A stretch of 64,000 bases of DNA, from the IMG/VR virus record IMGVR_UViG_3300025759_000073, positions 21,076 through 85,075 of that record, one strand, 5' to 3'. Numbering within the stretch: position 1 is the stretch's first letter; each line of letters starts with the position of its first letter. The translations under genes and the position numbers were made by a program. Shown here one piece after another: positions 1 to 64,000 of the stretch. The DNA comes from a virus. The notes under the pieces were generated by a model. It was not told where the DNA came from and ran no database searches. It saw nothing but the letters and a program-made list of their open reading frames with translations.

Positions 1-1133
1 TCTTTACCTTGTGAAAGCAATTCAGAGTGGTTAAGAGTAACAGACTCGCCGGGAATTGGAAGGGTGCTGAATTTCCCTCGAATTTGTCCCAGCATTTCTT
101 TTGAAAGGGCCAAGGCAAACCTTCTAATCCATTGCTTTCCGATTGAGTTGATACTTTCAAATGGAATATTTGCAAATGGAAGAGTGTTCATATTGTTGAC
201 ACCATCAACACCGGAGGGTCGATCTGCGTCATCCTCCCAAGGATCTCCATCTACAGTGAACTCAAACCACATCTTTTTGTTGTTCAAGAGAGAAGGCGGA
301 ATAGGAAAGATCCTAATCTTGTTATTTCTAATCTCATAAGAATAGTTGGACGTTCTGGTTCTGATTGCATCTTCATACTCGGCTGCTTGGGCCTTGTTCT
401 GCCAAACTGGAACCAATTGGAAAGTAGAATCGTCTGCAAACTGACCATATGTACTCAAGTTGCCTGTTGCGCCCAGACCGCCATAATACCCATAAAACCT
501 CCAGATTGCTCTAGGAGAAAGATAATAAACTCTTCTGATCATAATTCTTTTGTTTTGATAATCAATTGTTGCTGGTAGGGAACCAGATCCAACAGAAGAA
601 GAAATTGCTGAGATCAGATCATAATCTTGCACGTCATCTTTCAAAGTAAACGAAGAAGAATAGAAGTTTTGAGTACCTCCAACAGTCGCTTCTGTGGCCG
701 CTGCATCTCCAAACCTCCTAGCATAACCATAAGAAAATTTTGTATACTTTAAAGCCACGTTTCCGCCGCTTAAAGACGAAGAAAGGGTTCCAGCCTTGTA
801 CTCCCCTAAATGATCAAAAGAAGCTGTTGTAGCCCCCAAAGAATCGCCCAGAGAGTTCTTTGCTTGGTGGATGTTTACAAGATAAGAGTATTCAAGTGTT
901 GCTTCTTCATAAGCAGTGTAAACTTGCTTTTCTGATAATTCAATTTCAAGAAGATCTCCACCCAACTTTCGGTAGGTATAATCCACCTGATCTGCCGCTC
1001 CTGATAAGAAGTCGGTGGAATTAAGGTAAATCCCAAAAGGAACTGCTGTGCTTGTTACATTTGCAACAGACCCAGTTTCAGGTAAGATATTTTTGCTTGT
1101 TTGACTAACAGGTGTTAATGTGGGGATAGCCAT
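1..1133 (-). CDS. Structural protein, probable head-tail connector (partial, runs off window)
   Basis: I translated this open frame from the minus strand. It begins MAIPTLTPVSQTSKNIL and stays open for 377 codons to the window edge, so the C-terminus is missing. The start has a GGGAGA Shine-Dalgarno 8 bases upstream. It lies directly downstream of gp23, behind a terminator and a putative late promoter, so it is the first gene of a new late unit. The N-terminal part (LEIELSEKQVYTAYEEATLE) is helical with the look of connector/adaptor proteins, and the rest is beta-rich (KIRIFPIPP, MWFEFTVDG). A neck or head-completion protein (gp13/gp14 type) is my best inference. I do not recognise a named family, so another virion structural role is possible. 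Confidence 0.6.
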   Translation of the reverse strand, partial: MAIPTLTPVSQTSKNILPETGSVANVTSTAVPFGIYLNSTDFLSGAADQVDYTYRKLGGDLLEIELSEKQVYTAYEEATLEYSYLVNIHQAKNSLGDSLGATTASFDHLGEYKAGTLSSSLSGGNVALKYTKFSYGYARRFGDAAATEATVGGTQNFYSSSFTLKDDVQDYDLISAISSSVGSGSLPATIDYQNKRIMIRRVYYLSPRAIWRFYGYYGGLGATGNLSTYGQFADDSTFQLVPVWQNKAQAAEYEDAIRTRTSNYSYEIRNNKIRIFPIPPSLLNNKKMWFEFTVDGDPWEDDADRPSGVDGVNNMNTLPFANIPFESINSIGKQWIRRFALALSKEMLGQIRGKFSTLPIPGESVTLNHSELLSQGK

Positions 1134-1164
1134 TCATTAGATCTCCCGATTCATAAGGTTTTCT

Positions 1165-1173
1165 AATAAATAG
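1165..1173 (-). promoter_or_regulatory. Putative late promoter element CTATTTATT
   Basis: The minus strand reads CTATTTATT, 32 bases upstream of the start codon at 1133 and just downstream of the gp23 terminator. The same element at nearly the same spacing precedes the starts at 4124, 14049, 26185 and 35056. Assignment to the gp55-like sigma encoded at 62538-63263 is inference. Confidence 0.6.
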
Positions 1174-1179
1174 TTGAAG

Positions 1180-1216
1180 ACAAAAGAAAACCCCCAACCA
1201 ACAAAGGAAGGGGGTT
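1180..1216 (-). terminator. Rho-independent terminator after gp23
   Basis: On the minus strand AACCCCC (1216-1210) pairs with GGGGGTT (1195-1189) around a 14-base loop. It is followed at once by TTTTCTTTT. This is a classic intrinsic terminator 42 bases after the gp23 stop codon and immediately before the putative late promoter of the next gene. Confidence 0.85.
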
Positions 1217-1257
1217 AACTCAAAGGAGGAGAACCATATGCTAAACTAAGTTAGCAA

Positions 1258-3024
1258 TTAAGCTCCGCTTTCGCCGTTAAGTCCACGACAAACAACCAGA
1301 CCGTACATATCGGGTCGGACCATTTTCTTGGCGTAACGAGTCATGACACCCTTTCGGGGCACGAAATCTTCGACACCAAAGATGGTCGGGGTCACTTGCA
1401 GGGGCACATAAGGTGCGTACACATAACCGCTTTCAAGGAAGCTAGAGCCTTTACGACCAACAAGAATCACGTTCTTGAGGAAGTAGGGATCAACGTAAAC
1501 GTCAAACTTCTTGGAAAGGCTACCGGTCTTGACAGCACCGATGTCGCCTTTGGCAACATCAGCAGTGACGGAAGCACGGAAACCAGAGGTAAACTCAAGA
1601 ATGTTTGCAATCTGCGGCGAACAAACAATGAAGTTTGCACCACCACGGAGAGTTTTGGTGTGGATCTCTGCGGACACATCGTTGATGGTCTCGACCAGAG
1701 TTTCATACCACTCGGAAACAGTACCGGTGAAGTCTGGAGCAGCGGTATTTGCGCCAACTTCTGCACCGGTGGTTCGGTCCACGAAAAGACCGGGCGAACG
1801 CGACCAGTAGCGGGTAGCAGCAGTAGCACCGTTCACGAGGTCGTTCAGAAGCTCGCGGTCGATTTCAAGAGCAATCTGCTCGGAAAGGATCGAGGTAAGT
1901 TCAACTTCTGCATCCAAGTTGTGGTATGCGTTGAGGTCTTGGCCAAGTTCCGGAGACCATTTTGCTTTGAGCTTTTTGGTCTGTGCCGTAACAGCAATCG
2001 AGTCCACTTTGATGTCGATCTCGGGGATTTCATCTTTGTTGACACTAGAGCCAACATTACCAGTTGACGGAGTAGGCTCTTCCAGACCCCAAGGATCAGC
2101 ACCAACAACAGAACCAATAGAACCACCTGCGTTGAAGTTATCGCGAATTGGCTGATCAATTTCAAGAACACCACTGCTGGTCTTCTTGGTAGCAGCGGCA
2201 GAGTTAGTAGTGACAAAGAAAAGTCTAAGATCGGTGCCGCTTTTGGCGGTCAAGCGACGAATAAGTTTAGTGTTTGCGTTGGTAAACGCATCCGTTGAAG
2301 AGGTCACAACTTGGTTCACGCTGGCACCGGTGGTTGAAAGAGCAGACAGATTGTCATAATCCAAATCAGCGTTAAGCTCTGCTTGGGGGATATCCAACCG
2401 AAGGACATAATGTGTGCTATCAAGGTCAAAAAGATCCGGGTCATAATCCACAAGTTTCTTGTTTGCATCAGTAGCGCTAGAAGTGATTTGCCACTGAGTG
2501 ACAACGGTCAAACTACCAGTTCCAAGTTCGGCAACAATTCGAGGGCTAGAATAAGCACCACCCATCAGGTAAGGTCCGCCATTAGACTCTCCACGAGAGC
2601 CAACAATGTTCACACCGGACTGGATGCCTTTTGCCACTTTGTCAGTACCATAAATAGAGCGAGCAGCGGTATTACCAAATCGGCTAGCTTCATAGGTAAA
2701 GTCCAAGAAGAAGATCAGACCAGAGGGAAGGCTCATGGGCTGAACCGAAACGATATCGTTAGCAACGAGACCGCCAAAGACACGACGAACAATCGGGAAA
2801 GCAACAGCAGAGAAGCCTTCCACATCACCAGCAGCCATCGAGGATGCTTCTTTCAAGAGTTGTTTTGCTTGGTTTTCAAGCAGACGAGACATTGACTGAC
2901 GCTGATAGTCAGAAGTGAGACCTTCGAGAAGACCAGTTCTTTCCCATTTGGAAAGAAGTGCTTTGCCTTCTTGTGCAAGGTCGCGCTCAACAATGCCTTC
3001 TGTCAAAGTTTTCAATACAGACAT
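1258..3024 (-). CDS. 23: Major capsid protein gp23
   Basis: This is the T4-type HK97-fold major capsid protein, which builds the hexamers of the head. The 588-residue length is close to the T4 family (about 520). The N-terminal 59 residues look like the removable prohead propeptide: helical, with LLENQAKQLLKEASSMAAGD at 48-67, where gp21 would be expected to cut after LKE59. A family-typical stretch follows (FPIVRRVFGGLVANDIVSVQ, about 77-96), and the C-terminus has YVPLQVTPTIFGVEDFVPRK. The start is fixed by an AAGGAGA Shine-Dalgarno. It follows scaffold gene 22, with which it shares the promoter at 4157, and it is closed by a strong terminator. Identification is secure from sequence and gene order 21-22-23. 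Confidence 0.95.
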   Translation of the reverse strand: MSVLKTLTEGIVERDLAQEGKALLSKWERTGLLEGLTSDYQRQSMSRLLENQAKQLLKEASSMAAGDVEGFSAVAFPIVRRVFGGLVANDIVSVQPMSLPSGLIFFLDFTYEASRFGNTAARSIYGTDKVAKGIQSGVNIVGSRGESNGGPYLMGGAYSSPRIVAELGTGSLTVVTQWQITSSATDANKKLVDYDPDLFDLDSTHYVLRLDIPQAELNADLDYDNLSALSTTGASVNQVVTSSTDAFTNANTKLIRRLTAKSGTDLRLFFVTTNSAAATKKTSSGVLEIDQPIRDNFNAGGSIGSVVGADPWGLEEPTPSTGNVGSSVNKDEIPEIDIKVDSIAVTAQTKKLKAKWSPELGQDLNAYHNLDAEVELTSILSEQIALEIDRELLNDLVNGATAATRYWSRSPGLFVDRTTGAEVGANTAAPDFTGTVSEWYETLVETINDVSAEIHTKTLRGGANFIVCSPQIANILEFTSGFRASVTADVAKGDIGAVKTGSLSKKFDVYVDPYFLKNVILVGRKGSSFLESGYVYAPYVPLQVTPTIFGVEDFVPRKGVMTRYAKKMVRPDMYGLVVCRGLNGESGA

Positions 3025-3047
3025 TTGTTTTCTCCTTAATTATAATT

Positions 3048-4124
3048 TTAATTTTTAATTCCTGCCAATCTCTTCCAACGACTAGAGATGGCTTCTTCAA
3101 TGGTCTCCTGAGTTTCTTTTCTCTTAGGAGCCACTGTCAACAGACTTCGTTTCTCGACTGCTTCACTCAGTGATTTTGGAGCAGACTTGCCGCTTCCCAC
3201 TGCGTTTTGTGATAATGTCTCAAAAATTATCTTAGCCTGTTCTTCATTCTTGGCGCTTGACAAACTTTCGGCAATCTTTTGTTTTTGCCGCTCATTAAGG
3301 GAGTCGTTCATCAGGGCCTTGTTGGTATACATCAATTTTGTGTTATCTAATTTAACTTTTGCAAAACTTTCTTTCAGTTTCTTAAAGTAATTCTCATATT
3401 TTTTGTTTTTGGCTTCAAGATCTTCAATGATCTCGACTGCTTCTTGCATAATGCCTTGTTGGTGTTCAATCTTATCTTCATATTTTTCTTTGATTGCTTC
3501 AAGATCCATTGCCAATTCCATTTCAGAATCGGTGAAAGCACCAACATGACCTGTGGGTTGAGTTTTATAATCCAAGTGGAACGCTTCTTCTAGGAAAAGA
3601 TCATCATCCAATTCAATTTCTTCTTCGAGTCTTTCTTTACACTTTTCACACTTACAGTCTGAAGGGCATTTGCCTTCTTCAAGTTTTTCTTCTTCGTCTT
3701 CTTCCATATAGACTGCATCTTCGTCTTCTTCCATATAGACTGCATCTTCGTCTTCTTTGTGAGGTCCGCCACAACTGGCTTCTTCCAGAACTTCTGGCTC
3801 TGCAATCAGAAAAGATTTTCTTTCTTCGAGCACACCTTCAAATCTTTTGTTGATTTCTTCTTCCAGTTGTTGAAGGTCAATGGAAACCATTTGAGGCTCA
3901 ATATCAGAAGTCCTATGGGCAAAAGGAATTTCCTCTTCCAATGCCGGTTCCAAGTCGCCATTACCAACTTCTTCGCCAGCAGGCTCTTCTTGTTCCAGAA
4001 GTTGATCCAAAGTAGAACGAACTTCGTCGGAATACTTTTCAATGATTGCTCTTTCAGCGTTTTGAATTGCAACTTCTTTTAATGCTTTTGCATCTACGAT
4101 TGCTTGCTCTAACAAAGAAGACAT
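3048..4124 (-). CDS. 22: Prohead scaffolding core protein gp22
   Basis: This is the T4-type scaffold protein, which fills the prohead and is degraded by gp21. The 358 residues are very acidic, with coiled-coil regions at about 215-280. The C-terminal part carries the family signature (SLNERQKQKIAESLSSAKNE, later PKSLSEAVEK) and ends RWKRLAGIKN, as many marine T4-like gp22 proteins do. It sits directly upstream of gp23. Two oddities: an acidic block with two exact copies of the nonapeptide DEDAVYMEE, encoded by a 27-base tandem repeat, and a cysteine cluster CPSDCKCEKC beside it that could bind metal, which is not expected in a scaffold. The Shine-Dalgarno AGGAG precedes the start, and a putative late promoter lies 33 bases upstream. 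Confidence 0.9.
   Translation of the reverse strand: MSSLLEQAIVDAKALKEVAIQNAERAIIEKYSDEVRSTLDQLLEQEEPAGEEVGNGDLEPALEEEIPFAHRTSDIEPQMVSIDLQQLEEEINKRFEGVLEERKSFLIAEPEVLEEASCGGPHKEDEDAVYMEEDEDAVYMEEDEEEKLEEGKCPSDCKCEKCKERLEEEIELDDDLFLEEAFHLDYKTQPTGHVGAFTDSEMELAMDLEAIKEKYEDKIEHQQGIMQEAVEIIEDLEAKNKKYENYFKKLKESFAKVKLDNTKLMYTNKALMNDSLNERQKQKIAESLSSAKNEEQAKIIFETLSQNAVGSGKSAPKSLSEAVEKRSLLTVAPKRKETQETIEEAISSRWKRLAGIKN
3691..3758 (-). repeat. 27-bp in-frame tandem repeat in gp22
   Basis: Two perfect 27-base copies lie at 3691-3717 and 3718-3744, followed by a partial third copy of 14 bases. The unit encodes nine residues (DEDAVYMEE), so copy-number change would keep the gp22 frame. It probably arose by replication slippage. 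Confidence 0.9.
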
Positions 4125-4156
4125 GTTTTATACTCCTAGTAAACTTAAATTTTATA

Positions 4157-4165
4157 AATAAATAG
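4157..4165 (-). promoter_or_regulatory. Putative late promoter element upstream of gp22-gp23
   Basis: The minus strand reads CTATTTATT, 33 bases upstream of the gp22 start codon, inside the 71-base gap between genes. It matches the elements at 1165, 14081, 26212 and 35085. It would drive the two most abundant head proteins. Confidence 0.65.
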
Positions 4166-4195
4166 TTGTTATTTCTAATAAACACTTTATTTTGA

Positions 4196-4417
4196 TCAAG
4201 AAGAGCCTGTCGGGGCAGTCCATGCTGCCGTTGACATTATTGTTTGTGCTTCTTCTTGTGTTAAAACTGATGCTGAAAGGTTTACAACCCACTGAGGGTC
4301 TAAGCCTTCCCACTCTACAACAGCTAATGTTTCATCCAAAGACTTTCTTACACTGCCCAAATAAGAGAAGTCATAAGATGATAGGTCTGAAGATGAAATA
4401 ATTGCATACTTTGACAT
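4196..4417 (-). CDS. Small conserved phage protein, unknown function
   Basis: This 73-residue protein begins MSKYAIISSSDLSSYDFSYL and has a VEWEG motif and a C-terminal TQEEAQTIMSTAAWT. Small proteins of this appearance occur next to fibre genes in marine T4-like phages, but I know no function. It is the last gene of the head operon that starts at 14049. It begins 2 bases after the lectin-like gene stops and is followed by the gp22 promoter. No membrane segment, signal peptide or catalytic motif is visible. Its position suggests a fibre-associated or assembly role (inference). Confidence 0.7.
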   Translation of the reverse strand: MSKYAIISSSDLSSYDFSYLGSVRKSLDETLAVVEWEGLDPQWVVNLSASVLTQEEAQTIMSTAAWTAPTGSS

Positions 4418-4419
4418 TT

Positions 4420-5226
4420 TTATTCCTCTAACGCGGTGTTGTTATCAATAACTTCACCTGAGTTATAGAGAGTTGTTACCTGATCTGCTGTTAAAACTTG
4501 ACCCCAAAGTGCAAGCTCATCAACAAAGAAATCTTGGTTTGCTGTTGAAGTGTTATTTCTGGCTATTTCGAACTTAGCACTAGTTGGTATCAAAGGATCG
4601 CCAGATGCAGGGTTTCCGGAACGAAGTAGGGTGCCATTTCCATATTGCTTATGTGTGTCTGTTGTTGGATCATAAGTCCAAACAACGTGAAACCAAGATG
4701 TTGCAGCGCTCCATCCAGCGCCGTATGAAAAATCAATACCACCAAAACCAACACTAACACCACTAAACCCAGCGGTACCCCTGTGCATACCGGACACACC
4801 CCAGCCATACGTTGGGCTGCTGTGACCGTATAAACTACCATCTGCAACGTTTCTGTAGTTAGCATTTCCGTTGCCACTGTCGTATATATTCCAAAATGGC
4901 ACACTCGTATTGCCAAACTGAGTTGGAGAAAGGTTGATCCAAGCTGAGACCGAGTATCCCCCATCTATAGCAGAGCCAATTGTAGCATTGTCAGAGGTAG
5001 AGCCGTAATCATTAACGCCGTCGATAACAAGAGAGTAGGAGCCGCCACCTGTGGGGACAGAACCGGTAAAGGCCGGGGAGCCGTTTAGAGTAAAGTCAAA
5101 AGAATTACCAGCATCAGAAGTATCTGAGCCGTCCTGACTTTCAAACTTATAGTAAACAACTGGGAGAATATAACTTGCTCCGCCACCACTAGCTCTACCA
5201 TATATTCCCATTGGCATAGTAAACAT
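4420..5226 (-). CDS. Virion surface protein with LamG/concanavalin A-like domain
   Basis: This 268-residue protein is made almost entirely of a lectin-like jelly-roll (LamG type). The signs are VVYYKFESQDGSDTSD near the N-terminus, YSVSAWINLSPTQFGN in the middle, WFHVVWTYDP, and the closing FVDELALWGQVLTADQVTTL. That last stretch is the typical end of Laminin_G_3 domains. Such domains bind carbohydrate, so a decoration or fibre protein that touches cell-surface glycans is likely. It lies in the late head operon between a fibre-like gene and the small protein at 4196. Two alternative starts exist at residues 4 and 6. The first is kept because an AAGG lies upstream. Confidence 0.75.
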   Translation of the reverse strand: MFTMPMGIYGRASGGGASYILPVVYYKFESQDGSDTSDAGNSFDFTLNGSPAFTGSVPTGGGSYSLVIDGVNDYGSTSDNATIGSAIDGGYSVSAWINLSPTQFGNTSVPFWNIYDSGNGNANYRNVADGSLYGHSSPTYGWGVSGMHRGTAGFSGVSVGFGGIDFSYGAGWSAATSWFHVVWTYDPTTDTHKQYGNGTLLRSGNPASGDPLIPTSAKFEIARNNTSTANQDFFVDELALWGQVLTADQVTTLYNSGEVIDNNTALEE

Positions 5227-5237
5227 GATATCTTACC

Positions 5238-6071
5238 TTATGCGCTTGAAGAGAAGTTGTTAACAGCGGAGCAAAGAAGTGAGCCGCCATCAACATCTCC
5301 TGTATAAATGCAAGAAACAACGTCAACAGCATTTGCGGCTTCTGTCAAGGTAGGGAGCGTACCTCCCGGAAACAAATACTTTGAACCAAATGTTAACGCC
5401 CTAGAGCCTGTTTCGTCTTGTTTGAAAATAAAGTTGTATACTCCACCGTCTTGGCCGTTGGTTGGGTTTGACATTGTTACATTAGTGGCATTAACAAAGA
5501 AAATTTGACTTGTTCCGTTGTTTAAGTTAACAGAAACTGAGCCGGAGTTTTCAATTGTTGTTCCATACATCACTGCATATGCCTGACCTGACTCGACAGA
5601 AAGATTGCCCTGCACGGAAGTTGTTCCCAAGTTTGTTGCACCTAAAGTGGTAGCGCCATCGACACCCAAAGATCCAGTGATTTGAGTCCCAGAGGACGCA
5701 CTTAGCTGAACCGAGCCTAACTCTGAATGTAGAGCGATAGACGCGGAGCCTGAAAGTCCGACAGACTCTGCTGCCAATTCAGCAATCGTAGATCCGTTAA
5801 GATAGGCTGCGGCGGCGGCGTTGATCTGAAGCTGGTTGGCATCTGCTTGGATGTTGTTTCCACCTTCAACGCCGGAATAAAGATAAAGAGTTGCCGGAGT
5901 TTCAAATTCCCCAACAGCACCAGTCAAAGAAAGGTGTTTGTTTTCCACAGCAACAGAAGATTCTGATACTTTAAAATTTTGACTTCCTGATAAGGTGGTG
6001 CCGGTTGAAACATGTTGCACCGCTCCTGCGCCACCAACACCATCTACCTCTGCACCCTGTTTATAAGCCAT
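5238..6071 (-). CDS. Fibre-like structural protein
   Basis: This 277-residue protein is rich in Gly, Ser, Thr and Ala, with short repetitive beta-type segments (about residues 60-170, such as GSLGVDGATTLGATNLGTTS) typical of trimeric phage fibres. The C-terminal 90 residues form a knob-like block with FIFKQDETGSRALTFGSKYL and PTLTEAANAVDVVSCIYTGD, a pattern common at the ends of marine phage fibre and capsid-decoration proteins. It sits among surface proteins in the late head operon, so a head fibre or short tail fibre is the best guess. No enzymatic motif is visible. Confidence 0.65.
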   Translation of the reverse strand: MAYKQGAEVDGVGGAGAVQHVSTGTTLSGSQNFKVSESSVAVENKHLSLTGAVGEFETPATLYLYSGVEGGNNIQADANQLQINAAAAAYLNGSTIAELAAESVGLSGSASIALHSELGSVQLSASSGTQITGSLGVDGATTLGATNLGTTSVQGNLSVESGQAYAVMYGTTIENSGSVSVNLNNGTSQIFFVNATNVTMSNPTNGQDGGVYNFIFKQDETGSRALTFGSKYLFPGGTLPTLTEAANAVDVVSCIYTGDVDGGSLLCSAVNNFSSSA

Positions 6072-6087
6072 TTTCTATATCCTTTTA

Positions 6088-6582
6088 TTAATAAACAAAC
6101 CAGTTGGAGCCGTTTGTAACAAAGTTGATAGCAGCATAGTTTTTAGTAATCGTGAAGGTTGCTCCGCCATCAATTGTTTCAGAGCCATATGCATCTACAA
6201 CAATGTTATAATCTGCTGCACTTCCTTCGGTGTCTTTAACAATAAGCGCAAATCCGTTCCTAACAGTCGCAGCAGCGGGAAGATTGATTGTAACAGAAGC
6301 CTCAGCAGTGGTTGTTTTAACACCAATCACACGGTCATTTGCAGTGACCGTTGTACTTTCTGTAATTTCTCTAAAATTAAAATTCATATTTTCAACCTCA
6401 AATAAAAAATCTTTTGGGCTTTCTCTCTCTGAAACAATATAAGCATTGTTTCTTTGATGCAACCCTGCTGCTGTTAGCGGCCCAATTGAAAAAGGAACCT
6501 GATCAATCGTCTTATCTCTTTGACTAGAAAGCTCTGCCAAAGTTTGAATAACAAAAGAAGAATCAGTATACCTTCTAGCCAT
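6088..6582 (-). CDS. Fibre-knob-like structural protein
   Basis: Of 164 residues, the last 90 (VTANDRVIGVKTT, then VTINLPAAATVRNGFALIVK and INFVTNGSNWFVY) form the beta-rich block seen at the C-terminus of many phage fibre and decoration proteins. The N-terminal 60 residues (SSFVIQTLAELSSQRDKTID) are more helical and may attach it to the virion or to the neighbouring fibre. It overlaps the preceding gene by one base (TAATG type), implying coupled translation. The function as a head decoration or fibre component is inferred from neighbours. Confidence 0.6.
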   Translation of the reverse strand: MARRYTDSSFVIQTLAELSSQRDKTIDQVPFSIGPLTAAGLHQRNNAYIVSERESPKDFLFEVENMNFNFREITESTTVTANDRVIGVKTTTAEASVTINLPAAATVRNGFALIVKDTEGSAADYNIVVDAYGSETIDGGATFTITKNYAAINFVTNGSNWFVY

Positions 6583-6971
6583 TACTCGTCAATTCCTGAG
6601 CCTGTTAGGGCAAACATTCTAGCGTCATCAATCCTTGTCAATTCTGCAAAAACTTCGTAGGAACCAGCAGCCAAGTTTGGCTCTGTAATGTACATTTTGT
6701 CACATTTAACTTCGAAGCGATATCCTTGCGGCAAAGAACCAGTGTTCTTGACCGTGACATAATGATCTGCTTTTGCGTTAGTGTTGTTTAAAAAATGAAC
6801 ACGAAGATCATTAGCACCTTTGTTAATCACAGTAAATGCCTTTGTGACAAAGGGAAAAGAAATCTCAACAGTTGTATTTTGAGTTAATGCAGAGCCAGTA
6901 ACCCACGGGTGTCCACTCACTTGATAAGACGCGGTGTTTCCAATTCCAGCATCGTAATATTTCCAAGTCAT
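6582..6971 (-). CDS. Structural protein, paralogue of the 17948-18358 product
   Basis: The 129-residue protein begins MTWKYYDAGIGNTASYQVSG and is beta-rich throughout. The same N-terminal plan (MTW..YD.G.G...SYQVS..P..T.S) begins the 136-residue protein at 17948-18358, so the two are paralogues. Middle segments (FTVINKGANDLRVHFL, YRFEVKCDKMYI) suggest a single beta-sandwich domain. Genes of this type recur beside fibre and surface proteins in marine phages. It probably decorates the capsid or anchors a fibre. It starts 4 bases inside the bS21 stop region (ATGA overlap). Confidence 0.6.
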   Translation of the reverse strand: MTWKYYDAGIGNTASYQVSGHPWVTGSALTQNTTVEISFPFVTKAFTVINKGANDLRVHFLNNTNAKADHYVTVKNTGSLPQGYRFEVKCDKMYITEPNLAAGSYEVFAELTRIDDARMFALTGSGIDE

Positions 6972-7216
6972 TTTGATTTATTCCTTTTTCTTGCCTTGAA
7001 CTTTTCGAACTGCTTTGCAGCCTTTCGAGCATCTCTTTCTCTTTGTCTTTGCGCTCTTTCGCGCTTTCTTCTCTTTCTTACAGAAGGTTTAAGATATTCT
7101 TTTCTTTCCCTTGCTTCTTCAACGATCCTTTCTTTTTTGCACTTTTTGATGAATCGCCTAACAAGGTTTTCTTCTGTTTCATTTTTTCTTTTAAAGATTT
7201 TTACATTTGTAGCCAT
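6968..7216 (-). CDS. rpsU: Ribosomal protein bS21 homologue
   Basis: The 82-residue, strongly basic protein matches bacterial small-subunit protein bS21. The N-terminal strand is NVKIFKRKNETEENLVRRFI, followed by KKCKKERIVEEARERKEYLK and a long basic helix (KPSVRKRRKRERAQRQRERD). The usual length is about 70, so only a short C-terminal tail is extra. In bacteria bS21 binds the 30S platform near the anti-Shine-Dalgarno sequence and affects initiation. Some aquatic phages, including pelagiphage HTVC008M, are known to carry it. Here it is inside the late head operon, after the core protein at 7226, with a Shine-Dalgarno AAGGGA. It could bias host ribosomes toward phage messages late in infection (inference). 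Confidence 0.9.
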   Translation of the reverse strand: MATNVKIFKRKNETEENLVRRFIKKCKKERIVEEARERKEYLKPSVRKRRKRERAQRQRERDARKAAKQFEKFKARKRNKSK

Positions 7217-7225
7217 TTTATTCCC

Positions 7226-7621
7226 TTAAATTAGTTTAGACCAGTTTCCCATTCCCGGGAGTGCTGTAATATCAATACCAGCATCATTTGGATCTTGATT
7301 TGCCAAAGGGGAACGGCTGCTTTCCTGAGCAGTCATTGGCTTTGTGTTTTCAAAAACATTCACACCATTGAACCTTTGGCTCCCAATCGAATCCAAAAGC
7401 TTTTTTCTTGCTTCTTGATTTTTTCTATTTTGTTCTTCCACTCTAATCTTTTGAGATTGATTGGTTTTCTTTTCTTCGACAATAACTTGTGCCTTAGCCA
7501 AGCCAATTGCTGTCTCTTGAATAATAGAAGCTAAAAGGCCGTCTTTTGTCAAAGATTCTTCAATAACTTCTTTAACAATGGGTCTGATAATGTTTTTTAG
7601 CTTTTCGAGATTGATCTTCAT
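7226..7621 (-). CDS. Putative prohead core protein with N-terminal tag
   Basis: This 131-residue protein begins MKINLEKLKNIIRPIVKEVI, an amphipathic helix like the tags on other proteins in this window. It continues with a charged coiled region (AKAQVIVEEKKTNQSQK, about 45-75) and ends GMGNWSKLI. It is encoded immediately after the prohead protease (one base gap). In T4 the small core proteins gp67 and gp68 sit beside gene 21, so a head-core role is a reasonable inference. I do not see direct similarity to gp67 or gp68. No catalytic motif is present. Confidence 0.6.
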   Translation of the reverse strand: MKINLEKLKNIIRPIVKEVIEESLTKDGLLASIIQETAIGLAKAQVIVEEKKTNQSQKIRVEEQNRKNQEARKKLLDSIGSQRFNGVNVFENTKPMTAQESSRSPLANQDPNDAGIDITALPGMGNWSKLI

Positions 7622-7622
7622 A

Positions 7623-8222
7623 TTATCCCTTTAAAATATCGTCTAAAAGTGAATTGATTTTTACATTTTTGTTTTCGTGAAGCCTTTGTTTTTCTTCTTG
7701 GAAAAGAAAAGCACCAGAAGTAGAAGGTTCTTGTACAATGTCAAAGCAAATAAGTTGGAAGTCATCTTCTACTAATGTTCTGCCGGCAGACTCAACAACA
7801 GAGCCTAATCCACGCGATGAGATCCCAATCTTAACTCCACCTTCAACCAAAGCGCGAAGAGTTTGACCAGAAGGTGTATTCAGCACTTGCAATTTTCCAT
7901 AAACGTTATTACCATCCCACCAGCAATCAGTAACTTTGTGGGAAACATTGCGAAGGTTAACAACAGAAGAGTCTGGGTGATCTAATTCACCAACTGCTCT
8001 TCCTTCTTCGATCAGTCTGCGGTAAGTGTCCATTTCTCTTTGCAGGATAGGTCGGGGATAAACTCTGCCATTACCATTCAAATGCTCTGCTCTTTGGATC
8101 ACACCAGAAAGAAAAAGAGCACCGTTTTCCCTAACCATTCTTTTTTCCGATTCCGTTAATATATCTTCGCAAACCCCATTGGGGCATAATTCATAAAACT
8201 CTGTTAATAACTTCTTTGACAT
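7623..8222 (-). CDS. 21: Prohead core protease gp21
   Basis: This is the T4-type prohead serine protease, which cuts scaffold, capsid propeptide and packaged proteins, usually after (L/I)xE. The 199 residues match the family length. Visible features are GALFLSGVIQRAEHLNGNGR with VYPRPIL near residues 35-60, the catalytic His in VGELDHPDSS (about 80), and the catalytic Ser in KIGISSRGLGSV (about 135). An acidic residue in the DDFQLICFDIV stretch may complete the triad. Its position between core proteins and upstream of gp22-gp23 fits T4 order. Its presence matters because several tagged proteins in this window could be its substrates. Confidence 0.92.
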   Translation of the reverse strand: MSKKLLTEFYELCPNGVCEDILTESEKRMVRENGALFLSGVIQRAEHLNGNGRVYPRPILQREMDTYRRLIEEGRAVGELDHPDSSVVNLRNVSHKVTDCWWDGNNVYGKLQVLNTPSGQTLRALVEGGVKIGISSRGLGSVVESAGRTLVEDDFQLICFDIVQEPSTSGAFLFQEEKQRLHENKNVKINSLLDDILKG

Positions 8223-8269
8223 TATACAAGTCCCTTTTACTTTTTGAACGCCGCCGCTAGCGGCACGAG

Positions 8270-8326
8270 CTACTTACCTTTACAACAGCGTCGAACTGGT
8301 TGCAATTTCCATTTTTCGTTCCACAT
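8270..8326 (-). CDS. Possible 18-residue mini-ORF (MWNEKWKLQPVRRCCKGK) ending in amber
   Basis: In the 106-base gap before gp21, the minus strand has a strong AAAGGAG Shine-Dalgarno 6 bases before ATG. A short frame follows, encoding MWNEKWKLQPVRRCCKGK and ending in TAG. Past the TAG the same frame continues for ten codons (LVPLAAAFKK) to TAA at 8237. That segment contains a perfect 12-base palindrome, GCCGCTAGCGGC (8252-8263). I know no homologue. It may be a leader peptide, a small Trp/Cys/basic protein, or fortuitous. Confidence 0.35.
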   Translation of the reverse strand: MWNEKWKLQPVRRCCKGK

Positions 8327-8328
8327 AG

Positions 8329-8613
8329 TTAGCTCCTTTCCACTCTTATTCCAGAGTCTCCAAAAAGATTACACAAAACATATGCTGTGCCTGAATTTAA
8401 ACAACCCAAACAAAAGCAATTTGCTATTGTGACATCAAAATTAAATAGTGATACAAAGGGATTTATTGTACACAAAAAAACCCCAACCCAAAAACCGACG
8501 CACATCGGACAATGAAAAAAATGATGCTTTGGACGAATGTTATCAAAAATAAAACCATAAACCAAAATCTGTGTCATTCCAAAACCAACTAGCAAAAAAT
8601 AAAATAAATCCAT
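8329..8613 (-). CDS. Small membrane protein with CPMCVGFWVG motif
   Basis: The 94-residue protein has an N-terminal membrane segment (FYFLLVGFGMTQILVYGFIF) and a second hydrophobic stretch with CPMCVGFWVGVFLCT. This C..C.GFW.G pattern is characteristic of the DUF1360 family of small membrane proteins, whose function is unknown. A further C.C..C cluster follows (ANCFCLGCLNSG). The ATG at 8613 is chosen because AAGGA lies 6 bases upstream and TGATG overlaps the previous stop by one base; a TTG one codon upstream is less likely. Its place in the head operon between portal-side proteins and gp21 is unexplained. Confidence 0.65.
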   Translation of the reverse strand: MDLFYFLLVGFGMTQILVYGFIFDNIRPKHHFFHCPMCVGFWVGVFLCTINPFVSLFNFDVTIANCFCLGCLNSGTAYVLCNLFGDSGIRVERS

Positions 8614-9164
8614 CAATTATCCTTCTCAATGCCCTCATAGACATAGGGCCTGTATCCATAACCATATCCATAATATTTATTAGGAGGAACTGATCCTTGT
8701 CTTTCTTTGTGTGGAACTTCGCCAAGCTCCGTGGACTCTTCCGGTGTTGGATTGGTTAGATCTTCTTCATATTGATCTTCAAAAGTTTCAATAAAATTAA
8801 TATACTTTTCGTTTTCTTTTAGATACTTGTGGATTAGAAAAATAACAACATCGAAAGAATTTAAGTCATCATCTTTTGGCTCTAACAGTTTCGCACCCAA
8901 AGAGTTTGGAACATAGCCGGCTTTAATGGACGTGTAATCTGTTGCACCTTTTTGACATAGATAATTTAAAAACTCATCTTGAATCGGATAAGCGTCTGCA
9001 CCGTGCTCCTGCTTTGCAACGGTGATAACCTTTTTGTTTTTCACATCCAAATGTATATCGAATTCAGGATGACTATTAAACATTAGATCGCCATTCAAGG
9101 TCTTGACGCATTCAATTTCAATCTCTTTATGATAGCCCGGAGGTTGAATTTTAATCTTAAACAT
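8613..9164 (-). CDS. Hypothetical protein in portal-protease interval
   Basis: This 183-residue protein is not recognised. The N-terminal half is beta-type (MFKIKIQPPGYHKEIEIECV) and resembles a small domain that could bind the portal or core. Residues 110-150 are helical and acidic (DVVIFLIHKYLKENEKYINF). The C-terminus is a low-complexity Tyr/Gly tail (NKYYGYGYGYRPYVYEG) with proline, which could be a flexible binding tail. It overlaps the upstream gene by 8 bases. Position between gp20 and gp21 suggests a prohead assembly or core role (inference). Confidence 0.6.
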   Translation of the reverse strand: MFKIKIQPPGYHKEIEIECVKTLNGDLMFNSHPEFDIHLDVKNKKVITVAKQEHGADAYPIQDEFLNYLCQKGATDYTSIKAGYVPNSLGAKLLEPKDDDLNSFDVVIFLIHKYLKENEKYINFIETFEDQYEEDLTNPTPEESTELGEVPHKERQGSVPPNKYYGYGYGYRPYVYEGIEKDN

Positions 9165-9969
9165 TCTTGAACTCTCTTATAAGCTGCTGGATTTTAAGAA
9201 TTTTAAGGACCATTTTGTCGTCAATCTGCTCCGCCTCTTTGAGGGTCTGTTTTACTTTGGAAATCTTATCTTTAACTTGTGGGTTGATCTCTTTTGTTTC
9301 GATCAAACGAAGATCAGCTTCAATTTTTTCCATTTCCTGCTCCAAGAAGAGAACAACCTCAGAATTGGAGCCATCTAGGGAGAAAAGATATCTTTTGATC
9401 AGATCTTTTTGTTCTTCGAAGAGATCTTCTCCGTATTTCTCGTTGAACTTTTTCATAAAAACATCAAAAACAAGATTGTCTGTAACAACTTCTTTCTTTT
9501 CTTGGATTGGTTTCAACATTCCTTTAACAACTTCATTCTCCAACAGAACGCGGTTTTTAACACTCGTATCCCTATTGAAGATCTGTGAAATAGAAGCGAT
9601 TGTTTTGTAATTGGGAAGAAAGTAATTGAAAATACCAGAACCCAACTCTTTGTTCATAAAATTGATCAATCTTGTTTGCTCGTTGAAAAGCTCTTTTTCA
9701 TCAATCTTGTAATTTTTATCTTTCGCTTCGTGAAGAAGACGATGAGCATTGTTCAAAGAACAATTGGTGGTATTGTAAAGAGTCTTATAGGTATCCAATT
9801 GCCTATTCAGACTTGTACCTTTTTTGAAAAACTCTTTAAGACAATCTTTAATCTTTGCAGCCTTCTCTTTATCTTTGTTTAATACTGAGATTGTCATTTC
9901 CCTGACTAAACACTCATAAAGAAAAGCAGTGTTTCTTTTCTTATTATGCTTGAGCTTTTTAGTTTTCAT
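9157..9969 (-). CDS. Putative prohead core/portal-associated protein
   Basis: This 270-residue, almost wholly helical, charged protein begins with a basic patch (MKTKKLKHNKKRNTAFLYE) and ends with coiled-coil sequence (KISKVKQTLKEAEQIDDKM, about 230-255). It overlaps the portal gene end by 11 bases and is followed by the gene at 8613. T4 has the core proteins gp67 and gp68 in this interval. A similar scaffold or core role is likely but not shown by direct similarity. No catalytic motif or membrane segment is visible. Confidence 0.6.
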   Translation of the reverse strand: MKTKKLKHNKKRNTAFLYECLVREMTISVLNKDKEKAAKIKDCLKEFFKKGTSLNRQLDTYKTLYNTTNCSLNNAHRLLHEAKDKNYKIDEKELFNEQTRLINFMNKELGSGIFNYFLPNYKTIASISQIFNRDTSVKNRVLLENEVVKGMLKPIQEKKEVVTDNLVFDVFMKKFNEKYGEDLFEEQKDLIKRYLFSLDGSNSEVVLFLEQEMEKIEADLRLIETKEINPQVKDKISKVKQTLKEAEQIDDKMVLKILKIQQLIREFKNV

Positions 9970-11926
9970 CTTTATTCTCCAATTCTTTCAAGAGCTTATC
10001 CACTTCTCTTGTGTTGTTTATAACATCTGAATAATTAGATCCTTTTCCCTCATACATCCCCCTGCTCGATCTTACAAATGAATTAAAATCTGGAAAGATA
10101 TTCTCTTTAGATCTACTAGCGGAACGATCTGAATACTTTGCTTTGTAGTTTTTCTTTTTTGGAGCCAGTGATGTTCTTTTATCACTGGTGACTGGTTTAT
10201 ACCACTTTCCTTTTGATTTGGAAGTTGTTGTCATTCCATCTTTTTCGTATTTATATTCTTCGTCATCTCTCTTACCCGGGGTAGCTAGCAGCATAGGCTC
10301 TTCTCCACCTCCGCCGGCATCACCGCCTAAATCTAAACCGGTGTCTTCACCACCGCCGGCTTCGCCACCAAGATCTAAATCTAAACCGGTGTCTAATTCT
10401 CCAGCATCTGTTCCGGCAGCATCTCCGCCTAGGTCATCTCCAGCGCCGCCAATTCCACCTCTTTCATTTTCTGCCACTTCTGCTACTTTTTCCAATTCTG
10501 CAATAAACACGCGGTCGTAGAACTGCTCTCTTTCGTTTCTTAGTTGATCTGCCTCGGAAAGGTTGAAAATATTCTCACCAATCCAACGACGAGAGAAGTA
10601 AGTTTCAGTTGCAGATGCAGCAATATCAAACTTGGTTCGCCAGTATTCCAACTCTTGGAGTTCTGCAATTCTGGACGGGTTGCTCAAACGCAGCTTGAAA
10701 GAAACCAGATCTTTGTTTTTGTAGCCTAAAGTGTGAAGGTGAATGATCCCGATCTTTTCCAATTCAGAGATCACCGATCTTTGCAACCTTTGAATTGTTC
10801 TTGCAAAGCGAACGTCTTTTTGCGCCAGAGCGCCTTTTTCGACTTCACCACCAGCCTCTCCGCCGGCAAGGTAAGACTCTGGAACTTTCAAAGCAGCAAA
10901 CAACTTAGCACGAAGATACTTTACATCATCAATATCACCGGTAAACTGACCACCGGCCAAAGAAGAAATGTCAGAGCCAACTCCGTTTCGCACAGGAAGG
11001 AAGTAATCTTCTTCAACAGAAAGAGGGTTATAGCGAAGGTCAACGCGACCGGTGTCAGGGTCAATAACCTGATTTCTTTTCATTTGGGTCATAACCCTTT
11101 GGACATACTGCTCCACTTCCTGCGGAGGAATGTTACCAACTTCAATCTTGAAGATCCTTCTTTCCGGAGAGCGAACAATGCGATAAGCCATCATTGCATC
11201 TTCAATAAGAGTTAATTGTCGCCAAATCCTTCTCGCTGGCTCCAAAACAGAAGTCCCATAGGGAGAATATTTATCATTTCCTAAGATGCGGAAGTGAGCA
11301 ACTTGCCAGTTTTCAAAAGTTAAACCACCCGAGTTCCACTGGTATTGAATATAATTTGGATTTGTTTTATCCAAACCTTCCAACCTTTCAAGCTCGTGCG
11401 TTGGAAGCCCAATGGCATTTGTGATACCTTTTCCTTCTTCGATATCCAAGTAAAGAAAGAAGTCTCCGAACTTACACATCGAACGACACCATCCAAAAAG
11501 ATTAAACTCAACATTCAAAATGTCCATATAAAGCTCTTCTAGAATATATTTAATCTCTTGATTTCTGGTGTCAATTGTTAAAAGATTGTTGATGAAAGTA
11601 GAGGTTGTCATTTCATCTGCGTAAATATCAATGGCTGACGCAATCTCTGGCATATACTCCATTTGCTCGAAGTCTGCGTATCTTTCTGCTCGCCCTTGGG
11701 ATGCAACATAATTGTAGGTTGTATTGGCGAATGGATCGTGAATAGATTTTTTGAATTGCTTACCAGAAGCAGACGTAAAGTTGTACTTATCCATCTGCCT
11801 TCTTCGCTCTTTTCGATAGGTTTGAGAGCGATAATTAACAATCGGACCAGAGAAAAGCCTAGTCAATCTTTGGAAAAGATTAGAATTAGGGTTTCTGTTA
11901 CCTTTATCATTTTTCGGAGCAGCCAT
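9959..11926 (-). CDS. 20: Portal vertex protein gp20
   Basis: The portal ring protein forms the dodecamer at one capsid vertex through which DNA enters and to which the neck attaches. Its 655 residues are longer than T4 gp20 (about 520). Family stretches include YADFEQMEYMPEIASAIDIY (about 85-105), FGWCRSMCKFGDFFLYLDI, YRIVRSPERRIFKIEVGNIP and KYLRAKLFAALKVPESYLAG. The final 160 residues are an added low-complexity extension rich in Gly and Asp (several LGGDAGGG-type repeats, about 500-545), followed by a basic, Ser-rich tail. That extension is unusual for a portal. The gene sits 3 bases downstream of gp17. Confidence 0.93.
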   Translation of the reverse strand: MAAPKNDKGNRNPNSNLFQRLTRLFSGPIVNYRSQTYRKERRRQMDKYNFTSASGKQFKKSIHDPFANTTYNYVASQGRAERYADFEQMEYMPEIASAIDIYADEMTTSTFINNLLTIDTRNQEIKYILEELYMDILNVEFNLFGWCRSMCKFGDFFLYLDIEEGKGITNAIGLPTHELERLEGLDKTNPNYIQYQWNSGGLTFENWQVAHFRILGNDKYSPYGTSVLEPARRIWRQLTLIEDAMMAYRIVRSPERRIFKIEVGNIPPQEVEQYVQRVMTQMKRNQVIDPDTGRVDLRYNPLSVEEDYFLPVRNGVGSDISSLAGGQFTGDIDDVKYLRAKLFAALKVPESYLAGGEAGGEVEKGALAQKDVRFARTIQRLQRSVISELEKIGIIHLHTLGYKNKDLVSFKLRLSNPSRIAELQELEYWRTKFDIAASATETYFSRRWIGENIFNLSEADQLRNEREQFYDRVFIAELEKVAEVAENERGGIGGAGDDLGGDAAGTDAGELDTGLDLDLGGEAGGGEDTGLDLGGDAGGGGEEPMLLATPGKRDDEEYKYEKDGMTTTSKSKGKWYKPVTSDKRTSLAPKKKNYKAKYSDRSASRSKENIFPDFNSFVRSSRGMYEGKGSNYSDVINNTREVDKLLKELENKDEN

Positions 11927-11929
11927 TTT

Positions 11930-13528
11930 TTATCCTTTGTATACCCAGCTAAATTGTTCTTGTTGTTTCGCAGCTTGTCTTGCTTTTCTTTGCAGATCTG
12001 CACTTCTATTATAGTCTTTTTGGCCCGGAACTCTAACATCTAATCCGGATCTTGTTGACATAATCCCACCAATCAAGGCTCTTTTAAAGTCATCGTTTCT
12101 TCTTCCTTGCACAATGGCAGTGTCCCTAACCCAACAGGCAATTGCCAAAGACATTGTAAGGTCATCGTTGTAACCTTTCATCGCCTCTGGGCGACCATTG
12201 TTCCAAACAAACGTTCTTAGCTCTTGTATAAGGCGGTTTGACTTGATATTAAGTAGTTTATTTCTTATGAATTCTTCCAACTTTGCAATGATCAGGGGTC
12301 TGGTCTTATGAGAAGTTGAAAAACCGGGAACAGACCCAGTTCTCGTTTCAGCGGTGAAAGAATCAATATATTCACCTGAACCTTTAATAGAAAAATAAAG
12401 ATTTGGATATCCTGCTTCAATCAATTTTTCTAAAACCGCGTATCCAATGTTGTTATTTTCGACAACCAAAAGAGGATTTCCATATTCCCTTGCAACATCT
12501 TGCAAAAAGGTCGCAAAAAGATCAATTGAAGGCTTCCCGCAGTATTCTGCTACGATGTCCATCTCTTCAACGTCAATAACATGGAAAGCAGAGTGGTCTC
12601 TTCCGTCGCCCCTAGCAACATCTGCCGAGATAAGGTAGTTTTTACCTTTTTCGGCCTCTTTCCAGATCCAATAGTTCCTGTCAAACCCTGACTTGTACTT
12701 TGGAACTGCCACTTTCTTCTCATAATAAGTAAGATCGTCGGCGTGAACAACGGTTTCACCGGAAGCATTGAAAGAGCAAAGGTATTCCTGTGCAATTTTT
12801 CTTTGCGGAAGGTTATTTGTCTCTTTTTTGAACCAATTATCATCTCTTTCAGGGTGGACATCCCATGGCAAAGTGGTCAAAAAGAAGTCGTTTTCGCTGT
12901 TTTCTGCTCCAACACACATTTTGTGGAACCAGTTCCCAACACCCATTGGAGAAGAAAGTGCAATAACGCGACCACCGGTTGAAATTGTAGGATAAAGACC
13001 AGCCCAAAGCTCATCCATATTCTCAATGTGAGCGGCCTCATCAATAACCAAAAGAGAAAGAGCTTCTGAACGACCTGCATCAGCAGAAGTCGCAGATGCT
13101 TTGATTTGTGAGCCGTTTGAAAGTTCAAAAGAAGTTCGGTTGTCAATCTTGATTGATGCAATCCTCATCCAGCTAGGGAGAGAGTTCATCATTTGCTTAA
13201 CTTTTCTAACCAAGTTTCCTGCTGTTTGAAGCTTTGTTGCAATAACAAGAATGTTTTTGTTTTGAGAAAACAACATCATCCAAAGAATATAGGATGCACT
13301 CAAAGTAGAGATGCCCAACTGCCTTGCTTTAAGGATAATGTTGTAGCGATTGTTTTGAAATTCTTTTAAAAGCTCTGTCTGGAAGGGGTAAGTTTTGAAA
13401 GGGACTGCGCCACGAACTGGGTGGACAGTTTTTACATAATTGTTGATAAAATAAACCGGGTCTCTACCTGATTTGAGAATTTCCGCTTTAATTTGTTTCT
13501 TTGAGATTCTTGCAGCATTTTTAGACAT
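11930..13528 (-). CDS. 17: Terminase large subunit gp17
   Basis: This is the ATP-driven DNA packaging motor with a headful-cutting nuclease domain; 532 residues, slightly shorter than T4 gp17. The ATPase domain has ARQLGIST (68-75) as the Walker A-like loop, LLVIDEAAHI (159-168) as Walker B, and LSSPMG (191-196) as the coupling motif. The nuclease domain has SADVARGDGRDHSA, VENNNIG and GYNDDLTMS, supplying the acidic metal ligands. The Walker A variant has Ile-Ser where T4 has Lys-Thr, as in a subset of phage terminases. It precedes the portal gene. No small terminase (gp16) was recognised next to it. Confidence 0.95.
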   Translation of the reverse strand: MSKNAARISKKQIKAEILKSGRDPVYFINNYVKTVHPVRGAVPFKTYPFQTELLKEFQNNRYNIILKARQLGISTLSASYILWMMLFSQNKNILVIATKLQTAGNLVRKVKQMMNSLPSWMRIASIKIDNRTSFELSNGSQIKASATSADAGRSEALSLLVIDEAAHIENMDELWAGLYPTISTGGRVIALSSPMGVGNWFHKMCVGAENSENDFFLTTLPWDVHPERDDNWFKKETNNLPQRKIAQEYLCSFNASGETVVHADDLTYYEKKVAVPKYKSGFDRNYWIWKEAEKGKNYLISADVARGDGRDHSAFHVIDVEEMDIVAEYCGKPSIDLFATFLQDVAREYGNPLLVVENNNIGYAVLEKLIEAGYPNLYFSIKGSGEYIDSFTAETRTGSVPGFSTSHKTRPLIIAKLEEFIRNKLLNIKSNRLIQELRTFVWNNGRPEAMKGYNDDLTMSLAIACWVRDTAIVQGRRNDDFKRALIGGIMSTRSGLDVRVPGQKDYNRSADLQRKARQAAKQQEQFSWVYKG

Positions 13529-13536
13529 TTCAATCC

Positions 13537-14049
13537 TTAAAATGGAGTGTTGTTCTTACCCAAGGCGATAAATCTTTTGGTTGCATCTCTTACGAGGTCT
13601 TCACCATCATCGTAGGGGTTAGGCTCTCCCTTGATATTGTTAATCTTGTAATGCTTGACACATTGAACAAAGTTTCTTTTTCTAGAGACCGACTGCATAA
13701 GAATGTCACACTCACCTTCTTCGGTCAAACGAAGGGAACGACCGGTGTGTTTTTTGTATTCTGTTTGAAGATATTTGACAATATTAGCATAAATCTCTTC
13801 TACTTCTTGTTCGTAGTCACAACTATGAATATGCTTCAGATCGACATCAGCTTGATAAGTGATAACCATTTTATTTCCGTGAAAACGAACTTTAAAGCCG
13901 TCCAAAAGTTGATGCTCTGTATGGGGAACTTCTTGATCTCGTTTCAAGCCCACTTTAATTTTCTCACCAGTTCTAGGATCGTAAGCGCCGTGATAGGTAT
14001 TTGCCAATACTTGGGAAATTCCTCTAACTACTGCTAACATTTCTGACAT
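13537..14049 (-). CDS. Hypothetical protein upstream of terminase
   Basis: This 170-residue protein is the first gene of the head operon, 32 bases downstream of a putative late promoter and 8 bases upstream of gp17. It begins MSEMLAVVRGISQVLANTYH with YDPRTGEKIKVGLKRD soon after. A mixed domain follows (VRFHGNKMVITYQADVDLKH) and the C-terminus has NPYDDGEDLVRDATKRFIAL. The sequence looks conserved in style rather than low complexity, but I do not recognise the family. A packaging-related role, such as small terminase, or a minor virion protein is suggested only by position. A GGAG Shine-Dalgarno supports the start. Confidence 0.65.
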   Translation of the reverse strand: MSEMLAVVRGISQVLANTYHGAYDPRTGEKIKVGLKRDQEVPHTEHQLLDGFKVRFHGNKMVITYQADVDLKHIHSCDYEQEVEEIYANIVKYLQTEYKKHTGRSLRLTEEGECDILMQSVSRKRNFVQCVKHYKINNIKGEPNPYDDGEDLVRDATKRFIALGKNNTPF

Positions 14050-14080
14050 ATTTAAATCTCCAATAAAACAATTTGTTTGT

Positions 14081-14089
14081 AATAAATAG
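14081..14089 (-). promoter_or_regulatory. Putative late promoter element upstream of the head operon
   Basis: The minus strand reads CTATTTATT in the 59-base gap between 14049 and 14109, 32 bases upstream of the start at 14049. Spacing is the same as at 1165 and 4157 to within one base. It would drive gp17, gp20, gp21, bS21 and the fibre genes. Confidence 0.65.
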
Positions 14090-14108
14090 TAATTAGAAGG
14101 TTAAAAGA

Positions 14109-14450
14109 CTATTTTTTGTCTGGTCTCCAACCTTCCTTCCATCTTTGTTCTCTGCCTTCAATCCACTGTACATAGCAATCAAAACAGCAGGAAAACTTTG
14201 TGAAATAAACATCGTGTCTTGAGCCAATCTTTGTTTGTTCACAAGTTGAACAAACTCTTGCTACTTTTGAGAGGTTTTGTTTTGCTTTCTTCTCTAAATC
14301 TCTCTTTCTTTTTTCCTTTTCTTTCAATTGTTCAAGATATTCTTTTTCTTTTTCTTGATCCCAGCCTGCTTTTGGGTTTTGAACTGCCTCTGCACCCCAT
14401 TTTTCGGAGATTGCTTTCTCCATTTTCACAACGTAGTTTTGGTCTTTCAT
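14109..14450 (-). CDS. Zinc-ribbon-like conserved phage protein
   Basis: The 113-residue protein has a charged helical N-terminal half (QEKEKEYLEQLKEKEKRKRD, about 30-49). The C-terminal half carries two cysteine pairs, CSTC and CCFDC, separated by about 17 residues (QTKIGSRHDVYFTKFS). This is a likely zinc-binding site, and WIEGREQRWKEGWRP follows. Small proteins with this layout recur in T4-like phages, without a known function to my knowledge. It is the last gene of the operon beginning at 26185 and overlaps the upstream zinc-peptidase gene by one base (TAATG). Confidence 0.65.
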   Translation of the reverse strand: MKDQNYVVKMEKAISEKWGAEAVQNPKAGWDQEKEKEYLEQLKEKEKRKRDLEKKAKQNLSKVARVCSTCEQTKIGSRHDVYFTKFSCCFDCYVQWIEGREQRWKEGWRPDKK

Positions 14451-15238
14451 TAAACCTCCTTAAGTTTCTTTTGAATCAATGGCCACAATTTTTTGTAAAG
14501 ATGTTTTAAATAAGGTTGCTTATCTCTCATTGTATGTTGCAGTGTTTTATTATTTATAAATCTGGGATCGTCTCCCAATTTCGCCTCTTTAAACGCTCGA
14601 CTAACTCCTAATAAGAGTTTAAATAGATTTAACTGCGTAACCTGCCCTTCCTTGTAAAAATTAAACAAACTGTTTAAGTATTCTTTATCTTGTTCGTCTT
14701 CTGAATTTAAAAAGTCAACAACCTCTTTGTATATTTCGCTAGAGTGTGCTAAGATTTCTCTTTTTTGGGAAAGATAACCTTTTTTAAAATCTGATTTTTT
14801 AAAATATTTTGAATCTATCAGGTGAATCAACTCGTGATCAAGCATCCTACTTATGGCAAAGTCAATAGTTTCTTTGTCGAAATCTTCCTTGTATGCTACA
14901 ACTATTTTTAAATGATAATAACCTTTATCGCTTTCTTCCGAAAGAAATGCCAGAGAGTCTTCTTCTCCCTTTAGGGGCCGACCAACTGAAAGAATTAAGT
15001 CAACAACCTGCTCCTCTCCGGCAACATTTTTAAACTTAAAGCCTTCGGCTTGATCATAAATTTCCTCTTCTTTATCGGAAGTTAAATATATATTTAAAAG
15101 CTCACGAAACTTGTCTTCAATCAATTTTAAATTTTCATTTGAAATATGATTTTGAATTTTTAAAACACCTTCTTTCAAAAGTTCTCTTTCGATCTCTTCT
15201 TTGATGATTTTGAGAATGGTTTCTTTCTTGATCTTCAC
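14450..15238 (-). CDS. Putative zinc metallopeptidase with N-terminal tag
   Basis: I place the start at a GTG (15238) that overlaps the upstream stop as GTGA. AAGGA lies upstream, and this start makes the protein begin (V/M)KIKKETILKIIKEEI, matching the tag of the 30770 product. The 262-residue protein carries HELIH (135-139) in MLDHELIHLIDSK, the HExxH zincin motif, and a possible third ligand Glu in QKREILAHSSEI (about 159-170). The frame is open further upstream, but that extension would overlap the neighbour by about 90 bases. The tag plus protease motif suggests a protein packaged in the head and delivered to the cell, or a late maturation peptidase (inference). Substrate unknown. Confidence 0.65.
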   Translation of the reverse strand: MKIKKETILKIIKEEIERELLKEGVLKIQNHISNENLKLIEDKFRELLNIYLTSDKEEEIYDQAEGFKFKNVAGEEQVVDLILSVGRPLKGEEDSLAFLSEESDKGYYHLKIVVAYKEDFDKETIDFAISRMLDHELIHLIDSKYFKKSDFKKGYLSQKREILAHSSEIYKEVVDFLNSEDEQDKEYLNSLFNFYKEGQVTQLNLFKLLLGVSRAFKEAKLGDDPRFINNKTLQHTMRDKQPYLKHLYKKLWPLIQKKLKEV

Positions 15239-15675
15239 TTTTGAATTCCTTGTATTCCGTAAAGAATTAAAATTGTTGTTCCTGCTCCGGCAACAAAGCC
15301 AATTGTGATCCAAAGAGGTGTCCAATTGTTTTGCGGCTTTGCAATCTTTCTTAATCTTGTAATCTCTTCTTGATCAATCTTTCTTAAGTTTTTTCTCAAT
15401 TCTTTTTCAATCTTGAAGTCTACTTTGCACTGATCAATCTTCAATTGAAGCTTTGCTTTTTCTTTTTGTTTCTGATAAGAACAATCCAGCTTCAAGCTTT
15501 TTTTCAAGTAATCTTGTTTTGCTAAAATCTTTGCCACCGCTTCATCATCCAAGAGCGTTCCAGAGAAGGGCGCTTTTGCCCCTTTTTGGAGTCTTGTGGA
15601 CTTATTGGCATAGCAGGGCGAAATTGTGATGAAAGTGGCTAGAATGGTGCTTAAAATGCGTTTAAAGGTGATCAT
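15235..15675 (-). CDS. Exported protein with C-terminal membrane segment, possible lysis component
   Basis: This 146-residue protein has an N-terminal signal-like segment (FKRILSTILATFITISPCYA), which places cleavage or a lipobox-like Cys near residue 21. Next comes a segment common in phage envelope proteins (KGAKAPFSGTLLDDEAVAKI, about 32-51), a charged coiled coil with two cysteines, and a C-terminal membrane helix (WITIGFVAGAGTTILILYGI). It overlaps the spanin-like gene upstream by 4 bases and follows a holin-like gene. Together these three look like a lysis cassette acting on the cell envelope. The specific role (outer spanin partner or envelope anchor) is inferred. Confidence 0.55.
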   Translation of the reverse strand: MITFKRILSTILATFITISPCYANKSTRLQKGAKAPFSGTLLDDEAVAKILAKQDYLKKSLKLDCSYQKQKEKAKLQLKIDQCKVDFKIEKELRKNLRKIDQEEITRLRKIAKPQNNWTPLWITIGFVAGAGTTILILYGIQGIQK

Positions 15676-16076
15676 TCTCCCTCCTTATAATCAAGACCAA
15701 ATTCGTCTGCCAATCTTTTGGACAATTGGGAAGGATCTTTCTTTGTTTGTTTCAAGATCTTTTTAACTTTCTTGTCGTATTCTTTCTTGGCGTTTTCTTT
15801 TCCAATCTTGTATTCTTTTCCAATTTCTTCCAAGATCTTTTCGTGTTTCTTTTCTAGATCTTTCTTTTCTTTTTGTTTTTGATCTTGCTTTTGCTGGATC
15901 TCGTACAATTCATCTTCTCTTCTTTTCTGCAAAGATCTTATAATTTGTCTTAGTCTTTTTTGACCGTCACTGGATACTAAAAGAAAAAGAGCAACTGTCA
16001 CAAAGACAAAGACAATTGCTATAAAATATTTGGATTCTGTCCACTTTCTTTTAATCTCTGCCCAAATCTCATTCAT
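15672..16076 (-). CDS. Membrane-anchored coiled-coil protein, i-spanin-like
   Basis: This 134-residue protein has one N-terminal membrane helix (YFIAIVFVFVTVALFLLV, about 17-34). A long, very charged coiled coil fills almost the rest (QKQDQKQKEKKDLEKKHEKI). This topology is that of Rz-type inner-membrane spanins, which span the periplasm and fuse membranes at lysis. It overlaps both neighbours by 4 bases, between the holin-like gene and the exported protein. Alternative: a virion core protein with a membrane anchor. No conserved motif decides between them. Confidence 0.5.
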   Translation of the reverse strand: MNEIWAEIKRKWTESKYFIAIVFVFVTVALFLLVSSDGQKRLRQIIRSLQKRREDELYEIQQKQDQKQKEKKDLEKKHEKILEEIGKEYKIGKENAKKEYDKKVKKILKQTKKDPSQLSKRLADEFGLDYKEGE

Positions 16077-16384
16077 TTTGTCACCGTATCACCTGTTGTA
16101 TCGGAAAGGGGAACTTTTCCTTTCTCATCTTTCTTGTCTTTGTCGGACATGATTGTTTTCACTGCTGTTTCAACTTTCGTTGTAACATTGGTCGAACCTT
16201 TCATTGCTTTCACTGCATCAATAACAGATTGTCCACCAATATAAATAGCAGAGATCACAAGCCAGTCTCCTGATTTAAGATTGCCGGTTGTTAAAAATAC
16301 GATTGTTGCGACAATCCAAACCAATAACTTTTTTGAAATAAATGATGATAAATATTTATCAACAAATGCTTTTTTTCTAGCCAT
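16073..16384 (-). CDS. Holin-like small membrane protein
   Basis: This 103-residue protein starts with a basic segment (MARKKAFVDKYLSSFISKK). Two hydrophobic stretches follow (LLVWIVATIVFLTTGNL and WLVISAIYIGGQSVIDAV, about 20-58) and the C-terminal tail is charged. Size, two membrane segments and tail resemble phage holins, which open the inner membrane to release the endolysin. Neighbouring spanin-like genes and a candidate endolysin at 18369 support this. It may instead be another small membrane protein. The start has no strong Shine-Dalgarno, only a CTCC-complement (GGAG) about 10 bases upstream. Confidence 0.5.
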   Translation of the reverse strand: MARKKAFVDKYLSSFISKKLLVWIVATIVFLTTGNLKSGDWLVISAIYIGGQSVIDAVKAMKGSTNVTTKVETAVKTIMSDKDKKDEKGKVPLSDTTGDTVTK

Positions 16385-16411
16385 TTTAAACTCCTATTTA
16401 AATTTAATTTG

Positions 16412-17947
16412 TTATTGCTGTTCAAACCAGTTAACCAAAACTTGACCTGCAACGTTTCCGGTGGTTTTTACAGCAATTAGAATATCCTGACCTAATCCAA
16501 AAGCAAATTGCAATTCTGTAATGTCCTTTTGGACACCTTGTCCAGCGCCAACGATAAAGGTATAAAAAGGATCAATATCAGCCAAATTTGAAATTGCATT
16601 CGTAGATGGGCTTAATTGAGCATAAGAAACTACACTGTTATTTTCGTCAACATATTCGAAACTAACGTCCCCGGAGATTTTTGCTTTTTTAAACAATCCA
16701 ACAACCAATGTTTTTGGAGAAGCAGCAGCAGACTCATTGGAAGCACCAATCTCCAAGAGATCAAATTCTCCATAGCAACTCTGATCTCTATAGACTCTAT
16801 TAACTTTTAAAAGCGCCACGGGCTTATAGGTTGCACTGTTGACAGTTGGGAACGTAAATGATTTACCAAACTTTGGATCTAATTTTTGAATTTGCCCTTC
16901 AACAAACCCAGCCATCGAAGCGGTTTTCAAAGTTTTGCCAGTTGTTCCGCCAATGTTTGCAGATGTTACTAAGACTGATGTGTTTGGATTTTTCAAAACC
17001 GGCGTGGTTCTAGCGTTTGCGTTTTTGATCATATGAAAAGGAGCCAACACTCCGGTTTCAGGATTTTCAACAGAAAATGATGCGTTTCCAAACCCAAGAT
17101 ATTGATATTGAATTTCATATACATTTCCTTTTGTAAGATCAATTGTCATGCCGGATGGCCCTTTTCCATCTAATCGATCAATATTAAAAGAAGATGCTGT
17201 AATGAATGTTGTTGTTTGCGCGGTGCTATCCTGTATTTGTGAAAATGAACCAACAATAGAACCACCAGAAGAAACAGAGTAAGAACCATCAAAAGCAGCG
17301 GCGGCGCGAGCAGAGATAAAATAAACAGAGGAAGAAACTGCATCTGCTAACCAACCTCCGGGTGCCAATTGTGAATAGTCCCCCAAAGCAATCTGATAGG
17401 CTGTTTGGGTTACATCTGCTCCGCCGGTGACAGGCACAACAATAGAATTGCCATCCAAAGTAATTGTAACATCCTCTGTACCAGCGCCAGTCGTAATCTC
17501 TAGCTTTCTTATTTCTCTATCGCCGTCCTCTGCGTGTAAAATACCAAAAGAAGTTCCAAAGTATCCAATAAAATACCCATTCTCTGCGTTGCCAACTCCA
17601 ATAAACTGTGCGTTTCCTGCATCTGGGGTGTCGTACAAGGCTGTTGCTTTCATTGAAGCGCCTTGTCCGGGGCGATATTTAAGACTCCTCCTCAACTGAA
17701 CTGTAGCAGAACCTGATGCGTTTGTGCCACTTTGGAGAGAGCATATTCCATTTGTTGATGAAACTGTCGCGCCCATCAAAGACGATGTGGTAAAGTTTTG
17801 ATCATTAATTCCATAGACAAAATCACCTTGGGCAACTGGAAAAAAACTTTCTACCATCACTTGCCCAAACGTAGAAATAGGAGAAGCAATATTAACATTG
17901 TCCGCTCCAAGAGTTTTTTTAGGTTTATTTAAATCTGAAAATCCCAT
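16412..17947 (-). CDS. Large virion surface protein
   Basis: This 511-residue, beta-rich, Ser/Thr/Gly-rich protein begins MGFSDLNKPKKTLGADNVNI. Conserved-looking blocks include LRRSLKYRPGQGASMKATAL (about 86-105), NGYFIGYFGTSFGILH, GNVYEIQYQYLGFGNASFSV and YGEFDLLEIG. Proteins with these blocks recur in large marine phages as virion structural proteins, with no assigned role I can state. It ends in QVLVNWFEQQ. It is followed upstream by the MTW-type protein at 17948 with no gap, so the two are probably co-assembled on the capsid or tail surface. Confidence 0.65.
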   Translation of the reverse strand: MGFSDLNKPKKTLGADNVNIASPISTFGQVMVESFFPVAQGDFVYGINDQNFTTSSLMGATVSSTNGICSLQSGTNASGSATVQLRRSLKYRPGQGASMKATALYDTPDAGNAQFIGVGNAENGYFIGYFGTSFGILHAEDGDREIRKLEITTGAGTEDVTITLDGNSIVVPVTGGADVTQTAYQIALGDYSQLAPGGWLADAVSSSVYFISARAAAAFDGSYSVSSGGSIVGSFSQIQDSTAQTTTFITASSFNIDRLDGKGPSGMTIDLTKGNVYEIQYQYLGFGNASFSVENPETGVLAPFHMIKNANARTTPVLKNPNTSVLVTSANIGGTTGKTLKTASMAGFVEGQIQKLDPKFGKSFTFPTVNSATYKPVALLKVNRVYRDQSCYGEFDLLEIGASNESAAASPKTLVVGLFKKAKISGDVSFEYVDENNSVVSYAQLSPSTNAISNLADIDPFYTFIVGAGQGVQKDITELQFAFGLGQDILIAVKTTGNVAGQVLVNWFEQQ

Positions 17948-18358
17948 TTATCCTACCCCCACTGAGCCTGACCAGTTGTTAGCCAATCTTTGCTTTGGTA
18001 TACCTGTCAACCCTGCAATGACAGAAGCCGAGCATTCATTTAAAGTATCCGACATTAAATAAAGATCTGTTACTTTAAACTCTGCTTCAAAGCTTTCTCC
18101 ATTGTTCAATGTAAAATAATTGTTATCAACCAAACCTTTCACTCCATTTTCAGATATTCCTACCCGAAGAGGCACGTTTGTTGCGCTCCCGTCTAGCGTG
18201 TTGGTAATTACAACAAATCTAGTGACAGACTCAAAAGAAATGTTCTTTGGTGTCGATCCGGACGCTGGTACCGTTAAAGAAGAAGTCAGATAAGGTCTGG
18301 AACTGACTTGGTACGAACCAACGTGACCCAAACCAACATCATATTTTGTCCAAGTCAT
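17948..18358 (-). CDS. Structural protein, paralogue of the 6582-6971 product
   Basis: This 136-residue protein begins MTWTKYDVGLGHVGSYQVSS, sharing the MTW..YD.G.G...SYQVS signature with the protein at 6582-6971. The rest is beta-type (RFVVITNTLDG, NVPLRVGISENG, ESFEAEFKVTDLYLM). In both places the gene neighbours a larger fibre or surface protein, so it may be an adaptor that joins that partner to the capsid. Divergence between the two copies is considerable beyond the first 20 residues. Confidence 0.6.
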   Translation of the reverse strand: MTWTKYDVGLGHVGSYQVSSRPYLTSSLTVPASGSTPKNISFESVTRFVVITNTLDGSATNVPLRVGISENGVKGLVDNNYFTLNNGESFEAEFKVTDLYLMSDTLNECSASVIAGLTGIPKQRLANNWSGSVGVG

Positions 18359-18368
18359 TTATAAACTC

Positions 18369-19085
18369 CTATTTTTGAACCAATCTTGAAACAAAGAACT
18401 TTCTTTTAAAACCATTCTTTGTTACGTTTAGACGATAATAATCAAAGCCGTTCCCTGTTGAATAAGGATTTTCAACACCTTTTTCTTTCATCCAAGTTTT
18501 ATCATAATAAGTAGTTGAGGAATAAACGTTGACAACGTCGTTGCCTTTGTATTTGTCCAATCCCAATCCAACTGTAGCGTGACCAGATGAATAATCTTCT
18601 GCGAACTGCATTGAAACCCAATCTCCAAATTGGATCTGATAAGGATCGTGCGTTGTGAAAGTTTCAAACCAATCAAAGCGTTCCGGTCTATTTGCTAGCC
18701 ACTTAAACCAACCCATTGCTCCAAGTTCGTCTGTTCGCATTCCATCAATCTCTTCGTCTTTATAAGCAAAGAAAAAGGCCCTTGCAACCTCCCAAGCTTC
18801 TCTGCCTGTAAAGTTGCCTTCTGGTGTTTCAAGATAATCCCCTGTGAACTCCTTCCACGCACGGAAAAAGATTTCCGAAGTGCATCCAACACAATAAGTT
18901 CCTTCGCCTTTTCTCAAAATCCTTCTTTTGTCATAATAGATATCTTCAGTTGAACCACCCCAGCTACCCCTTTTGTAAGGCATTGCTTTGGCATGAATAT
19001 CAATGATTGCTTTTTTAATGCACCATTGCCAATCTGAAATCTCTTCATCGTGTGGTAGAAGAGGGTACTTTTCGTCCATCTTCAT
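18369..19085 (-). CDS. NlpC/P60-like cysteine peptidase, candidate endolysin
   Basis: This 238-residue protein has the layout of papain-like cell-wall peptidases. A Cys is followed by a helix in GTYCVGCTSEIFFRAW (Cys65, possibly Cys68), and the His is in YSSGHATVGLGLD (His169). A polar residue in the following strand (NVYSSTTYY) may complete the site. FGDWVSMQF precedes the His strand, as in NlpC/P60 and CHAP families. There is no signal peptide, so release would need a holin. A holin-like gene lies 2 kb downstream in the same operon. It overlaps the upstream gene by 4 bases (ATGA). Endolysin is the best guess; a virion peptidase is the alternative. Confidence 0.6.
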   Translation of the reverse strand: MKMDEKYPLLPHDEEISDWQWCIKKAIIDIHAKAMPYKRGSWGGSTEDIYYDKRRILRKGEGTYCVGCTSEIFFRAWKEFTGDYLETPEGNFTGREAWEVARAFFFAYKDEEIDGMRTDELGAMGWFKWLANRPERFDWFETFTTHDPYQIQFGDWVSMQFAEDYSSGHATVGLGLDKYKGNDVVNVYSSTTYYDKTWMKEKGVENPYSTGNGFDYYRLNVTKNGFKRKFFVSRLVQK

Positions 19086-20899
19086 GATTTCAAAATCCTT
19101 ACAACAAATCTTCTTTTGCTTTCTTTGATGAAGTAGTCCTTGGAGGCTTTTGCTTCAGAATCAAATCTGCCCAGAATGTAATCAACAGCCTTTTCTTTAG
19201 AGAAGTCATCACTCAAGTACAAAAGAATTGAGTCGTGAAGGTTATTGAACTTTCCGGTTCGCATCTGAATGACTTCATTCATAACATAAAATGTTTTAAG
19301 TTCTCCGTATTTTTCTGCGTCTTGATATCTTGTGTCCTTTGGCTTCTTCTTCTTCTCTTTCTTTTCTTTCTTATCTTTCTTTGGTTTAAACTCTGGGCGA
19401 ACAGGATTAAAGCGATCTGGTTCTTTCCCTTTCTTACCAGAGGCTGTGATAGAGCGCACACCGGGAACAACCGTTTTGTCTCCTTTTTTAATTCCCAAGA
19501 TATAATCAGCAGCCTCATCAAAACCTTCTGTTTCAATCTTATCCAAAATAACTTTAAGCCAGCTTTGATCTCCAAACTGTTCTGTATATTCTTTGTCCAT
19601 ATCCAACTCTTTAAGGTATGGGCCGACCAACTTCTTATTAATCCTTTCCTCTTCGCTGAATTGTTGTTTAATCTTTTCTAGGTTGACGATAGATTGTTTA
19701 ATTTGATTGATTGCAAATTCAGTAGTAACACCAAGACCTTTCTCTCCAGTCTTTCTGATTTGAGAAGCAACCCACACAATAGCTTGAAGCTCGTGAGGTA
19801 AGAGGCCTAGTTTTTTCGCTTCTTCAGCAACCAGTCCTGCCATATACCGATAAGTAACAACGTTACCCATCATCTTGCCTTTGATCTTTTCCCACTCTTT
19901 TGCCGTTGTAACACCTCTGACATTTGGATAAAAAGCGTCAATCATCCAAGTGTCAATTGTGGAGTTCCACATATAAAGCTCATCGTAGCTAATTTTCCCT
20001 TCTTTATCTCGCCCACCAGACAAATCTGGGGCGATCAAATTCAGGGTGAAGTTTGGAACTTTGTGCGCATTTGTAAACCCTCGAAATTCTCCCTGATTTT
20101 TCTTTTTACCACCGGGAAAGATATTAATATATTCTCTCAAAAGCTCTTTGTTGTCTTTTGCATCCATTTCAACTGCCTTGAACATAAAGGCCGCTTCAGC
20201 CAAGTTCAAAGCAAACTTGGCTCTGGGGCTGTACGTTGCAATAAGAAGACCTAGCAAAGTAGCGTCTTGATCGTTTCCGGTTTCTTCATCGAGGAGATCT
20301 CTAATTTTATGATACCAATCTCTAGCTTTTTCAAAGAGACTATCAACTTCACCACCCTCTTTTAACTCATTAACCATGGCCTGAAAATCTTCCAGAACCC
20401 CTGCGGAAACGGGGAGGACATACCCCCCTTTTTCGAATTCCTCTGGACTCATACGGCCCAGACCTTTTTTCAAACCACTAACGGCCCCAATGTTCTGCTT
20501 CATTTGACCGGACGGGGTGAAAAGCTCCAACCTTCTCATCACAAGTTCTTTGTCTTCTTCGGGCAATTCGCTCCATGAATCGTATCCAAAATGGCGTAGA
20601 GCAATATAATCCTTTTCCTCTTCGGTGGGCTCCACACCTTGCTCTGCCGACTCATTCAAAGCGGTCGCAACAGGCTCTAGATCTTCTACTTCGATTCTGG
20701 GAATATCTTCCGCAGTTCCTCCGGTTCTTTCTTCAAATGCTTTGTAGATCTTTTCGATTGCTTGGTTGATTTTTGACAAGTCTTCTTTTGAAACAACAAA
20801 ACCACCCAAAGAAGAATCATAAGACATTGTTTTGCCTTCTCTCTCTTTGAATTCTTTCATTGTTTTTCGAAAGCTTTCCATGATTAATTTCATCTTCAT
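19082..20899 (-). CDS. Large hypothetical protein with N-terminal capsid-targeting-like tag
   Basis: This 605-residue protein is mostly helical. It begins MKMKLIMESFRKTMKEF, a short amphipathic tag like that of the 22018 product (MESWRKFLLKE). Blocks at 195-260 (ARDWYHKIRDLLDEETGND, then GLLIATYSPRAKFALNLAEA) resemble a domain seen in uncharacterised phage proteins. Near 490-510 there is a run of Lys (PKKDKKEKKEKKKKPKDTRY), perhaps a linker or DNA-contact region. In T4, packaged proteins such as Alt and the IPs carry comparable N-terminal tags cut by gp21. A packaged, injected protein is therefore my inference. No catalytic motif is recognised. Confidence 0.6.
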   Translation of the reverse strand: MKMKLIMESFRKTMKEFKEREGKTMSYDSSLGGFVVSKEDLSKINQAIEKIYKAFEERTGGTAEDIPRIEVEDLEPVATALNESAEQGVEPTEEEKDYIALRHFGYDSWSELPEEDKELVMRRLELFTPSGQMKQNIGAVSGLKKGLGRMSPEEFEKGGYVLPVSAGVLEDFQAMVNELKEGGEVDSLFEKARDWYHKIRDLLDEETGNDQDATLLGLLIATYSPRAKFALNLAEAAFMFKAVEMDAKDNKELLREYINIFPGGKKKNQGEFRGFTNAHKVPNFTLNLIAPDLSGGRDKEGKISYDELYMWNSTIDTWMIDAFYPNVRGVTTAKEWEKIKGKMMGNVVTYRYMAGLVAEEAKKLGLLPHELQAIVWVASQIRKTGEKGLGVTTEFAINQIKQSIVNLEKIKQQFSEEERINKKLVGPYLKELDMDKEYTEQFGDQSWLKVILDKIETEGFDEAADYILGIKKGDKTVVPGVRSITASGKKGKEPDRFNPVRPEFKPKKDKKEKKEKKKKPKDTRYQDAEKYGELKTFYVMNEVIQMRTGKFNNLHDSILLYLSDDFSKEKAVDYILGRFDSEAKASKDYFIKESKRRFVVRILKS

Positions 20900-21174
20900 T
20901 TAACTTCTTCCTTTTTTATTTTAACAATAAGGTCGCCACTGCCTTTGATTACTCTGTGATAAACAAAAGCAGGAATATAATAAGTTTTTCCTTCTTCAAG
21001 GGTTTTTGGAATTTCATTGTCCATTTGAAGTTGCCAGTCAGAAGATTGCAAAATTGTAACTTCTCTATTTTCTTTGTCTCTATGCCAGATAAGCTCTTCG
21101 GAGTCAACGTTCTCTTTGAACTCTCTGATTACAATATTATTTTCTAGTTTCTTCTCTTTAAAAGGGAATTCCAT
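20896..21174 (-). CDS. Small cupin-like protein
   Basis: This 92-residue protein is built of beta strands in a cupin-like order. It has ELIWHRDKENREVTILQSSD in the first half and a YIPAFVYHRVIKGSGDLIVK strand pair near the end, with two His residues (in IWHRD and VYHRV) that could be metal ligands. Small cupin-like proteins with WHRD and YHR motifs occur in cyanophage-like genomes without an assigned role. It overlaps the following gene by 4 bases and lies one base after the gene upstream. Enzymatic or purely structural function cannot be decided. Confidence 0.55.
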   Translation of the reverse strand: MEFPFKEKKLENNIVIREFKENVDSEELIWHRDKENREVTILQSSDWQLQMDNEIPKTLEEGKTYYIPAFVYHRVIKGSGDLIVKIKKEEVK

Positions 21175-21175
21175 A

Positions 21176-22021
21176 TTACCACCAAGTAAACCTTTTCTTT
21201 GAACCGGTTAAATGCGGATAGCGACCAACACGACAAGCCCAATATCCTGCTTTTGTTTTGTCTTTCTTTTGTTTGCATTTGTGTCGTGCTGCAAAAGACT
21301 TTCTTCTTTCTGGGCTGGCGACTTTGACCGACATTCCTTTGGAGCCAAACGAAACTTTGCGAATGTTTTTGGTTTTTGGGTCTCTGACATAAACATAAAA
21401 CTTCTTGGAACCACCCCTTTGGGGTTTATTAAGCTTAACGTCCTTTCCTTTGTACTTTGCCTCCAAAAGAGACTCTTCCACCATTGGAAAGTCCAATGGA
21501 ACTCTTTCGCCCTCAAAGATGCCGAATTCTCCAATTTCAGTTTCAGAGATATAATATCTTTCAGCTTCTGTTAAACTAACCAAGCCTTTTTTCCAAAGGT
21601 TTCTTGCTTCTTTGAAAAGAGAAAAGAAGTTGTCAGAGTGAATACGATAAATGTTTTTATCAATGGTAATATTGTTGTCCATATGATACTTCATCCCTTC
21701 GGAAAGTCTTTCTTCAAGCATTCCCTGATCTCTGGCAATCTCACCGGCCAGATAATGTTTAACAGAAGAAAGATAATCGGATGCTTTTGTGATCTTTGCA
21801 TCAACCCACTCCGGAAGATCATCTTCGTCTCTGATCATGGAGAGTAGCTTTTCACAATATCTTTGCGCTTTAGCAAGATTTGTCCTAGCCATTGAACCTT
21901 CGTGATCGTGCTTATCAAAGTCGCGACCGTGTTCGCTCCTGCAATAAGAGCACCCGGAATGTGGACATCTTTCATAAACACCAATACATCCTTTCATCTC
22001 TTTCAAAATCTTTATTTTCAT
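21176..22021 (-). CDS. Conserved phage protein with Cys/His N-terminus and C-terminal basic ARHKC motif
   Basis: This 281-residue protein starts MKIKILKEMKGC, a short version of the tag seen nearby. A Cys/His-rich patch follows (CPHSGCSYCRSEHGRDFDKH, residues 19-38), then a helical domain (DLPEWVDAKITKASDYLSSV, about 68-87) common in uncharacterised phage proteins. The C-terminal 90 residues carry NKPQRGGSKKFYVYVRDPK, SFGSKGMSVKVASPERRKS, ARHKCKQKKDKTKAGYWACR and a final RFTWW. This basic, Cys-containing block looks like a nucleic-acid-binding or zinc module widespread in T4-like marine phages. The function is unknown. The start overlaps the upstream stop by 4 bases. Confidence 0.6.
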   Translation of the reverse strand: MKIKILKEMKGCIGVYERCPHSGCSYCRSEHGRDFDKHDHEGSMARTNLAKAQRYCEKLLSMIRDEDDLPEWVDAKITKASDYLSSVKHYLAGEIARDQGMLEERLSEGMKYHMDNNITIDKNIYRIHSDNFFSLFKEARNLWKKGLVSLTEAERYYISETEIGEFGIFEGERVPLDFPMVEESLLEAKYKGKDVKLNKPQRGGSKKFYVYVRDPKTKNIRKVSFGSKGMSVKVASPERRKSFAARHKCKQKKDKTKAGYWACRVGRYPHLTGSKKRFTWW

Positions 22022-24003
22022 TTCTTTTTTCCTTTTTTAGAACTTAAAATGTTTATTTTAAATCTCTTTCTTTCAAACATCAACCGGCCTGTTGAAGATT
22101 CTCCTCTGGCGTAACCTTGAATTGCATTCATAATATTTTTATTGTCTTTGTACTTAGATGACAACTTATTGAGAAGGGAGCGGAATCCAGCTTGATCTTT
22201 AGACATGTACGTAATTGCTTCCTTGCTTTCCATTACGCTAATTAAATGTTCATTATTCTTTGGCAAACTCAACAGCATACTTACATAATCCACCAGCAGA
22301 CTAGGTGAAATTCCATATTTCTTAAAGTTTTTCTCGGCAAAGCCGTAATACTCTATTACTTCTCCAATATAATCATACCCTTTCTCAAAGTCTTTTTTAC
22401 CATATTTTAACACAATTTCCTTTTTTATATCTTCTGGTGTTTGTTTATTTGCTAACAAATATTTCCTCATCAACATTCTTTGTTCTGTGTAGGGTTTCTC
22501 GTACTCTTTGACTTTTTCACGATAATAGCGTTTTATTTGATTTGCATTGAGCTTTTTTATGACTCTCGAAAGATAGCTACTAACGTCTTCTCTATCTTTG
22601 GTGCTAGCCCCTTTGCCAACGTAATCTTCAGTAGATTTCTGGTCCTTGTCGAGTGAACCCTCAAAATAAGGATTTTTGAAAATATCTACTATTTCAAAGC
22701 CAGTTTTACTTAAGACAACAAACTCATCAGGGTGTTTACCTCGGCTCTCTTGGGCTCGGGCATCTCCTGTTTGACCGGTACCTCTTTGGAATTTTTGATA
22801 TATCCTTCTTCTTACGTTGAAACCCATTCTTGCTAGGTAGAATCCGGCGTTGAAGTCAAGGCCATATTTTCTAAGCTTATGTTCCACATCTAAAACCACT
22901 TGATATAATTGGGTTAAAGCACCGCCTTCTTCCCAGTCTCGAATCCCAGCCCACCCACGATGGCCAAACTCTTTTTCTCTTCTTCCTGTTTTTGCAAAAT
23001 CGTCAACTTTTGTGATCAATCTTTCCATATCATTTTTTAATGTACCATTGTCGATGACTTGATTTACTTGTCTGCCGATGGTATGCCTCTCTTTGTTGAT
23101 ATCATTTTTAAATCTGGAAACAAAATCATCAAAATTAAAATATTTCCCCATATACCCTTTATAATGGTTTAACACTTCTTGTTGTTTGAAGGCTTTTTTG
23201 AATAAAATGGGAAGAAATTCTTCATAAACTTTAGCAATATCGATAGACGAATGACTAGTCTGTCTATTCGTCTTAAATATATCAAAAAAATCGGTGTTAT
23301 GATCAATTGTTTTTCCAACTGCACTTATCCACAAAGATTTTGTCATAGGATTATTCCGCTCGAAATCGTTCGCTGCTCTGCGGGCCTTCTTTTGATCTTC
23401 TTCACCTAAGCCTTCGATAGCGTCCTCAAGCATATATACTTTCGCCATAATTATCCAACTATCCATAATAGAAGCTATCACCTCAACCTGATCTTTTTGT
23501 GCTTTTTTGATTGCAACCTTTGAGTGTTTTGTGGCCATTTTTTTTAAGATTTTGGCTTTTTCAGCTATTTCCTCTTCAGAGATATTCTCATTACCATCGA
23601 CCAGATCAAGAACTTCATCTGGTCCTGATTTAAATTTAATCAAGAAAATAAAAGGAAGCCCTGCTGCGTATACTGGTGCGCCAACATTTCTATAGTATTC
23701 CAAACTTTCCTCACTAAGGCCCCACCCATATAATCCGGGAGTGTTTGTTTTATAATCTCTGCCATGGAATGCCGGTCTTTCAGATCTAGCATTGAAGTGA
23801 AGCATGTGGTCCTCCTCTCCAACGGGCTTGGCATACTTTTCTAGATGTTTAAAAAGCTTTTCAAGATCCGGTTCTTGAACCTCTTCTGCTGAAACTTCAC
23901 CTTTTACCGTTTTAAACGCGGTTTTTCCTTTTTCAACTTCTTTGTCTAATCTAGTTTTCTCTTTTAAAAGGAACTTCCGCCAGCTTTCCATTGTCAACTT
24001 CAC
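22018..24003 (-). CDS. Large tagged protein, possible toxin-like N-terminal domain
   Basis: Translation probably starts at a GTG (24003) overlapping the previous stop as GTGA, giving (V/M)KLTMESWRKFLLKE, an amphipathic N-terminal tag with an LKE site where a gp21-type protease might cut. An ATG at 23991 is the alternative. Of 661 residues, the segment at about 65-150 (HMLHFNARSERPAFHGRDYK, NTPGLYGWGLS, then PFIFLIKFK) resembles a conserved domain of uncharacterised phage proteins that looks ADP-ribosyltransferase-like in strand order. The remainder is helical, with no motif I know. It lies between two other tagged genes. A head-packaged effector is the inference; enzymatic activity is not shown. 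Confidence 0.55.
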   Translation of the reverse strand: MKLTMESWRKFLLKEKTRLDKEVEKGKTAFKTVKGEVSAEEVQEPDLEKLFKHLEKYAKPVGEEDHMLHFNARSERPAFHGRDYKTNTPGLYGWGLSEESLEYYRNVGAPVYAAGLPFIFLIKFKSGPDEVLDLVDGNENISEEEIAEKAKILKKMATKHSKVAIKKAQKDQVEVIASIMDSWIIMAKVYMLEDAIEGLGEEDQKKARRAANDFERNNPMTKSLWISAVGKTIDHNTDFFDIFKTNRQTSHSSIDIAKVYEEFLPILFKKAFKQQEVLNHYKGYMGKYFNFDDFVSRFKNDINKERHTIGRQVNQVIDNGTLKNDMERLITKVDDFAKTGRREKEFGHRGWAGIRDWEEGGALTQLYQVVLDVEHKLRKYGLDFNAGFYLARMGFNVRRRIYQKFQRGTGQTGDARAQESRGKHPDEFVVLSKTGFEIVDIFKNPYFEGSLDKDQKSTEDYVGKGASTKDREDVSSYLSRVIKKLNANQIKRYYREKVKEYEKPYTEQRMLMRKYLLANKQTPEDIKKEIVLKYGKKDFEKGYDYIGEVIEYYGFAEKNFKKYGISPSLLVDYVSMLLSLPKNNEHLISVMESKEAITYMSKDQAGFRSLLNKLSSKYKDNKNIMNAIQGYARGESSTGRLMFERKRFKINILSSKKGKKK

Positions 24004-25766
24004 TTCTTTTTTCCCTTTTTGGCAGATTTTTTACCCCAAGACTTCCCTTTACCTTTGCTTCCACAAGCAGCCGGCGTTGGACGGCAAGAGGGGTATTTTG
24101 CTCTTTTCTCACCTTTCTGACGACCACAAGACTTGCAGGTTTTCTTTCCTGTTTTCTTGTCTGTTCGGCAAGTATTGCAATCAACCCAGCCTTTGCTTTT
24201 TCCTTTACCACCTTGCCTTTCAAACCAACCGTGAAGACCTTTATCTTTTTCTTTGGAAAAGTCAGTCTTTACTTTTTTTTTAGCCTTCTTTTTTTTCTTC
24301 TTTTTTCTTTCTTGGATCATTTTCTCTAATTTATCTGCTTGGCTAGAATGAGCCTCTGAACCTTTTTCAAGTTTTGCTGCGCCATCTTCTAAGTCTTTTG
24401 CCATTTGAGCGTGAGACTCTGATGCTGCTCTTAGCTTTGTTACAATGTCAGCAATTGTTTCCTTGTCTTCTGGAGTGATTTCCCTCTCTTCTGTCAGACC
24501 TTTCCAGATATTTCTCCTTCGCCTTCTTTCTTGCAAAGTATCCACTTTCTCGCAGCCATTCTGCGTTCCGTATAGTTGTTTGCCAAACTCAGCACAATTG
24601 ATCCTATCATCTAAATATTGATATTGCTCAGTTCTATTGTGTCTTTTTAATACCTCTCTTGCTTTTTTCTGAATGTCTATGTCTTTATCCATGTGTTGGA
24701 CGATTATGTGAAAATGGTCCCAATTTTGGTCAGAAAAGTTATTATAATCTGCATCAGACATCATATTGAATAATTTTTTAAATTCTTCTTGTCTAGAGTG
24801 ATCACCAAACAAATCTTCCTTATCAGTTCCATGTTCTTTTGCAAATTCATCAACTAGTTCTTCCGACCATCCACCTGCCGCCTTCAACCGAATCGCCCAA
24901 ATTTGTCTTAATTCCTGATCGCCTTTTGCTAGTTGCGATAGTTTTTGTTTAATGTCGCCCTCACCTGCCGCCTCGTTTAGCTCTTCTGTTAGACCTTTCC
25001 AGATCTTTCCCCTGCGACACTGAACAACTGCGCCGCTAGCGTAGGCTGAAGGCCACACATCATATTTTCTTTTTGCAATGCGAGTGCAACGATCGTCTTT
25101 GCCTTTCTTCTTTTTGGATTTTTTCTTCTTTTTTTTCTTTTTGGCCTCTTCCAGTGCTAATCTAACCTCCTCTAGAATGATCGCACTTAATTCTTCAATA
25201 TTCATATTTTTGCTTTCCTTATAAAGAACATAATCCATTTCATCAATATGTTCAGGGGCGTTTCTTAACATTTGAGTTGCTTCTTCAAAAGGCACAATCC
25301 TAACATCGTATATGGGAAGCCTTTCAACATCCCACTTCACCTCTTCAACGTAACCATACTTTGGAGGGACATCAGTCTTGAAAATGATTGCTACGATGTC
25401 CTCATCGCCTAGGTGAGTAGTTTGCACTCCGGGTACAAAATCTCCCCAAATCAATGAAACCGCGTCAATCGTATCTGTTCCAAACTTCTTTATACCTTCG
25501 GGCTGTCGAAGTAGTACTCCCATCTCTCTAATCTTGTAAGCTCTATCTCGCAGGGTGAAGTGCAGAAATACATCATCTTCTACGTTTTTGTACAAAGTGT
25601 CTTCCAAGATCAGATCCTCGTTAACTTCTGCTGCATAAAGCGCTTTTTTGTAATCCTCCGGATCGTCTGTGCATCCGACACGCTTTCCGCTTTTTTTGTA
25701 GACAACGTGCGTTCCGGAAGAGCCATCTGATTTTTTACACTTTGTTTTTCTAATCTTATAAGGCAT
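24000..25766 (-). CDS. Multidomain protein: ART-like N-terminus, internal tag, poly-Lys linkers, Cys-rich basic C-terminus
   Basis: The 588 residues read as concatenated modules. Residues 1-45 are a Cys/Lys motif (KCKKSDGSSGTHVVYKKSGK). Residues 60-185 (FLHFTLRDRAYKIREMG, GDFVPGVQTTHLG, YGYVEEVKWD) are a domain that could be ADP-ribosyltransferase-like. Residues 188-207 (MNIEELSAIILEEVRLALEE) are an internal copy of the N-terminal-tag type, preceded by AAGGA in the DNA, so an internal start near 25205 is possible. Poly-Lys runs lie at 209-221 and 487-500. A CTRIAKRKYDVWPSAYASGA block (227-246) and a C-terminal zinc-like block (WVDCNTCRTDKKTGKKTCKS) are typical of DUF5872-like viral proteins. 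The heptapeptide IWKGLTE occurs twice (255 and 420). Confidence 0.65.
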   Translation of the reverse strand: MPYKIRKTKCKKSDGSSGTHVVYKKSGKRVGCTDDPEDYKKALYAAEVNEDLILEDTLYKNVEDDVFLHFTLRDRAYKIREMGVLLRQPEGIKKFGTDTIDAVSLIWGDFVPGVQTTHLGDEDIVAIIFKTDVPPKYGYVEEVKWDVERLPIYDVRIVPFEEATQMLRNAPEHIDEMDYVLYKESKNMNIEELSAIILEEVRLALEEAKKKKKKKKSKKKKGKDDRCTRIAKRKYDVWPSAYASGAVVQCRRGKIWKGLTEELNEAAGEGDIKQKLSQLAKGDQELRQIWAIRLKAAGGWSEELVDEFAKEHGTDKEDLFGDHSRQEEFKKLFNMMSDADYNNFSDQNWDHFHIIVQHMDKDIDIQKKAREVLKRHNRTEQYQYLDDRINCAEFGKQLYGTQNGCEKVDTLQERRRRRNIWKGLTEEREITPEDKETIADIVTKLRAASESHAQMAKDLEDGAAKLEKGSEAHSSQADKLEKMIQERKKKKKKKAKKKVKTDFSKEKDKGLHGWFERQGGKGKSKGWVDCNTCRTDKKTGKKTCKSCGRQKGEKRAKYPSCRPTPAACGSKGKGKSWGKKSAKKGKKK

Positions 25767-26185
25767 TATTTTTCACCTTTTTCTTGCCATTCGTAAGAAA
25801 CTTTATCTTCTTTAATTGGCCCGCCTGCTGCCCAAGTGTAGCAAGTTCTTGCGCTGTGGCATTTGAAGTGGTGCATCCAGCAATAGCCCAATCGACCATC
25901 TTCATCAGAGACAGGGCCGGGCATACAATCGTCCATTCTGGGTGAAATATCAAAAGCAACACAATTGCCGCATTTGGACTTTTTAGCCACGTCGGGGGTA
26001 GTGTTCCAATGCTCTGCGGCTCTTTCCCAGTAAGCCTCGTCAGAGAGGTTCAAAGGGCCGTATTGGATGTGTTTTGCCTTGATTGAAGCGTTTCTGTTTT
26101 TGGTGTTTAGCTCTAGATCTTGTGTGGCAGGAGGGCATTTACCTCCTGAAATGGGGAGTTTTTTGAGGAATTTAATTTTGATCAT
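25766..26185 (-). CDS. Cys/His-rich conserved phage protein
   Basis: This 139-residue protein heads the operon running down to 14109 and lies 27 bases downstream of a putative late promoter. It has a GGKCPPATQDLELNTKNRN N-terminal part and a dense cysteine region: KCGNCVAFDISPRMDDCMPG (about 70-90), then LGYCWMHHFKCHSARTCYTW and AAGGPI. With at least seven Cys and two His it probably binds zinc or an iron-sulphur cluster. Proteins with this C..C...C...GYC.MH.FKC...RTC plan occur in marine T4-like phages without an assigned function. It shares one base with the next gene. Confidence 0.65.
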   Translation of the reverse strand: MIKIKFLKKLPISGGKCPPATQDLELNTKNRNASIKAKHIQYGPLNLSDEAYWERAAEHWNTTPDVAKKSKCGNCVAFDISPRMDDCMPGPVSDEDGRLGYCWMHHFKCHSARTCYTWAAGGPIKEDKVSYEWQEKGEK

Positions 26186-26203
26186 TGTTGAGCGCCTTTT
26201 ATA

Positions 26204-26220
26204 TATTTATATATAAATAG
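26204..26220 (-). promoter_or_regulatory. Putative late promoter on a 16-bp palindrome
   Basis: The 42-base gap between 26185 and 26228 contains the perfect palindrome TATTTATATATAAATA (26204-26219). The minus strand therefore shows both CTATTTATA (26220-26212), 27 bases upstream of the start at 26185, and the canonical T4 late box TATAAATA (26211-26204), 19 bases upstream. Because the site is palindromic, a T4-type box is present on both strands. Either box could serve this operon. Confidence 0.55.
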
Positions 26221-26227
26221 GTGCTTT

Positions 26228-29200
26228 TTATTGATTTACTCTCGCAAATCCATCAACTCTATCAATATCAATTGTTGAATCAACAATGTCCTTGAGAGAA
26301 TCCATATGACTTATGATCAAAACCGTTTTAAAGTAGTTTTTAATCATTTGAAGTATTCTAGTGAAGCCTTCCAAGTTATTTTCATCCAAAGCTGTTCCCG
26401 GCTCATCTAAGATGAAAATATCGCTTTTTGGAAGAGAAGAGACATTCAACAGGGCCAGTCTTATAGCCATAGCAGCAATGGACTTTTCGGCTCCAGAACC
26501 TAATTCTAGAGGTCTAGGATCGTGCCCTTGATGTTGGATAAGAATGTTCAATTTCTTTTCTTCTGTTTCAAAGAAAACTTCAAAATCAACAACCCCTGTC
26601 AAGATCTTTTGAACCTCTTCGTTGATCTTTGGGAGTCTTTTTTTGATAATCTCGTATGAGATGCCAGAGTTGTGATAGCAAGTCATGAACAAATGATATG
26701 CTGCAAACTTCTTTTTATTTTCTTCATACTCTTCGGCTTCTTTTTTGACAGTTTCCAGTTTTTGCTCAATCTGACCCTTAACGGTGTGAAGATGAATATA
26801 CTCTGCTTCGCAGGTGTTATATTCGTTTTCTTTTTGTTTGAGGTCTTTTTTAAGCTGCTTCTCTTCTTTTATCAAAGCTTCGAGATTTTCAATCGCTTCC
26901 TTGTTATCTTCGTATTCTTTAATATCAGACCTCAATTCAGAAATAATGCTTTCAGTAGATGAAATCTTGGTTTCACCTTGAAGCACTTTGTTCTTCAATT
27001 TAAGCAGTTCAGAGCTAACTTTGTCCTTTTTCTCAACTAACTTCTCATAGTTTTGAACATACTCTTCTGCTTTCTTATATTCGTCACCATCAATGTAATC
27101 CTGTGCTTCTTCTTTTTCTTTTTGAAGTCCTTTCAAGGCCAACTCCAACTCTGAAACTGTTGTTTTTGCAACAAAAGCATCTTTGATAAATTTGCAAGTT
27201 TTAAACTGATCTCCACAGGGAACCTGATCGAGAAGAGAGATCTTTTTCTCTTCCATTTTCTTCTTGATTTCCTCTTGTTTTACCTCATTTAAGATCAATT
27301 TAACTTGCTTTGCTTTCTCTTTACCAACCTCGTAAGATTGGTAGTATTCTTCCGGATCAAAAGTGGAAAGGAACTCTTTGATTTTGTTCAAATAAGCACT
27401 TTTTTCTTCTTTTTGCCCTTCCAAATTAGCTTGGCTTGCTCTCAAGGTTTCCAAGATTTGATTAGAGTTTTTCAACTCTTTTCTGCACTTCTCAACATTG
27501 ATGATTTTTGCTGGAACTGACTTGATTTTGTGCTCTAAAAGAGAAAGCTCTTTTTCCATTCCTTTCTTCTCATTTTTCAGTATATCGCAGCATTCCTTTT
27601 TCTCATCTAGATCTAATTGGTTGTAGATTAGTGCGCTTTGTTGTTCAAAAATCTCATCTTTGAAGTTTCTTTCTTCTTCTTTTTTGATCAAAGCTTTAAG
27701 GTCTCTGGAATCTTCCTTTGCCGCTTTGAATTTTTCTTCAAAAAACACCAAATCTAGGAATTTTGCCAAGATTTCCTTGCGTTTGGTAGAGCCTTCATTT
27801 ACAAACTGCAATGCTCCGTGTTGTGCTGACATTGATGTAATCAGAAAATCTTCAATTGAGCCAATATATTTGCGAATATTCCTATCTGTCTCCGCCCTTG
27901 TATTTCCATTCAATTCTACAACTTTTTTCGCAGCAGGGTCAAAACAAGAAAAATCAACATTCACTTTTGCTTCATCTGTTGTCTTTCCTTTGAGCTTTTT
28001 TACATACTTTTCAATGCTTCTGGAAATAGTGTACTCTTCCCCTCCAATGTCAAATTTAAGTTCAATGTTTGCATCTGTCTTATTTTGGTTGATAAAGGAA
28101 ATATTCTTCTTTGCCGGCTTTGAAGTGGTGTTAAACGCACCCAAGAGGAAAGAGTCAATAATACTGGACTTTCCAGAGTAGTTCTTCCCAAAGATTCCAA
28201 TGATTCCTTTCATTTTTTCAAAGTCTAGAGAGTTATCACCCCCATAGTTGAAAAGGTTTTCCCATTCCATAGACTTCATCTTCCAGTTCAAATTGCGAAG
28301 TTGATCATCACTACCTTCAACTAATGAATTATATTTTGCATTAAGCTCTACGACCTTGTCCATAATATCATCTTCAACTTCAAACTCTTCAAGGTACTCT
28401 TTCATAAGCTTTTTCTGGACTTCTACATCGCGAAGGTTTTCAATCTCGCCGTCCTTTAGATCAACATTTTTTTTAGCCAACTCTGCTTTGCTCAAGTGGG
28501 TGACAGACTCTGCTTTAAAGTTGATTTTAGCGTCTTCAATAGCTTTTTTAAGAACGTCAAGTGTGATGTTGCTTTCAGACACCAATCGAATCCTAGCTCC
28601 GGCCTTTGGATTGGCTGATTTTGGAATCTTTCCTTTCTTAGTCAACTTGATCGTAACAAAAGGCTTTGGATTCTCCAGAAGAATGTGTCGAACAGAAAAC
28701 TTGTCTTTGTCTTCGATCTCCCAAACCAAAAAACCTTTGTCGTCTGTTTCGCCAAAGTTTTGTTGCACGGTTGACCCGGCATACCTGATCTTTCCTTTGC
28801 GATCGATCTTCTGATTTGTCTTGTGGATGTCTCCCAGAAAGCCATAATCGAACTTTTTAAGGTCTTCAATCTCAACATCGCCGTGTTCGATCACATATCC
28901 AACATCTGTTACCGACCCTTTGACCGCTCCATGGTAAAGAGCAATGTTGATCCGATCAGGATCTTGTGTTAGATCCCAATTGTCTTCGTCAAAGATGCTC
29001 AACACATTCAGCGTAAAGGGCTCTGTAAGCCTTATTTTAGCCGCCTTCTTGATCAAATGGAGGTTAGCTATACCTAGGGCATCTACAATGGGAGAAATGG
29101 CATCCTGACGGCTTTTATTGCGCAGGTTTCCATCGTGGTTCCCCAAGATGATATAAGTTGGCGCAATTGCTGCCAAGTTCTTGAAGAAATCGGAGCAGAT

Positions 29201-29377
29201 TTCAACAAATTCTGGTGAGATTTGGGTTTTGGTGTGAGCAATATCACCACAATGAATAATATAATCTGGCCTTTCTCTTTTCAACTCTTTATAAAGTTGC
29301 TTGAAAACTAGATCATACTCGTAGTGATATTTAAGGTTTTTAATGTGGGTGTCTGCAATATGGGCAAACTTAGTCAT
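26228..29377 (-). CDS. 47-46: gp47-gp46 fusion: Mre11-like nuclease joined to Rad50-like SMC ATPase
   Basis: A single 1049-residue chain holds what T4 makes as two proteins. Residues 1-350 are the calcineurin-like nuclease: ADTH (8-11), CGDIAHT (43-49), GNHDG (79-83), LYHG (147-150) and GDIH (182-185). Residues 390-1049 are the SMC ATPase: Walker A GKNYSGKSS (397-405), long coiled coils, a hook with CGDQFKTC and FIKDAF, the signature LGSGAEKSIAAMA, and Walker B IFILDEPGTALDENN. The complex processes DNA ends for recombination-dependent replication. I place the start at 29377, since GGAGG lies 5 bases before that ATG; a longer start at 29389 overlaps the ribosome site. It overlaps the upstream gene by 8 bases. 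Confidence 0.92.
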   Translation of the reverse strand: MTKFAHIADTHIKNLKYHYEYDLVFKQLYKELKRERPDYIIHCGDIAHTKTQISPEFVEICSDFFKNLAAIAPTYIILGNHDGNLRNKSRQDAISPIVDALGIANLHLIKKAAKIRLTEPFTLNVLSIFDEDNWDLTQDPDRINIALYHGAVKGSVTDVGYVIEHGDVEIEDLKKFDYGFLGDIHKTNQKIDRKGKIRYAGSTVQQNFGETDDKGFLVWEIEDKDKFSVRHILLENPKPFVTIKLTKKGKIPKSANPKAGARIRLVSESNITLDVLKKAIEDAKINFKAESVTHLSKAELAKKNVDLKDGEIENLRDVEVQKKLMKEYLEEFEVEDDIMDKVVELNAKYNSLVEGSDDQLRNLNWKMKSMEWENLFNYGGDNSLDFEKMKGIIGIFGKNYSGKSSIIDSFLLGAFNTTSKPAKKNISFINQNKTDANIELKFDIGGEEYTISRSIEKYVKKLKGKTTDEAKVNVDFSCFDPAAKKVVELNGNTRAETDRNIRKYIGSIEDFLITSMSAQHGALQFVNEGSTKRKEILAKFLDLVFFEEKFKAAKEDSRDLKALIKKEEERNFKDEIFEQQSALIYNQLDLDEKKECCDILKNEKKGMEKELSLLEHKIKSVPAKIINVEKCRKELKNSNQILETLRASQANLEGQKEEKSAYLNKIKEFLSTFDPEEYYQSYEVGKEKAKQVKLILNEVKQEEIKKKMEEKKISLLDQVPCGDQFKTCKFIKDAFVAKTTVSELELALKGLQKEKEEAQDYIDGDEYKKAEEYVQNYEKLVEKKDKVSSELLKLKNKVLQGETKISSTESIISELRSDIKEYEDNKEAIENLEALIKEEKQLKKDLKQKENEYNTCEAEYIHLHTVKGQIEQKLETVKKEAEEYEENKKKFAAYHLFMTCYHNSGISYEIIKKRLPKINEEVQKILTGVVDFEVFFETEEKKLNILIQHQGHDPRPLELGSGAEKSIAAMAIRLALLNVSSLPKSDIFILDEPGTALDENNLEGFTRILQMIKNYFKTVLIISHMDSLKDIVDSTIDIDRVDGFARVNQ

Positions 29378-29765
29378 TGAAGCCTCCATTTTTAACTTTT
29401 TCTATTGTTTCGCTGATTTCACTTCTGACAACATTAAATATTGCCGGTGACAGGTTGTACAACTCTTTAAATGCTTCGTCTCGCCAAAGATCAACATCTT
29501 TCTCCCTTTTATCAAATTCTTTTTCCAAAGCATAATCTGTATAATCTGGATTTACTCTTTTGAAGCTTTCTTTTTGCTCTTGTATCTCCCTTCTAGTATC
29601 GACATAAACTTGCAAAAGAAAAGAAAGAGATAAATACATTGCAGATTTCATAATTTTATACGCTTGTGCCACACCCACGACAAATTGTAGGCTCATGTAG
29701 GCCAGAATACCACCTAAAAACCAGACCAACTCATAAACACCTTGTTGTTTCAAAAATTCAATCAT
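29370..29765 (-). CDS. Small membrane protein in replication block
   Basis: This 131-residue protein has hydrophobic stretches at about 12-34 (LVWFLGGILAYMSLQFVVGV) and 40-53 (MKSAMYLSLSFLLQVY). A charged soluble region follows (ALEKEFDKREKDVDLWRDEA) with a helical end. I know no family. It is translated between primase and the gp47-gp46 fusion, overlapping the latter by 8 bases, so it is co-expressed with DNA-metabolism genes. It could anchor a replication or recombination factor at the membrane (inference without direct evidence). Confidence 0.65.
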   Translation of the reverse strand: MIEFLKQQGVYELVWFLGGILAYMSLQFVVGVAQAYKIMKSAMYLSLSFLLQVYVDTRREIQEQKESFKRVNPDYTDYALEKEFDKREKDVDLWRDEAFKELYNLSPAIFNVVRSEISETIEKVKNGGFND

Positions 29766-29774
29766 TTGTGTCTC

Positions 29775-30698
29775 CTATATGTTAATCATTGAAAATAAAG
29801 TATCAAATCTAACTTCAACTGCTGTCATTTTTAGCCTTTGATATTCATATTTTGAAATGTCGTTCAAATCTTTTCCTTCTGGGACTTCTATTTTCCAAAC
29901 GTCTACTCCATATTTGATCAAGCTTGAAATAATGTCAAGCTCTTTTTTGTAAGCATCTGGATCTAAAGCAATAAAAACCTTTTTGGCTTTTTCGACAATC
30001 TTTTGAAAAAGGTCTGACCTTTCTGAAAGGGTTGATCCTAAGATTGGGATCATATTCTTTTCGTGAATTGCATCAAAAACACCCTCGACCAAGATGATTG
30101 GCTTTTCCCAATCAATTAAAAGGTCATTAAAAACAATATCTTTTGATGCTTTTGGGTTTTTGTACTTTTTCCAATCTTTTTCATATGTTCTTGAAACAAA
30201 ATAACTAACATCCCCTTCATCATCAAAAGAAGGAATGATTATTCTTCCTTTGTATTCTCCCGATGGGCAATACCCAACCTTCCATTCTAAGATCTTTTCT
30301 TGTGAAAAGCCTCTTGATTTAAGATAATTCAAAGGCTTTTGAGAATAAAGGTCAATTGACCCTGTGAAAAGCGGCTTGTACTCTTTTGGCAGATCGATCT
30401 TTTGCTTGATCTTCTCTTGTACCGTTGAGCCAGTGATCATCAGTTCAAAATCACGAACATCGATCTGATTTGTGATCTTAAGCCATTCTTGCTGGTTATC
30501 AAATGATCCAAATCTTTTTAGAAGGTAATAGACGTTTTTACCACTTGTGTCACAAACCCAACATTTGAATACGTTCTTAGAGATGTTCACAGACATTTTT
30601 GGCTTATGGTGCTTGCAGAAAGGACAATAGAAAAGATGCTCGCTCCCTTTGGAGTAAGCATAATCTAATGTGTTTTTAAGGATGGATAGTTCTTTCAT
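29775..30698 (-). CDS. 61: DNA primase (DnaG-type, gp61-like)
   Basis: This enzyme makes RNA primers for lagging-strand synthesis. The 307-residue protein has an N-terminal zinc finger with CPFC (25-28) and CWVC (46-49). A TOPRIM domain follows, with PIILVEGVFDAI (the catalytic Glu) and KKVFIALDPDAY (the DxD pair), and a C-terminal VPEGKDLNDIS typical of DnaG-like TOPRIM ends. An intervening RGFSQEKILEWKVGYCPSGE and GRIIIPSFDDEGDV are the usual primase core. A perfect sigma70 promoter lies upstream with an AAAGGAAG Shine-Dalgarno, so the gene should be expressed early by host polymerase, together with the gp47-gp46 fusion downstream. Confidence 0.88.
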   Translation of the reverse strand: MKELSILKNTLDYAYSKGSEHLFYCPFCKHHKPKMSVNISKNVFKCWVCDTSGKNVYYLLKRFGSFDNQQEWLKITNQIDVRDFELMITGSTVQEKIKQKIDLPKEYKPLFTGSIDLYSQKPLNYLKSRGFSQEKILEWKVGYCPSGEYKGRIIIPSFDDEGDVSYFVSRTYEKDWKKYKNPKASKDIVFNDLLIDWEKPIILVEGVFDAIHEKNMIPILGSTLSERSDLFQKIVEKAKKVFIALDPDAYKKELDIISSLIKYGVDVWKIEVPEGKDLNDISKYEYQRLKMTAVEVRFDTLFSMINI

Positions 30699-30727
30699 GT
30701 GTGGCTTCCTTTGAAAAAGTTACACAC

Positions 30728-30756
30728 ATTATATCAAGGATGGGGGGTGTTGTCAA
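30728..30756 (-). promoter_or_regulatory. Consensus sigma70 promoter for primase
   Basis: The minus strand has TTGACA (30756-30751), a 17-base spacer and TATAAT (30733-30728), a perfect match in both hexamers with optimal spacing. The ATG at 30698 lies 30 bases beyond the -10 box, leaving a short leader with an AAAGGAAG ribosome site. It occupies the 71-base gap between 30770 and 30698. Confidence 0.88.
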
Positions 30757-30769
30757 GAGGTTTATTTTC

Positions 30770-31228
30770 TCATCCCATAGGATAATCTTCCATATTCCCA
30801 CTGTCTTCGTAAATAATAGCGCCACCACCGGGAGAATACACATATCTTTTCCATGTTCCTTCACTAACATTAGTCGAATCTGAGAAGAACGAGGACTTCT
30901 TCTTAAGGTTAAATTTAATAACTTGTGTATAGTAACCTGTTTCTTCTCTTAACTCTCCACTTAAGATATCTTCTCTTGTCGCAGGAGGAAGAGGAGGGAC
31001 ATCTTCCGGCGCGAGTTCCACCGAATACTGCTTGTTGCGTCCGACCTGCTTGGCTAAACTGTGATGGTCATATTTCTTAAGTTTTTCTAGATGTTGCTTA
31101 TAGGCTTTCTGATCGGGTCGGCCCTTCCTATCTACAAAGTTACTCTGATCATAATCCCGCACTTCTCTTTCTTCCCTAAGTAACTCCTCCTTGATGATCT
31201 TCATTAGAAACTTCTTGGTGATTTTCAT
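30770..31228 (-). CDS. Hypothetical protein with N-terminal tag
   Basis: This 152-residue protein begins MKITKKFLMKIIKEELL, matching the zinc-peptidase tag at 15238 (KIKKETILKIIKEEI). The rest is hydrophilic, with a proline patch (LAPEDVPPLPPATREDI) and a beta segment near the end (YVYSPGGGAIIYEDSG). It overlaps the RuvC-like gene by 4 bases, so it is in an early operon although tagged like the late proteins. Function unknown. If the tag is a capsid-targeting sequence, this is an exception in timing; a second motif at 31290 could provide late expression. Confidence 0.55.
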   Translation of the reverse strand: MKITKKFLMKIIKEELLREEREVRDYDQSNFVDRKGRPDQKAYKQHLEKLKKYDHHSLAKQVGRNKQYSVELAPEDVPPLPPATREDILSGELREETGYYTQVIKFNLKKKSSFFSDSTNVSEGTWKRYVYSPGGGAIIYEDSGNMEDYPMG

Positions 31229-31743
31229 TTATTTGCTCTCCTTTTTAAAAATCCTGATTTTGCAATGACAATTGCGTCTGACATATCGTAATAAATAGGT
31301 TTTGGATTTCCTTTTTTCGTATATTCCGGATTGATTAACCCTTCTTTCACCAAAACCCCTAGAACAAAGGGCTTTGCCTTTTGGCCTTTTGGAACTTTGA
31401 TACCGCAATCTTTTCTTGCGGAGGAAGCCGAAATGTATTCTGGGGGCATTCCATAGACCTCATAACAGAACCAAGATACAATCCCATTGAAAGCAGACAA
31501 TGTTGAAAGAACTTTTGCAGAGGAGAAGCCTGATCTAAAAGATTGTAAAGACTTTTCAATATAAATGTTATTAATATCATATTCTTTTTTTAATTCTTCA
31601 AGTTTTTCTTTTACTTTTTCTGCTTTTTCATACATATTTTTGTATTTTCTTGTGTCAACAGCAGCATTGTACACAATATTTTCTTCTTTGTCAAGTACAC
31701 AAATTCCAGTTATGCTTGTGCTAACATCCAAACCTAATATCAT
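31225..31743 (-). CDS. RuvC-like Holliday junction nuclease
   Basis: This 172-residue protein has the RNase H-like fold of RuvC-type resolvases. The first strand MILGLDVSTSITGICVLD carries Asp6, NIYIEKSLQSFRSGFSSAK (about 58-76) carries the second acidic residue, and the C-terminal YYDMSDAIVIAKSG carries the final Asp. T4 resolves branched DNA with endonuclease VII (gp49); here a RuvC-type enzyme may do so before packaging. The alternative is a related phage RNase H-fold nuclease. It is the first gene of the early block, with an extended -10 promoter and GGAGG ribosome site, and overlaps the next gene by 4 bases. Confidence 0.75.
   Translation of the reverse strand: MILGLDVSTSITGICVLDKEENIVYNAAVDTRKYKNMYEKAEKVKEKLEELKKEYDINNIYIEKSLQSFRSGFSSAKVLSTLSAFNGIVSWFCYEVYGMPPEYISASSARKDCGIKVPKGQKAKPFVLGVLVKEGLINPEYTKKGNPKPIYYDMSDAIVIAKSGFLKRRANK
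31290..31298 (-). promoter_or_regulatory. Intragenic copy of CTATTTATT, weak candidate promoter
   Basis: The minus strand reads CTATTTATT inside the RuvC-like gene, 62 bases upstream of the start at 31228. Spacing differs from the intergenic copies (27-33), so it may be chance. It is listed because the downstream protein carries the tag common to late-operon proteins. Confidence 0.25.
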
Positions 31744-31761
31744 TTAAACCTCCAAAGATAT

Positions 31762-31790
31762 ATTATACCACATTATAAGTCCATTTTTAA
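31762..31790 (-). promoter_or_regulatory. Extended -10 sigma70-type promoter for RuvC-like gene
   Basis: On the minus strand TGGTATAAT gives an extended -10 (hexamer at 31767-31762), with TTAAAA (31790-31785) as a weak -35 after a 17-base spacer. The leader then has GGAGG before the ATG at 31743. The promoter lies partly within the end of the preceding structural gene. A second TATAAT occurs 11 bases upstream (31778-31773). Confidence 0.65.
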
Positions 31791-32963
31791 CTTAAATGTG
31801 AATGAATCTTTTTCTCTTTTTCTAACAGGATTTGCCAAGTTAGCAACTGCGATCAAGTTCTTGTATTCGTCATAAATGCCAATTTTGGTGATATAAGTGA
31901 TCTTTTCAAACGAACCGGTGGTCTGTGTAAAAGAAGAAGACACGATATTCTTGATTGCTCTTTCTGGATTTTCTTTGTAATAAAGAGAGCCCGTTGTAAT
32001 TGTCGGTAATGTTGAGCTAGAAGAGATAAAAGTTGGATTATTTGAGTAATTCAATTCTCCTCTGTTGGCGTGAGCTAGCATAGTTAAGTTTGGAATCTTC
32101 TCTGTTGCTTGAAAGTCCAAAGTATAGCTGGAAGAAGGCGTTGAGATACCTGTAAAAGTCTCTGATAAGGCACTTCCGTAGTAAATCCACTTGGGATTGT
32201 CGTTTCCATCGCCGGTGTAATCTTCTTGGTGGCTGGCATCCAAGGCCCAAGCCCCTGTGAGAAGGATAAACCCTTCATTATAAAGAACCAGTCCTGCTAC
32301 TTTACCATCATTTGCTGCGATTGTTCCGGAAACTTGAACCAATTCGCCTCTTTCGTTTTTATAATCTGTCAATTCCGCAACCATTGTGCCAGAGACATAA
32401 TATTTTAAAGAAACAGAGCCCTTTTTAATGTTATTTCCAGTAATAATTGCAGGAATATTGATCAAATTAACGTTTTCTTCGTCCAAATTCCTTGTTCTAT
32501 AGGCCGAACCAGCAGGGATCTGACCTGAATAATTGAAATGAGGGCTCATCGGGCGATAATGATTGATTGTATTCTTCAAAGAGCGCAGCTTGTGTTTTAC
32601 AGAAGTGTCGCCACTTTCAAAATAAAACAAACTGATCGACGAAGAAAGTGGATAAGACCCTGTAATGGAGCCCGTAATCTGCTGAACCTGAGAAGCTGTC
32701 GGCAAAGTGGATAAAGCAAATGTCTGATCATACCTAGGATAAACAAAAGGATAGATCAAATTGCCAGAAGCTCGGTTGACGTTTAGTTCGTAAAGGTTGA
32801 CATAGCCCGGTGGAACATTTGTAACGCTAGACGAGTAAGTTCCAGACATTGGCTCATGTTCATTAAGGTAGAGATCATTCTGATAAATGAAAAAATTATA
32901 GGAAGGTCTCGCTACCAAAGTATTAAGCAGGGTGTCGCCCTTGTTAAATTTATACAAAGACAC
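31773..32963 (-). CDS. Structural protein, paralogue of the 32983-34113 product
   Basis: This 396-residue, Ser/Thr/Tyr-rich, beta-type protein starts at a GTG with AAGGAGG upstream (VSLYKFNKGDTLLNTLV). The C-terminal 50 residues (YITKIGIYDEYKNLIAVANL, ending in FKLKMDL) match the end of the next gene upstream (YITTVGLYNGADQLLAVAKL, ending in IKVRLDY). Both share a domain of strands with FELELG/SVSLKYYVSG-type repeats. They are probably beta-structured tail or baseplate proteins that stack or pair. It is the last gene of the tail block and precedes the early block. Confidence 0.65.
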   Translation of the reverse strand: MSLYKFNKGDTLLNTLVARPSYNFFIYQNDLYLNEHEPMSGTYSSSVTNVPPGYVNLYELNVNRASGNLIYPFVYPRYDQTFALSTLPTASQVQQITGSITGSYPLSSSISLFYFESGDTSVKHKLRSLKNTINHYRPMSPHFNYSGQIPAGSAYRTRNLDEENVNLINIPAIITGNNIKKGSVSLKYYVSGTMVAELTDYKNERGELVQVSGTIAANDGKVAGLVLYNEGFILLTGAWALDASHQEDYTGDGNDNPKWIYYGSALSETFTGISTPSSSYTLDFQATEKIPNLTMLAHANRGELNYSNNPTFISSSSTLPTITTGSLYYKENPERAIKNIVSSSFTQTTGSFEKITYITKIGIYDEYKNLIAVANLANPVRKREKDSFTFKLKMDL

Positions 32964-32982
32964 TTTTTACCTCCTTAATAGT

Positions 32983-34113
32983 TTAGTAGTCAAGGCGCAC
33001 TTTGATTTTCAAGGCTTGTGCGGGGTTGTTTTCAATTGGCTTGGAAAGCTTTGCAACTGCAAGAAGCTGATCCGCCCCATTGTAAAGGCCGACAGTAGTG
33101 ATATATGCCTTGGGAGGAGATTGTGGGTCGTTTCCTTTAACTCTAATCTTGCTTCCGGTCAGATAAGTTGGGTTAGCACTGAAGTTGAAATCTTCCGGCT
33201 CAATATCGCAAAAGTACATTGTCGAAACCAAGTTCGTAGTGTTGTTGAATGTCATATTGTACATTCTTCTGCGAAGTCCAGTTGCAACCTCTTCGATCGA
33301 ACCCGAAGTCAAAATCTCGTGAATATCTTCTTGTCTAGACGAAGAAGAAAGCCAAAGCAGGTTATTGGTAGACGCACTCATAATCCCGCCATTGGCAGAT
33401 GGCATAAACATCGAAGCAGAAAGAACTGCAACACCTGCTTGGTAGTAAATCAAACCACAAGGAGCAGTTTTATCTGTCGGATCAATACCAACGCCGTCCA
33501 AAGGAGTTCCTGTGGAGTTGTTTGCATAAAGAATGCCATACTCTCCCTTGGGGGAGTTTACTTTGTAAGAAGAAGTTCCGTTAAGGTCTTTGATCTTGAT
33601 TCTTTGTTCAAACGGAGCACTATATCCAGCATCTGATCCGGAAACGCCAAGCTCCAACTCAAACGTTCCTTTTTGAATTCCGTCTTTTGCCAAAAGACGA
33701 GCAACGTTGATTGTGATGACTTCATCAAACTTTGCACCACCGGTAAGGTCGCCGTCTTTGTCGAAACGATGAATGTTATTGTTAATGTCAAAACCAACAA
33801 GAACTTGTGCCATTTCATTATAAATGTTGTTCTTCTTGGAGCCGGACACTTCCCCAGTAACACCATCCAAGTCGGAGTTTGTTCCATACCCAGCAGTCAA
33901 ATCAAAAAGATGGTTTGCCGAGGAGGAAGCATAAGGATAGTCGTAAACAGATTGGAACATCTCGTGAGTATACTCTTTAATGTTCGAGGTTGTTCCTGCG
34001 CCGTTCGGTTCTGCGTATGTCCCAGACACAATTGAGCCAGTAATAGGGATGGATTCCCTTAGTTTGGTTGTAATTGGTTGAGTTTTGGTAATTTTTTTAG
34101 TCGTACCAGCCAT
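32983..34113 (-). CDS. Structural protein, paralogue of the 31773-32963 product
   Basis: This 376-residue beta-rich protein begins MAGTTKKITKTQPITTKLRE. Middle strands (FELELGVSGSDAGYSAPFEQ, GLIYYQAGVAVLSASMFM) and the C-terminus (YITTVGLYNGADQLLAVAKL) align with the neighbour at 31773, indicating tandem duplication and divergence. Proteins with this ending (GLY...LLAVAKLS.P) are recurrent structural proteins of large marine phages. Its partner genes suggest a baseplate or tail-fibre-network role. No enzymatic motif is visible. Confidence 0.65.
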   Translation of the reverse strand: MAGTTKKITKTQPITTKLRESIPITGSIVSGTYAEPNGAGTTSNIKEYTHEMFQSVYDYPYASSSANHLFDLTAGYGTNSDLDGVTGEVSGSKKNNIYNEMAQVLVGFDINNNIHRFDKDGDLTGGAKFDEVITINVARLLAKDGIQKGTFELELGVSGSDAGYSAPFEQRIKIKDLNGTSSYKVNSPKGEYGILYANNSTGTPLDGVGIDPTDKTAPCGLIYYQAGVAVLSASMFMPSANGGIMSASTNNLLWLSSSSRQEDIHEILTSGSIEEVATGLRRRMYNMTFNNTTNLVSTMYFCDIEPEDFNFSANPTYLTGSKIRVKGNDPQSPPKAYITTVGLYNGADQLLAVAKLSKPIENNPAQALKIKVRLDY

Positions 34114-34129
34114 TTTTTATCCCTTTGAA

Positions 34130-35056
34130 TTAAATTTCTTTGATAAATCTTAATGGAATATCCAATTGATATCCTGTAACTTTTGCTCGAACTCGAATGA
34201 TAGCATCAATAAAGTAAAGATCGTCTGACCCGGATGCCCCAAAGGTTGTTGAACTCATTGTTCCGCCAAGCTCCGTAAAGATTGTAGTGGAAGTAGTGAG
34301 AAGTTCGGAAGCTTTAATCTTGAATTGCAGGAAAGTTCCTCTTGGCCCCAAGATTGTCATAAATTTTGAATCAGTGTCGTTGCTGATTGGCTGAACGAAA
34401 ACTGTTTCCCCACCATCAGACTCCAAAGACATATCATAAAATGCAACGTTGTCGTCGTCAATGAAAGTCAAAGGAGCATTAACAGCAGTAGTCCCAACTG
34501 AGACCACAGATCCAAAGCGGTTGTCCAGTTCGGCAACATATCCAGTTTCAAAAAACTCTGGACTCAAAGATTGCTTTGGCGAGATAAGGTCTGTGTCCAA
34601 ACCTTGGTGCAAAAGAACAAAAGTGTCTTGCTCAGTCGGGTTTGCACCGGCGAGAACACCCTGAACTGTGGTGTTATTGGTGAAGATTAAATCTTCTGTG
34701 TTTTTGTCAACACAAACCGCAAAATACCCACCAGATGCTTTTTGAGTATTTCTTTGAAGCTCATTCAACTTCACAATTGGCATAAATAAAGTATTGTTGT
34801 TTGTCATTGAGACCAAACGATACTTCAAGCCAATTGAGCTTTCAGTAGATGCTTCAAAAACAGGCAACTGACGTAAAGAAGTAGACTCGGTTCCAGTGCT
34901 AGCAGTAGCATCATAAAGGCTGTAATCAATCTCGTCATCGCCCAAAGCAAAATGCGTAATCTTATAACTTCCATCTGCTCTTGAAAGCAGGTCTCTTCCT
35001 AGGTCTGTAAGGACTGCATCTAAAATAATGTCCCCACTGTTGTCAATAAAACCCAT
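34130..35056 (-). CDS. Structural protein with conserved LT..GR..LS N-terminal domain
   Basis: This 308-residue protein begins MGFIDNSGDIILDAVLTDLG and continues RDLLSRADGSYKITHFALGD with DDEIDYSLYD, a module recurrent in T4-like marine phages. A shorter version of the same plan starts the protein at 40919 (IQLTSYGRQLLSKG, AFFDDGIMYD). The rest is beta-rich (SIGLKYRLVSMTNNNTLFMP, FVQPISNDTDSKFMTILG). It is headed by a putative late promoter 29 bases upstream. I infer a tail or baseplate adaptor in which the shared module docks to a common partner. Exact role unknown. Confidence 0.7.
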   Translation of the reverse strand: MGFIDNSGDIILDAVLTDLGRDLLSRADGSYKITHFALGDDEIDYSLYDATASTGTESTSLRQLPVFEASTESSIGLKYRLVSMTNNNTLFMPIVKLNELQRNTQKASGGYFAVCVDKNTEDLIFTNNTTVQGVLAGANPTEQDTFVLLHQGLDTDLISPKQSLSPEFFETGYVAELDNRFGSVVSVGTTAVNAPLTFIDDDNVAFYDMSLESDGGETVFVQPISNDTDSKFMTILGPRGTFLQFKIKASELLTTSTTIFTELGGTMSSTTFGASGSDDLYFIDAIIRVRAKVTGYQLDIPLRFIKEI

Positions 35057-35084
35057 TTTTAGTCTCCTAATTTATAAAACTTAA

Positions 35085-35093
35085 AATAAATAG
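35085..35093 (-). promoter_or_regulatory. Putative late promoter element within the tail block
   Basis: The minus strand reads CTATTTATT in the 41-base gap after the 35098 stop, 29 bases upstream of the start at 35056. It is one of five such intergenic elements. It would boost the last three structural genes of the tail block (35056-31773). Confidence 0.6.
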
Positions 35094-35097
35094 TCTT

Positions 35098-38000
35098 TTA
35101 TTCTTCTTTTCGTTTAAAGAAGTCACTATCTTCTAGGATTGGTGTTGATTGTCCTAACTCTTGTGTTGGTCTTTCGCTTTCTGGTAGGGTTGCCATATTT
35201 GTCCTGTCTTCTTCGCTTATAACGCCATAGCCTGCCACGTCTGATGCGGTAACTACATCTCCAACATATTTTTTTGTAAAATCAAAGTTAATATCTACTT
35301 TTTTGCCGGACGATTTTGATGTAATCCTAACTTTAAACTTTTTACCCCAAGCGTTATCCACTCCTGAACCCAAAGGCGCAACACCTCCAAGCCCCAATCC
35401 ATATGCTGATTTAAAATTATCAGTTATATCTGTATCTATAATTGTGTTTTCAAAACTTGGTTTGATTTCCAAGTATTTTCTGAACGATTGTGTATATTGA
35501 TAATAATCTTTATCTTCCAATTGAATTACTTTGAACTCTGGGAATATAAACCCAGCCTGATCGTTAACAACAACTTCATAAACCGGCGATGGGTTTGAAA
35601 GGTTGTCGTGGACATCCATCGATCTAAAAGTGTAATAATACTTTTTATTTGGCAGCAAGCGGTCTCTATAGGTTGCTCCGGCATATTTTCCTTGAAGGTC
35701 GATCTCTCTTCTTATTTGTTGATCAAAGTCTTTGTACGACTTTGGCCTCTCTTCCAATCGGAATATTTGAAACTTTCTATTTTCATCGTCTGTTTTGAAA
35801 AGCAACCTTCCGTTCCGATCAGTTCCCTTGCTTTTGATCAGATTATTAAAATAATCTTCTTCAATGTCGTTAAAAGGAATTGGCTTTTCATACATTCTTG
35901 TAGTTTGCGTTTTCAAACTAATAAAGATTTGATTGTTCTTGCCTTTCACGCCGGAAAAATGAACTTCCGGATAGATTGGAGGATTTTCCAAAACTTTCCC
36001 TTCGATAGAGAATAGCGGCACCTCCATAAGAACAATATAATCAGATGTACTAATTTTTATCTTATCAAAATCCGTTGTGAATAAATTTCTTCCCTGTGCT
36101 ATTTCAAAGTTTCTTATTGCGGTATTGAAATATTCATTTGTAGTTGCTGTGATTTCTTTTCGCAAATCAGATGTAGTTGTGAGCCCCTCTGTTATAAGAA
36201 GACCGGTTGTAAACAAAAGAACAAAATTAACCATAGCGTCTCTATAGCCCGCAATTGGGAAGCCCAATTGTTGCTGCGCCTGTGGGTTGGAAAAGATACT
36301 TTTTGTTGTCCCCCCTCCAGAGTTAATATAGAAATCATAAACGACCGTGTCAATTTGCTTAAACAACTGATCATAATAGCCGCGCCTACCACTGGCGGAA
36401 GTAAATCCTGTAAAATACTTCTGAAAGTCAAGCTGTGCATTTTGTAAATTTCTAAAAAGATTTTGGAAATCTAAAAGTATTGCCAAGATAGTGAGATTGA
36501 ATGCTTGTTTCTGTCCTGAACTTTTATAGTTTGAGGTATTTGTTTTTTCCCATTGCCTAATGTATGTCAAAATACGATTTTCAAAAGTGTCTAAACCTTT
36601 TCCAAGATTTGCGGCTAGTTTAATTTTGGGGCTGTTTATAAAAAATTCCGTTCTCAAATCTCTCATCAAGTTCATGAACGTCTTCCATCTAAAAGCATTT
36701 TTATCGTCTGCATAAAACGGAGAGTAATAATATTTCTTTGCTAATACAAGAGGATAAGCGCTAATCTCGTACTCGTATTGCTTATCATACTTAACTTGTG
36801 CATCAAAAAAGTTCAACAATTTTCTTCTTGTTTTGCTTTCTTCTGCCGGTGATGGTAATATAAATGTTTGAAGTTGATTACCATTTCGATCTTTTTTAAC
36901 GATCTTGTAAAACAAAATTTCGTGAGGGGTCTCACTTGAATCAATAAAACACTGCTTTGCTGTTAAACTATTTTTATTGACCAAATTTTTGAAACCTATA
37001 TTAGCTGCCTCCAGCATAAGGTCTTGAAAAAACTTATAAGTTGTATTATTTTGATATTTTTGTATTGCTTCGCTGGATTCTCCCAGAACGGTCACATTTT
37101 TATTGTTGGCTATGTTTAAAATATTTTTAAGAACTGTTTGTGATTGCTTTTTATAATCTAAAAAGAAATCTGTCAGATCCCAAGTCTTATAGCCCACCTT
37201 GTCTAGAGAAAAATCCAAAGGCAATTTTGCTTTCCCTACATTTCCAAACTCAACAAAAGAAAGTTGAGAAATGTATTCAAGACTATCAAACTTTGATATA
37301 CTGCTAGCGGTCAAGTTATTGACACTTTCTTGTGTTAATTGCCCACCTACTCGCTGTGTAGTGTTTCCTTCTGACCGGATCACCAAGTCATACAAATTTA
37401 AATCAGTATTTGTTTTTTTGAAAAGGTTTTTGAAGTCATCCAGATCATCTTCTTTCCCAGTAAGAGTTGGGGGCTCGTATGGAAACTCCAAATAAAAACC
37501 AAAGTTTGCACCACCTCTATATTGTTCTGCTAATTGATTATATTCAATAACATCATCTTGGGTTACAACATAGTTTTTTGCTTTATTCTTTGTAGTTTGT
37601 GGCGCATTTTTAAAGTAATCTTCTTTTGCCGGAAGATAGCCATTTTGATATTCTTGAAAACTAAAATTAATAGTATTCATTCTATTTTTTAGCTTTACCT
37701 CATCTCCGCCATACGACATAAGTTCCAAATATTCTTTATCAAAGTTTTTAACATCTTGATCTGTCAAACTTTCCTTCAAGAAAGAAAACATATGTGCATT
37801 TGGGATAATCCACTCTTCTTGATTTGTTCTTTCGATTAGTTTTTCATAATCTCTCAAATAAAAGTTGTAAACAAATTCAGATTGAAAAGTAGAAATCCTA
37901 GGATCATTATCAACAAATCCGGATTGATGATCTGGCCTTCCAGAGGAGACTTGGTTTTGCCTTACTTCCTCTTGAGAGAAAGGTATGTCTAAGACAAAGT

Positions 38001-38424
38001 TCAAATAAACAAATTCTTTTCCTTTAACGTACTTTTCAAAATCTGATAATGCTTTCGTCTCTTTACTTGAAGGTACGTCAAAAGAAATGGTATCTTTATT
38101 GACTTCTGTCGTGCTAGACTTAACTTGCCCACTAGCGACATCTTTGATCAGAGAGCTAACATCTCCTGTCTGGGAAGTTATGAAGCTATCAAAACCATAG
38201 CCGTCCACCGAAGAGCGAAAGATATCAACACTACTGCCCAAAGAACCAAAATAAATGTCTTTGGAAATAATTCTCAAATGTTTTGAACGAAGGTTCTTGC
38301 CTTTTATAATATTCGGTTGTGATTTAACCGGTGTAAATGGCAAGCCAGTGCTCGGGCCGGTTGGCTTACTCTTTTTAGCAGCAGACTCTTCTTGGCAAAT
38401 ATTAGTAATTTTTGTATTAGCCAT
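35098..38424 (-). CDS. Large tail/baseplate structural protein, unknown
   Basis: This 1108-residue protein begins MANTKITNICQEESAAKKSK. It contains long mixed regions and, near 940-990, a fibronectin III-like stretch (LPNKKYYYTFRSMDVHDNLS, then PSPVYEVVVNDQ). The last 120 residues include a second possible beta domain (KFKVRITSKSSGKKVDINFD). I recognise no named family. It is translated 2 bases after the 38427 gene and before the 34130 gene, within an unbroken run of structural genes. A role as a large baseplate or peripheral tail component is inferred. Confidence 0.65.
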   Translation of the reverse strand: MANTKITNICQEESAAKKSKPTGPSTGLPFTPVKSQPNIIKGKNLRSKHLRIISKDIYFGSLGSSVDIFRSSVDGYGFDSFITSQTGDVSSLIKDVASGQVKSSTTEVNKDTISFDVPSSKETKALSDFEKYVKGKEFVYLNFVLDIPFSQEEVRQNQVSSGRPDHQSGFVDNDPRISTFQSEFVYNFYLRDYEKLIERTNQEEWIIPNAHMFSFLKESLTDQDVKNFDKEYLELMSYGGDEVKLKNRMNTINFSFQEYQNGYLPAKEDYFKNAPQTTKNKAKNYVVTQDDVIEYNQLAEQYRGGANFGFYLEFPYEPPTLTGKEDDLDDFKNLFKKTNTDLNLYDLVIRSEGNTTQRVGGQLTQESVNNLTASSISKFDSLEYISQLSFVEFGNVGKAKLPLDFSLDKVGYKTWDLTDFFLDYKKQSQTVLKNILNIANNKNVTVLGESSEAIQKYQNNTTYKFFQDLMLEAANIGFKNLVNKNSLTAKQCFIDSSETPHEILFYKIVKKDRNGNQLQTFILPSPAEESKTRRKLLNFFDAQVKYDKQYEYEISAYPLVLAKKYYYSPFYADDKNAFRWKTFMNLMRDLRTEFFINSPKIKLAANLGKGLDTFENRILTYIRQWEKTNTSNYKSSGQKQAFNLTILAILLDFQNLFRNLQNAQLDFQKYFTGFTSASGRRGYYDQLFKQIDTVVYDFYINSGGGTTKSIFSNPQAQQQLGFPIAGYRDAMVNFVLLFTTGLLITEGLTTTSDLRKEITATTNEYFNTAIRNFEIAQGRNLFTTDFDKIKISTSDYIVLMEVPLFSIEGKVLENPPIYPEVHFSGVKGKNNQIFISLKTQTTRMYEKPIPFNDIEEDYFNNLIKSKGTDRNGRLLFKTDDENRKFQIFRLEERPKSYKDFDQQIRREIDLQGKYAGATYRDRLLPNKKYYYTFRSMDVHDNLSNPSPVYEVVVNDQAGFIFPEFKVIQLEDKDYYQYTQSFRKYLEIKPSFENTIIDTDITDNFKSAYGLGLGGVAPLGSGVDNAWGKKFKVRITSKSSGKKVDINFDFTKKYVGDVVTASDVAGYGVISEEDRTNMATLPESERPTQELGQSTPILEDSDFFKRKEE

Positions 38425-38426
38425 TT

Positions 38427-40919
38427 TTATTCTCTAGACCTCTCTTCTCTAATGAAGTATTCATTATAAATAGCAAATTGAGAATCTTTTTGAACTGGCT
38501 TGGCTCTAAATAAATAAGTCTTTCCTTCTTCCAAAGGCTCACTGTATTCTAGGAATATAGGCGATCTCATAATATTTTCTTTGTTTGGGTTCTTTTGATA
38601 TCCTGAAAGGTATTCCAGCCGGACTGTGGCGGTCGGAACTTCTGCGTCAACCTTGGAAAGCGCATCGTTAAAGGCAGCATTCTCAAAAGACATTCCTAAA
38701 TTATCAGAGAAAATAAACTTTTTATCACCTTCATCTAGTCTTTCTAACTGTTTTAGTTTTTTATCTGGCTGTTCACCGGTGGTTGCCGATGGAATAAAGT
38801 TGTAAACAATGCCTTGAGGAAAAGTCAATACTTCTTCTTTTTCTATTGTCTCTTGTTCGCCAGAGAAAAGAACTTCTTCATTATATTCAAACGCTTCATT
38901 ATAGCTAGCAGGAACAAAAATGTTTTTAAATACAAATTTAATTGGTTCTAACCTAACTTGTCTAGTTTTGTTTTGGTTTGATTGGTTTTTCACATTTTTA
39001 GTTTCTAAATCTTTTGCGTTTGTCAACTGCTGCAAAGAAACAACAAAATCTTCAATATTCTTTTGAAGATTTTTAAACTGCTCAACATCTGTATTGCTCA
39101 GATTGTAGCTTTGCATAAACTCTTCCCTAGTATAAGAAAGATTTGGGCTGTAAGTGACTTCTTCAAAAGAGAACATTTGTATTTCGCCGGCTGAAATAAC
39201 ATCTGTAAAAAGAGTTATGGGCGTGGTATAGCTTAAAACAACATCTTCACCGGTGAATTGGTCTTCTTCTTTTTTGAAGATCTCTTCTTTTACTCTTTTT
39301 CTTTTCAAAGTAAGAGCGCCAATTGCAAAATCAGCTAAAAAGTTGGTAGTTAAAGCATCGTAAACTTCATTTGCGACTTGATCAATGTCCTTTTGCATGC
39401 CATTTCCGCCAGTTTCAGCGAAACTTCTAGAAAACTCTCTTGTTACTTTATCGTAATTTTCTTCTTTTTTGGCCTCTTCGAATGCGTTATTCAACAACCT
39501 TTGAGAGTCTGTCAGTCTTTTGATCAAAGTTTCCACATTCTGCTTGAATGTTTCTGAAATTTTGACTTCCAATGAGTATTGATGGCGACCAGAGACCACT
39601 GTCGCGGCTCCTCTGTCGTATATTTCAAATGTTTTTACTGTATCCCCTGTTAACCCTTTTTGAACAAAATCTAAAAGGCTTTCTGGAAGTTCTGAATGTT
39701 GTTTAATAAGCTCAAACAGATCCAAAGAAAACAAAACCTTTACATCTCCGCTCTTTTCCTTTGATAAATAAATATCAGAATTTGGAGTTGGGATTTGAAC
39801 TGTTTGTATCTTCTTATTCAAGCCAATATCCAACTTTTTATCTACTGTTTTTAAATTACTTACAACCGGCTTCAACAGATCATCAGAGAGATCTTGCTTT
39901 GAGAACAAAACATCCATAAAGAAAAGCTGTCTGGGTATAAACGTGAAGTCTGCCCTCAGATTATCCGCTGCATAATATTTCTGATTTTCAAAGAAAAAGG
40001 AAAACGCACCGTTCCAAAACTCTTGGGAGCCTTTATCAAAGTAGTAAGCTCTAATTCTCTTATAAGAAACAACTTCGGAATTAGATGTTTTCTCAATCTT
40101 TATTGCGTCCCACAGCCCATTGTTCTGATTATTCAACATATCTAATACTTGATTTTTCGTATTGTTCAAAAAATCTCTGGAAAAGTCAGGCTGACTGAAA
40201 AAAGTGCGAACTACGACATAATGCTCGTATTGGCCTGTTAAAAACTTCTCTGGTATTTCAATCTGCGCTTCAAAGAAATACTTATTTTCTAATTTATTGC
40301 TTTTATTTTCAAGATCAGTTATGCTTAAAAATGATTTCTTCTCTCTTTTAAAGTCAATTTGATTTGTATAGCCGACATAATCATCAAAAAGAGAAGTTCT
40401 TGTAATGCTTTCATTCTCTATTTCGTCTGTGTTCGGCACCAAATAAGCCTTGAATTTAAAATATTCTAGAAAATCTTCCCAAAACCACTCATCTGACAAG
40501 AAATCTCCAGAAACTTTAACTTTGATTGACAAAACTTTGTTCAAAAGAGGACCACGGTCATTCAACTTAAGATCAATAATCTCTGGCATAGGGAAAGAAG
40601 CGTGAATAGTCTTCAAAAAAGGGTGTATGTCTCCGCCACCACTTAAAGAATTCAGAGCATTGGATAAGGCTGTTGGGTCTACAGTGGGCGCAACAGAGAC
40701 AGTTTGCACTCCAGTTCCGTCTTCGGGCTGCTGCGAGGTTACAGACAAGGCAGACTGCAAATCTGTTGGTGCCCCTGCCGCTTGGCTCAGAATGTCGCCC
40801 GGATCTGGGAGTGGACTTTCTCCAAGCCCCGGCTCGGTCACTAATTGATTGCCGGCTTGGTTTCCCATTCCCGGATCAGCTAACCCCCCTATGAAATCAT
40901 CATAGCCAAAATCTGACAT
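38427..40919 (-). CDS. Large tail/baseplate structural protein, unknown
   Basis: This 830-residue protein has an N-terminal low-complexity stretch (about 1-85, rich in Gly, Pro and Ser). Mixed domains follow, such as IIDLKLNDRGPLLNKVLSIK, FLTGQYEHYVVVRTFFSQPD and NVETLIKRLTDSQRLLNNAF. The C-terminus, EPLEEGKTYLFRAKPV, looks fibronectin-like. The protein resembles its downstream neighbour in style (long, Asn/Phe/Lys-rich, ending with FN3-like strands). No family is recognised. It overlaps the upstream gene by one base. Structural function is inferred from the surrounding tail genes. Confidence 0.65.
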   Translation of the reverse strand: MSDFGYDDFIGGLADPGMGNQAGNQLVTEPGLGESPLPDPGDILSQAAGAPTDLQSALSVTSQQPEDGTGVQTVSVAPTVDPTALSNALNSLSGGGDIHPFLKTIHASFPMPEIIDLKLNDRGPLLNKVLSIKVKVSGDFLSDEWFWEDFLEYFKFKAYLVPNTDEIENESITRTSLFDDYVGYTNQIDFKREKKSFLSITDLENKSNKLENKYFFEAQIEIPEKFLTGQYEHYVVVRTFFSQPDFSRDFLNNTKNQVLDMLNNQNNGLWDAIKIEKTSNSEVVSYKRIRAYYFDKGSQEFWNGAFSFFFENQKYYAADNLRADFTFIPRQLFFMDVLFSKQDLSDDLLKPVVSNLKTVDKKLDIGLNKKIQTVQIPTPNSDIYLSKEKSGDVKVLFSLDLFELIKQHSELPESLLDFVQKGLTGDTVKTFEIYDRGAATVVSGRHQYSLEVKISETFKQNVETLIKRLTDSQRLLNNAFEEAKKEENYDKVTREFSRSFAETGGNGMQKDIDQVANEVYDALTTNFLADFAIGALTLKRKRVKEEIFKKEEDQFTGEDVVLSYTTPITLFTDVISAGEIQMFSFEEVTYSPNLSYTREEFMQSYNLSNTDVEQFKNLQKNIEDFVVSLQQLTNAKDLETKNVKNQSNQNKTRQVRLEPIKFVFKNIFVPASYNEAFEYNEEVLFSGEQETIEKEEVLTFPQGIVYNFIPSATTGEQPDKKLKQLERLDEGDKKFIFSDNLGMSFENAAFNDALSKVDAEVPTATVRLEYLSGYQKNPNKENIMRSPIFLEYSEPLEEGKTYLFRAKPVQKDSQFAIYNEYFIREERSRE
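38465..38473 (-). promoter_or_regulatory. Intragenic CTATTTATA, weak candidate late promoter
   Basis: The minus strand reads CTATTTATA near the end of the 38427 gene, 41 bases upstream of the start at 38424. Spacing is somewhat longer than the 27-33 of intergenic copies. It may be functional or chance. Confidence 0.3.
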
Positions 40920-41971
40920 TATTCACACTCCTCGTCCAACGTTGAAATAAACAAATCAATCCCACCTTCGCTTAAATTATTGTCATAAACAGATGTGGCT
41001 CTCTGCTCTGCCAACACTTCGTCACAATTGATTGGATTTTTAAAGAAAAGAGTTGTGTCGTCTTTTTCTTCGTTTCTACAAACTAAAACCTGATCAACGT
41101 CCGCATCGTATGATATATCTAAATAATAAGATACAAATCCATTGTTAACTTTGTCCAGTGAATCTAAAATTTCCGTATCAGGTTCGACCAAAAGATTATT
41201 TTGAATTTGTTTTTCTTCTTTCAAAAACTTCAATGGTACTAAAAATTCAGTATTCGTCGCAGATACAGGAGTTTCTTTTAAATCAACAACCTCAAACACT
41301 TCAATTTCAAAGTTATCTTTCAAAGAAAGTGTGTTTTTCTCCTCCACCTTTAATAAGATCTTGCCTTCTTTGATTTCCAAAGTTGTTCCATCTCCAAAAA
41401 CAACTTCTGAATTGAAAAAAGCACTTTCTTCTCTTTCACAAGGCTCTAGATCATTGAATTGATCAACGTTTTCAGAGCTTGGTCGCACTTCGTATTGAAT
41501 ACTTTCTTGATCGATATTAATTTGCGGGATTGGAATATCTCTGCTCTCCGCCGATGCTGTTAAAAAGTTATTAGAACCTGTGATCTCTGCTGAGAAGCAA
41601 GAAATAGCCCAAGCAGGGGCGTTGTTATTTGTATTCCTAGAAGCTCCAAGTTGGTTTTCAAACGTTGAGTTAAAATCCATAAGCGGCAAAACATTCTTTT
41701 CAAACTCATCTGGAATAAGAATGGGATTTTTTGCAAAACGATCTGCTTGTTCATAATCGTCAACATCTTTCATAAAGATTGTTTCGTTTTTAACACGATA
41801 TTGAACATCGTTTTGAACTTCTGTTAAGCCACCTTTTGCGCCATCATACATAATTCCATCATCAAAAAAAGCATAATAAGCCGGCTTCATCATTCCCTTG
41901 GAAAGCAATTGGCGACCATAGGAAGTTAATTGAATTTCCATAACTTCTTCTTTTTTATCAAAAAATTCCAT
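40919..41971 (-). CDS. Structural protein with LT..GR..LS module
   Basis: This 350-residue, acidic protein begins MEFFDKKEEVMEIQLTSYGR and continues QLLSKGMMKPAYYAFFDDGI. That gives the same LT.(Y/L)GR.LLS....(Y/F)....DD.I.Y plan as the start of the 34130 product. The remainder is acidic and beta-type (FEIEVFEVVDLKETPVSATN, DISYDADVDQVLVCRNEEKD). Each end overlaps its neighbour by one base (TAATG), so translation is coupled with the 2818-residue protein upstream. I infer an adaptor in the baseplate or tail. Confidence 0.65.
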   Translation of the reverse strand: MEFFDKKEEVMEIQLTSYGRQLLSKGMMKPAYYAFFDDGIMYDGAKGGLTEVQNDVQYRVKNETIFMKDVDDYEQADRFAKNPILIPDEFEKNVLPLMDFNSTFENQLGASRNTNNNAPAWAISCFSAEITGSNNFLTASAESRDIPIPQINIDQESIQYEVRPSSENVDQFNDLEPCEREESAFFNSEVVFGDGTTLEIKEGKILLKVEEKNTLSLKDNFEIEVFEVVDLKETPVSATNTEFLVPLKFLKEEKQIQNNLLVEPDTEILDSLDKVNNGFVSYYLDISYDADVDQVLVCRNEEKDDTTLFFKNPINCDEVLAEQRATSVYDNNLSEGGIDLFISTLDEECE

Positions 41972-44900
41972 TATTCTTCACCTTCCAAAATCTTTCCAAG
42001 CTTGATACCCGCTTCTTCTGCTGTATCTTTTGGCACAATTTTAAGAGTTGCTTCCACCTTTGCCATCTCAACAATGGAGCAGTAGTCGTATGGCCAGTTA
42101 TAACCATAGTCATCAATTGCCGTCTCTCTCAAGTTAACTACATCTAAATAATCTTTTCTTGCTTTTTGTTTAACTTTAAAGATCAGCCAACGAACATCTG
42201 ATGGAATCTCTTTTCCGTGGAAGAATTCATCTTTTCCAGTCATATGCTTGATTGTAACTTCGTCAAACTCTTCATTTCCGGTCAAGGACGCGTCTGGCAT
42301 AACACCTTGCCACATGTAGGCTAGGTCTTGCTGATCAAACTCTACATCGAATTCAAAAAGATACATAACAAAAGGATTGATATCCCTATACTTAACAAAG
42401 TTATAGTTAGGCGGGATAACATAGTTTTGCATTCTTCTGTACATTCTTGTCAACGTAGTGTCTTTATTGTCTTTTATCTGCTGCTCCAAGATCTCACGGT
42501 CAACAGAGAAGAAGTTTTGTTTTTCAATAACAGTCAAATCCGCTTCTTCTTGTGAAATATTCTCCCTCTCCAAGAAAGGAATGGCAACAATTGCTTCTTT
42601 AATAACAGTTTTTTCTGCGATTGCTCCAATTCTTTTCTTTTCTGGTTTAAAGCCCAACTGATCCGCCAAAGAGCCGGTATTGTTCGTTGTAAAGTAAGAG
42701 CCGGAAAAACTTGGCAAGACCGAAAGGAAAATGCCTTCTTTTTCATTGGTTGGCAATTCACCCAAGCCACTCCACATCCCGCGAGAATGGAAAACAACCG
42801 CCTCCTGTTCGTAAAAGTTCAAGACAGGGCATTCGTATTTAGTAGAAATTCTCCAAGATGCCTTGTTTGTATTCAAAGGCTCACCAAGCTCAATTGATAC
42901 ATCTGCTTGTGGTTGAAATACGTTATTAATATTCAACAGGTTGTCCGTTAAAACATTTGTCGTCTCAATTGACAAATTTGAAGTTGAAGAAAGTTCTTTT
43001 TGCCGAACAACTGACTGTAAATCTCTTGTCACAACCTTGATATCCGGCTGTGTTATTTTACCCAACAAGTTGACGCTCGAAGAGAGGGACATTTGGTAAG
43101 CAATTGCCGCACCATTATAAGTTGCAGTTCCTTGAATTGGATCTCCATCCAACCCTTCGTTGAAATAGGTGATACTAGAACTTTTTTGAACTTCTTCTAG
43201 TGTATATCTTCTAGTTTCTGTCGGCGTAAATTCAACCCTAGCCACACTTTTTCCATAAAAATAAGGCGGAGTGTAAGGCGCATAGGATGGATCAGAAGCT
43301 ATGTAGGAAGCGGAAATATTCAACCCGGCATCGCCACCTGCATACCACTCGCCATCAGCGCGATCAACGCCGAAAGGAGGACCGAATGTTCTTCCTTTTC
43401 TTCCGGGATCTGTAAAGATTGTCTGTAATAGGTTAGAACCTGTTCCTTCGTTTTCAACCCAAACCTCGTCAAACATAACATGGTTGGAAGTTTGCTGCAA
43501 AGCGATATCCATATAATAAGTTTTGCCGGCTTCAAACAGTTTAAAGTTTTCTTCAACATCGGACACAAAAGAAGTAAAACTTTTTTCTTTCAAAAAGAAG
43601 TTGGCAGACTCTGCCAAGTAATTGTTCATTGCCTTTTCATAAAGATTAGAAGCCCTTACTCCATCCCATCTAAAAGTCACAAAAGGTCTAGATTGACCTC
43701 CTTCCTCTAGAGCACCGGTGACAAAACTGGGGCATAAATAAGGAATGTCCAAATTAGTTGGAAACTTGTTCAGATCTGTCAACGCTTCAAATGGAACTCG
43801 GATTGGATCGCCCATTCCAGTAATCACGTTTGAAGAAGATGGAAAGTGATCAAAATTTCCTTTTATATTGTTAGTATATGTATCTGTTGCCCACCCTTGT
43901 TCACTTTCCAAGAGAAAATCAACAGCAATACCGGACTTGATAGTGTTAAAGAAAATGCCGGGGGCGAAGAGAGGTTGTAGTGCCGCTTGAAGCATCGCCG
44001 GCCTCATATTAGCATTGATCTGTTCTTGATTATACAATGACGTTCCGTATAATTCACCGTCTGTAGTGCTGGTCTTGAATATCCCCTTTGCTGAGTTTTG
44101 GTTTGCCTCGACCGCGCCATGTTCTGTGTTGGTATATGCGGTTAAGCTTGGCCCAACTGATTGAGAAAACAGTGTTCCAAGTTGCACCGAACGGTTCATT
44201 GGATAAAAACCTTGCTTTGGAAGAAATTTTTTCACACCCTTACATGTGAGAGTTACTTCGCCTGTTTTTCCTATCTTATCGTGGTCTTCTTTGACCACTT
44301 TAAAGCCTTGTAGGAATTCAGTATTAACATAATCTTTATAAAAATCTGCGTTGTAATTCGAAATTTCAGTTTCAGCACTTGAAGTAGTATTGATTGCGCC
44401 TTTTAAATCCAAAAACTTTTTATTTGTTGCTCTAAAGTTTGCACCTTTTTGATCAACATAATAAGACATGTGCTCTGAAATATTAAACTCTGGTATGATA
44501 GCATAATCATCTGTAAGAAACTTAATGCTTTCATTATACTCTGCAAAGGAAGCGAAGAAAGGCTCTCTCTCACTCAAAGCAGGCACCCTATATGTGTGTC
44601 CATGATAGGGAGTGATTTCCCTTAGTTGATAAACCGAGCCCGTTCCAACTGGTGATTTAACTTTATTAACATAAGATAAGGATGCAGTTGGCAAGTAGTG
44701 GTTGTAGATACCATCGGCAAACAAAGAAGAAGAAACAGATGCTGTAATTGTAATTCCAGCAATTGCTAGTTCATCTGCTCCAAATTGTGTGAGGTATTGT
44801 GCATTTTTCATTGCTCGCCCGGAACCAAAAATACCTTCGTTTTTAAAACCACGGTTGTTCAAAGGCGCAGCGTGTCCAATCTCTTTTGTTTGATAAAAAT

Positions 44901-47900
44901 AATTTTCTTTATATTTCACAGGAGTATAGAAAGCATAAAAAGAAGAGTTCAACTCTCCATCTTCTTTTGAATAAACAGTGTTGATATTAGGACCAGACGT
45001 GTCTGTCCAAGCGCCATCCTCACTAGAGCTAACCTCAACAGAGATATTGCCACCTCCATTGGGGGTGGTTAAATAAAGACCCAGCTTATGAGAGTCTGCC
45101 GGAGAAGAAGAGCTAATAACCAGATACCCAGCAAGAACGTGCTGCGAAACGATCGGGTGTTGGTTGATCGTGTTTGCTAAATATTGTAAACTTTGACCAT
45201 ATTCTGTGTGCCTAAACCAGCTATTGTAACCATCATTATCTGTTGCTGACGCTGTTAATTCGTATGCTGTTTCATTAATAGTGAAAGTTACTTTGTCACC
45301 AACATTGAATGTAGCCGACAGCCCACCCAACCCTGAAGTTCCAGCTTTTGCAGATGCTATGTAGAACTCTTCACCATCGAAGTTACGATCTTCTTCCGGC
45401 GTAACCGCATAATCTGATAATGGAAACACATTTTCAGAATAAATCGATTTATGACCCATTGAATTTTTAGCATCAGTGTAAACCGGTGTTTTTCGCACCT
45501 CAGCATCCAAGCGACCACCACGTTTTCTTACTTCTTGAACGCCCTCTTTCTGCCAAATTGTGTTCGCGGTTCCTAAAATGTCCAGTAATTGCTCACTAGT
45601 TGAATCATAATTTGGCTTATCTCTGTGAGAGTTCACGCCTTCAAACTTTTCTTTTGGCCAAACTCTTTCTGAATATTCAACAGAAGTCCATCCTTTGATT
45701 GGGTTTCCATCAATCTTTGCGTTATTAAGATAAAGTTGTTTTACTTTTTCATATCCAGTATCAACTTTCACATTGTCCAAGTTAAACTTCGCATTCAATT
45801 CGCGGTTAGAAAAGGAAGCCAATTTTCCGGCATATGAGCTTTGAACTTCAATAAATTCTTCTGCTTCAGTGTTCAAAACAAAAACGTGACGAATTGGTTT
45901 GTATTTCTTGATCACTAAGGGTTCGGTATAGTTTGTGAACGAATTAGCAATCAAGCCTTTTTCAACAATTCTTTGACCGTTGGAATCCTCCAGTTGCAAA
46001 ATCGGAAGGCTATCATCAACAGAGAGTGTGTTATTCTTCTTGTGTGTCCGGACAACCAAACTATCGCCATTTCTAGTTTGAAGCCAAGTATTGTAGCCAA
46101 ACTTTCCAATCGAACTAAAATAGTTGTTACTGGCAGAAGGAGTTTCCAAGACAACTGTGGATGTGTTTGTGCTGGAGTTGACCTCTGCTCCATAGATGTT
46201 TGTTGCCGAGCCGGGACTTGCAGCCCAAGAAAAGAAAGTTTCTGGCTTGAATGTGATCTCTTCCGAGCCAGTCTGGTTCAAAAGAAACTCTAAGTTTGAA
46301 GAGGAGTAGCTTTTTTCAATCCAATCATACTGCAAGTCGGATGCCGGGATTGGGTACTGGATAAACCCGTTGTCAAAGAAAGACTGCGTTACAAATCCGG
46401 CTGCTGATGTGACGTATTCTTTTCTTGGGTTGCGATAAACACCCAAGAAGTAAGAACCGTCTTCAGGGTTTGCCAAGATTGTTGGATCATCATCCGGTGC
46501 GCTGTAAATTTCATCCAAAGCTTTACGAACAATAGCATTTCTATAGTTCATATTGTTGTAGACAGAGTATTGACTTGTTTCAAAATCCAAATAACCCAAG
46601 GAAGTCACTTCATAACCGCCGGGAGCAGCAAACCTAGTTCTTATAAACTGGGGCTGTGATAATCTAGTTGGTAACGTATAATCAACAACTCCGGAAATCT
46701 GAATGGAGTCCGTTGTTGTAACAACAGAAGCAAAAGGATCTAAGAAATAATCATCATTCCCTTTGATTTCTGTGATCATTATCGAATGAAAACCGTCAGA
46801 AGCAACGCTTCCTTTTTGATCTTTCAGTAAAGTTCTAGGGACACCGATCGTATTCAACTGATCGGAGCCGGAAATATAAAGCCTTCTGTTTACATTGTTG
46901 GTATCTATGCTCGCAATGTTCTTCACAGTTCCGGAAAGGAAAAACGTTGATTGAGCCCCTACAGACGCAGACAAAAATGAACTAGCAGTCAGCGGATTGG
47001 CATTTTGCAAGTTCAACGCCTTGTTACCTTTTGTTGAAAAAGGATAAGAGTTTGGCGCAGCTTGTATTGTCGTCTCATAAACAGTCTGTGGCTTGATTAC
47101 AGGCAGTTTGTGTTGGAACTTGTTTCTTTCTAAAACGTGACTTTCAATAACATTCCAAACTGTGCTTGAAAACTCCGCAGTCGCAGGGATCAACTGCTCA
47201 ATCACCATTGCGATACTAGTATCGACCCACTTGTAGTAATCTAAAAATCTTTCAAAGTCAAGTTCGTTCTGGACTTTGTTGAAGAAATATTGCCTATATT
47301 TCTTCAATTGTTTGTATTCTGGCCTATATCTGTTCGCAGACTCACCAACCAAATTGTTGAAGTCTTTCAAAGTCGAGAAGTATTCTAAAATACGATCATC
47401 AACTGCTTTGTAAAAGCTTTTTTCGGCTGCAAAGTAATAATTGATGGGTCTTTTATCCAATGAAAACACATCATCGTCTTGCGACAAGATTGAAATCATC
47501 TCATTGGAAGATACCGTATCATAAGGTGCTAATTTGTAAGTTGCAACCTTCTCTTTTTTAACAACATCTGTAGAAGATGCTTCAAAGCCGAAGCCTTTTC
47601 CACTGTGATAATACTGATTTTCTGTATCTCCTTGAAAATTTCCTAGGTCATTTACAGTGAAGTTCCCGGAAGAGTCCGAACCTGTTACGGTCTCAAAATC
47701 CCATCGCAACATCAAAGTATCAATGTTTTTGACTTTCGTTGAGTAGTTTGAATCTAGGAGATAAGCGTCTCTTTCGCTGTTCGTTATTCCATAATTGTGA
47801 AGATCTCTCAAATGAGATTTCAAGTCATTATCAGAAAGGTAATTATACCAGAAATTAATGTTTGAAATCTTCGCAAAAGAGTATCCGTTTTGATAAACAG

Positions 47901-50427
47901 AGCCAGTAAAGTTCTCTCTGTGTGCCCCAACATAAAGCCTTTTTGACGCTTCGGTGAAAAGAAGACCTTGCGCCTCGCTTACCGATGCTGTTACTTTAAA
48001 TTCATTTTCAATGTAGTTTGTTGAAGCGTTATAGCCAGAAAACTCCAAAAGATAAGCATCTGCATCAATATCAAAAGCCCCTGACACCCTTTGTGTCAGA
48101 GGGTAATTGACGTGCTTAAAGCGAACCGACACGTTCCAGTTTGTATTCGTGAAAAGATCTTTGACGGTGCTACTGGTTAATTCAATATTTGCACCGCCAA
48201 CTGAACCGGTTAGCAAGAAATAGCCATCTGGTGTCTTCAAAGTTGGTCTAATAGCGTGTGCTTGAAGTTGATTTTGGTCTGGTGAAAGCCAAGTTAAATC
48301 TGTCTCGGCCTGTGCCTCATCAACATCGTGGAAACCGAACAAAGAACAAGTCAAATAAGAATTTGTTATCGTTTGATAATAAAAGTTTGCTCCAATCTTA
48401 TCAGAAGGCAGTGTCAAACAAGAGTCAATTGTAATCGGAGTATAGTAATATTTACCAGTTCCAGAGCCTGAAATAAAAGATTTGCTTGGCTCTGCCGATG
48501 AGCTAAACTGGTGAATAGTTGCCGAGTTGTTGTCTGGATCTTTAAAGTTGATTTTCTTTTTATTGTCCATAATCAACTTTGTGTTGTCTAAAATCTCGTA
48601 CTGTGCATTGTTCGAGTAGAGATTGATATCCACGATCTTTTGTGAGATGCCAAGACTGTTCAGTGTATTTCTAAAAGAATCATAAGTCCCTTTAGACTTG
48701 TAAATATGAGTTAAGTTGTTGTAAAGGTTTTCATAGATCTTGTTTTTGATCTTTGTTAGATCAGTTTGATAATTTGTTTTTTCGTTTCTGTTATAAAGTT
48801 GTTCGACAATGTCCATATCAACGAACAATTCAGGAACCAACATACCTTTGTCGGAAAGAAGCCTATCTCCAAATGGAAGTGGCTTTACAGAACCGGAAGT
48901 ATATTCAACAGATTTAATGTCTTTCAACTCTTCAATTTGAAGATAAAGAGTGTCCAAATAACTTCCCATTATTTGAGTTAAATGACGAAGGTTTTCTCCG
49001 CCATAAGACTCATCCTCTTCAATGATCCAAGAAGGAAGCGAGAAGAAAAGGGCTGATGTGTTTAGATTATCGTGAACCGAGCCGCTATTTTCCAAGTTCG
49101 ACTTCAAAGTCGAAACATCAGGGTGAAAAGAATAGATAATCGGATCTTTGTATTCATATGAAGACGCGCTTGCTGAAACAATTGCGGAGCCAACGTTGCG
49201 ATCTCCTGCTTCATATCCTGTCCAAGAACCGTTGGAAACACGCCCAGAATAGTCCAAAACAGTCGCATCCGTGTCTGTACCTGTCACACCCTCGTTGAAC
49301 TTAAAATAGACCCCTAAGAGCGTGTTTGCGTCATCAGTATTTGTTCCACCGCCAACTTGGTTGTTGTAGTTTTGGAAAATCTGCTTTGCATTTCTTTCTG
49401 TTTTCCAATATCGAAATTCGTCAAACGAAGAAGAAAGAACTTTACCATAACCAAGCATCTCTTCGCCGTGATAAATATTCCCGGAAGGAGCGTTGACAAG
49501 CGCACCAATGTTAGCAGACATTTTTGCGGCGGTTGCATCGCTAAATGCCGTTCCCAAAACCTTCTCTTCGACGTACTGTCCATCCCTGTAGAACTTTGTG
49601 TTGATGCCACCGGACGCAGAGGCAAAAGAAACAGCGTAATGGTGCCAATTGTCGTCTGCAATGGCCGCTGTTGTTAAATTTCCAATCTCTTGTTGGAAAT
49701 ATCCGTCTGTTCCGGACTGGCAAGTTGCTAAAAAGACGTGATCAGACGACACTGCGGAGGCTGAAAGTTCGATTGTAAGCCTTCCATAGTCCGCAGAAGA
49801 AGACAAATTGTTATTCCAAAGGTCAAAAAGCACTTCTTTTTTGGTCAAAGTGTTGTCAAAAGCACCTTTTTTCAACCAAAATTCAACAGTTACACCACCT
49901 TCAAGGTCTAATTTAAGGTTGTTTTCCCTGTTTTTTGATGCTTTAAAGTAATTTGCCTTGGATATTGTTCGATCGCCAGCAGGATCAAAGCCCAAATGCG
50001 GACCACCGGTAAATCCAATGTATTCCGACTGTGTTGATAAAGAATAGTCACCCACAGTAGCATCTTGTGCGCCCCAGCCATCCCCCAAAACAACGTATCC
50101 GTTTGTTCTAGGGTAAAGATTTTCAAAAATATATTGATCTAAATAAGTTCCCCTATTGTACCAATCTTCTCTTTCATATAGGGAGCCATCATAAGGATAA
50201 GAGTTGTAGATATACTCAACAGAAGTGCGATAATATTCTTCTGCCAAGCCATACCTAGCAAAGCTCTCTGGCTTTGAAAAATCTGTTCTTGGTGTGAAAG
50301 ATTTTTGAGTTTTAATCTTTTCTTTGATGAAGTCTTTGGATTCCACTTCTTCTTTCAATTTGTCATAATTGGCAGACGAAATGAACTTATTTGGATTTTG
50401 TTTTTTGAAAAGGTCTTTTTTACTCAT
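41971..50427 (-). CDS. Giant baseplate/tail protein with LamG-like domain
   Basis: At 2818 residues this is the largest protein of the window; T4 gp7, the largest T4 baseplate protein, has about 1030. Residues about 180-350 form a concanavalin A/LamG-like domain (VTVEFWLKKGAFDNTLTKKE, WHHYAVSFASASGG, then FDEFRYWKTERNAKQI). Another lectin-like stretch may lie at 740-900 (NWNVSVRFKHVNYPLTQRVS). The C-terminal 200 residues are helical and conserved in style (LTRMYRRMQNYVIPPNYNFV, INPFVMYLFEFDVEFDQQDL). It follows gp6 and the 521-residue protein, where T4 has gp7. A wedge-tip or peripheral baseplate protein with glycan binding is my inference. Confidence 0.75.
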   Translation of the reverse strand: MSKKDLFKKQNPNKFISSANYDKLKEEVESKDFIKEKIKTQKSFTPRTDFSKPESFARYGLAEEYYRTSVEYIYNSYPYDGSLYEREDWYNRGTYLDQYIFENLYPRTNGYVVLGDGWGAQDATVGDYSLSTQSEYIGFTGGPHLGFDPAGDRTISKANYFKASKNRENNLKLDLEGGVTVEFWLKKGAFDNTLTKKEVLFDLWNNNLSSSADYGRLTIELSASAVSSDHVFLATCQSGTDGYFQQEIGNLTTAAIADDNWHHYAVSFASASGGINTKFYRDGQYVEEKVLGTAFSDATAAKMSANIGALVNAPSGNIYHGEEMLGYGKVLSSSFDEFRYWKTERNAKQIFQNYNNQVGGGTNTDDANTLLGVYFKFNEGVTGTDTDATVLDYSGRVSNGSWTGYEAGDRNVGSAIVSASASSYEYKDPIIYSFHPDVSTLKSNLENSGSVHDNLNTSALFFSLPSWIIEEDESYGGENLRHLTQIMGSYLDTLYLQIEELKDIKSVEYTSGSVKPLPFGDRLLSDKGMLVPELFVDMDIVEQLYNRNEKTNYQTDLTKIKNKIYENLYNNLTHIYKSKGTYDSFRNTLNSLGISQKIVDINLYSNNAQYEILDNTKLIMDNKKKINFKDPDNNSATIHQFSSSAEPSKSFISGSGTGKYYYTPITIDSCLTLPSDKIGANFYYQTITNSYLTCSLFGFHDVDEAQAETDLTWLSPDQNQLQAHAIRPTLKTPDGYFLLTGSVGGANIELTSSTVKDLFTNTNWNVSVRFKHVNYPLTQRVSGAFDIDADAYLLEFSGYNASTNYIENEFKVTASVSEAQGLLFTEASKRLYVGAHRENFTGSVYQNGYSFAKISNINFWYNYLSDNDLKSHLRDLHNYGITNSERDAYLLDSNYSTKVKNIDTLMLRWDFETVTGSDSSGNFTVNDLGNFQGDTENQYYHSGKGFGFEASSTDVVKKEKVATYKLAPYDTVSSNEMISILSQDDDVFSLDKRPINYYFAAEKSFYKAVDDRILEYFSTLKDFNNLVGESANRYRPEYKQLKKYRQYFFNKVQNELDFERFLDYYKWVDTSIAMVIEQLIPATAEFSSTVWNVIESHVLERNKFQHKLPVIKPQTVYETTIQAAPNSYPFSTKGNKALNLQNANPLTASSFLSASVGAQSTFFLSGTVKNIASIDTNNVNRRLYISGSDQLNTIGVPRTLLKDQKGSVASDGFHSIMITEIKGNDDYFLDPFASVVTTTDSIQISGVVDYTLPTRLSQPQFIRTRFAAPGGYEVTSLGYLDFETSQYSVYNNMNYRNAIVRKALDEIYSAPDDDPTILANPEDGSYFLGVYRNPRKEYVTSAAGFVTQSFFDNGFIQYPIPASDLQYDWIEKSYSSSNLEFLLNQTGSEEITFKPETFFSWAASPGSATNIYGAEVNSSTNTSTVVLETPSASNNYFSSIGKFGYNTWLQTRNGDSLVVRTHKKNNTLSVDDSLPILQLEDSNGQRIVEKGLIANSFTNYTEPLVIKKYKPIRHVFVLNTEAEEFIEVQSSYAGKLASFSNRELNAKFNLDNVKVDTGYEKVKQLYLNNAKIDGNPIKGWTSVEYSERVWPKEKFEGVNSHRDKPNYDSTSEQLLDILGTANTIWQKEGVQEVRKRGGRLDAEVRKTPVYTDAKNSMGHKSIYSENVFPLSDYAVTPEEDRNFDGEEFYIASAKAGTSGLGGLSATFNVGDKVTFTINETAYELTASATDNDGYNSWFRHTEYGQSLQYLANTINQHPIVSQHVLAGYLVISSSSPADSHKLGLYLTTPNGGGNISVEVSSSEDGAWTDTSGPNINTVYSKEDGELNSSFYAFYTPVKYKENYFYQTKEIGHAAPLNNRGFKNEGIFGSGRAMKNAQYLTQFGADELAIAGITITASVSSSLFADGIYNHYLPTASLSYVNKVKSPVGTGSVYQLREITPYHGHTYRVPALSEREPFFASFAEYNESIKFLTDDYAIIPEFNISEHMSYYVDQKGANFRATNKKFLDLKGAINTTSSAETEISNYNADFYKDYVNTEFLQGFKVVKEDHDKIGKTGEVTLTCKGVKKFLPKQGFYPMNRSVQLGTLFSQSVGPSLTAYTNTEHGAVEANQNSAKGIFKTSTTDGELYGTSLYNQEQINANMRPAMLQAALQPLFAPGIFFNTIKSGIAVDFLLESEQGWATDTYTNNIKGNFDHFPSSSNVITGMGDPIRVPFEALTDLNKFPTNLDIPYLCPSFVTGALEEGGQSRPFVTFRWDGVRASNLYEKAMNNYLAESANFFLKEKSFTSFVSDVEENFKLFEAGKTYYMDIALQQTSNHVMFDEVWVENEGTGSNLLQTIFTDPGRKGRTFGPPFGVDRADGEWYAGGDAGLNISASYIASDPSYAPYTPPYFYGKSVARVEFTPTETRRYTLEEVQKSSSITYFNEGLDGDPIQGTATYNGAAIAYQMSLSSSVNLLGKITQPDIKVVTRDLQSVVRQKELSSTSNLSIETTNVLTDNLLNINNVFQPQADVSIELGEPLNTNKASWRISTKYECPVLNFYEQEAVVFHSRGMWSGLGELPTNEKEGIFLSVLPSFSGSYFTTNNTGSLADQLGFKPEKKRIGAIAEKTVIKEAIVAIPFLERENISQEEADLTVIEKQNFFSVDREILEQQIKDNKDTTLTRMYRRMQNYVIPPNYNFVKYRDINPFVMYLFEFDVEFDQQDLAYMWQGVMPDASLTGNEEFDEVTIKHMTGKDEFFHGKEIPSDVRWLIFKVKQKARKDYLDVVNLRETAIDDYGYNWPYDYCSIVEMAKVEATLKIVPKDTAEEAGIKLGKILEGEE

Positions 50428-51985
50428 TATTATCTTCTTCTACTCTAAATTTGAAGATGCCTTTTTGCTCTTGGTAATCACCAACAGCGTCGTTGTAAAA
50501 GGCAAATTTTAAACCGTACATATATCCGGGTTCTAACATTGACATATCTAAGTCAAAGTAGTTGCCTTCTGAATCATAGGACATAAGAGTGTGATTTGTA
50601 GTGGAGCCGGTGCCATGGCCAATAACTTCATAGTTGTCTGCTACTCTTATCACTTTGTAAGAGGCACTAACAATCGGTAAAGTTGATTGGGCGGCAACCG
50701 CTCTAGTATAAATATTTGGGTTCCAGTTTTTTTCACGAACAAAAAGTCTAAATTTTCCAACTTCTTGTGTATCGTATGACTTTTTAAGATTGGTTACATT
50801 GATAACATATTTTCTATTGTCGTTGTAACCGAGCGCATCAAAGGTTTGAGGGGAAATTGACCCTGTTTTGAACTCCACCCCTCCAGAATGCCAAACATCA
50901 TACAAAGTAGCGACAGGCGTAGAGGCTGCTGTAACGGCGAATGAGGCACTATAAATCCCAGTTGATACCCAGCCCCCAGTTACATTGAGATCGTTCGTAG
51001 AAACCACTCCTCCGCCCGCTGGAAGCAATAATTTTGAACCAGATGGAGCAGTGTCGTTAGAAGAGCCTGAATAAAGACTGAGCAGGATGGCTCCTTGGCC
51101 TACCGATGGGATGTTTGCCAAGCGACCTCTAACGTAGTTGTAGAGGTATATCGTGTTAAGGTTGTCAGCAGCAGGTGCCAACGAAGACGAATAAAAGAAA
51201 TAATTGCGATCATCTTCAATTCTGGAGTCCCACCTAGCTTCAAGGATTGGTCTTCTATAGAAGAACTCAGATTCTCTTGCAAAAAACTTTTTTGTATAGT
51301 AAGATCTTTGAGCGCCATCCGTATTATGTATAAAAGAGCTTGAGTTTTGCCCGGTTGAAGAAGAATAATAAGCTTCATAAGAAGAGCTTAATCTTACCCC
51401 AATTCCATAATTTGTTTTTGTCCCATCTAACCACTGTTCTACTAAACTTGTAATGTCAAGTTCTATGTTTTCTGTGCCTTCTCTGCCAAAAGAAGCAGTA
51501 TAAGAAGGTGAAGCGTGATAATCACCACCAACAGAAGTCCAAGCAGTTCCCAAAGAAGCAGAAATCCAGTTTGAACCTTCCAATTTGTTATAAGTTTGGT
51601 CTGTGTAGTTATCCATATCCAGACCTTCACCCTCTTCCCAAGACCTAGAAACCGCTTGAATGGTCATTTTATAGTCTCTTGGAAGAGTTTCAGAGTGCTC
51701 TGCGTTAAACATACGAAGATAAAAAGAAACAGAGCCGGCTGCTGGGATTTTTCCTGCTGTTCTGTCTGCCGAAACAGTTGCAATGGGAAAATTAACCAAA
51801 ACTCTTGATAATTCTTGACTTTCTCCAAAATCTGAGCCTGAAACTTGATCATAAATTGAAAAAACTTCAAGAATGTCGGCCCTGCCCATATTGGAGCCAG
51901 TTCCTCTATTAGCTAAAACCAAGCTTGAATCAAAAGCATTTGTAATTGTATTGTCGGCATCTGCTAAATATCTTTTAATAGCCAT
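50420..51985 (-). CDS. Structural protein with DNRLRE-like segment
   Basis: This 521-residue, Ser/Tyr-rich beta protein begins MAIKRYLADADNTITNAFDS. The stretch at about 155-200 (ENIELDITSLVEQWLDGTKT with NYGIGVRLSSS) resembles DNRLRE-type carbohydrate-binding beta domains, where a conserved helix precedes the final strands. The C-terminus (YMYGLKFAFYNDAVGDYQEQ) is also beta-type. It starts inside the gp6 stop by one base and overlaps the giant gene by 8 bases, so it is translated between them. A wedge-associated or fibre-attachment protein is inferred. Confidence 0.65.
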   Translation of the reverse strand: MAIKRYLADADNTITNAFDSSLVLANRGTGSNMGRADILEVFSIYDQVSGSDFGESQELSRVLVNFPIATVSADRTAGKIPAAGSVSFYLRMFNAEHSETLPRDYKMTIQAVSRSWEEGEGLDMDNYTDQTYNKLEGSNWISASLGTAWTSVGGDYHASPSYTASFGREGTENIELDITSLVEQWLDGTKTNYGIGVRLSSSYEAYYSSSTGQNSSSFIHNTDGAQRSYYTKKFFARESEFFYRRPILEARWDSRIEDDRNYFFYSSSLAPAADNLNTIYLYNYVRGRLANIPSVGQGAILLSLYSGSSNDTAPSGSKLLLPAGGGVVSTNDLNVTGGWVSTGIYSASFAVTAASTPVATLYDVWHSGGVEFKTGSISPQTFDALGYNDNRKYVINVTNLKKSYDTQEVGKFRLFVREKNWNPNIYTRAVAAQSTLPIVSASYKVIRVADNYEVIGHGTGSTTNHTLMSYDSEGNYFDLDMSMLEPGYMYGLKFAFYNDAVGDYQEQKGIFKFRVEEDNNE

Positions 51986-53799
51986 TACTTCACAGTTCCT
52001 TTAATATCAGATTCAGGGAATTTAATTTCAAAAACAGCATTGTCAGGACAAACCACAACTCTTCCATCGGAAGTTAACGCCTCGTCAATGCTTAAGAATA
52101 AATCAGTGTAAGGAGAGCCAAATTTTGACACAATTTCGACATCTAAAACGTCTACCACCTCTTCCAATTCTTTTAAGCTCTTGTATACTTCAATAATATT
52201 GAAATTCTCTCCAATATCGAACTTTCTTTCGGTTAAATCTTCTGTTAACTTGTCGATGCAAAGTTGCAAAACATCAAATTTGTTTGTGTCTTCTTCTGCA
52301 AGTACAGAAAAATTAATGCCCAAGTTTACAATCTTAGCGTCAAAAACATCAACAGTGTCATTGATCATTTTATATCTGGCTAGCCAAGTGCGAAGATTGT
52401 TTTTCAAAACAGAAGAAGCCGCTGAAAAGTTACCTTCTGTGTCTTCTGACAAAATGTATAAGTTTAAATTTCTTTTTTGAGAATCTGGGTCTCTCACTGC
52501 ATTTGCTCTTTTTACAGCGCCCAAAGAAGCCGGCATCAAGTAAGAAAGATAAATGTAATCTTCTCTTGTTACGGCTCTATTCTGCGTTGAAAAAGAGCCA
52601 ATAACTCGCTGCCTTAATTCATCTGCTGTTGGCGCTGAGACATCTCCGGAGATTGCTTTTTCATTGTCCACTTCAACACCGCCACGAACATCTGATACTT
52701 TTGTTTCGTCCAATGTTTCTTCGTCATTAAACTCTAGAGTGGTGGACAAAACTTGATTTACTGCTCCAACAGAGGCATTTGAAAGAACCTCATTGTTCAC
52801 AAGATAGGTAATGTCCAACGTGGTGTTTGATGGCCCAATTCCCAACTTATCGTGATAAGATAAAACATTTGGATCAAAATAGGTTGAAGAAATATAATTC
52901 TTTCCCCTCTGCTGAAGAGCCACAGAAGAAGGATCAGAGATCTCATCATTCAATGTATCTGATTCGCTTCCGCCGCCAAACTGCAAAAAGACTTGACCAG
53001 TAGATGTTCTTTCAACCGTAAATCTTCTGGGCACAACCAATGGCTTTAAAATGTTTGGAACCATACTGTTTGTAGCTGTGTCTTTATTTGAAAATGCTTT
53101 GTAAATAATATCTTGCGAAAGAGAATCAACTTCAAAATATTCATTCCCCTCGGTATCAAATACTGAGATGATTTCAATTATTTCACCTTCAACATTCTCC
53201 CCAACTTCAATTTTATTGAACGCCTCAAAGCCCTCAATCAGAGCCGCTTCCGATTGTTCTGTCCCGGAGACAACTTCACCTGCTTTTCTTAAGACATAAA
53301 AAGTTGGAACACCAGTCGTTTCATCAACTTTAGAAAGAAGAATATCTGCGCTTGCATCGTTGAAGTTGACATCGTCAGTTAGAGTGAAAACACCACCGTC
53401 AACAGATGCGAAGGTGGAACCCTTCTTGACAATTGGAAGATAGTTTGTATTTGGAGTTCCATCTGTATTTGCCGGAATTTCAACATAGATCTCAACCAAT
53501 CCCGTGGAGACCCCGGAAGCAGAATAGCGATAACCCATTTGCTTTCCAATTTTAAGAATGCTTTCCTCTTCTAAGGCCGTTTCCAAGAACGTTTCGTTTG
53601 CTTGGTAATCCAAAAAGAAAGAAAGGGTATCACCAATATAAGAAACTGTATCGATCATCAAAGAGCCAAATCCGGATGTATCAAAATCTTGAAAAGTATC
53701 TGGATAGTACCTTCTTGCGTGATCGACCAAAGCTTCCCTAATTGATTGAAAATCTCTTGCTGTGTAGTCAATTGGTGGTCTTTTATTTTTAAAAGCCAT
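51985..53799 (-). CDS. 6: Baseplate wedge protein gp6 (J-like)
   Basis: This is the T4 gp6/baseplate J-like protein that forms the inner wedge ring around the hub. It has 604 residues (T4 about 660). The N-terminal family signature is clear: RPPIDYTARDFQSIREALVD, FDTSGFGSLMIDTVSYIGDT, FFLDYQANETFLETALEEES, then LKIGKQMGYRYSASG. The C-terminal part has SFSTQNRAVTREDYIYLSYL and ALGAVKRANAV-type sequence, also typical of the J-like family. It directly follows gp25, as in T4, and shares one base with the next gene. Identification is secure. Confidence 0.92.
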   Translation of the reverse strand: MAFKNKRPPIDYTARDFQSIREALVDHARRYYPDTFQDFDTSGFGSLMIDTVSYIGDTLSFFLDYQANETFLETALEEESILKIGKQMGYRYSASGVSTGLVEIYVEIPANTDGTPNTNYLPIVKKGSTFASVDGGVFTLTDDVNFNDASADILLSKVDETTGVPTFYVLRKAGEVVSGTEQSEAALIEGFEAFNKIEVGENVEGEIIEIISVFDTEGNEYFEVDSLSQDIIYKAFSNKDTATNSMVPNILKPLVVPRRFTVERTSTGQVFLQFGGGSESDTLNDEISDPSSVALQQRGKNYISSTYFDPNVLSYHDKLGIGPSNTTLDITYLVNNEVLSNASVGAVNQVLSTTLEFNDEETLDETKVSDVRGGVEVDNEKAISGDVSAPTADELRQRVIGSFSTQNRAVTREDYIYLSYLMPASLGAVKRANAVRDPDSQKRNLNLYILSEDTEGNFSAASSVLKNNLRTWLARYKMINDTVDVFDAKIVNLGINFSVLAEEDTNKFDVLQLCIDKLTEDLTERKFDIGENFNIIEVYKSLKELEEVVDVLDVEIVSKFGSPYTDLFLSIDEALTSDGRVVVCPDNAVFEIKFPESDIKGTVK

Positions 53800-53810
53800 T
53801 TTTTGTTTCC

Positions 53811-54194
53811 TTATTCTTCTGCTAATCCAATAGAGACAGAGTCCACCAGATCAATCTCTGGAATGGAATATGTAACTTGAACAAAAATCTTATTTCTATC
53901 TGTTTCAACTAAGTCAAAACTAACTTCTTCCAAATCAATATAAGAAAGGTAGCTATTGACTTGCTCTATTATCCTTCCTTCGAAATCTAAAAGCATATCT
54001 TTGTCAGAAAAGTTCTCAAACAACATACCAGAAAGACCAACCCCAAACTCTGGAATCATCACTCTTTCTCCGGGGTTTGTTAACAAAACCATTTTTAGGT
54101 TTTGCCTTGCTAGATCTCTGATTTCTTCAATGTGTTCAAACCCCGGCTGTGTTTTATCAGGCAGTAGCGGTAGTTTTGGAGTGTATTTAGGCAT
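53811..54194 (-). CDS. 25: Baseplate wedge protein gp25
   Basis: The 127-residue protein matches the GPW/gp25 family in length and sequence. It has ARQNLKMVLLTNPGERVMIP, then EFGVGLSGMLFENFSDKDML, and a C-terminal FVQVTYSIPEIDLVDSV. In T4, gp25 joins gp6 and gp53 in the wedge and nucleates sheath polymerisation. It overlaps the end of the 1863-residue gene by 8 bases (ATGCCTAA), fixing the start at MPKYTPKLPLL, and precedes gp6 with an 11-base gap. Identification is secure. Confidence 0.93.
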   Translation of the reverse strand: MPKYTPKLPLLPDKTQPGFEHIEEIRDLARQNLKMVLLTNPGERVMIPEFGVGLSGMLFENFSDKDMLLDFEGRIIEQVNSYLSYIDLEEVSFDLVETDRNKIFVQVTYSIPEIDLVDSVSIGLAEE

Positions 54195-57100
54195 CTTCTA
54201 TATCGTCCCTTTTCACAACTTTTGTCAAAACAACGTTTTCTTCAACTTCTTTATGGTCTTTGCCAGCCATCACTGTCCCATCTTTATGGGTGTGGTACCT
54301 GCCGACATAACTTTTACCATCCGGTGTTATATACTCACCTCCGGATGTTATGCCGTCTGAAACTTTTGGGTTCCTTAATAAATACTCTTCTAAAAGATCT
54401 TTACACGCTTTTTCAAAATTTTCTTCTGGTGCTTTCAAAAATGAAATCTGCCCTTCCGGAACGTCAAACAGTTGATTTTTAAGCTTCTCAATCTCTTCCT
54501 GACCAAGATCCAAAGATATTAAAATAGCTTCGAAAACCAAATATAACACAAATTCAGTCATATTCAACGGAGGTAGACCCAAACCTGCATTTGTAATGGC
54601 AAAAGGAGCTACCGGAGGATTAAACAAGTATTTAAATAATTTATTTCCAGAAACCATCTGCTGCTGTGATGGGAATTTATCTGGTATATCCGCGCCAAAA
54701 AGAGAACCAACATTTTTGGCCCCTTCTTCAACTTTATTGGCTGCTTTAATTGAATTTCTAAACAACTCTCCAACAACACGAGCTTGAACTGCTCCCAAAG
54801 CCACTGCCGGCTCTTTGACCTCTACATCATTCAAAAATGCTTGAATTTTACCTTTCAAAGTAAAAAGAGCAAAGTCAAACAATTGATTACCCACCTCTAC
54901 GCCGACCTGATCCCAATTGACTGACTTGATATATTGTACGTCACGGTCTGTTAAGGAGTTGATTTGGCCTATTTTTAAATCAATAATGTTATTTGCTCTT
55001 TGCAAAGGATCAACATAGTTCAGACTAAACACATCGGAGTTCAAATCCTTTATAACACTGTTGATATGATCTGTGTGTAGGTTCAAGTTAACCGCGATAT
55101 GTGAAAGATACTTCCTAACCGGTAGCGCCTCTTCAAACACATAGCCATACTGATTTGTGAAGAGATCTTTCTTTATATCTTTCAAAAATTCTTCTTTAAT
55201 ACAGTAGTGGAAGTAATCTTCAATGTTCAATCTTCGATCTTTTCCATATTTTTTGACATAATTCTTTCTTAAACTCCCATTTTGGAGAATATCAGAATCG
55301 TATTCTTTTTGATAAATCGGCTTCTTTTCAATCAAAAATCTTCTAGAATTAGAAATATTATCCAATTTGGCAACATATTCCAAAGATTTATCCGCCTTAT
55401 TAGCAAAAAAAGTCTCCTCTGTGGAATTATTTGACTTCAAGACACTAGGAGGCTGATAATTGTAATTTATTGAAGGGTTACTAACCCCTAATTCAAAAGA
55501 TTGTTTGTATGACGGCCCAAAGAAAGAGACATCAGTACCTTCTAAGTCTTTCCATTTTTCAAAAAAACCACCCACACTGCTGTTTGGATATTCAGAGAAT
55601 GTATAAAACACATCTTTTAACACATTTTTACCTTTATCAGAGGTTTTTCTTTTGAGTTTAAAATAAGAATTCTTTCCAAAAACATCTTCAATTAAAAGAT
55701 TTTCTTCTAAATTATGCGCATTATACGACTGGTTATCTGGTTTTTTATTTTTGTCAAACGGCACCACAACTCTGAACCCGTCCACATCTTTGAAGCCAGA
55801 TTGGTTAAAAGTTGCCTCTTCGAATGGGAATGCTTTTCGGACAGAAACTTTAAACTTTCCTGCTGTCTTTTCACTGTAACTGATCGTTGTGATAAGAAAA
55901 TAGTTTCTTCCTAATTGGCTGTCAATGTTTCTTCTCAATTCCTCTTTAACGTATTTTTCAGAAGTGGATAAATTTTCAAAATAAGGAAACTGATAAGAAA
56001 CAGCGTCTTTTAAAAACTCTGTCAAGCCTCGCTTCAGCATTAGTCGATAGTTAAACTGATTGTTGTAATCTAAATTAATGAAGTTCAACTTTTCTTCTAG
56101 AAATCTTTCATCGATTGAAAACACAGAACGATCTTTAATCTCTTCCGGGTAGACAATCTCTTTAAGTCTCTTGGAAATTCTTGAAATTTCCACTGCTATA
56201 AGATCTCTTATTGCAATACAAAAGTCAGTTTCTTGCTTTATTTTTTCAACTTTATTGTGATGGTGTAAAAGAACTTTTGTGATGTCATATGCATCATTCA
56301 CAATCAAATCGTTACCATTTTTTGTTCCAGATATTGAAATCTTGGAAACATCAAGCTGTTTGAATCTCTCAATCATAGAGTTTAGAAACTCTTTCTGTTG
56401 TTTTAAGCTTTCTTTTTCCTTCTGGACTAAGCCAATCTTGTCCAAAGAATTCCTAACATCAATTGCAGATTGATTTAAAAGAGCTTGTATTGCCCTGATC
56501 AGATCCTGCCCTCTCAAACTTCTGTCAATAGTGAACCCCGTATTGGAAATGTTAGCAAAAATTGGATTAACGCTTTGGCTAGAATTTTTAAAAGAAGCAT
56601 TAGCTCCAGTTTTAAATTCATATATTTTAGAATTTTTACCAACATTGCTTATAATCAAATCAGAAGCGTTCCAATCTAAATATTTAAGAACAACATTTGA
56701 AAAGAATGAGTTGTTACGACTAACATTGGTGCCAAAATCAGAAGCTGCTTTTTTCTGATCTGCAATATTTTTACCAGAAAGATTTTTATCTATGTCGTTA
56801 ATTTCTTTTTTAATCTTGTCGGCAAACTCTGGTGCAAAATCAAAATATCTTATCTTTTTTAGAAACTCTTGCTTTTCAGATTGTGTCAATCTTAAATAAT
56901 CAAAACTCTCTTGCGAACCCAGCGCATCTTTGAAGATTAAATTTCTGAACATTTGAATGTAAATGAAATCTTTCATCATATCATCTACATCAACTTCTTC
57001 AAAATCAAACTGGGAAAAGACGTGAATAGACTTTAAAACAAAGCTGGCCACCTGAAGCTTAAACTTCAACAAAAGGTCTAAATACCTTTCTCTTTCCAAC

Positions 57101-59778
57101 TCTTCATCAATGATTTCATTTGCTGCTGGTTTGTAGTAGTCAAAGATATCAACCCCAGCAACAATTCTAGCTTCTTCTTTGAAGTTCACCAATTCTTTAT
57201 ATTTCAAAGAGCCGGCTCGTGATGAAAACAATTTTCCACAAAAACTTCTATCATCTGCCGGGTAATAAGGTGGAATAACATCATATGACGAAATCTTCGA
57301 CGAATCAAAAGAGTTATTAGACGCGGCGACAGGAACTTTTCTAGAATAAACACTATTGTAACAAACCTTTGCTAACTGGTTGTATGTCGTGTGCAATTCT
57401 CTTTTGTATTTTTCATCAATTAAAGAATTTGAATCATCCCTCCCTACCTTGCCATAATCAATGCCAAGAGAGTTGTACAAGTAATTTGTAAATGAATTTC
57501 CTTCCTTGATATCATCTTTCTTCTGCTCTAGAATAACTTCGTTTTTAAACCCTGTAGGGATTGGCCTGTATCGTACATTTTTATCGCCTATCGCAATTAA
57601 GCTGCTAATTTCAGCAAACCGGCTCCTGTTTCTTCTCTTTTTTTCGAACGGAGTATAAGAGTAGGCACACAGCTTTGTATAGAATGGAACTTTTAAATCA
57701 GAATTGTAAAAATATCTCTTAGGATCTGCCCCTTTATCGGTTGCTTTGAACACGTCAACATAATATGATAATGCTCTAGAGCTTTCTGTAAAGTTTCCAT
57801 AATTCTTGAACACGGTGTATTCATATTGCCCATCGGATAATTGGCTACGAATCTCACCTTCGCTTAAAAGAATGTTCTTTTCTAACTGAGGATTGATTTG
57901 CTTGCTTATCTTAGAAATGCCTTCTTTTTCATAAGACTTAATTAAAGAATTCTTTATCCTATTGATATCCCCTTGGGCAGCTTTATTAGAGCCAGTCAAT
58001 TGCCTAAATATTGAATTTAAAAAAGGCTCTGCATCTTCGTTGTAATTAAAATTAAAGTTATAATACTTTTTATAACCATCTATTCCGTTTTTATAATAGG
58101 TTTCATAGCCATCCACAATCGAAAGCAATCTTCTTTCTTTTCTTCTCTGTTCTTCTCTTTCCAAAAGCTTTTGGATTGCTTGCTGATTTGCTCTCATTTC
58201 TTTTGGGAAATAGGCAATCTCAATTGCTCTTGATAAACCTTCTTTTTTATTTTTTATGTAATCTTTTCTAAGAGATTTAAGCTTGTCTTTGTCCCTTTGA
58301 AAAACGCAAGGTCGCAACTTTCCAGCGTAACTATCCGGGTCTAAACAAGGATCGTCTCCAAGTGATGCAACCGCTACATCGGCACACAATTCCTCTCTTT
58401 CCGGTAAGATATTTCCTAAATACACAAAAAGGTTTTTGACTTTCTCTTCTGTATTCAAATATAAAGCAATATTTGGGTAGAATGCTTCAATATAAAATAT
58501 AACAGATTCCACCACTTGTTCTTCTGCCGCCCCTTCAAACAAGGAACAAACCTCAATCTTTGTTAAAAACGAAGAAAGATCTGCCAAAAGACCTATAAAA
58601 TCATCCAAAGTATCAGAATCTAATCCAAACTGCCTTCTTAATTCCTCTTTGAGTTCTGGAATATCATCAAAAGAGAACGTACCAACTTCGTCTTCGTCAC
58701 AAATGTTATTAACAATAACATCAATTGTCTTAGTTGCTGCTGTCACTATAATTGGAACAATTGCATTTAAAAATTGCTCTCTTCTCCTGTTGACAAGAGC
58801 ATCATTAACTGTTCTAATTGGAGCCATTCTTAAGGTTTTTTTAGAATTTGAATAATTTGCAATATATTTACTAACAAAATCAAAACCATCTTCTGTAATG
58901 CCCAAAGCTTTGTCTGCTATGTTCAAACTTTCAGTTATAAATTCATCTGTGTTTTTTGCAAAATCATCAATTTCTTTCTGTTTTTGTTCAAAAACTTCTT
59001 TAACTTCACTGAGGGGGATGTTTTTCGTCAAACACCTTATGGCATCGCCTGCCAAATTATCAACATTGAACTTTCTTACATAATTTCCATAAAAAGCGCT
59101 TACTTGCTTATAGCCAGAAGAGGACATAACTTCTCTTGCAAAGTCCGATTTCAAATTTTTATAATTTGAAGTAAAGAAGTTTCCAACTTTTTGATTGTTA
59201 TTTTTAAATCTTAAAGATGCTTTGTAAAACTGATCAATATAGGTATTAATATAGTTGTTGATTTCGTCCTTTTCTTGCCTTGCTATCTCTGCTGTTTTTA
59301 AAATCTTGTTATTTTGCTTTTTCTGGATCTTTTTAAGCTCTTTGACGGCCTTCTTTTCGCCTCTCGTTTGAGCATCAATCTCATCCAATTCGCTATATGC
59401 ATCTTCAATTTTTCTTTCTTTTTCTCTTTTTTGCCTTTCTTGGACTTTTTTAGACAAAAAGTCATCTAGATATTTAATATATTCTCTGAAATTTGATAAT
59501 TCTCTTTTTCTGGGGGCTACAATTCTGTCTGGGCCGACAAGATTATATGAAAAAGCATTCAAAGACTTCAAAAGCGAAATATACTTTGAAAGATCGGCTT
59601 CTTTTTCAAAAAGAGAGCGAACATATTCTTTATTATTAGCAGGATCTCCAATAGTATTATATACTTTTCTCCAATCAGCCTCTTTACTGCTATCTGCCAA
59701 ATAAAATGCGAAGGAAGAGATCTTTTCAATATTATCTACTGCCAAGCGATCAAATTCTTGAAAACTGTAATTTGCCAT
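54187..59778 (-). CDS. Giant (1863-residue) baseplate/hub structural protein
   Basis: The protein begins MANYSFQEFDRLAVDNIEKI. It has a long coiled-coil section at about 110-180 (KKVQERQKREKERKIEDAYS) and further helical regions (EQQRRKERRLLSIVDGYETY-like at about 555). The C-terminal end carries YVGRYHTHKDGTVMAGKDH, a His-rich motif of the kind (YHxH..G..M.G..H) found at the ends of several phage tail proteins, possibly a metal-binding plug. Position between a spike-like protein and gp25 suggests a hub or inner baseplate protein, or a fused set of smaller baseplate proteins. No named homologue is recognised. It overlaps neighbours by 1 and 8 bases. Confidence 0.7.
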   Translation of the reverse strand: MANYSFQEFDRLAVDNIEKISSFAFYLADSSKEADWRKVYNTIGDPANNKEYVRSLFEKEADLSKYISLLKSLNAFSYNLVGPDRIVAPRKRELSNFREYIKYLDDFLSKKVQERQKREKERKIEDAYSELDEIDAQTRGEKKAVKELKKIQKKQNNKILKTAEIARQEKDEINNYINTYIDQFYKASLRFKNNNQKVGNFFTSNYKNLKSDFAREVMSSSGYKQVSAFYGNYVRKFNVDNLAGDAIRCLTKNIPLSEVKEVFEQKQKEIDDFAKNTDEFITESLNIADKALGITEDGFDFVSKYIANYSNSKKTLRMAPIRTVNDALVNRRREQFLNAIVPIIVTAATKTIDVIVNNICDEDEVGTFSFDDIPELKEELRRQFGLDSDTLDDFIGLLADLSSFLTKIEVCSLFEGAAEEQVVESVIFYIEAFYPNIALYLNTEEKVKNLFVYLGNILPEREELCADVAVASLGDDPCLDPDSYAGKLRPCVFQRDKDKLKSLRKDYIKNKKEGLSRAIEIAYFPKEMRANQQAIQKLLEREEQRRKERRLLSIVDGYETYYKNGIDGYKKYYNFNFNYNEDAEPFLNSIFRQLTGSNKAAQGDINRIKNSLIKSYEKEGISKISKQINPQLEKNILLSEGEIRSQLSDGQYEYTVFKNYGNFTESSRALSYYVDVFKATDKGADPKRYFYNSDLKVPFYTKLCAYSYTPFEKKRRNRSRFAEISSLIAIGDKNVRYRPIPTGFKNEVILEQKKDDIKEGNSFTNYLYNSLGIDYGKVGRDDSNSLIDEKYKRELHTTYNQLAKVCYNSVYSRKVPVAASNNSFDSSKISSYDVIPPYYPADDRSFCGKLFSSRAGSLKYKELVNFKEEARIVAGVDIFDYYKPAANEIIDEELERERYLDLLLKFKLQVASFVLKSIHVFSQFDFEEVDVDDMMKDFIYIQMFRNLIFKDALGSQESFDYLRLTQSEKQEFLKKIRYFDFAPEFADKIKKEINDIDKNLSGKNIADQKKAASDFGTNVSRNNSFFSNVVLKYLDWNASDLIISNVGKNSKIYEFKTGANASFKNSSQSVNPIFANISNTGFTIDRSLRGQDLIRAIQALLNQSAIDVRNSLDKIGLVQKEKESLKQQKEFLNSMIERFKQLDVSKISISGTKNGNDLIVNDAYDITKVLLHHHNKVEKIKQETDFCIAIRDLIAVEISRISKRLKEIVYPEEIKDRSVFSIDERFLEEKLNFINLDYNNQFNYRLMLKRGLTEFLKDAVSYQFPYFENLSTSEKYVKEELRRNIDSQLGRNYFLITTISYSEKTAGKFKVSVRKAFPFEEATFNQSGFKDVDGFRVVVPFDKNKKPDNQSYNAHNLEENLLIEDVFGKNSYFKLKRKTSDKGKNVLKDVFYTFSEYPNSSVGGFFEKWKDLEGTDVSFFGPSYKQSFELGVSNPSINYNYQPPSVLKSNNSTEETFFANKADKSLEYVAKLDNISNSRRFLIEKKPIYQKEYDSDILQNGSLRKNYVKKYGKDRRLNIEDYFHYCIKEEFLKDIKKDLFTNQYGYVFEEALPVRKYLSHIAVNLNLHTDHINSVIKDLNSDVFSLNYVDPLQRANNIIDLKIGQINSLTDRDVQYIKSVNWDQVGVEVGNQLFDFALFTLKGKIQAFLNDVEVKEPAVALGAVQARVVGELFRNSIKAANKVEEGAKNVGSLFGADIPDKFPSQQQMVSGNKLFKYLFNPPVAPFAITNAGLGLPPLNMTEFVLYLVFEAILISLDLGQEEIEKLKNQLFDVPEGQISFLKAPEENFEKACKDLLEEYLLRNPKVSDGITSGGEYITPDGKSYVGRYHTHKDGTVMAGKDHKEVEENVVLTKVVKRDDIEDA

Positions 59779-60773
59779 TAGTTTGTCCCATTAAATCTTG
59801 AAAGTAAGAATGTCTCTTCTTTCGGATTTGTCCAGATTTGTTCCCAATTGGTTAGGTTATCAACTTGCTGCTCTAACCTTCTTCCTATGCTCTCCATTTG
59901 TTTATTCAGCTTTGATGACAAACCAACAAAAGCCTCGATCGTTATAACGCCGGGAGGCGTAGTTGGAGCGCCCGGAGCGCTTGAAAAGTGAGTGTGATTT
60001 GAAACCACCCTATTAAATGAAAGTTGATAACTAACAAACTCTTGCAAAAGCCCATTTAATATTAAAACATTCTCATACATTTGATAATAACTTTGAAAAA
60101 AGTTCTTGCCTTTAACAAATGGCTGTACCTCTAAAACACCTTTGTCTGCATTTTGAGCGATCAATTGAATGCCGGCTGGTGTTTTATCACCTTTGTTGTA
60201 CACACCCGTAACCAACTTAATCCCTTCGTCACCAACAATCCGAACCAAATCTGCTTTCACACCGATAGCGGGACGACCTGTAATGCTAGGCGCTGTGTTG
60301 AAATTATCAGTTTTTACTATCCCAAAGTTTTGATCAATGTCTGTCTTTTCTGATATATAAATTCTAGCAGCATCGTACCGAAAGTTGGGATCTGCGAACA
60401 CTCTTCTTTCAGGGCCACCGCCTTGTCTGATTGTTGTTTTTGCAAATTGAGATACTCTACCCGCAACAATATCGATTGTAGAAGATTTTTGATGACCTAA
60501 GCCTCCATACCCCGATGTCAACCCAGAAGGTCTATCTTTCCCTATTACTATTGACGCATTGGAGTTCTTACTATCTAATATAATATCCCCATCTGCCTTG
60601 ATATACTCTGGCTTTGGGATAAGCATTTGAGAGCCGCCCACGCCTAGCATTCTAGCTTTTCGCAAGCTTGGGTTTAGGTTGTTAATTTCTTTTAACTGAT
60701 CGGTGCTTAAAGCATCTTTATCTGTGTTTAATCTTTTTGCACCCTGAGAAGGTTTACTTGCGCTGATTGTCAT
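59778..60773 (-). CDS. Putative central spike/hub protein (gp5 C-terminal-like)
   Basis: This 331-residue protein has an N-terminal leader, then blocks typical of tail-spike proteins in large phages: YIKADGDIILDSKNSNASIV, IGKDRPSGLTSGYGG, SSTIDIVAGRVSQFAK, then RYDAARIYISEKTDIDQNFG. Strand after strand of this type suggests a trimeric beta-prism or helix like the end of T4 gp5. The C-terminal 90 residues are helical (LSSKLNKQMESIGRRLEQQV), possibly a trimerisation stalk, preceded by VVSNHTHFSSAPGAPTTPPG. It follows the hub peptidase with a 2-base gap. A central spike is inferred from motif and order. Confidence 0.65.
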   Translation of the reverse strand: MTISASKPSQGAKRLNTDKDALSTDQLKEINNLNPSLRKARMLGVGGSQMLIPKPEYIKADGDIILDSKNSNASIVIGKDRPSGLTSGYGGLGHQKSSTIDIVAGRVSQFAKTTIRQGGGPERRVFADPNFRYDAARIYISEKTDIDQNFGIVKTDNFNTAPSITGRPAIGVKADLVRIVGDEGIKLVTGVYNKGDKTPAGIQLIAQNADKGVLEVQPFVKGKNFFQSYYQMYENVLILNGLLQEFVSYQLSFNRVVSNHTHFSSAPGAPTTPPGVITIEAFVGLSSKLNKQMESIGRRLEQQVDNLTNWEQIWTNPKEETFLLSRFNGTN

Positions 60774-60775
60774 TT

Positions 60776-62248
60776 TTATCTATCCCAAAATCCAAATTGA
60801 TCTGCCAAAGCAAATGTGATTGGTATACCAAAAACCACTACGTCTTTTCTGTGTTTTGCTCGTGTCCCTCTCTTGTTTAAAGAGTAAAAAGTTCTTGTTG
60901 CTAATTTTGTTTTATATTGAAAAAACATTGCTTCATATGTTTCTATTTTGTATTTATTTCCTGATTTTTTAAACCCTTTGCCGGCAGACACAGCAACGTG
61001 TCCATATTTTCCACGACTACTATTTCTAACATAAAAAACACAGGCCCCGGGGGTATATGCAAACTGCTCAATGGTGATATCCAAGCCAAAATTCAATGCA
61101 TATAAGGTTTGAGAGTGAGAACCCCTTCCATATTCCCAAGCAACTTTATCATAAGTTTTTGGACTTCTTTTTGCATCATAGCCCCTTAACCCAAGAATAA
61201 AACCCAACTCAAAAGCTAGCCAAGCAGGAATTCCTGAACAATCAAATGTACCATCTTTGAAGACACCGGTTCCATCAGTTGTCATCAAATTGGAATAGTT
61301 ATTAAAATAACCATCTTTTGTAAAACCTTTTCCTGTTGCTTTTAAAATTCCAGCAATATTGTTAGGTTGCTTATATCTTCCGGGGTTTGTGTATTTTTGA
61401 ACTCCACCAAACATATAAGGATAAAACTTTCCGCCGGCAAATCCAGAGTCCATTATTGATCTGATTTTTTGCTCAAATTGCTTGTCTTTCCAAAGGGATT
61501 TGCCTTTCGTGCTTCTAATCCTGTTTCTCATAGAAATAGCGGCTTCTCTTATCTTCTTGTTGCAAGGTTTGCAGTTGTAATTAAAATGTCTAATTTCACC
61601 ATCGTAGTTAAAGATGTAAGAGTTTATCTGACTTCCTTTTATAATAGAGTTTTTTTCACAGTCATCGCTGCTAGTTTTCAAAGAAGATAGCCTTGTTTTT
61701 TGCCTAGTCTTTTGTGCCAGTGCACGAACATCTACCGTTGTACTGAAAGATAAAGCTCCTTGGGCTCCGGGAGGCACACCAGTCCCAACGACAGAGACAA
61801 CCCTACCCTGACTTGGAACGCCTCCAGCAACTGTGTCATACTTTACTTCAACAACATCGCCTTTGTTGAGTGGTGTCTTTGAAGGATTGAAAACATAACT
61901 CTGTGAGTCGTTAAACTCAGAAGAGATCAAAAGAGCAACAATCTTCTCTATCTGATCTTTTGAAAGATCTTTGTTTACTTCGACTTCTAAAGGGTTTCTT
62001 TTATTTGCGTGAATATCGTGAACATAGACATGATAGTATTCGGTTGCTTCTGCGCCGTCTCCATTGATATCCGGAGCCAACACGATAGCGGAATATCTAT
62101 TATTTGAAGAAATTATACCCTTTGGCCTATAAACTGCCTCTCTGATAAACTTGCGCATTTCAACAAATGCTTGGTTATCATCATAGTAAAGATCGTTAAA
62201 ACCTAGAGTGTCAAACTCAGATCCTTTATCATAAAAATCATCAGCCAC
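60776..62248 (-). CDS. Baseplate hub protein with NlpC/P60 peptidase domain
   Basis: The start is a GTG (62248) with AAGGAGG 7 bases upstream. The 490 residues have an N-terminal segment of unknown fold, an OB-like or beta part at about 125-160 (KGDVVEVKYDTVAGGVPSQG), and a C-terminal papain-like peptidase: TFDCSGIPAWLAFELG (Cys337), KYGHVAVSAGKG (His417) and YKIETYEAM for the third residue. CKPC (226-229) may bind metal. T4 gp5 instead carries a lysozyme domain. This protein probably opens peptidoglycan during infection by cutting peptide cross-links, from its place beside the spike gene. It could also be a lysis enzyme. Confidence 0.72.
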   Translation of the reverse strand: MADDFYDKGSEFDTLGFNDLYYDDNQAFVEMRKFIREAVYRPKGIISSNNRYSAIVLAPDINGDGAEATEYYHVYVHDIHANKRNPLEVEVNKDLSKDQIEKIVALLISSEFNDSQSYVFNPSKTPLNKGDVVEVKYDTVAGGVPSQGRVVSVVGTGVPPGAQGALSFSTTVDVRALAQKTRQKTRLSSLKTSSDDCEKNSIIKGSQINSYIFNYDGEIRHFNYNCKPCNKKIREAAISMRNRIRSTKGKSLWKDKQFEQKIRSIMDSGFAGGKFYPYMFGGVQKYTNPGRYKQPNNIAGILKATGKGFTKDGYFNNYSNLMTTDGTGVFKDGTFDCSGIPAWLAFELGFILGLRGYDAKRSPKTYDKVAWEYGRGSHSQTLYALNFGLDITIEQFAYTPGACVFYVRNSSRGKYGHVAVSAGKGFKKSGNKYKIETYEAMFFQYKTKLATRTFYSLNKRGTRAKHRKDVVVFGIPITFALADQFGFWDR

Positions 62249-62260
62249 AAAAAGACCTCC

Positions 62261-62536
62261 TTACTTTTCATTTTCCAACATATCATAAAGTTCTTCGGAG
62301 GAAAGATCGTCGCTTTCATGACGAAGCTTTTTTTCTTGGAGTGTCAAAACTTTGATCAATTGCTCATTAGACCTTTGAAGAGCTTCAAAATACTTTGCAA
62401 CAACCATTCCGGCACGAGTATGATTTTCTTCGTTCTTTTTCAAATAAACCATTGCATCAACCAAAACAGAGTTGATTGCTGCTCTATCTGTTTTAACGTT
62501 GTCTAAGATCTCTTCTAGCTTTTGATCGTAATCCAT
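62261..62536 (-). CDS. Small helical protein beside gp55
   Basis: This 91-residue, fully helical acidic protein (MDYDQKLEEILDNVKTDRAA, then ALQRSNEQLIKVLTLQEKKL) ends SSEELYDMLENEK. I do not recognise the family. It begins one base after the sigma gene and is followed, 12 bases later, by the hub gene. Sigma-adjacent location and small size make a transcription partner such as a gp33-like coactivator conceivable, but no sequence feature proves it. A virion or chaperone role is equally possible. Confidence 0.6.
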   Translation of the reverse strand: MDYDQKLEEILDNVKTDRAAINSVLVDAMVYLKKNEENHTRAGMVVAKYFEALQRSNEQLIKVLTLQEKKLRHESDDLSSEELYDMLENEK

Positions 62537-62537
62537 T

Positions 62538-63263
62538 TTAGATTTCTCCGTTATCCCACTTTTGCTTGAATTCTCTATATCTTTTCCTGATCTTCGTTAA
62601 ACTGGAAGTTAGTTGTTTTGTGTTCATTCCAGTGATTTCTCGAAGATATAGATAAATAGCTTTCTTATTAAAAATTGGGATTGAATCAATGTCTCGGAAA
62701 ATAATCTCAATGGCTTTGATAAGTTTTTCTTCTTGTTCTTTTAGATCCATTTTCTTCCATTCTTGGATTTCATTTCCTAAAAGCATCATAAACTCAGAGT
62801 TTTCTCTTTTTTCGTGGTATTTGTTTTCAACGATCAATTGATCTTTAACTTCATAGATGTCTTCAATAACAATGTGCTTTTTAAGTCTTTTCTTGTGTTT
62901 CTTTGTTTCGTGAATAAACCAGTTTTTAGTGATCACAGAAAAGTAAGAAAAAGCTTTGTGACCCTTTTCAGGTTGAAACTTTTCTAAGATTGTGACTAAC
63001 CAGACTTTGCATTCTTCTCGGAGGGAATCAATATTGGGAAGGCTTGTAAATCGGTAAGTGTAAACAATTTTATCAACCATTTCAGAAAAAACTGGCTTGA
63101 TATCTTGCTTGTAAATGCGGCTTCTAACGTTGATATCTTCTGTGCTGTTGTACTTTATAATCTGCTGTTCGTGAAATTTGGTAAAGTACATATTCTCTTT
63201 TTTTCTTTTTCTACCTCTCTTCTTCGGCTGGTTTTGTTGTTTGTTCGGCTGGGGCATATTCAT
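62538..63263 (-). CDS. 55: Late-transcription sigma factor, gp55-like
   Basis: This 241-residue protein has a basic N-terminus (KKRGRKRKKENMYFT) and a core with sigma region 2 character: KVWLVTILEKFQPEKGHKAF, then SYFSVITKNWFIHETKKHKK, the stretch typical of T4-type gp55. A C-terminal helical part follows (YLYLREITGMNTKQLTSSLT) with a regulator-like helix-turn-helix look. In T4, gp55 directs host RNA polymerase to TATAAATA late promoters. The window has a matching AT-rich motif upstream of late operons. The start may be the ATG at 63263 or 63257; AAAGGA favours the latter. It overlaps the upstream gene by about 50 bases. Confidence 0.85.
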   Translation of the reverse strand: MNMPQPNKQQNQPKKRGRKRKKENMYFTKFHEQQIIKYNSTEDINVRSRIYKQDIKPVFSEMVDKIVYTYRFTSLPNIDSLREECKVWLVTILEKFQPEKGHKAFSYFSVITKNWFIHETKKHKKRLKKHIVIEDIYEVKDQLIVENKYHEKRENSEFMMLLGNEIQEWKKMDLKEQEEKLIKAIEIIFRDIDSIPIFNKKAIYLYLREITGMNTKQLTSSLTKIRKRYREFKQKWDNGEI

Positions 63264-63588
63264 CCTTTATGTTTTCCTCTAATTCTTGCAGCAGTTCTTT
63301 TTCTTCTTCATATTCTTCTTCTTCGTATAAGAGAGAATAAAAGTCTTCAAAGTTTTCTATCTTGTCTTTTAAATGTTTTGTATGTGTTATTAGAGCTTTT
63401 AAAGTTTCATCCCCATAGAACATTTCCATTGAATAAAGAGCTTTAAGGTGTTCTAAGAATTCTAACACCTCTTCTCTTAATTCAGCGACGTTCTCAGCAA
63501 AAAAGAAAAGTTTTCGAAGAAGGGCAACCACATAAAATGTTCCTCCTATAACTAGGAGAGTTAGCAAAGTTGCATAAATAGTTAACAT
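63211..63588 (-). CDS. Small membrane-anchored acidic protein
   Basis: This 125-residue protein has one N-terminal hydrophobic helix (MLTIYATLLTLLVIGGTFYV) and a following helical, acidic region (FENFEDFYSLLYEEEEYEEE-type, about 80-100), ending in a proline/Glu tail. It is probably an inner-membrane protein with a cytoplasmic or periplasmic acidic domain. I know no family. It overlaps the sigma gene by about 50 bases and follows the zinc-ribbon gene without a gap. Function unknown; it may be involved in host takeover or envelope changes (speculative). Confidence 0.65.
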   Translation of the reverse strand: MLTIYATLLTLLVIGGTFYVVALLRKLFFFAENVAELREEVLEFLEHLKALYSMEMFYGDETLKALITHTKHLKDKIENFEDFYSLLYEEEEYEEEKELLQELEENIKDEYAPAEQTTKPAEEER

Positions 63589-63852
63589 TTATTTTTCCCA
63601 CTCTTTTTGAAGATTTAATTTTTGCTGTTTGATTTCTTCCTTTGTTTCTTCAATGTGTTTTTTCACTAAATCTCCCGGTTTTCTACCTTTTTTGTCTTGA
63701 ATTTTGATAAAATGCCTATGAAAAGAAGGCACTTTTTCTACCTGACACTCTTCTTGTTCGCAATCTGGGTGTCTTTCAAGAGTTTCACTCATTTGATGAC
63801 GATACTCGAAAACAAATCCACAGATCTTGCAACAATAATCGTACTTAGGCAT
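63589..63852 (-). CDS. FmdB-type zinc-ribbon protein
   Basis: This small protein begins MPKYDYCCKICGFVFEYRHQ and continues with CEQEECQVEKVP. The two cysteine pairs (CCKIC, then C....C) and the MP.Y.Y.C start are typical of the FmdB/CxxC zinc-ribbon family of putative regulators found in bacteria and many phages. I choose the ATG at 63852, which overlaps the upstream stop as ATGCCTAA, exactly as gp25 does. An ATG at 63876 with GGAGGA upstream would add MLEKRKNW. Function is likely nucleic-acid binding or regulatory, by family only. It is followed at once by the membrane protein at 63588. Confidence 0.7.
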   Translation of the reverse strand: MPKYDYCCKICGFVFEYRHQMSETLERHPDCEQEECQVEKVPSFHRHFIKIQDKKGRKPGDLVKKHIEETKEEIKQQKLNLQKEWEK

Positions 63853-64000
63853 CCAATTCTTCCGTTTTTCCAACATTTGAAAATTCCTCCAAGGTTTTAC
63901 CTTTTGGAGGATTATTAACGATCAAAAGTTCATTTTGATCTAGTTGGAAGTCAAAATCTTGCAAAACTGGGACAATGTCGGATTGTTCCAAGATTGAATT
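63845..64000 (-). CDS. C-terminal fragment of a gene entering from beyond the window
   Basis: The minus strand is open from the window edge for 51 codons before TAA at 63845. Its product ends PPKGKTLEEFSNVGKTEELD followed by Ala. The part seen starts NSILEQSDIVPVLQDFDFQL. It is too short to assign. The end overlaps the zinc-ribbon start by 8 bases, consistent with the operon's coupled translation. Confidence 0.55.
   Translation of the reverse strand, partial: NSILEQSDIVPVLQDFDFQLDQNELLIVNNPPKGKTLEEFSNVGKTEELDA

What the first reader, a model, noticed from the sequence alone, without database searches (positions are those of the whole stretch)
6968..7216. Ribosomal protein bS21 embedded in the capsid operon
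A clear bS21 homologue lies between a core protein and a decoration protein in the late head operon, not in an early takeover region. bS21 acts at the mRNA-binding platform of 30S. The structural genes here have strong AAGGAGG-type sites, so late swapping of bS21 could tune initiation to those messages.
Basis: partly seen in the sequence, partly recalled or inferred. Interest (0 to 1): 0.65.

Follow-up and report, generated by a model that had tools for sequence, protein, structure and literature searches.

The report
Phage ribosomal protein inside head operon
This aquatic T4-like phage carries its own copy of the small ribosomal protein bS21 as a fixed gene of its head-building operon, probably to swap it into host ribosomes late in infection; the general phenomenon is already published, but here the gene proves to be a near-universal part of a large phage group rather than an occasional extra.

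Summary
Window 6968-7216 (-) encodes an 82-aa bS21 above the Pfam and NCBIfam cut-offs, between a prohead-protease module and the scaffold/gp23 capsid genes, in one co-directional operon (TerL, portal, protease, 7226, bS21, 6582, scaffold, MCP). Sampling relatives by the protease instead of bS21, every operon long enough to judge carries bS21 on the same strand: 71/71, 10/10 and 55/55 (overlapping samples, about 128 contigs). A sister head module of Flavobacterium phages lacks it (0/58). The gene is under purifying selection (dN/dS about 0.04) and forms a phage lineage apart from the Pseudomonadota and Bacteroidota bS21s tested, so it does not name the host. Chen et al. 2022 already described phage bS21 beside terminase/portal/protease/MCP with late expression and the ribosome-swap model; Mizuno et al. 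2019 showed a phage bS21 entering 70S ribosomes. What differs here is same-strand operon membership, near-universal carriage, and loss of the Gly at the bacterial helix junction. Verdict: new member of a known kind; most likely a late-expressed bS21 substitute.

The parts
6968..7216 (-). bS21 (rpsU-like), 82 aa; bS21 domain residues 10-59 plus a basic C-terminal helix; net charge +23
   Evidence: PF01165 36.1 bits, TIGR00030 32 bits, PDB bS21 hits; charge
6582..6971 (-). 129-aa protein of unknown function; start overlaps bS21 stop by 4 nt (ATGA), suggesting translational coupling
   Evidence: no confident family; follows bS21 in most relatives
7226..7621 (-). 131-aa protein directly upstream of bS21, conserved partner of the slot (possible head-core protein, unproven)
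   Evidence: homologue found near bS21 in nearly all bS21 loci; no family match
7623..8222 (-). prohead maturation serine protease (S77, gp21-like)
   Evidence: PF03420 E 7e-30; phrog_207 E 2.5e-54
9959..11926 (-). portal (gp20-like)
   Evidence: PF07230 E 1.9e-76
11930..13528 (-). terminase large subunit
   Evidence: PF03237 E 2.6e-8; phrog_2 E 4e-51
3048..4124 (-). 358-aa acidic coiled protein directly upstream of MCP, scaffold-like by position
   Evidence: position; homologues next to MCP in relatives; no family match
1258..3024 (-). major capsid protein gp23
   Evidence: PF07068 E 1.5e-72

Best explanation
The gene is a phage-owned bS21, a fixed member of the head operon of a large group of aquatic T4-like myoviruses. 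It is made together with protease, scaffold and capsid late in infection, and exchanges with, or fills in for, the loosely bound host bS21 at the 30S platform next to the anti-SD. That keeps initiation going, or tilts it towards abundant late phage messages. Shown here: identity, position, same-strand operon, near-universal carriage in the group, purifying selection, a lineage distinct from the tested bacterial bS21s. Shown elsewhere: a different phage bS21 enters E. coli 70S ribosomes; other phage bS21 genes are transcribed with structural genes. Inferred: late timing in this phage, incorporation into its host's ribosomes, and any message preference.
For: bS21 family scores. Gene order protease-7226-bS21-6582-scaffold-MCP largely kept across 79 bS21 loci. 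Ascertained by the protease, bS21 is present on the same strand in 71/71, 10/10 and 55/55 readable operons, on about 128 distinct contigs. Window vs L010: dN 0.010, dS 0.245 for bS21, like protease and portal, while neighbour 6582 has dN 0.63. Core bS21 positions kept (F22, K43, P44, S45, aromatic 41). The annotated RpsU of isolate Microcystis phage Mel-JY01 sits in the same slot. The window uses SD (76% of ORFs vs 15% internal-ATG control), so the platform that bS21 shapes matters to this phage. Literature: PMC6375957, PMC9723584, PMC9578407.
Against: No expression or proteomic data for this phage. In Mizuno et al., E. coli ribosomes carrying the phage bS21 made only about 5% of normal GFP, so incorporation may inhibit translation. 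No stronger SD on structural genes than on others. In other isolates bS21 lies away from head genes: in a replication-type region (Mosig), beside a ClpX-annotated gene (PA5oct), beside IF-3 (Vibrio 2.275.O), so a head location is not required for function.
Confidence: 0.6

Rival explanations
1. Translation shut-off: the phage bS21 enters host ribosomes and makes them poor at host initiation, so its main effect is to inhibit host translation rather than to favour phage messages.
For: Mizuno et al. 2019: 70S with Pelagiphage bS21 gave about 5% of control GFP, while tagged E. coli bS21 gave about 75%. The window protein lacks the Gly at the helix junction kept in 58/59 bacterial bS21s sampled, and AF2 predicts one continuous helix there.
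Against: Late co-expression with capsid genes is a bad time to poison ribosomes the phage needs; the in vitro test used a non-cognate host.
Confidence: 0.15
2. Head protein: a former bS21 recruited as a basic head-core or packaged DNA-binding protein, or as a packaged bS21 delivered to the next host.
For: Invariable slot between protease and scaffold/MCP; strong positive charge (median net +20); Chen et al. 2022 raised encapsidation.
Against: Still scores as bS21 above the equivalog cut-off and keeps core positions; a pure DNA-binding role would not require these. No virion proteomics. [IL]xE-like protease motifs also occur at the same place in most bacterial bS21s (columns), so they give no support.
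Confidence: 0.15
3. Passenger: a gene acquired once and carried along in a conserved operon with little effect.
For: Immuto-like Flavobacterium phages do without it in a homologous module (0/58; none genome-wide by PF01165 in seven records of 126-170 kb).
Against: Present in every readable relative and dN/dS about 0.04.
Confidence: 0.05

Closest known systems
bS21 phages of Chen et al. 2022 (ISME Commun 2:31, PMC9723584)
   Same: bS21 within a few genes of TerL, portal, prohead protease and MCP; proposed late ribosome swap; general trend (prohead protease within ten genes in 310 of 900 bS21 phages)
   Different: There bS21 lies on the opposite strand and the region is not one operon; predicted Bacteroidetes hosts; aromatic residue at the Tyr54 position. 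Here same strand, 4-nt overlap with the next gene, SD-rich genome, R57 at that position
Microcystis phage Mel-JY01 (PP395634) RpsU
   Same: Annotated RpsU in the identical slot: protease, one ORF, bS21, two ORFs, scaffold-like ORF, MCP
   Different: Divergent sequence with the Gly retained; falls outside the main slot clade on a long branch
Pelagibacter phage bS21 (HTVC008M, Mizuno et al. 2019; Mosig EXVC030M)
   Same: Phage bS21; HTVC008M protein shown to enter E. coli 70S
   Different: In Mosig the gene lies near sliding clamp and polymerase genes, not head genes; in the tree it groups with one of the two Pseudomonadota clusters rather than with the head-slot clade
Francisella tularensis bS21 paralogues (PMC9578407)
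   Same: Shows that swapping bS21 versions changes the proteome without matching mRNA changes
   Different: Cellular paralogues, not phage-encoded

Membership tests
bS21 (PF01165 / TIGR00030) | Profile score above curated cut-off | tested here: met
   36.1 vs 27 bits; 32 vs 28.95 bits
bS21 (PF01165 / TIGR00030) | Core conserved positions (F22, R38, Y41, K43, P44, S/T45) | tested here: met
   alignment with 59 bacterial bS21s
bS21 (PF01165 / TIGR00030) | Gly at the helix 1/helix 2 junction (a conserved position, not required by the curated models) | tested here: not met
   R30 in the window; G in 58/59 bacterial sequences, 42/105 phage slot sequences
bS21 (PF01165 / TIGR00030) | Incorporation into 30S subunits | not testable with these tools
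   needs ribosome proteomics
Head-module phage bS21 (Chen et al. 2022) | bS21 close to TerL, portal, protease and MCP (there generally within five genes) | tested here: met
   protease 2 genes upstream, portal 6 and TerL 7 upstream, MCP 7 downstream; slightly wider than five for portal, TerL and MCP
Head-module phage bS21 (Chen et al. 2022) | bS21 on the strand opposite to the structural genes | tested here: not met
   same strand here and in every protease-sampled relative with the gene. So it is not a member of those five clades, though it shares the arrangement
Head-module phage bS21 (Chen et al. 2022) | Late transcription | not testable with these tools
   no RNA data
Bacteroidia-type anti-SD-sequestering bS21 | Aromatic residue at F. 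johnsoniae Tyr54 | tested here: not met
   R57 in the window; aromatic in 3/105 phage slot, 0/29 Pseudomonadota, 8/30 Bacteroidota sequences
T4-like myovirus head module | gp20 portal, gp21 protease, gp23 capsid in order | tested here: met
   PF07230, PF03420, PF07068

The most novel reading that the evidence does not exclude
A virus-owned ribosomal protein lineage: in this large phage group bS21 is a core gene as fixed as the capsid protease, long separated from cellular bS21 and rebuilt at the helix junction (Gly lost in most members), giving a phage-specific initiation platform that late messages need.
Probability: 0.25. Interest if true: 0.7.

Novelty: new member of a known kind. Interest (0 to 1): 0.4.

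Why it matters
Phage bS21 is usually treated as an accessory gene. Finding it in every readable head operon of a large aquatic T4-like group, on the same strand and under strong purifying selection, suggests it is part of the basic late programme of these phages. One isolate with the same arrangement (Microcystis phage Mel-JY01) is in public records, so the ribosome-swap model could be tested in a cultured system.

Tried and rejected
(a) A 'KKERIVEE' phage signature, invariant in the first alignment, is an ascertainment artefact: that peptide was itself a search pattern. In the protease-sampled set only 3 of 106 distinct proteins have it. Dropped, and its near-absence from bacterial genomes is not used as evidence. 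(b) A second weak PF01165 match at window 22465-22599 (16.5 bits, below cut-off) was not recovered by the combined profile or Pfam; rejected as chance. (c) Host from bS21 phylogeny: two bacterial contigs with slot-type bS21 (L082, L083, in MAGs) are themselves phage-like head operons, so they do not name a host. (d) Stronger SD on structural genes: rejected. (e) RNA elements: no Rfam match in 1-14000; no tRNA in the window. (f) L252 and L269 first looked bS21-less; a divergent bS21 was then found 7-8 kb downstream of the protease on the same strand.

Full report
WHAT IS THERE. The window is bases 21076-85075 of an 85,075-base IMG/VR virus record. The ORF at 6968-7216 (-), 82 aa, is bS21: PF01165 36.1 bits (cut-off 27), TIGR00030 32 bits (28.95), and only bS21 among PDB hits. 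The predicted genes with ribosome-binding sites from 1258 to 63876 all lie on the minus strand. In transcription order: TerL 11930-13528, portal 9959-11926, three ORFs, prohead protease 7623-8222, 7226-7621, bS21, 6582-6971, 6088-6582, 5238-6071, a laminin-G-like protein 4420-5226, 4196-4417, a scaffold-like ORF 3048-4124, gp23 MCP 1258-3024. The bS21 stop and the next start share ATGA.

HOW CONSTANT IT IS. A search by bS21 gave 79 loci, nearly all with the same neighbours in the same order and strand. Because that sample is chosen by bS21, I sampled again by the protease. With the window's protease, 71 of 71 loci long enough to judge carry bS21 downstream, none on the opposite strand; the nine others end within 1.3 kb of the protease. 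With the Mel-JY01 protease, 10 of 10. With the protease of a divergent member (L151), 53 of 55 within the locus, and the last two further downstream. About eight contigs occur in two samples, so this is about 128 contigs; the 134 bS21s seen within loci are 106 distinct proteins. A homologous head module around the Flavobacterium phage immuto has none (0 of 58), and seven such records of 126-170 kb have none elsewhere by PF01165; a very divergent form could be missed by PF01165, as L252 and L269 show.

EVOLUTION. Between the window and L010, bS21 has dN 0.010 and dS 0.245, as constrained as protease and portal, whereas 6582 has dN 0.63 (one pair, 82 codons). In a tree of 124 sequences the slot bS21s form one group against Pseudomonadota and Bacteroidota (support 99/94), with Mel-JY01 outside on a long branch beside another long branch. 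Only 80 columns and two bacterial phyla were used, so origin and host stay open.

SEQUENCE AND STRUCTURE. The core F22, R38, Y41, K43, P44, S45 is kept. The Gly at the helix junction, present in 58 of 59 bacterial sequences, is R30 here and is present in 42 of 105 phage slot sequences. AF2 predicts a continuous helix 15-37 for the window protein and a break at Gly27 for an enterobacterial-type bS21; both are models of a protein that folds on rRNA, so this is a hint. The position of F. johnsoniae Tyr54 is R57, so it is not of the Bacteroidia anti-SD-sequestering type.

SHINE-DALGARNO. With starts taken as the longest ATG, 76% of window ORFs of 150 aa or more have an SD core against 15% before internal ATGs; the immuto clade has 4%. 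The window's host therefore probably uses SD. The bS21-bearing modules are SD-using and the immuto module is not, but this is one contrast between clades. Structural and other window genes have equal SD strength (p=0.61; starts there were picked partly by SD).

MECHANISM. Most likely (0.6) a late-made bS21 that substitutes in host 30S subunits. Precedents: phage bS21 enters E. coli 70S but such ribosomes gave about 5% activity (PMC6375957); phage bS21 transcribed with structural genes (PMC9723584); bS21 paralogues change the proteome in Francisella (PMC9578407). Shut-off and head-protein roles remain possible.

KNOWN OR NEW. Location and model were published in 2022. Not found in the papers read: same-strand operon membership, near-universal carriage in a protease-sampled group, and frequent loss of the junction Gly. 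I file it as a new member of a known kind.

Noticed in passing
window 6582-6971 and 17948-18358: These two proteins look like paralogues (both begin MTWxxYDxGxGxxxSYQVS); the first evolves very fast between the window and L010 (dN 0.63) beside a nearly frozen bS21.
   Followed up: partly
L329-L408 versus L084-L163: Homologous head modules with opposite translation signals: the immuto-like Flavobacterium phages have almost no SD cores (4%, below the 23% control) and no bS21; the bS21-bearing group has 71-76%.
   Followed up: partly
L237 7406-8637 (Vibrio phage 2.275.O): A phage cluster of IF-3, bS21 (RpsU3) and an L7/L12/ClpS-like protein side by side.
   Followed up: no
L048 5950-6309: A bS21 with an internal duplication of about 40 residues (EEAKDRRYYKKPSVRKREEQ... 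twice), 119 aa.
   Followed up: no
L173 11729-12001 (LR756508, 484-kb phage): A divergent bS21-like ORF directly upstream of the scaffold/MCP in an unannotated huge phage (E 5e-6 with the phage bS21 profile).
   Followed up: no
window 26228-29377: One 1049-aa protein with metallophosphoesterase and SMC N-terminal matches, like a fusion of recombination proteins gp47 and gp46.
   Followed up: no
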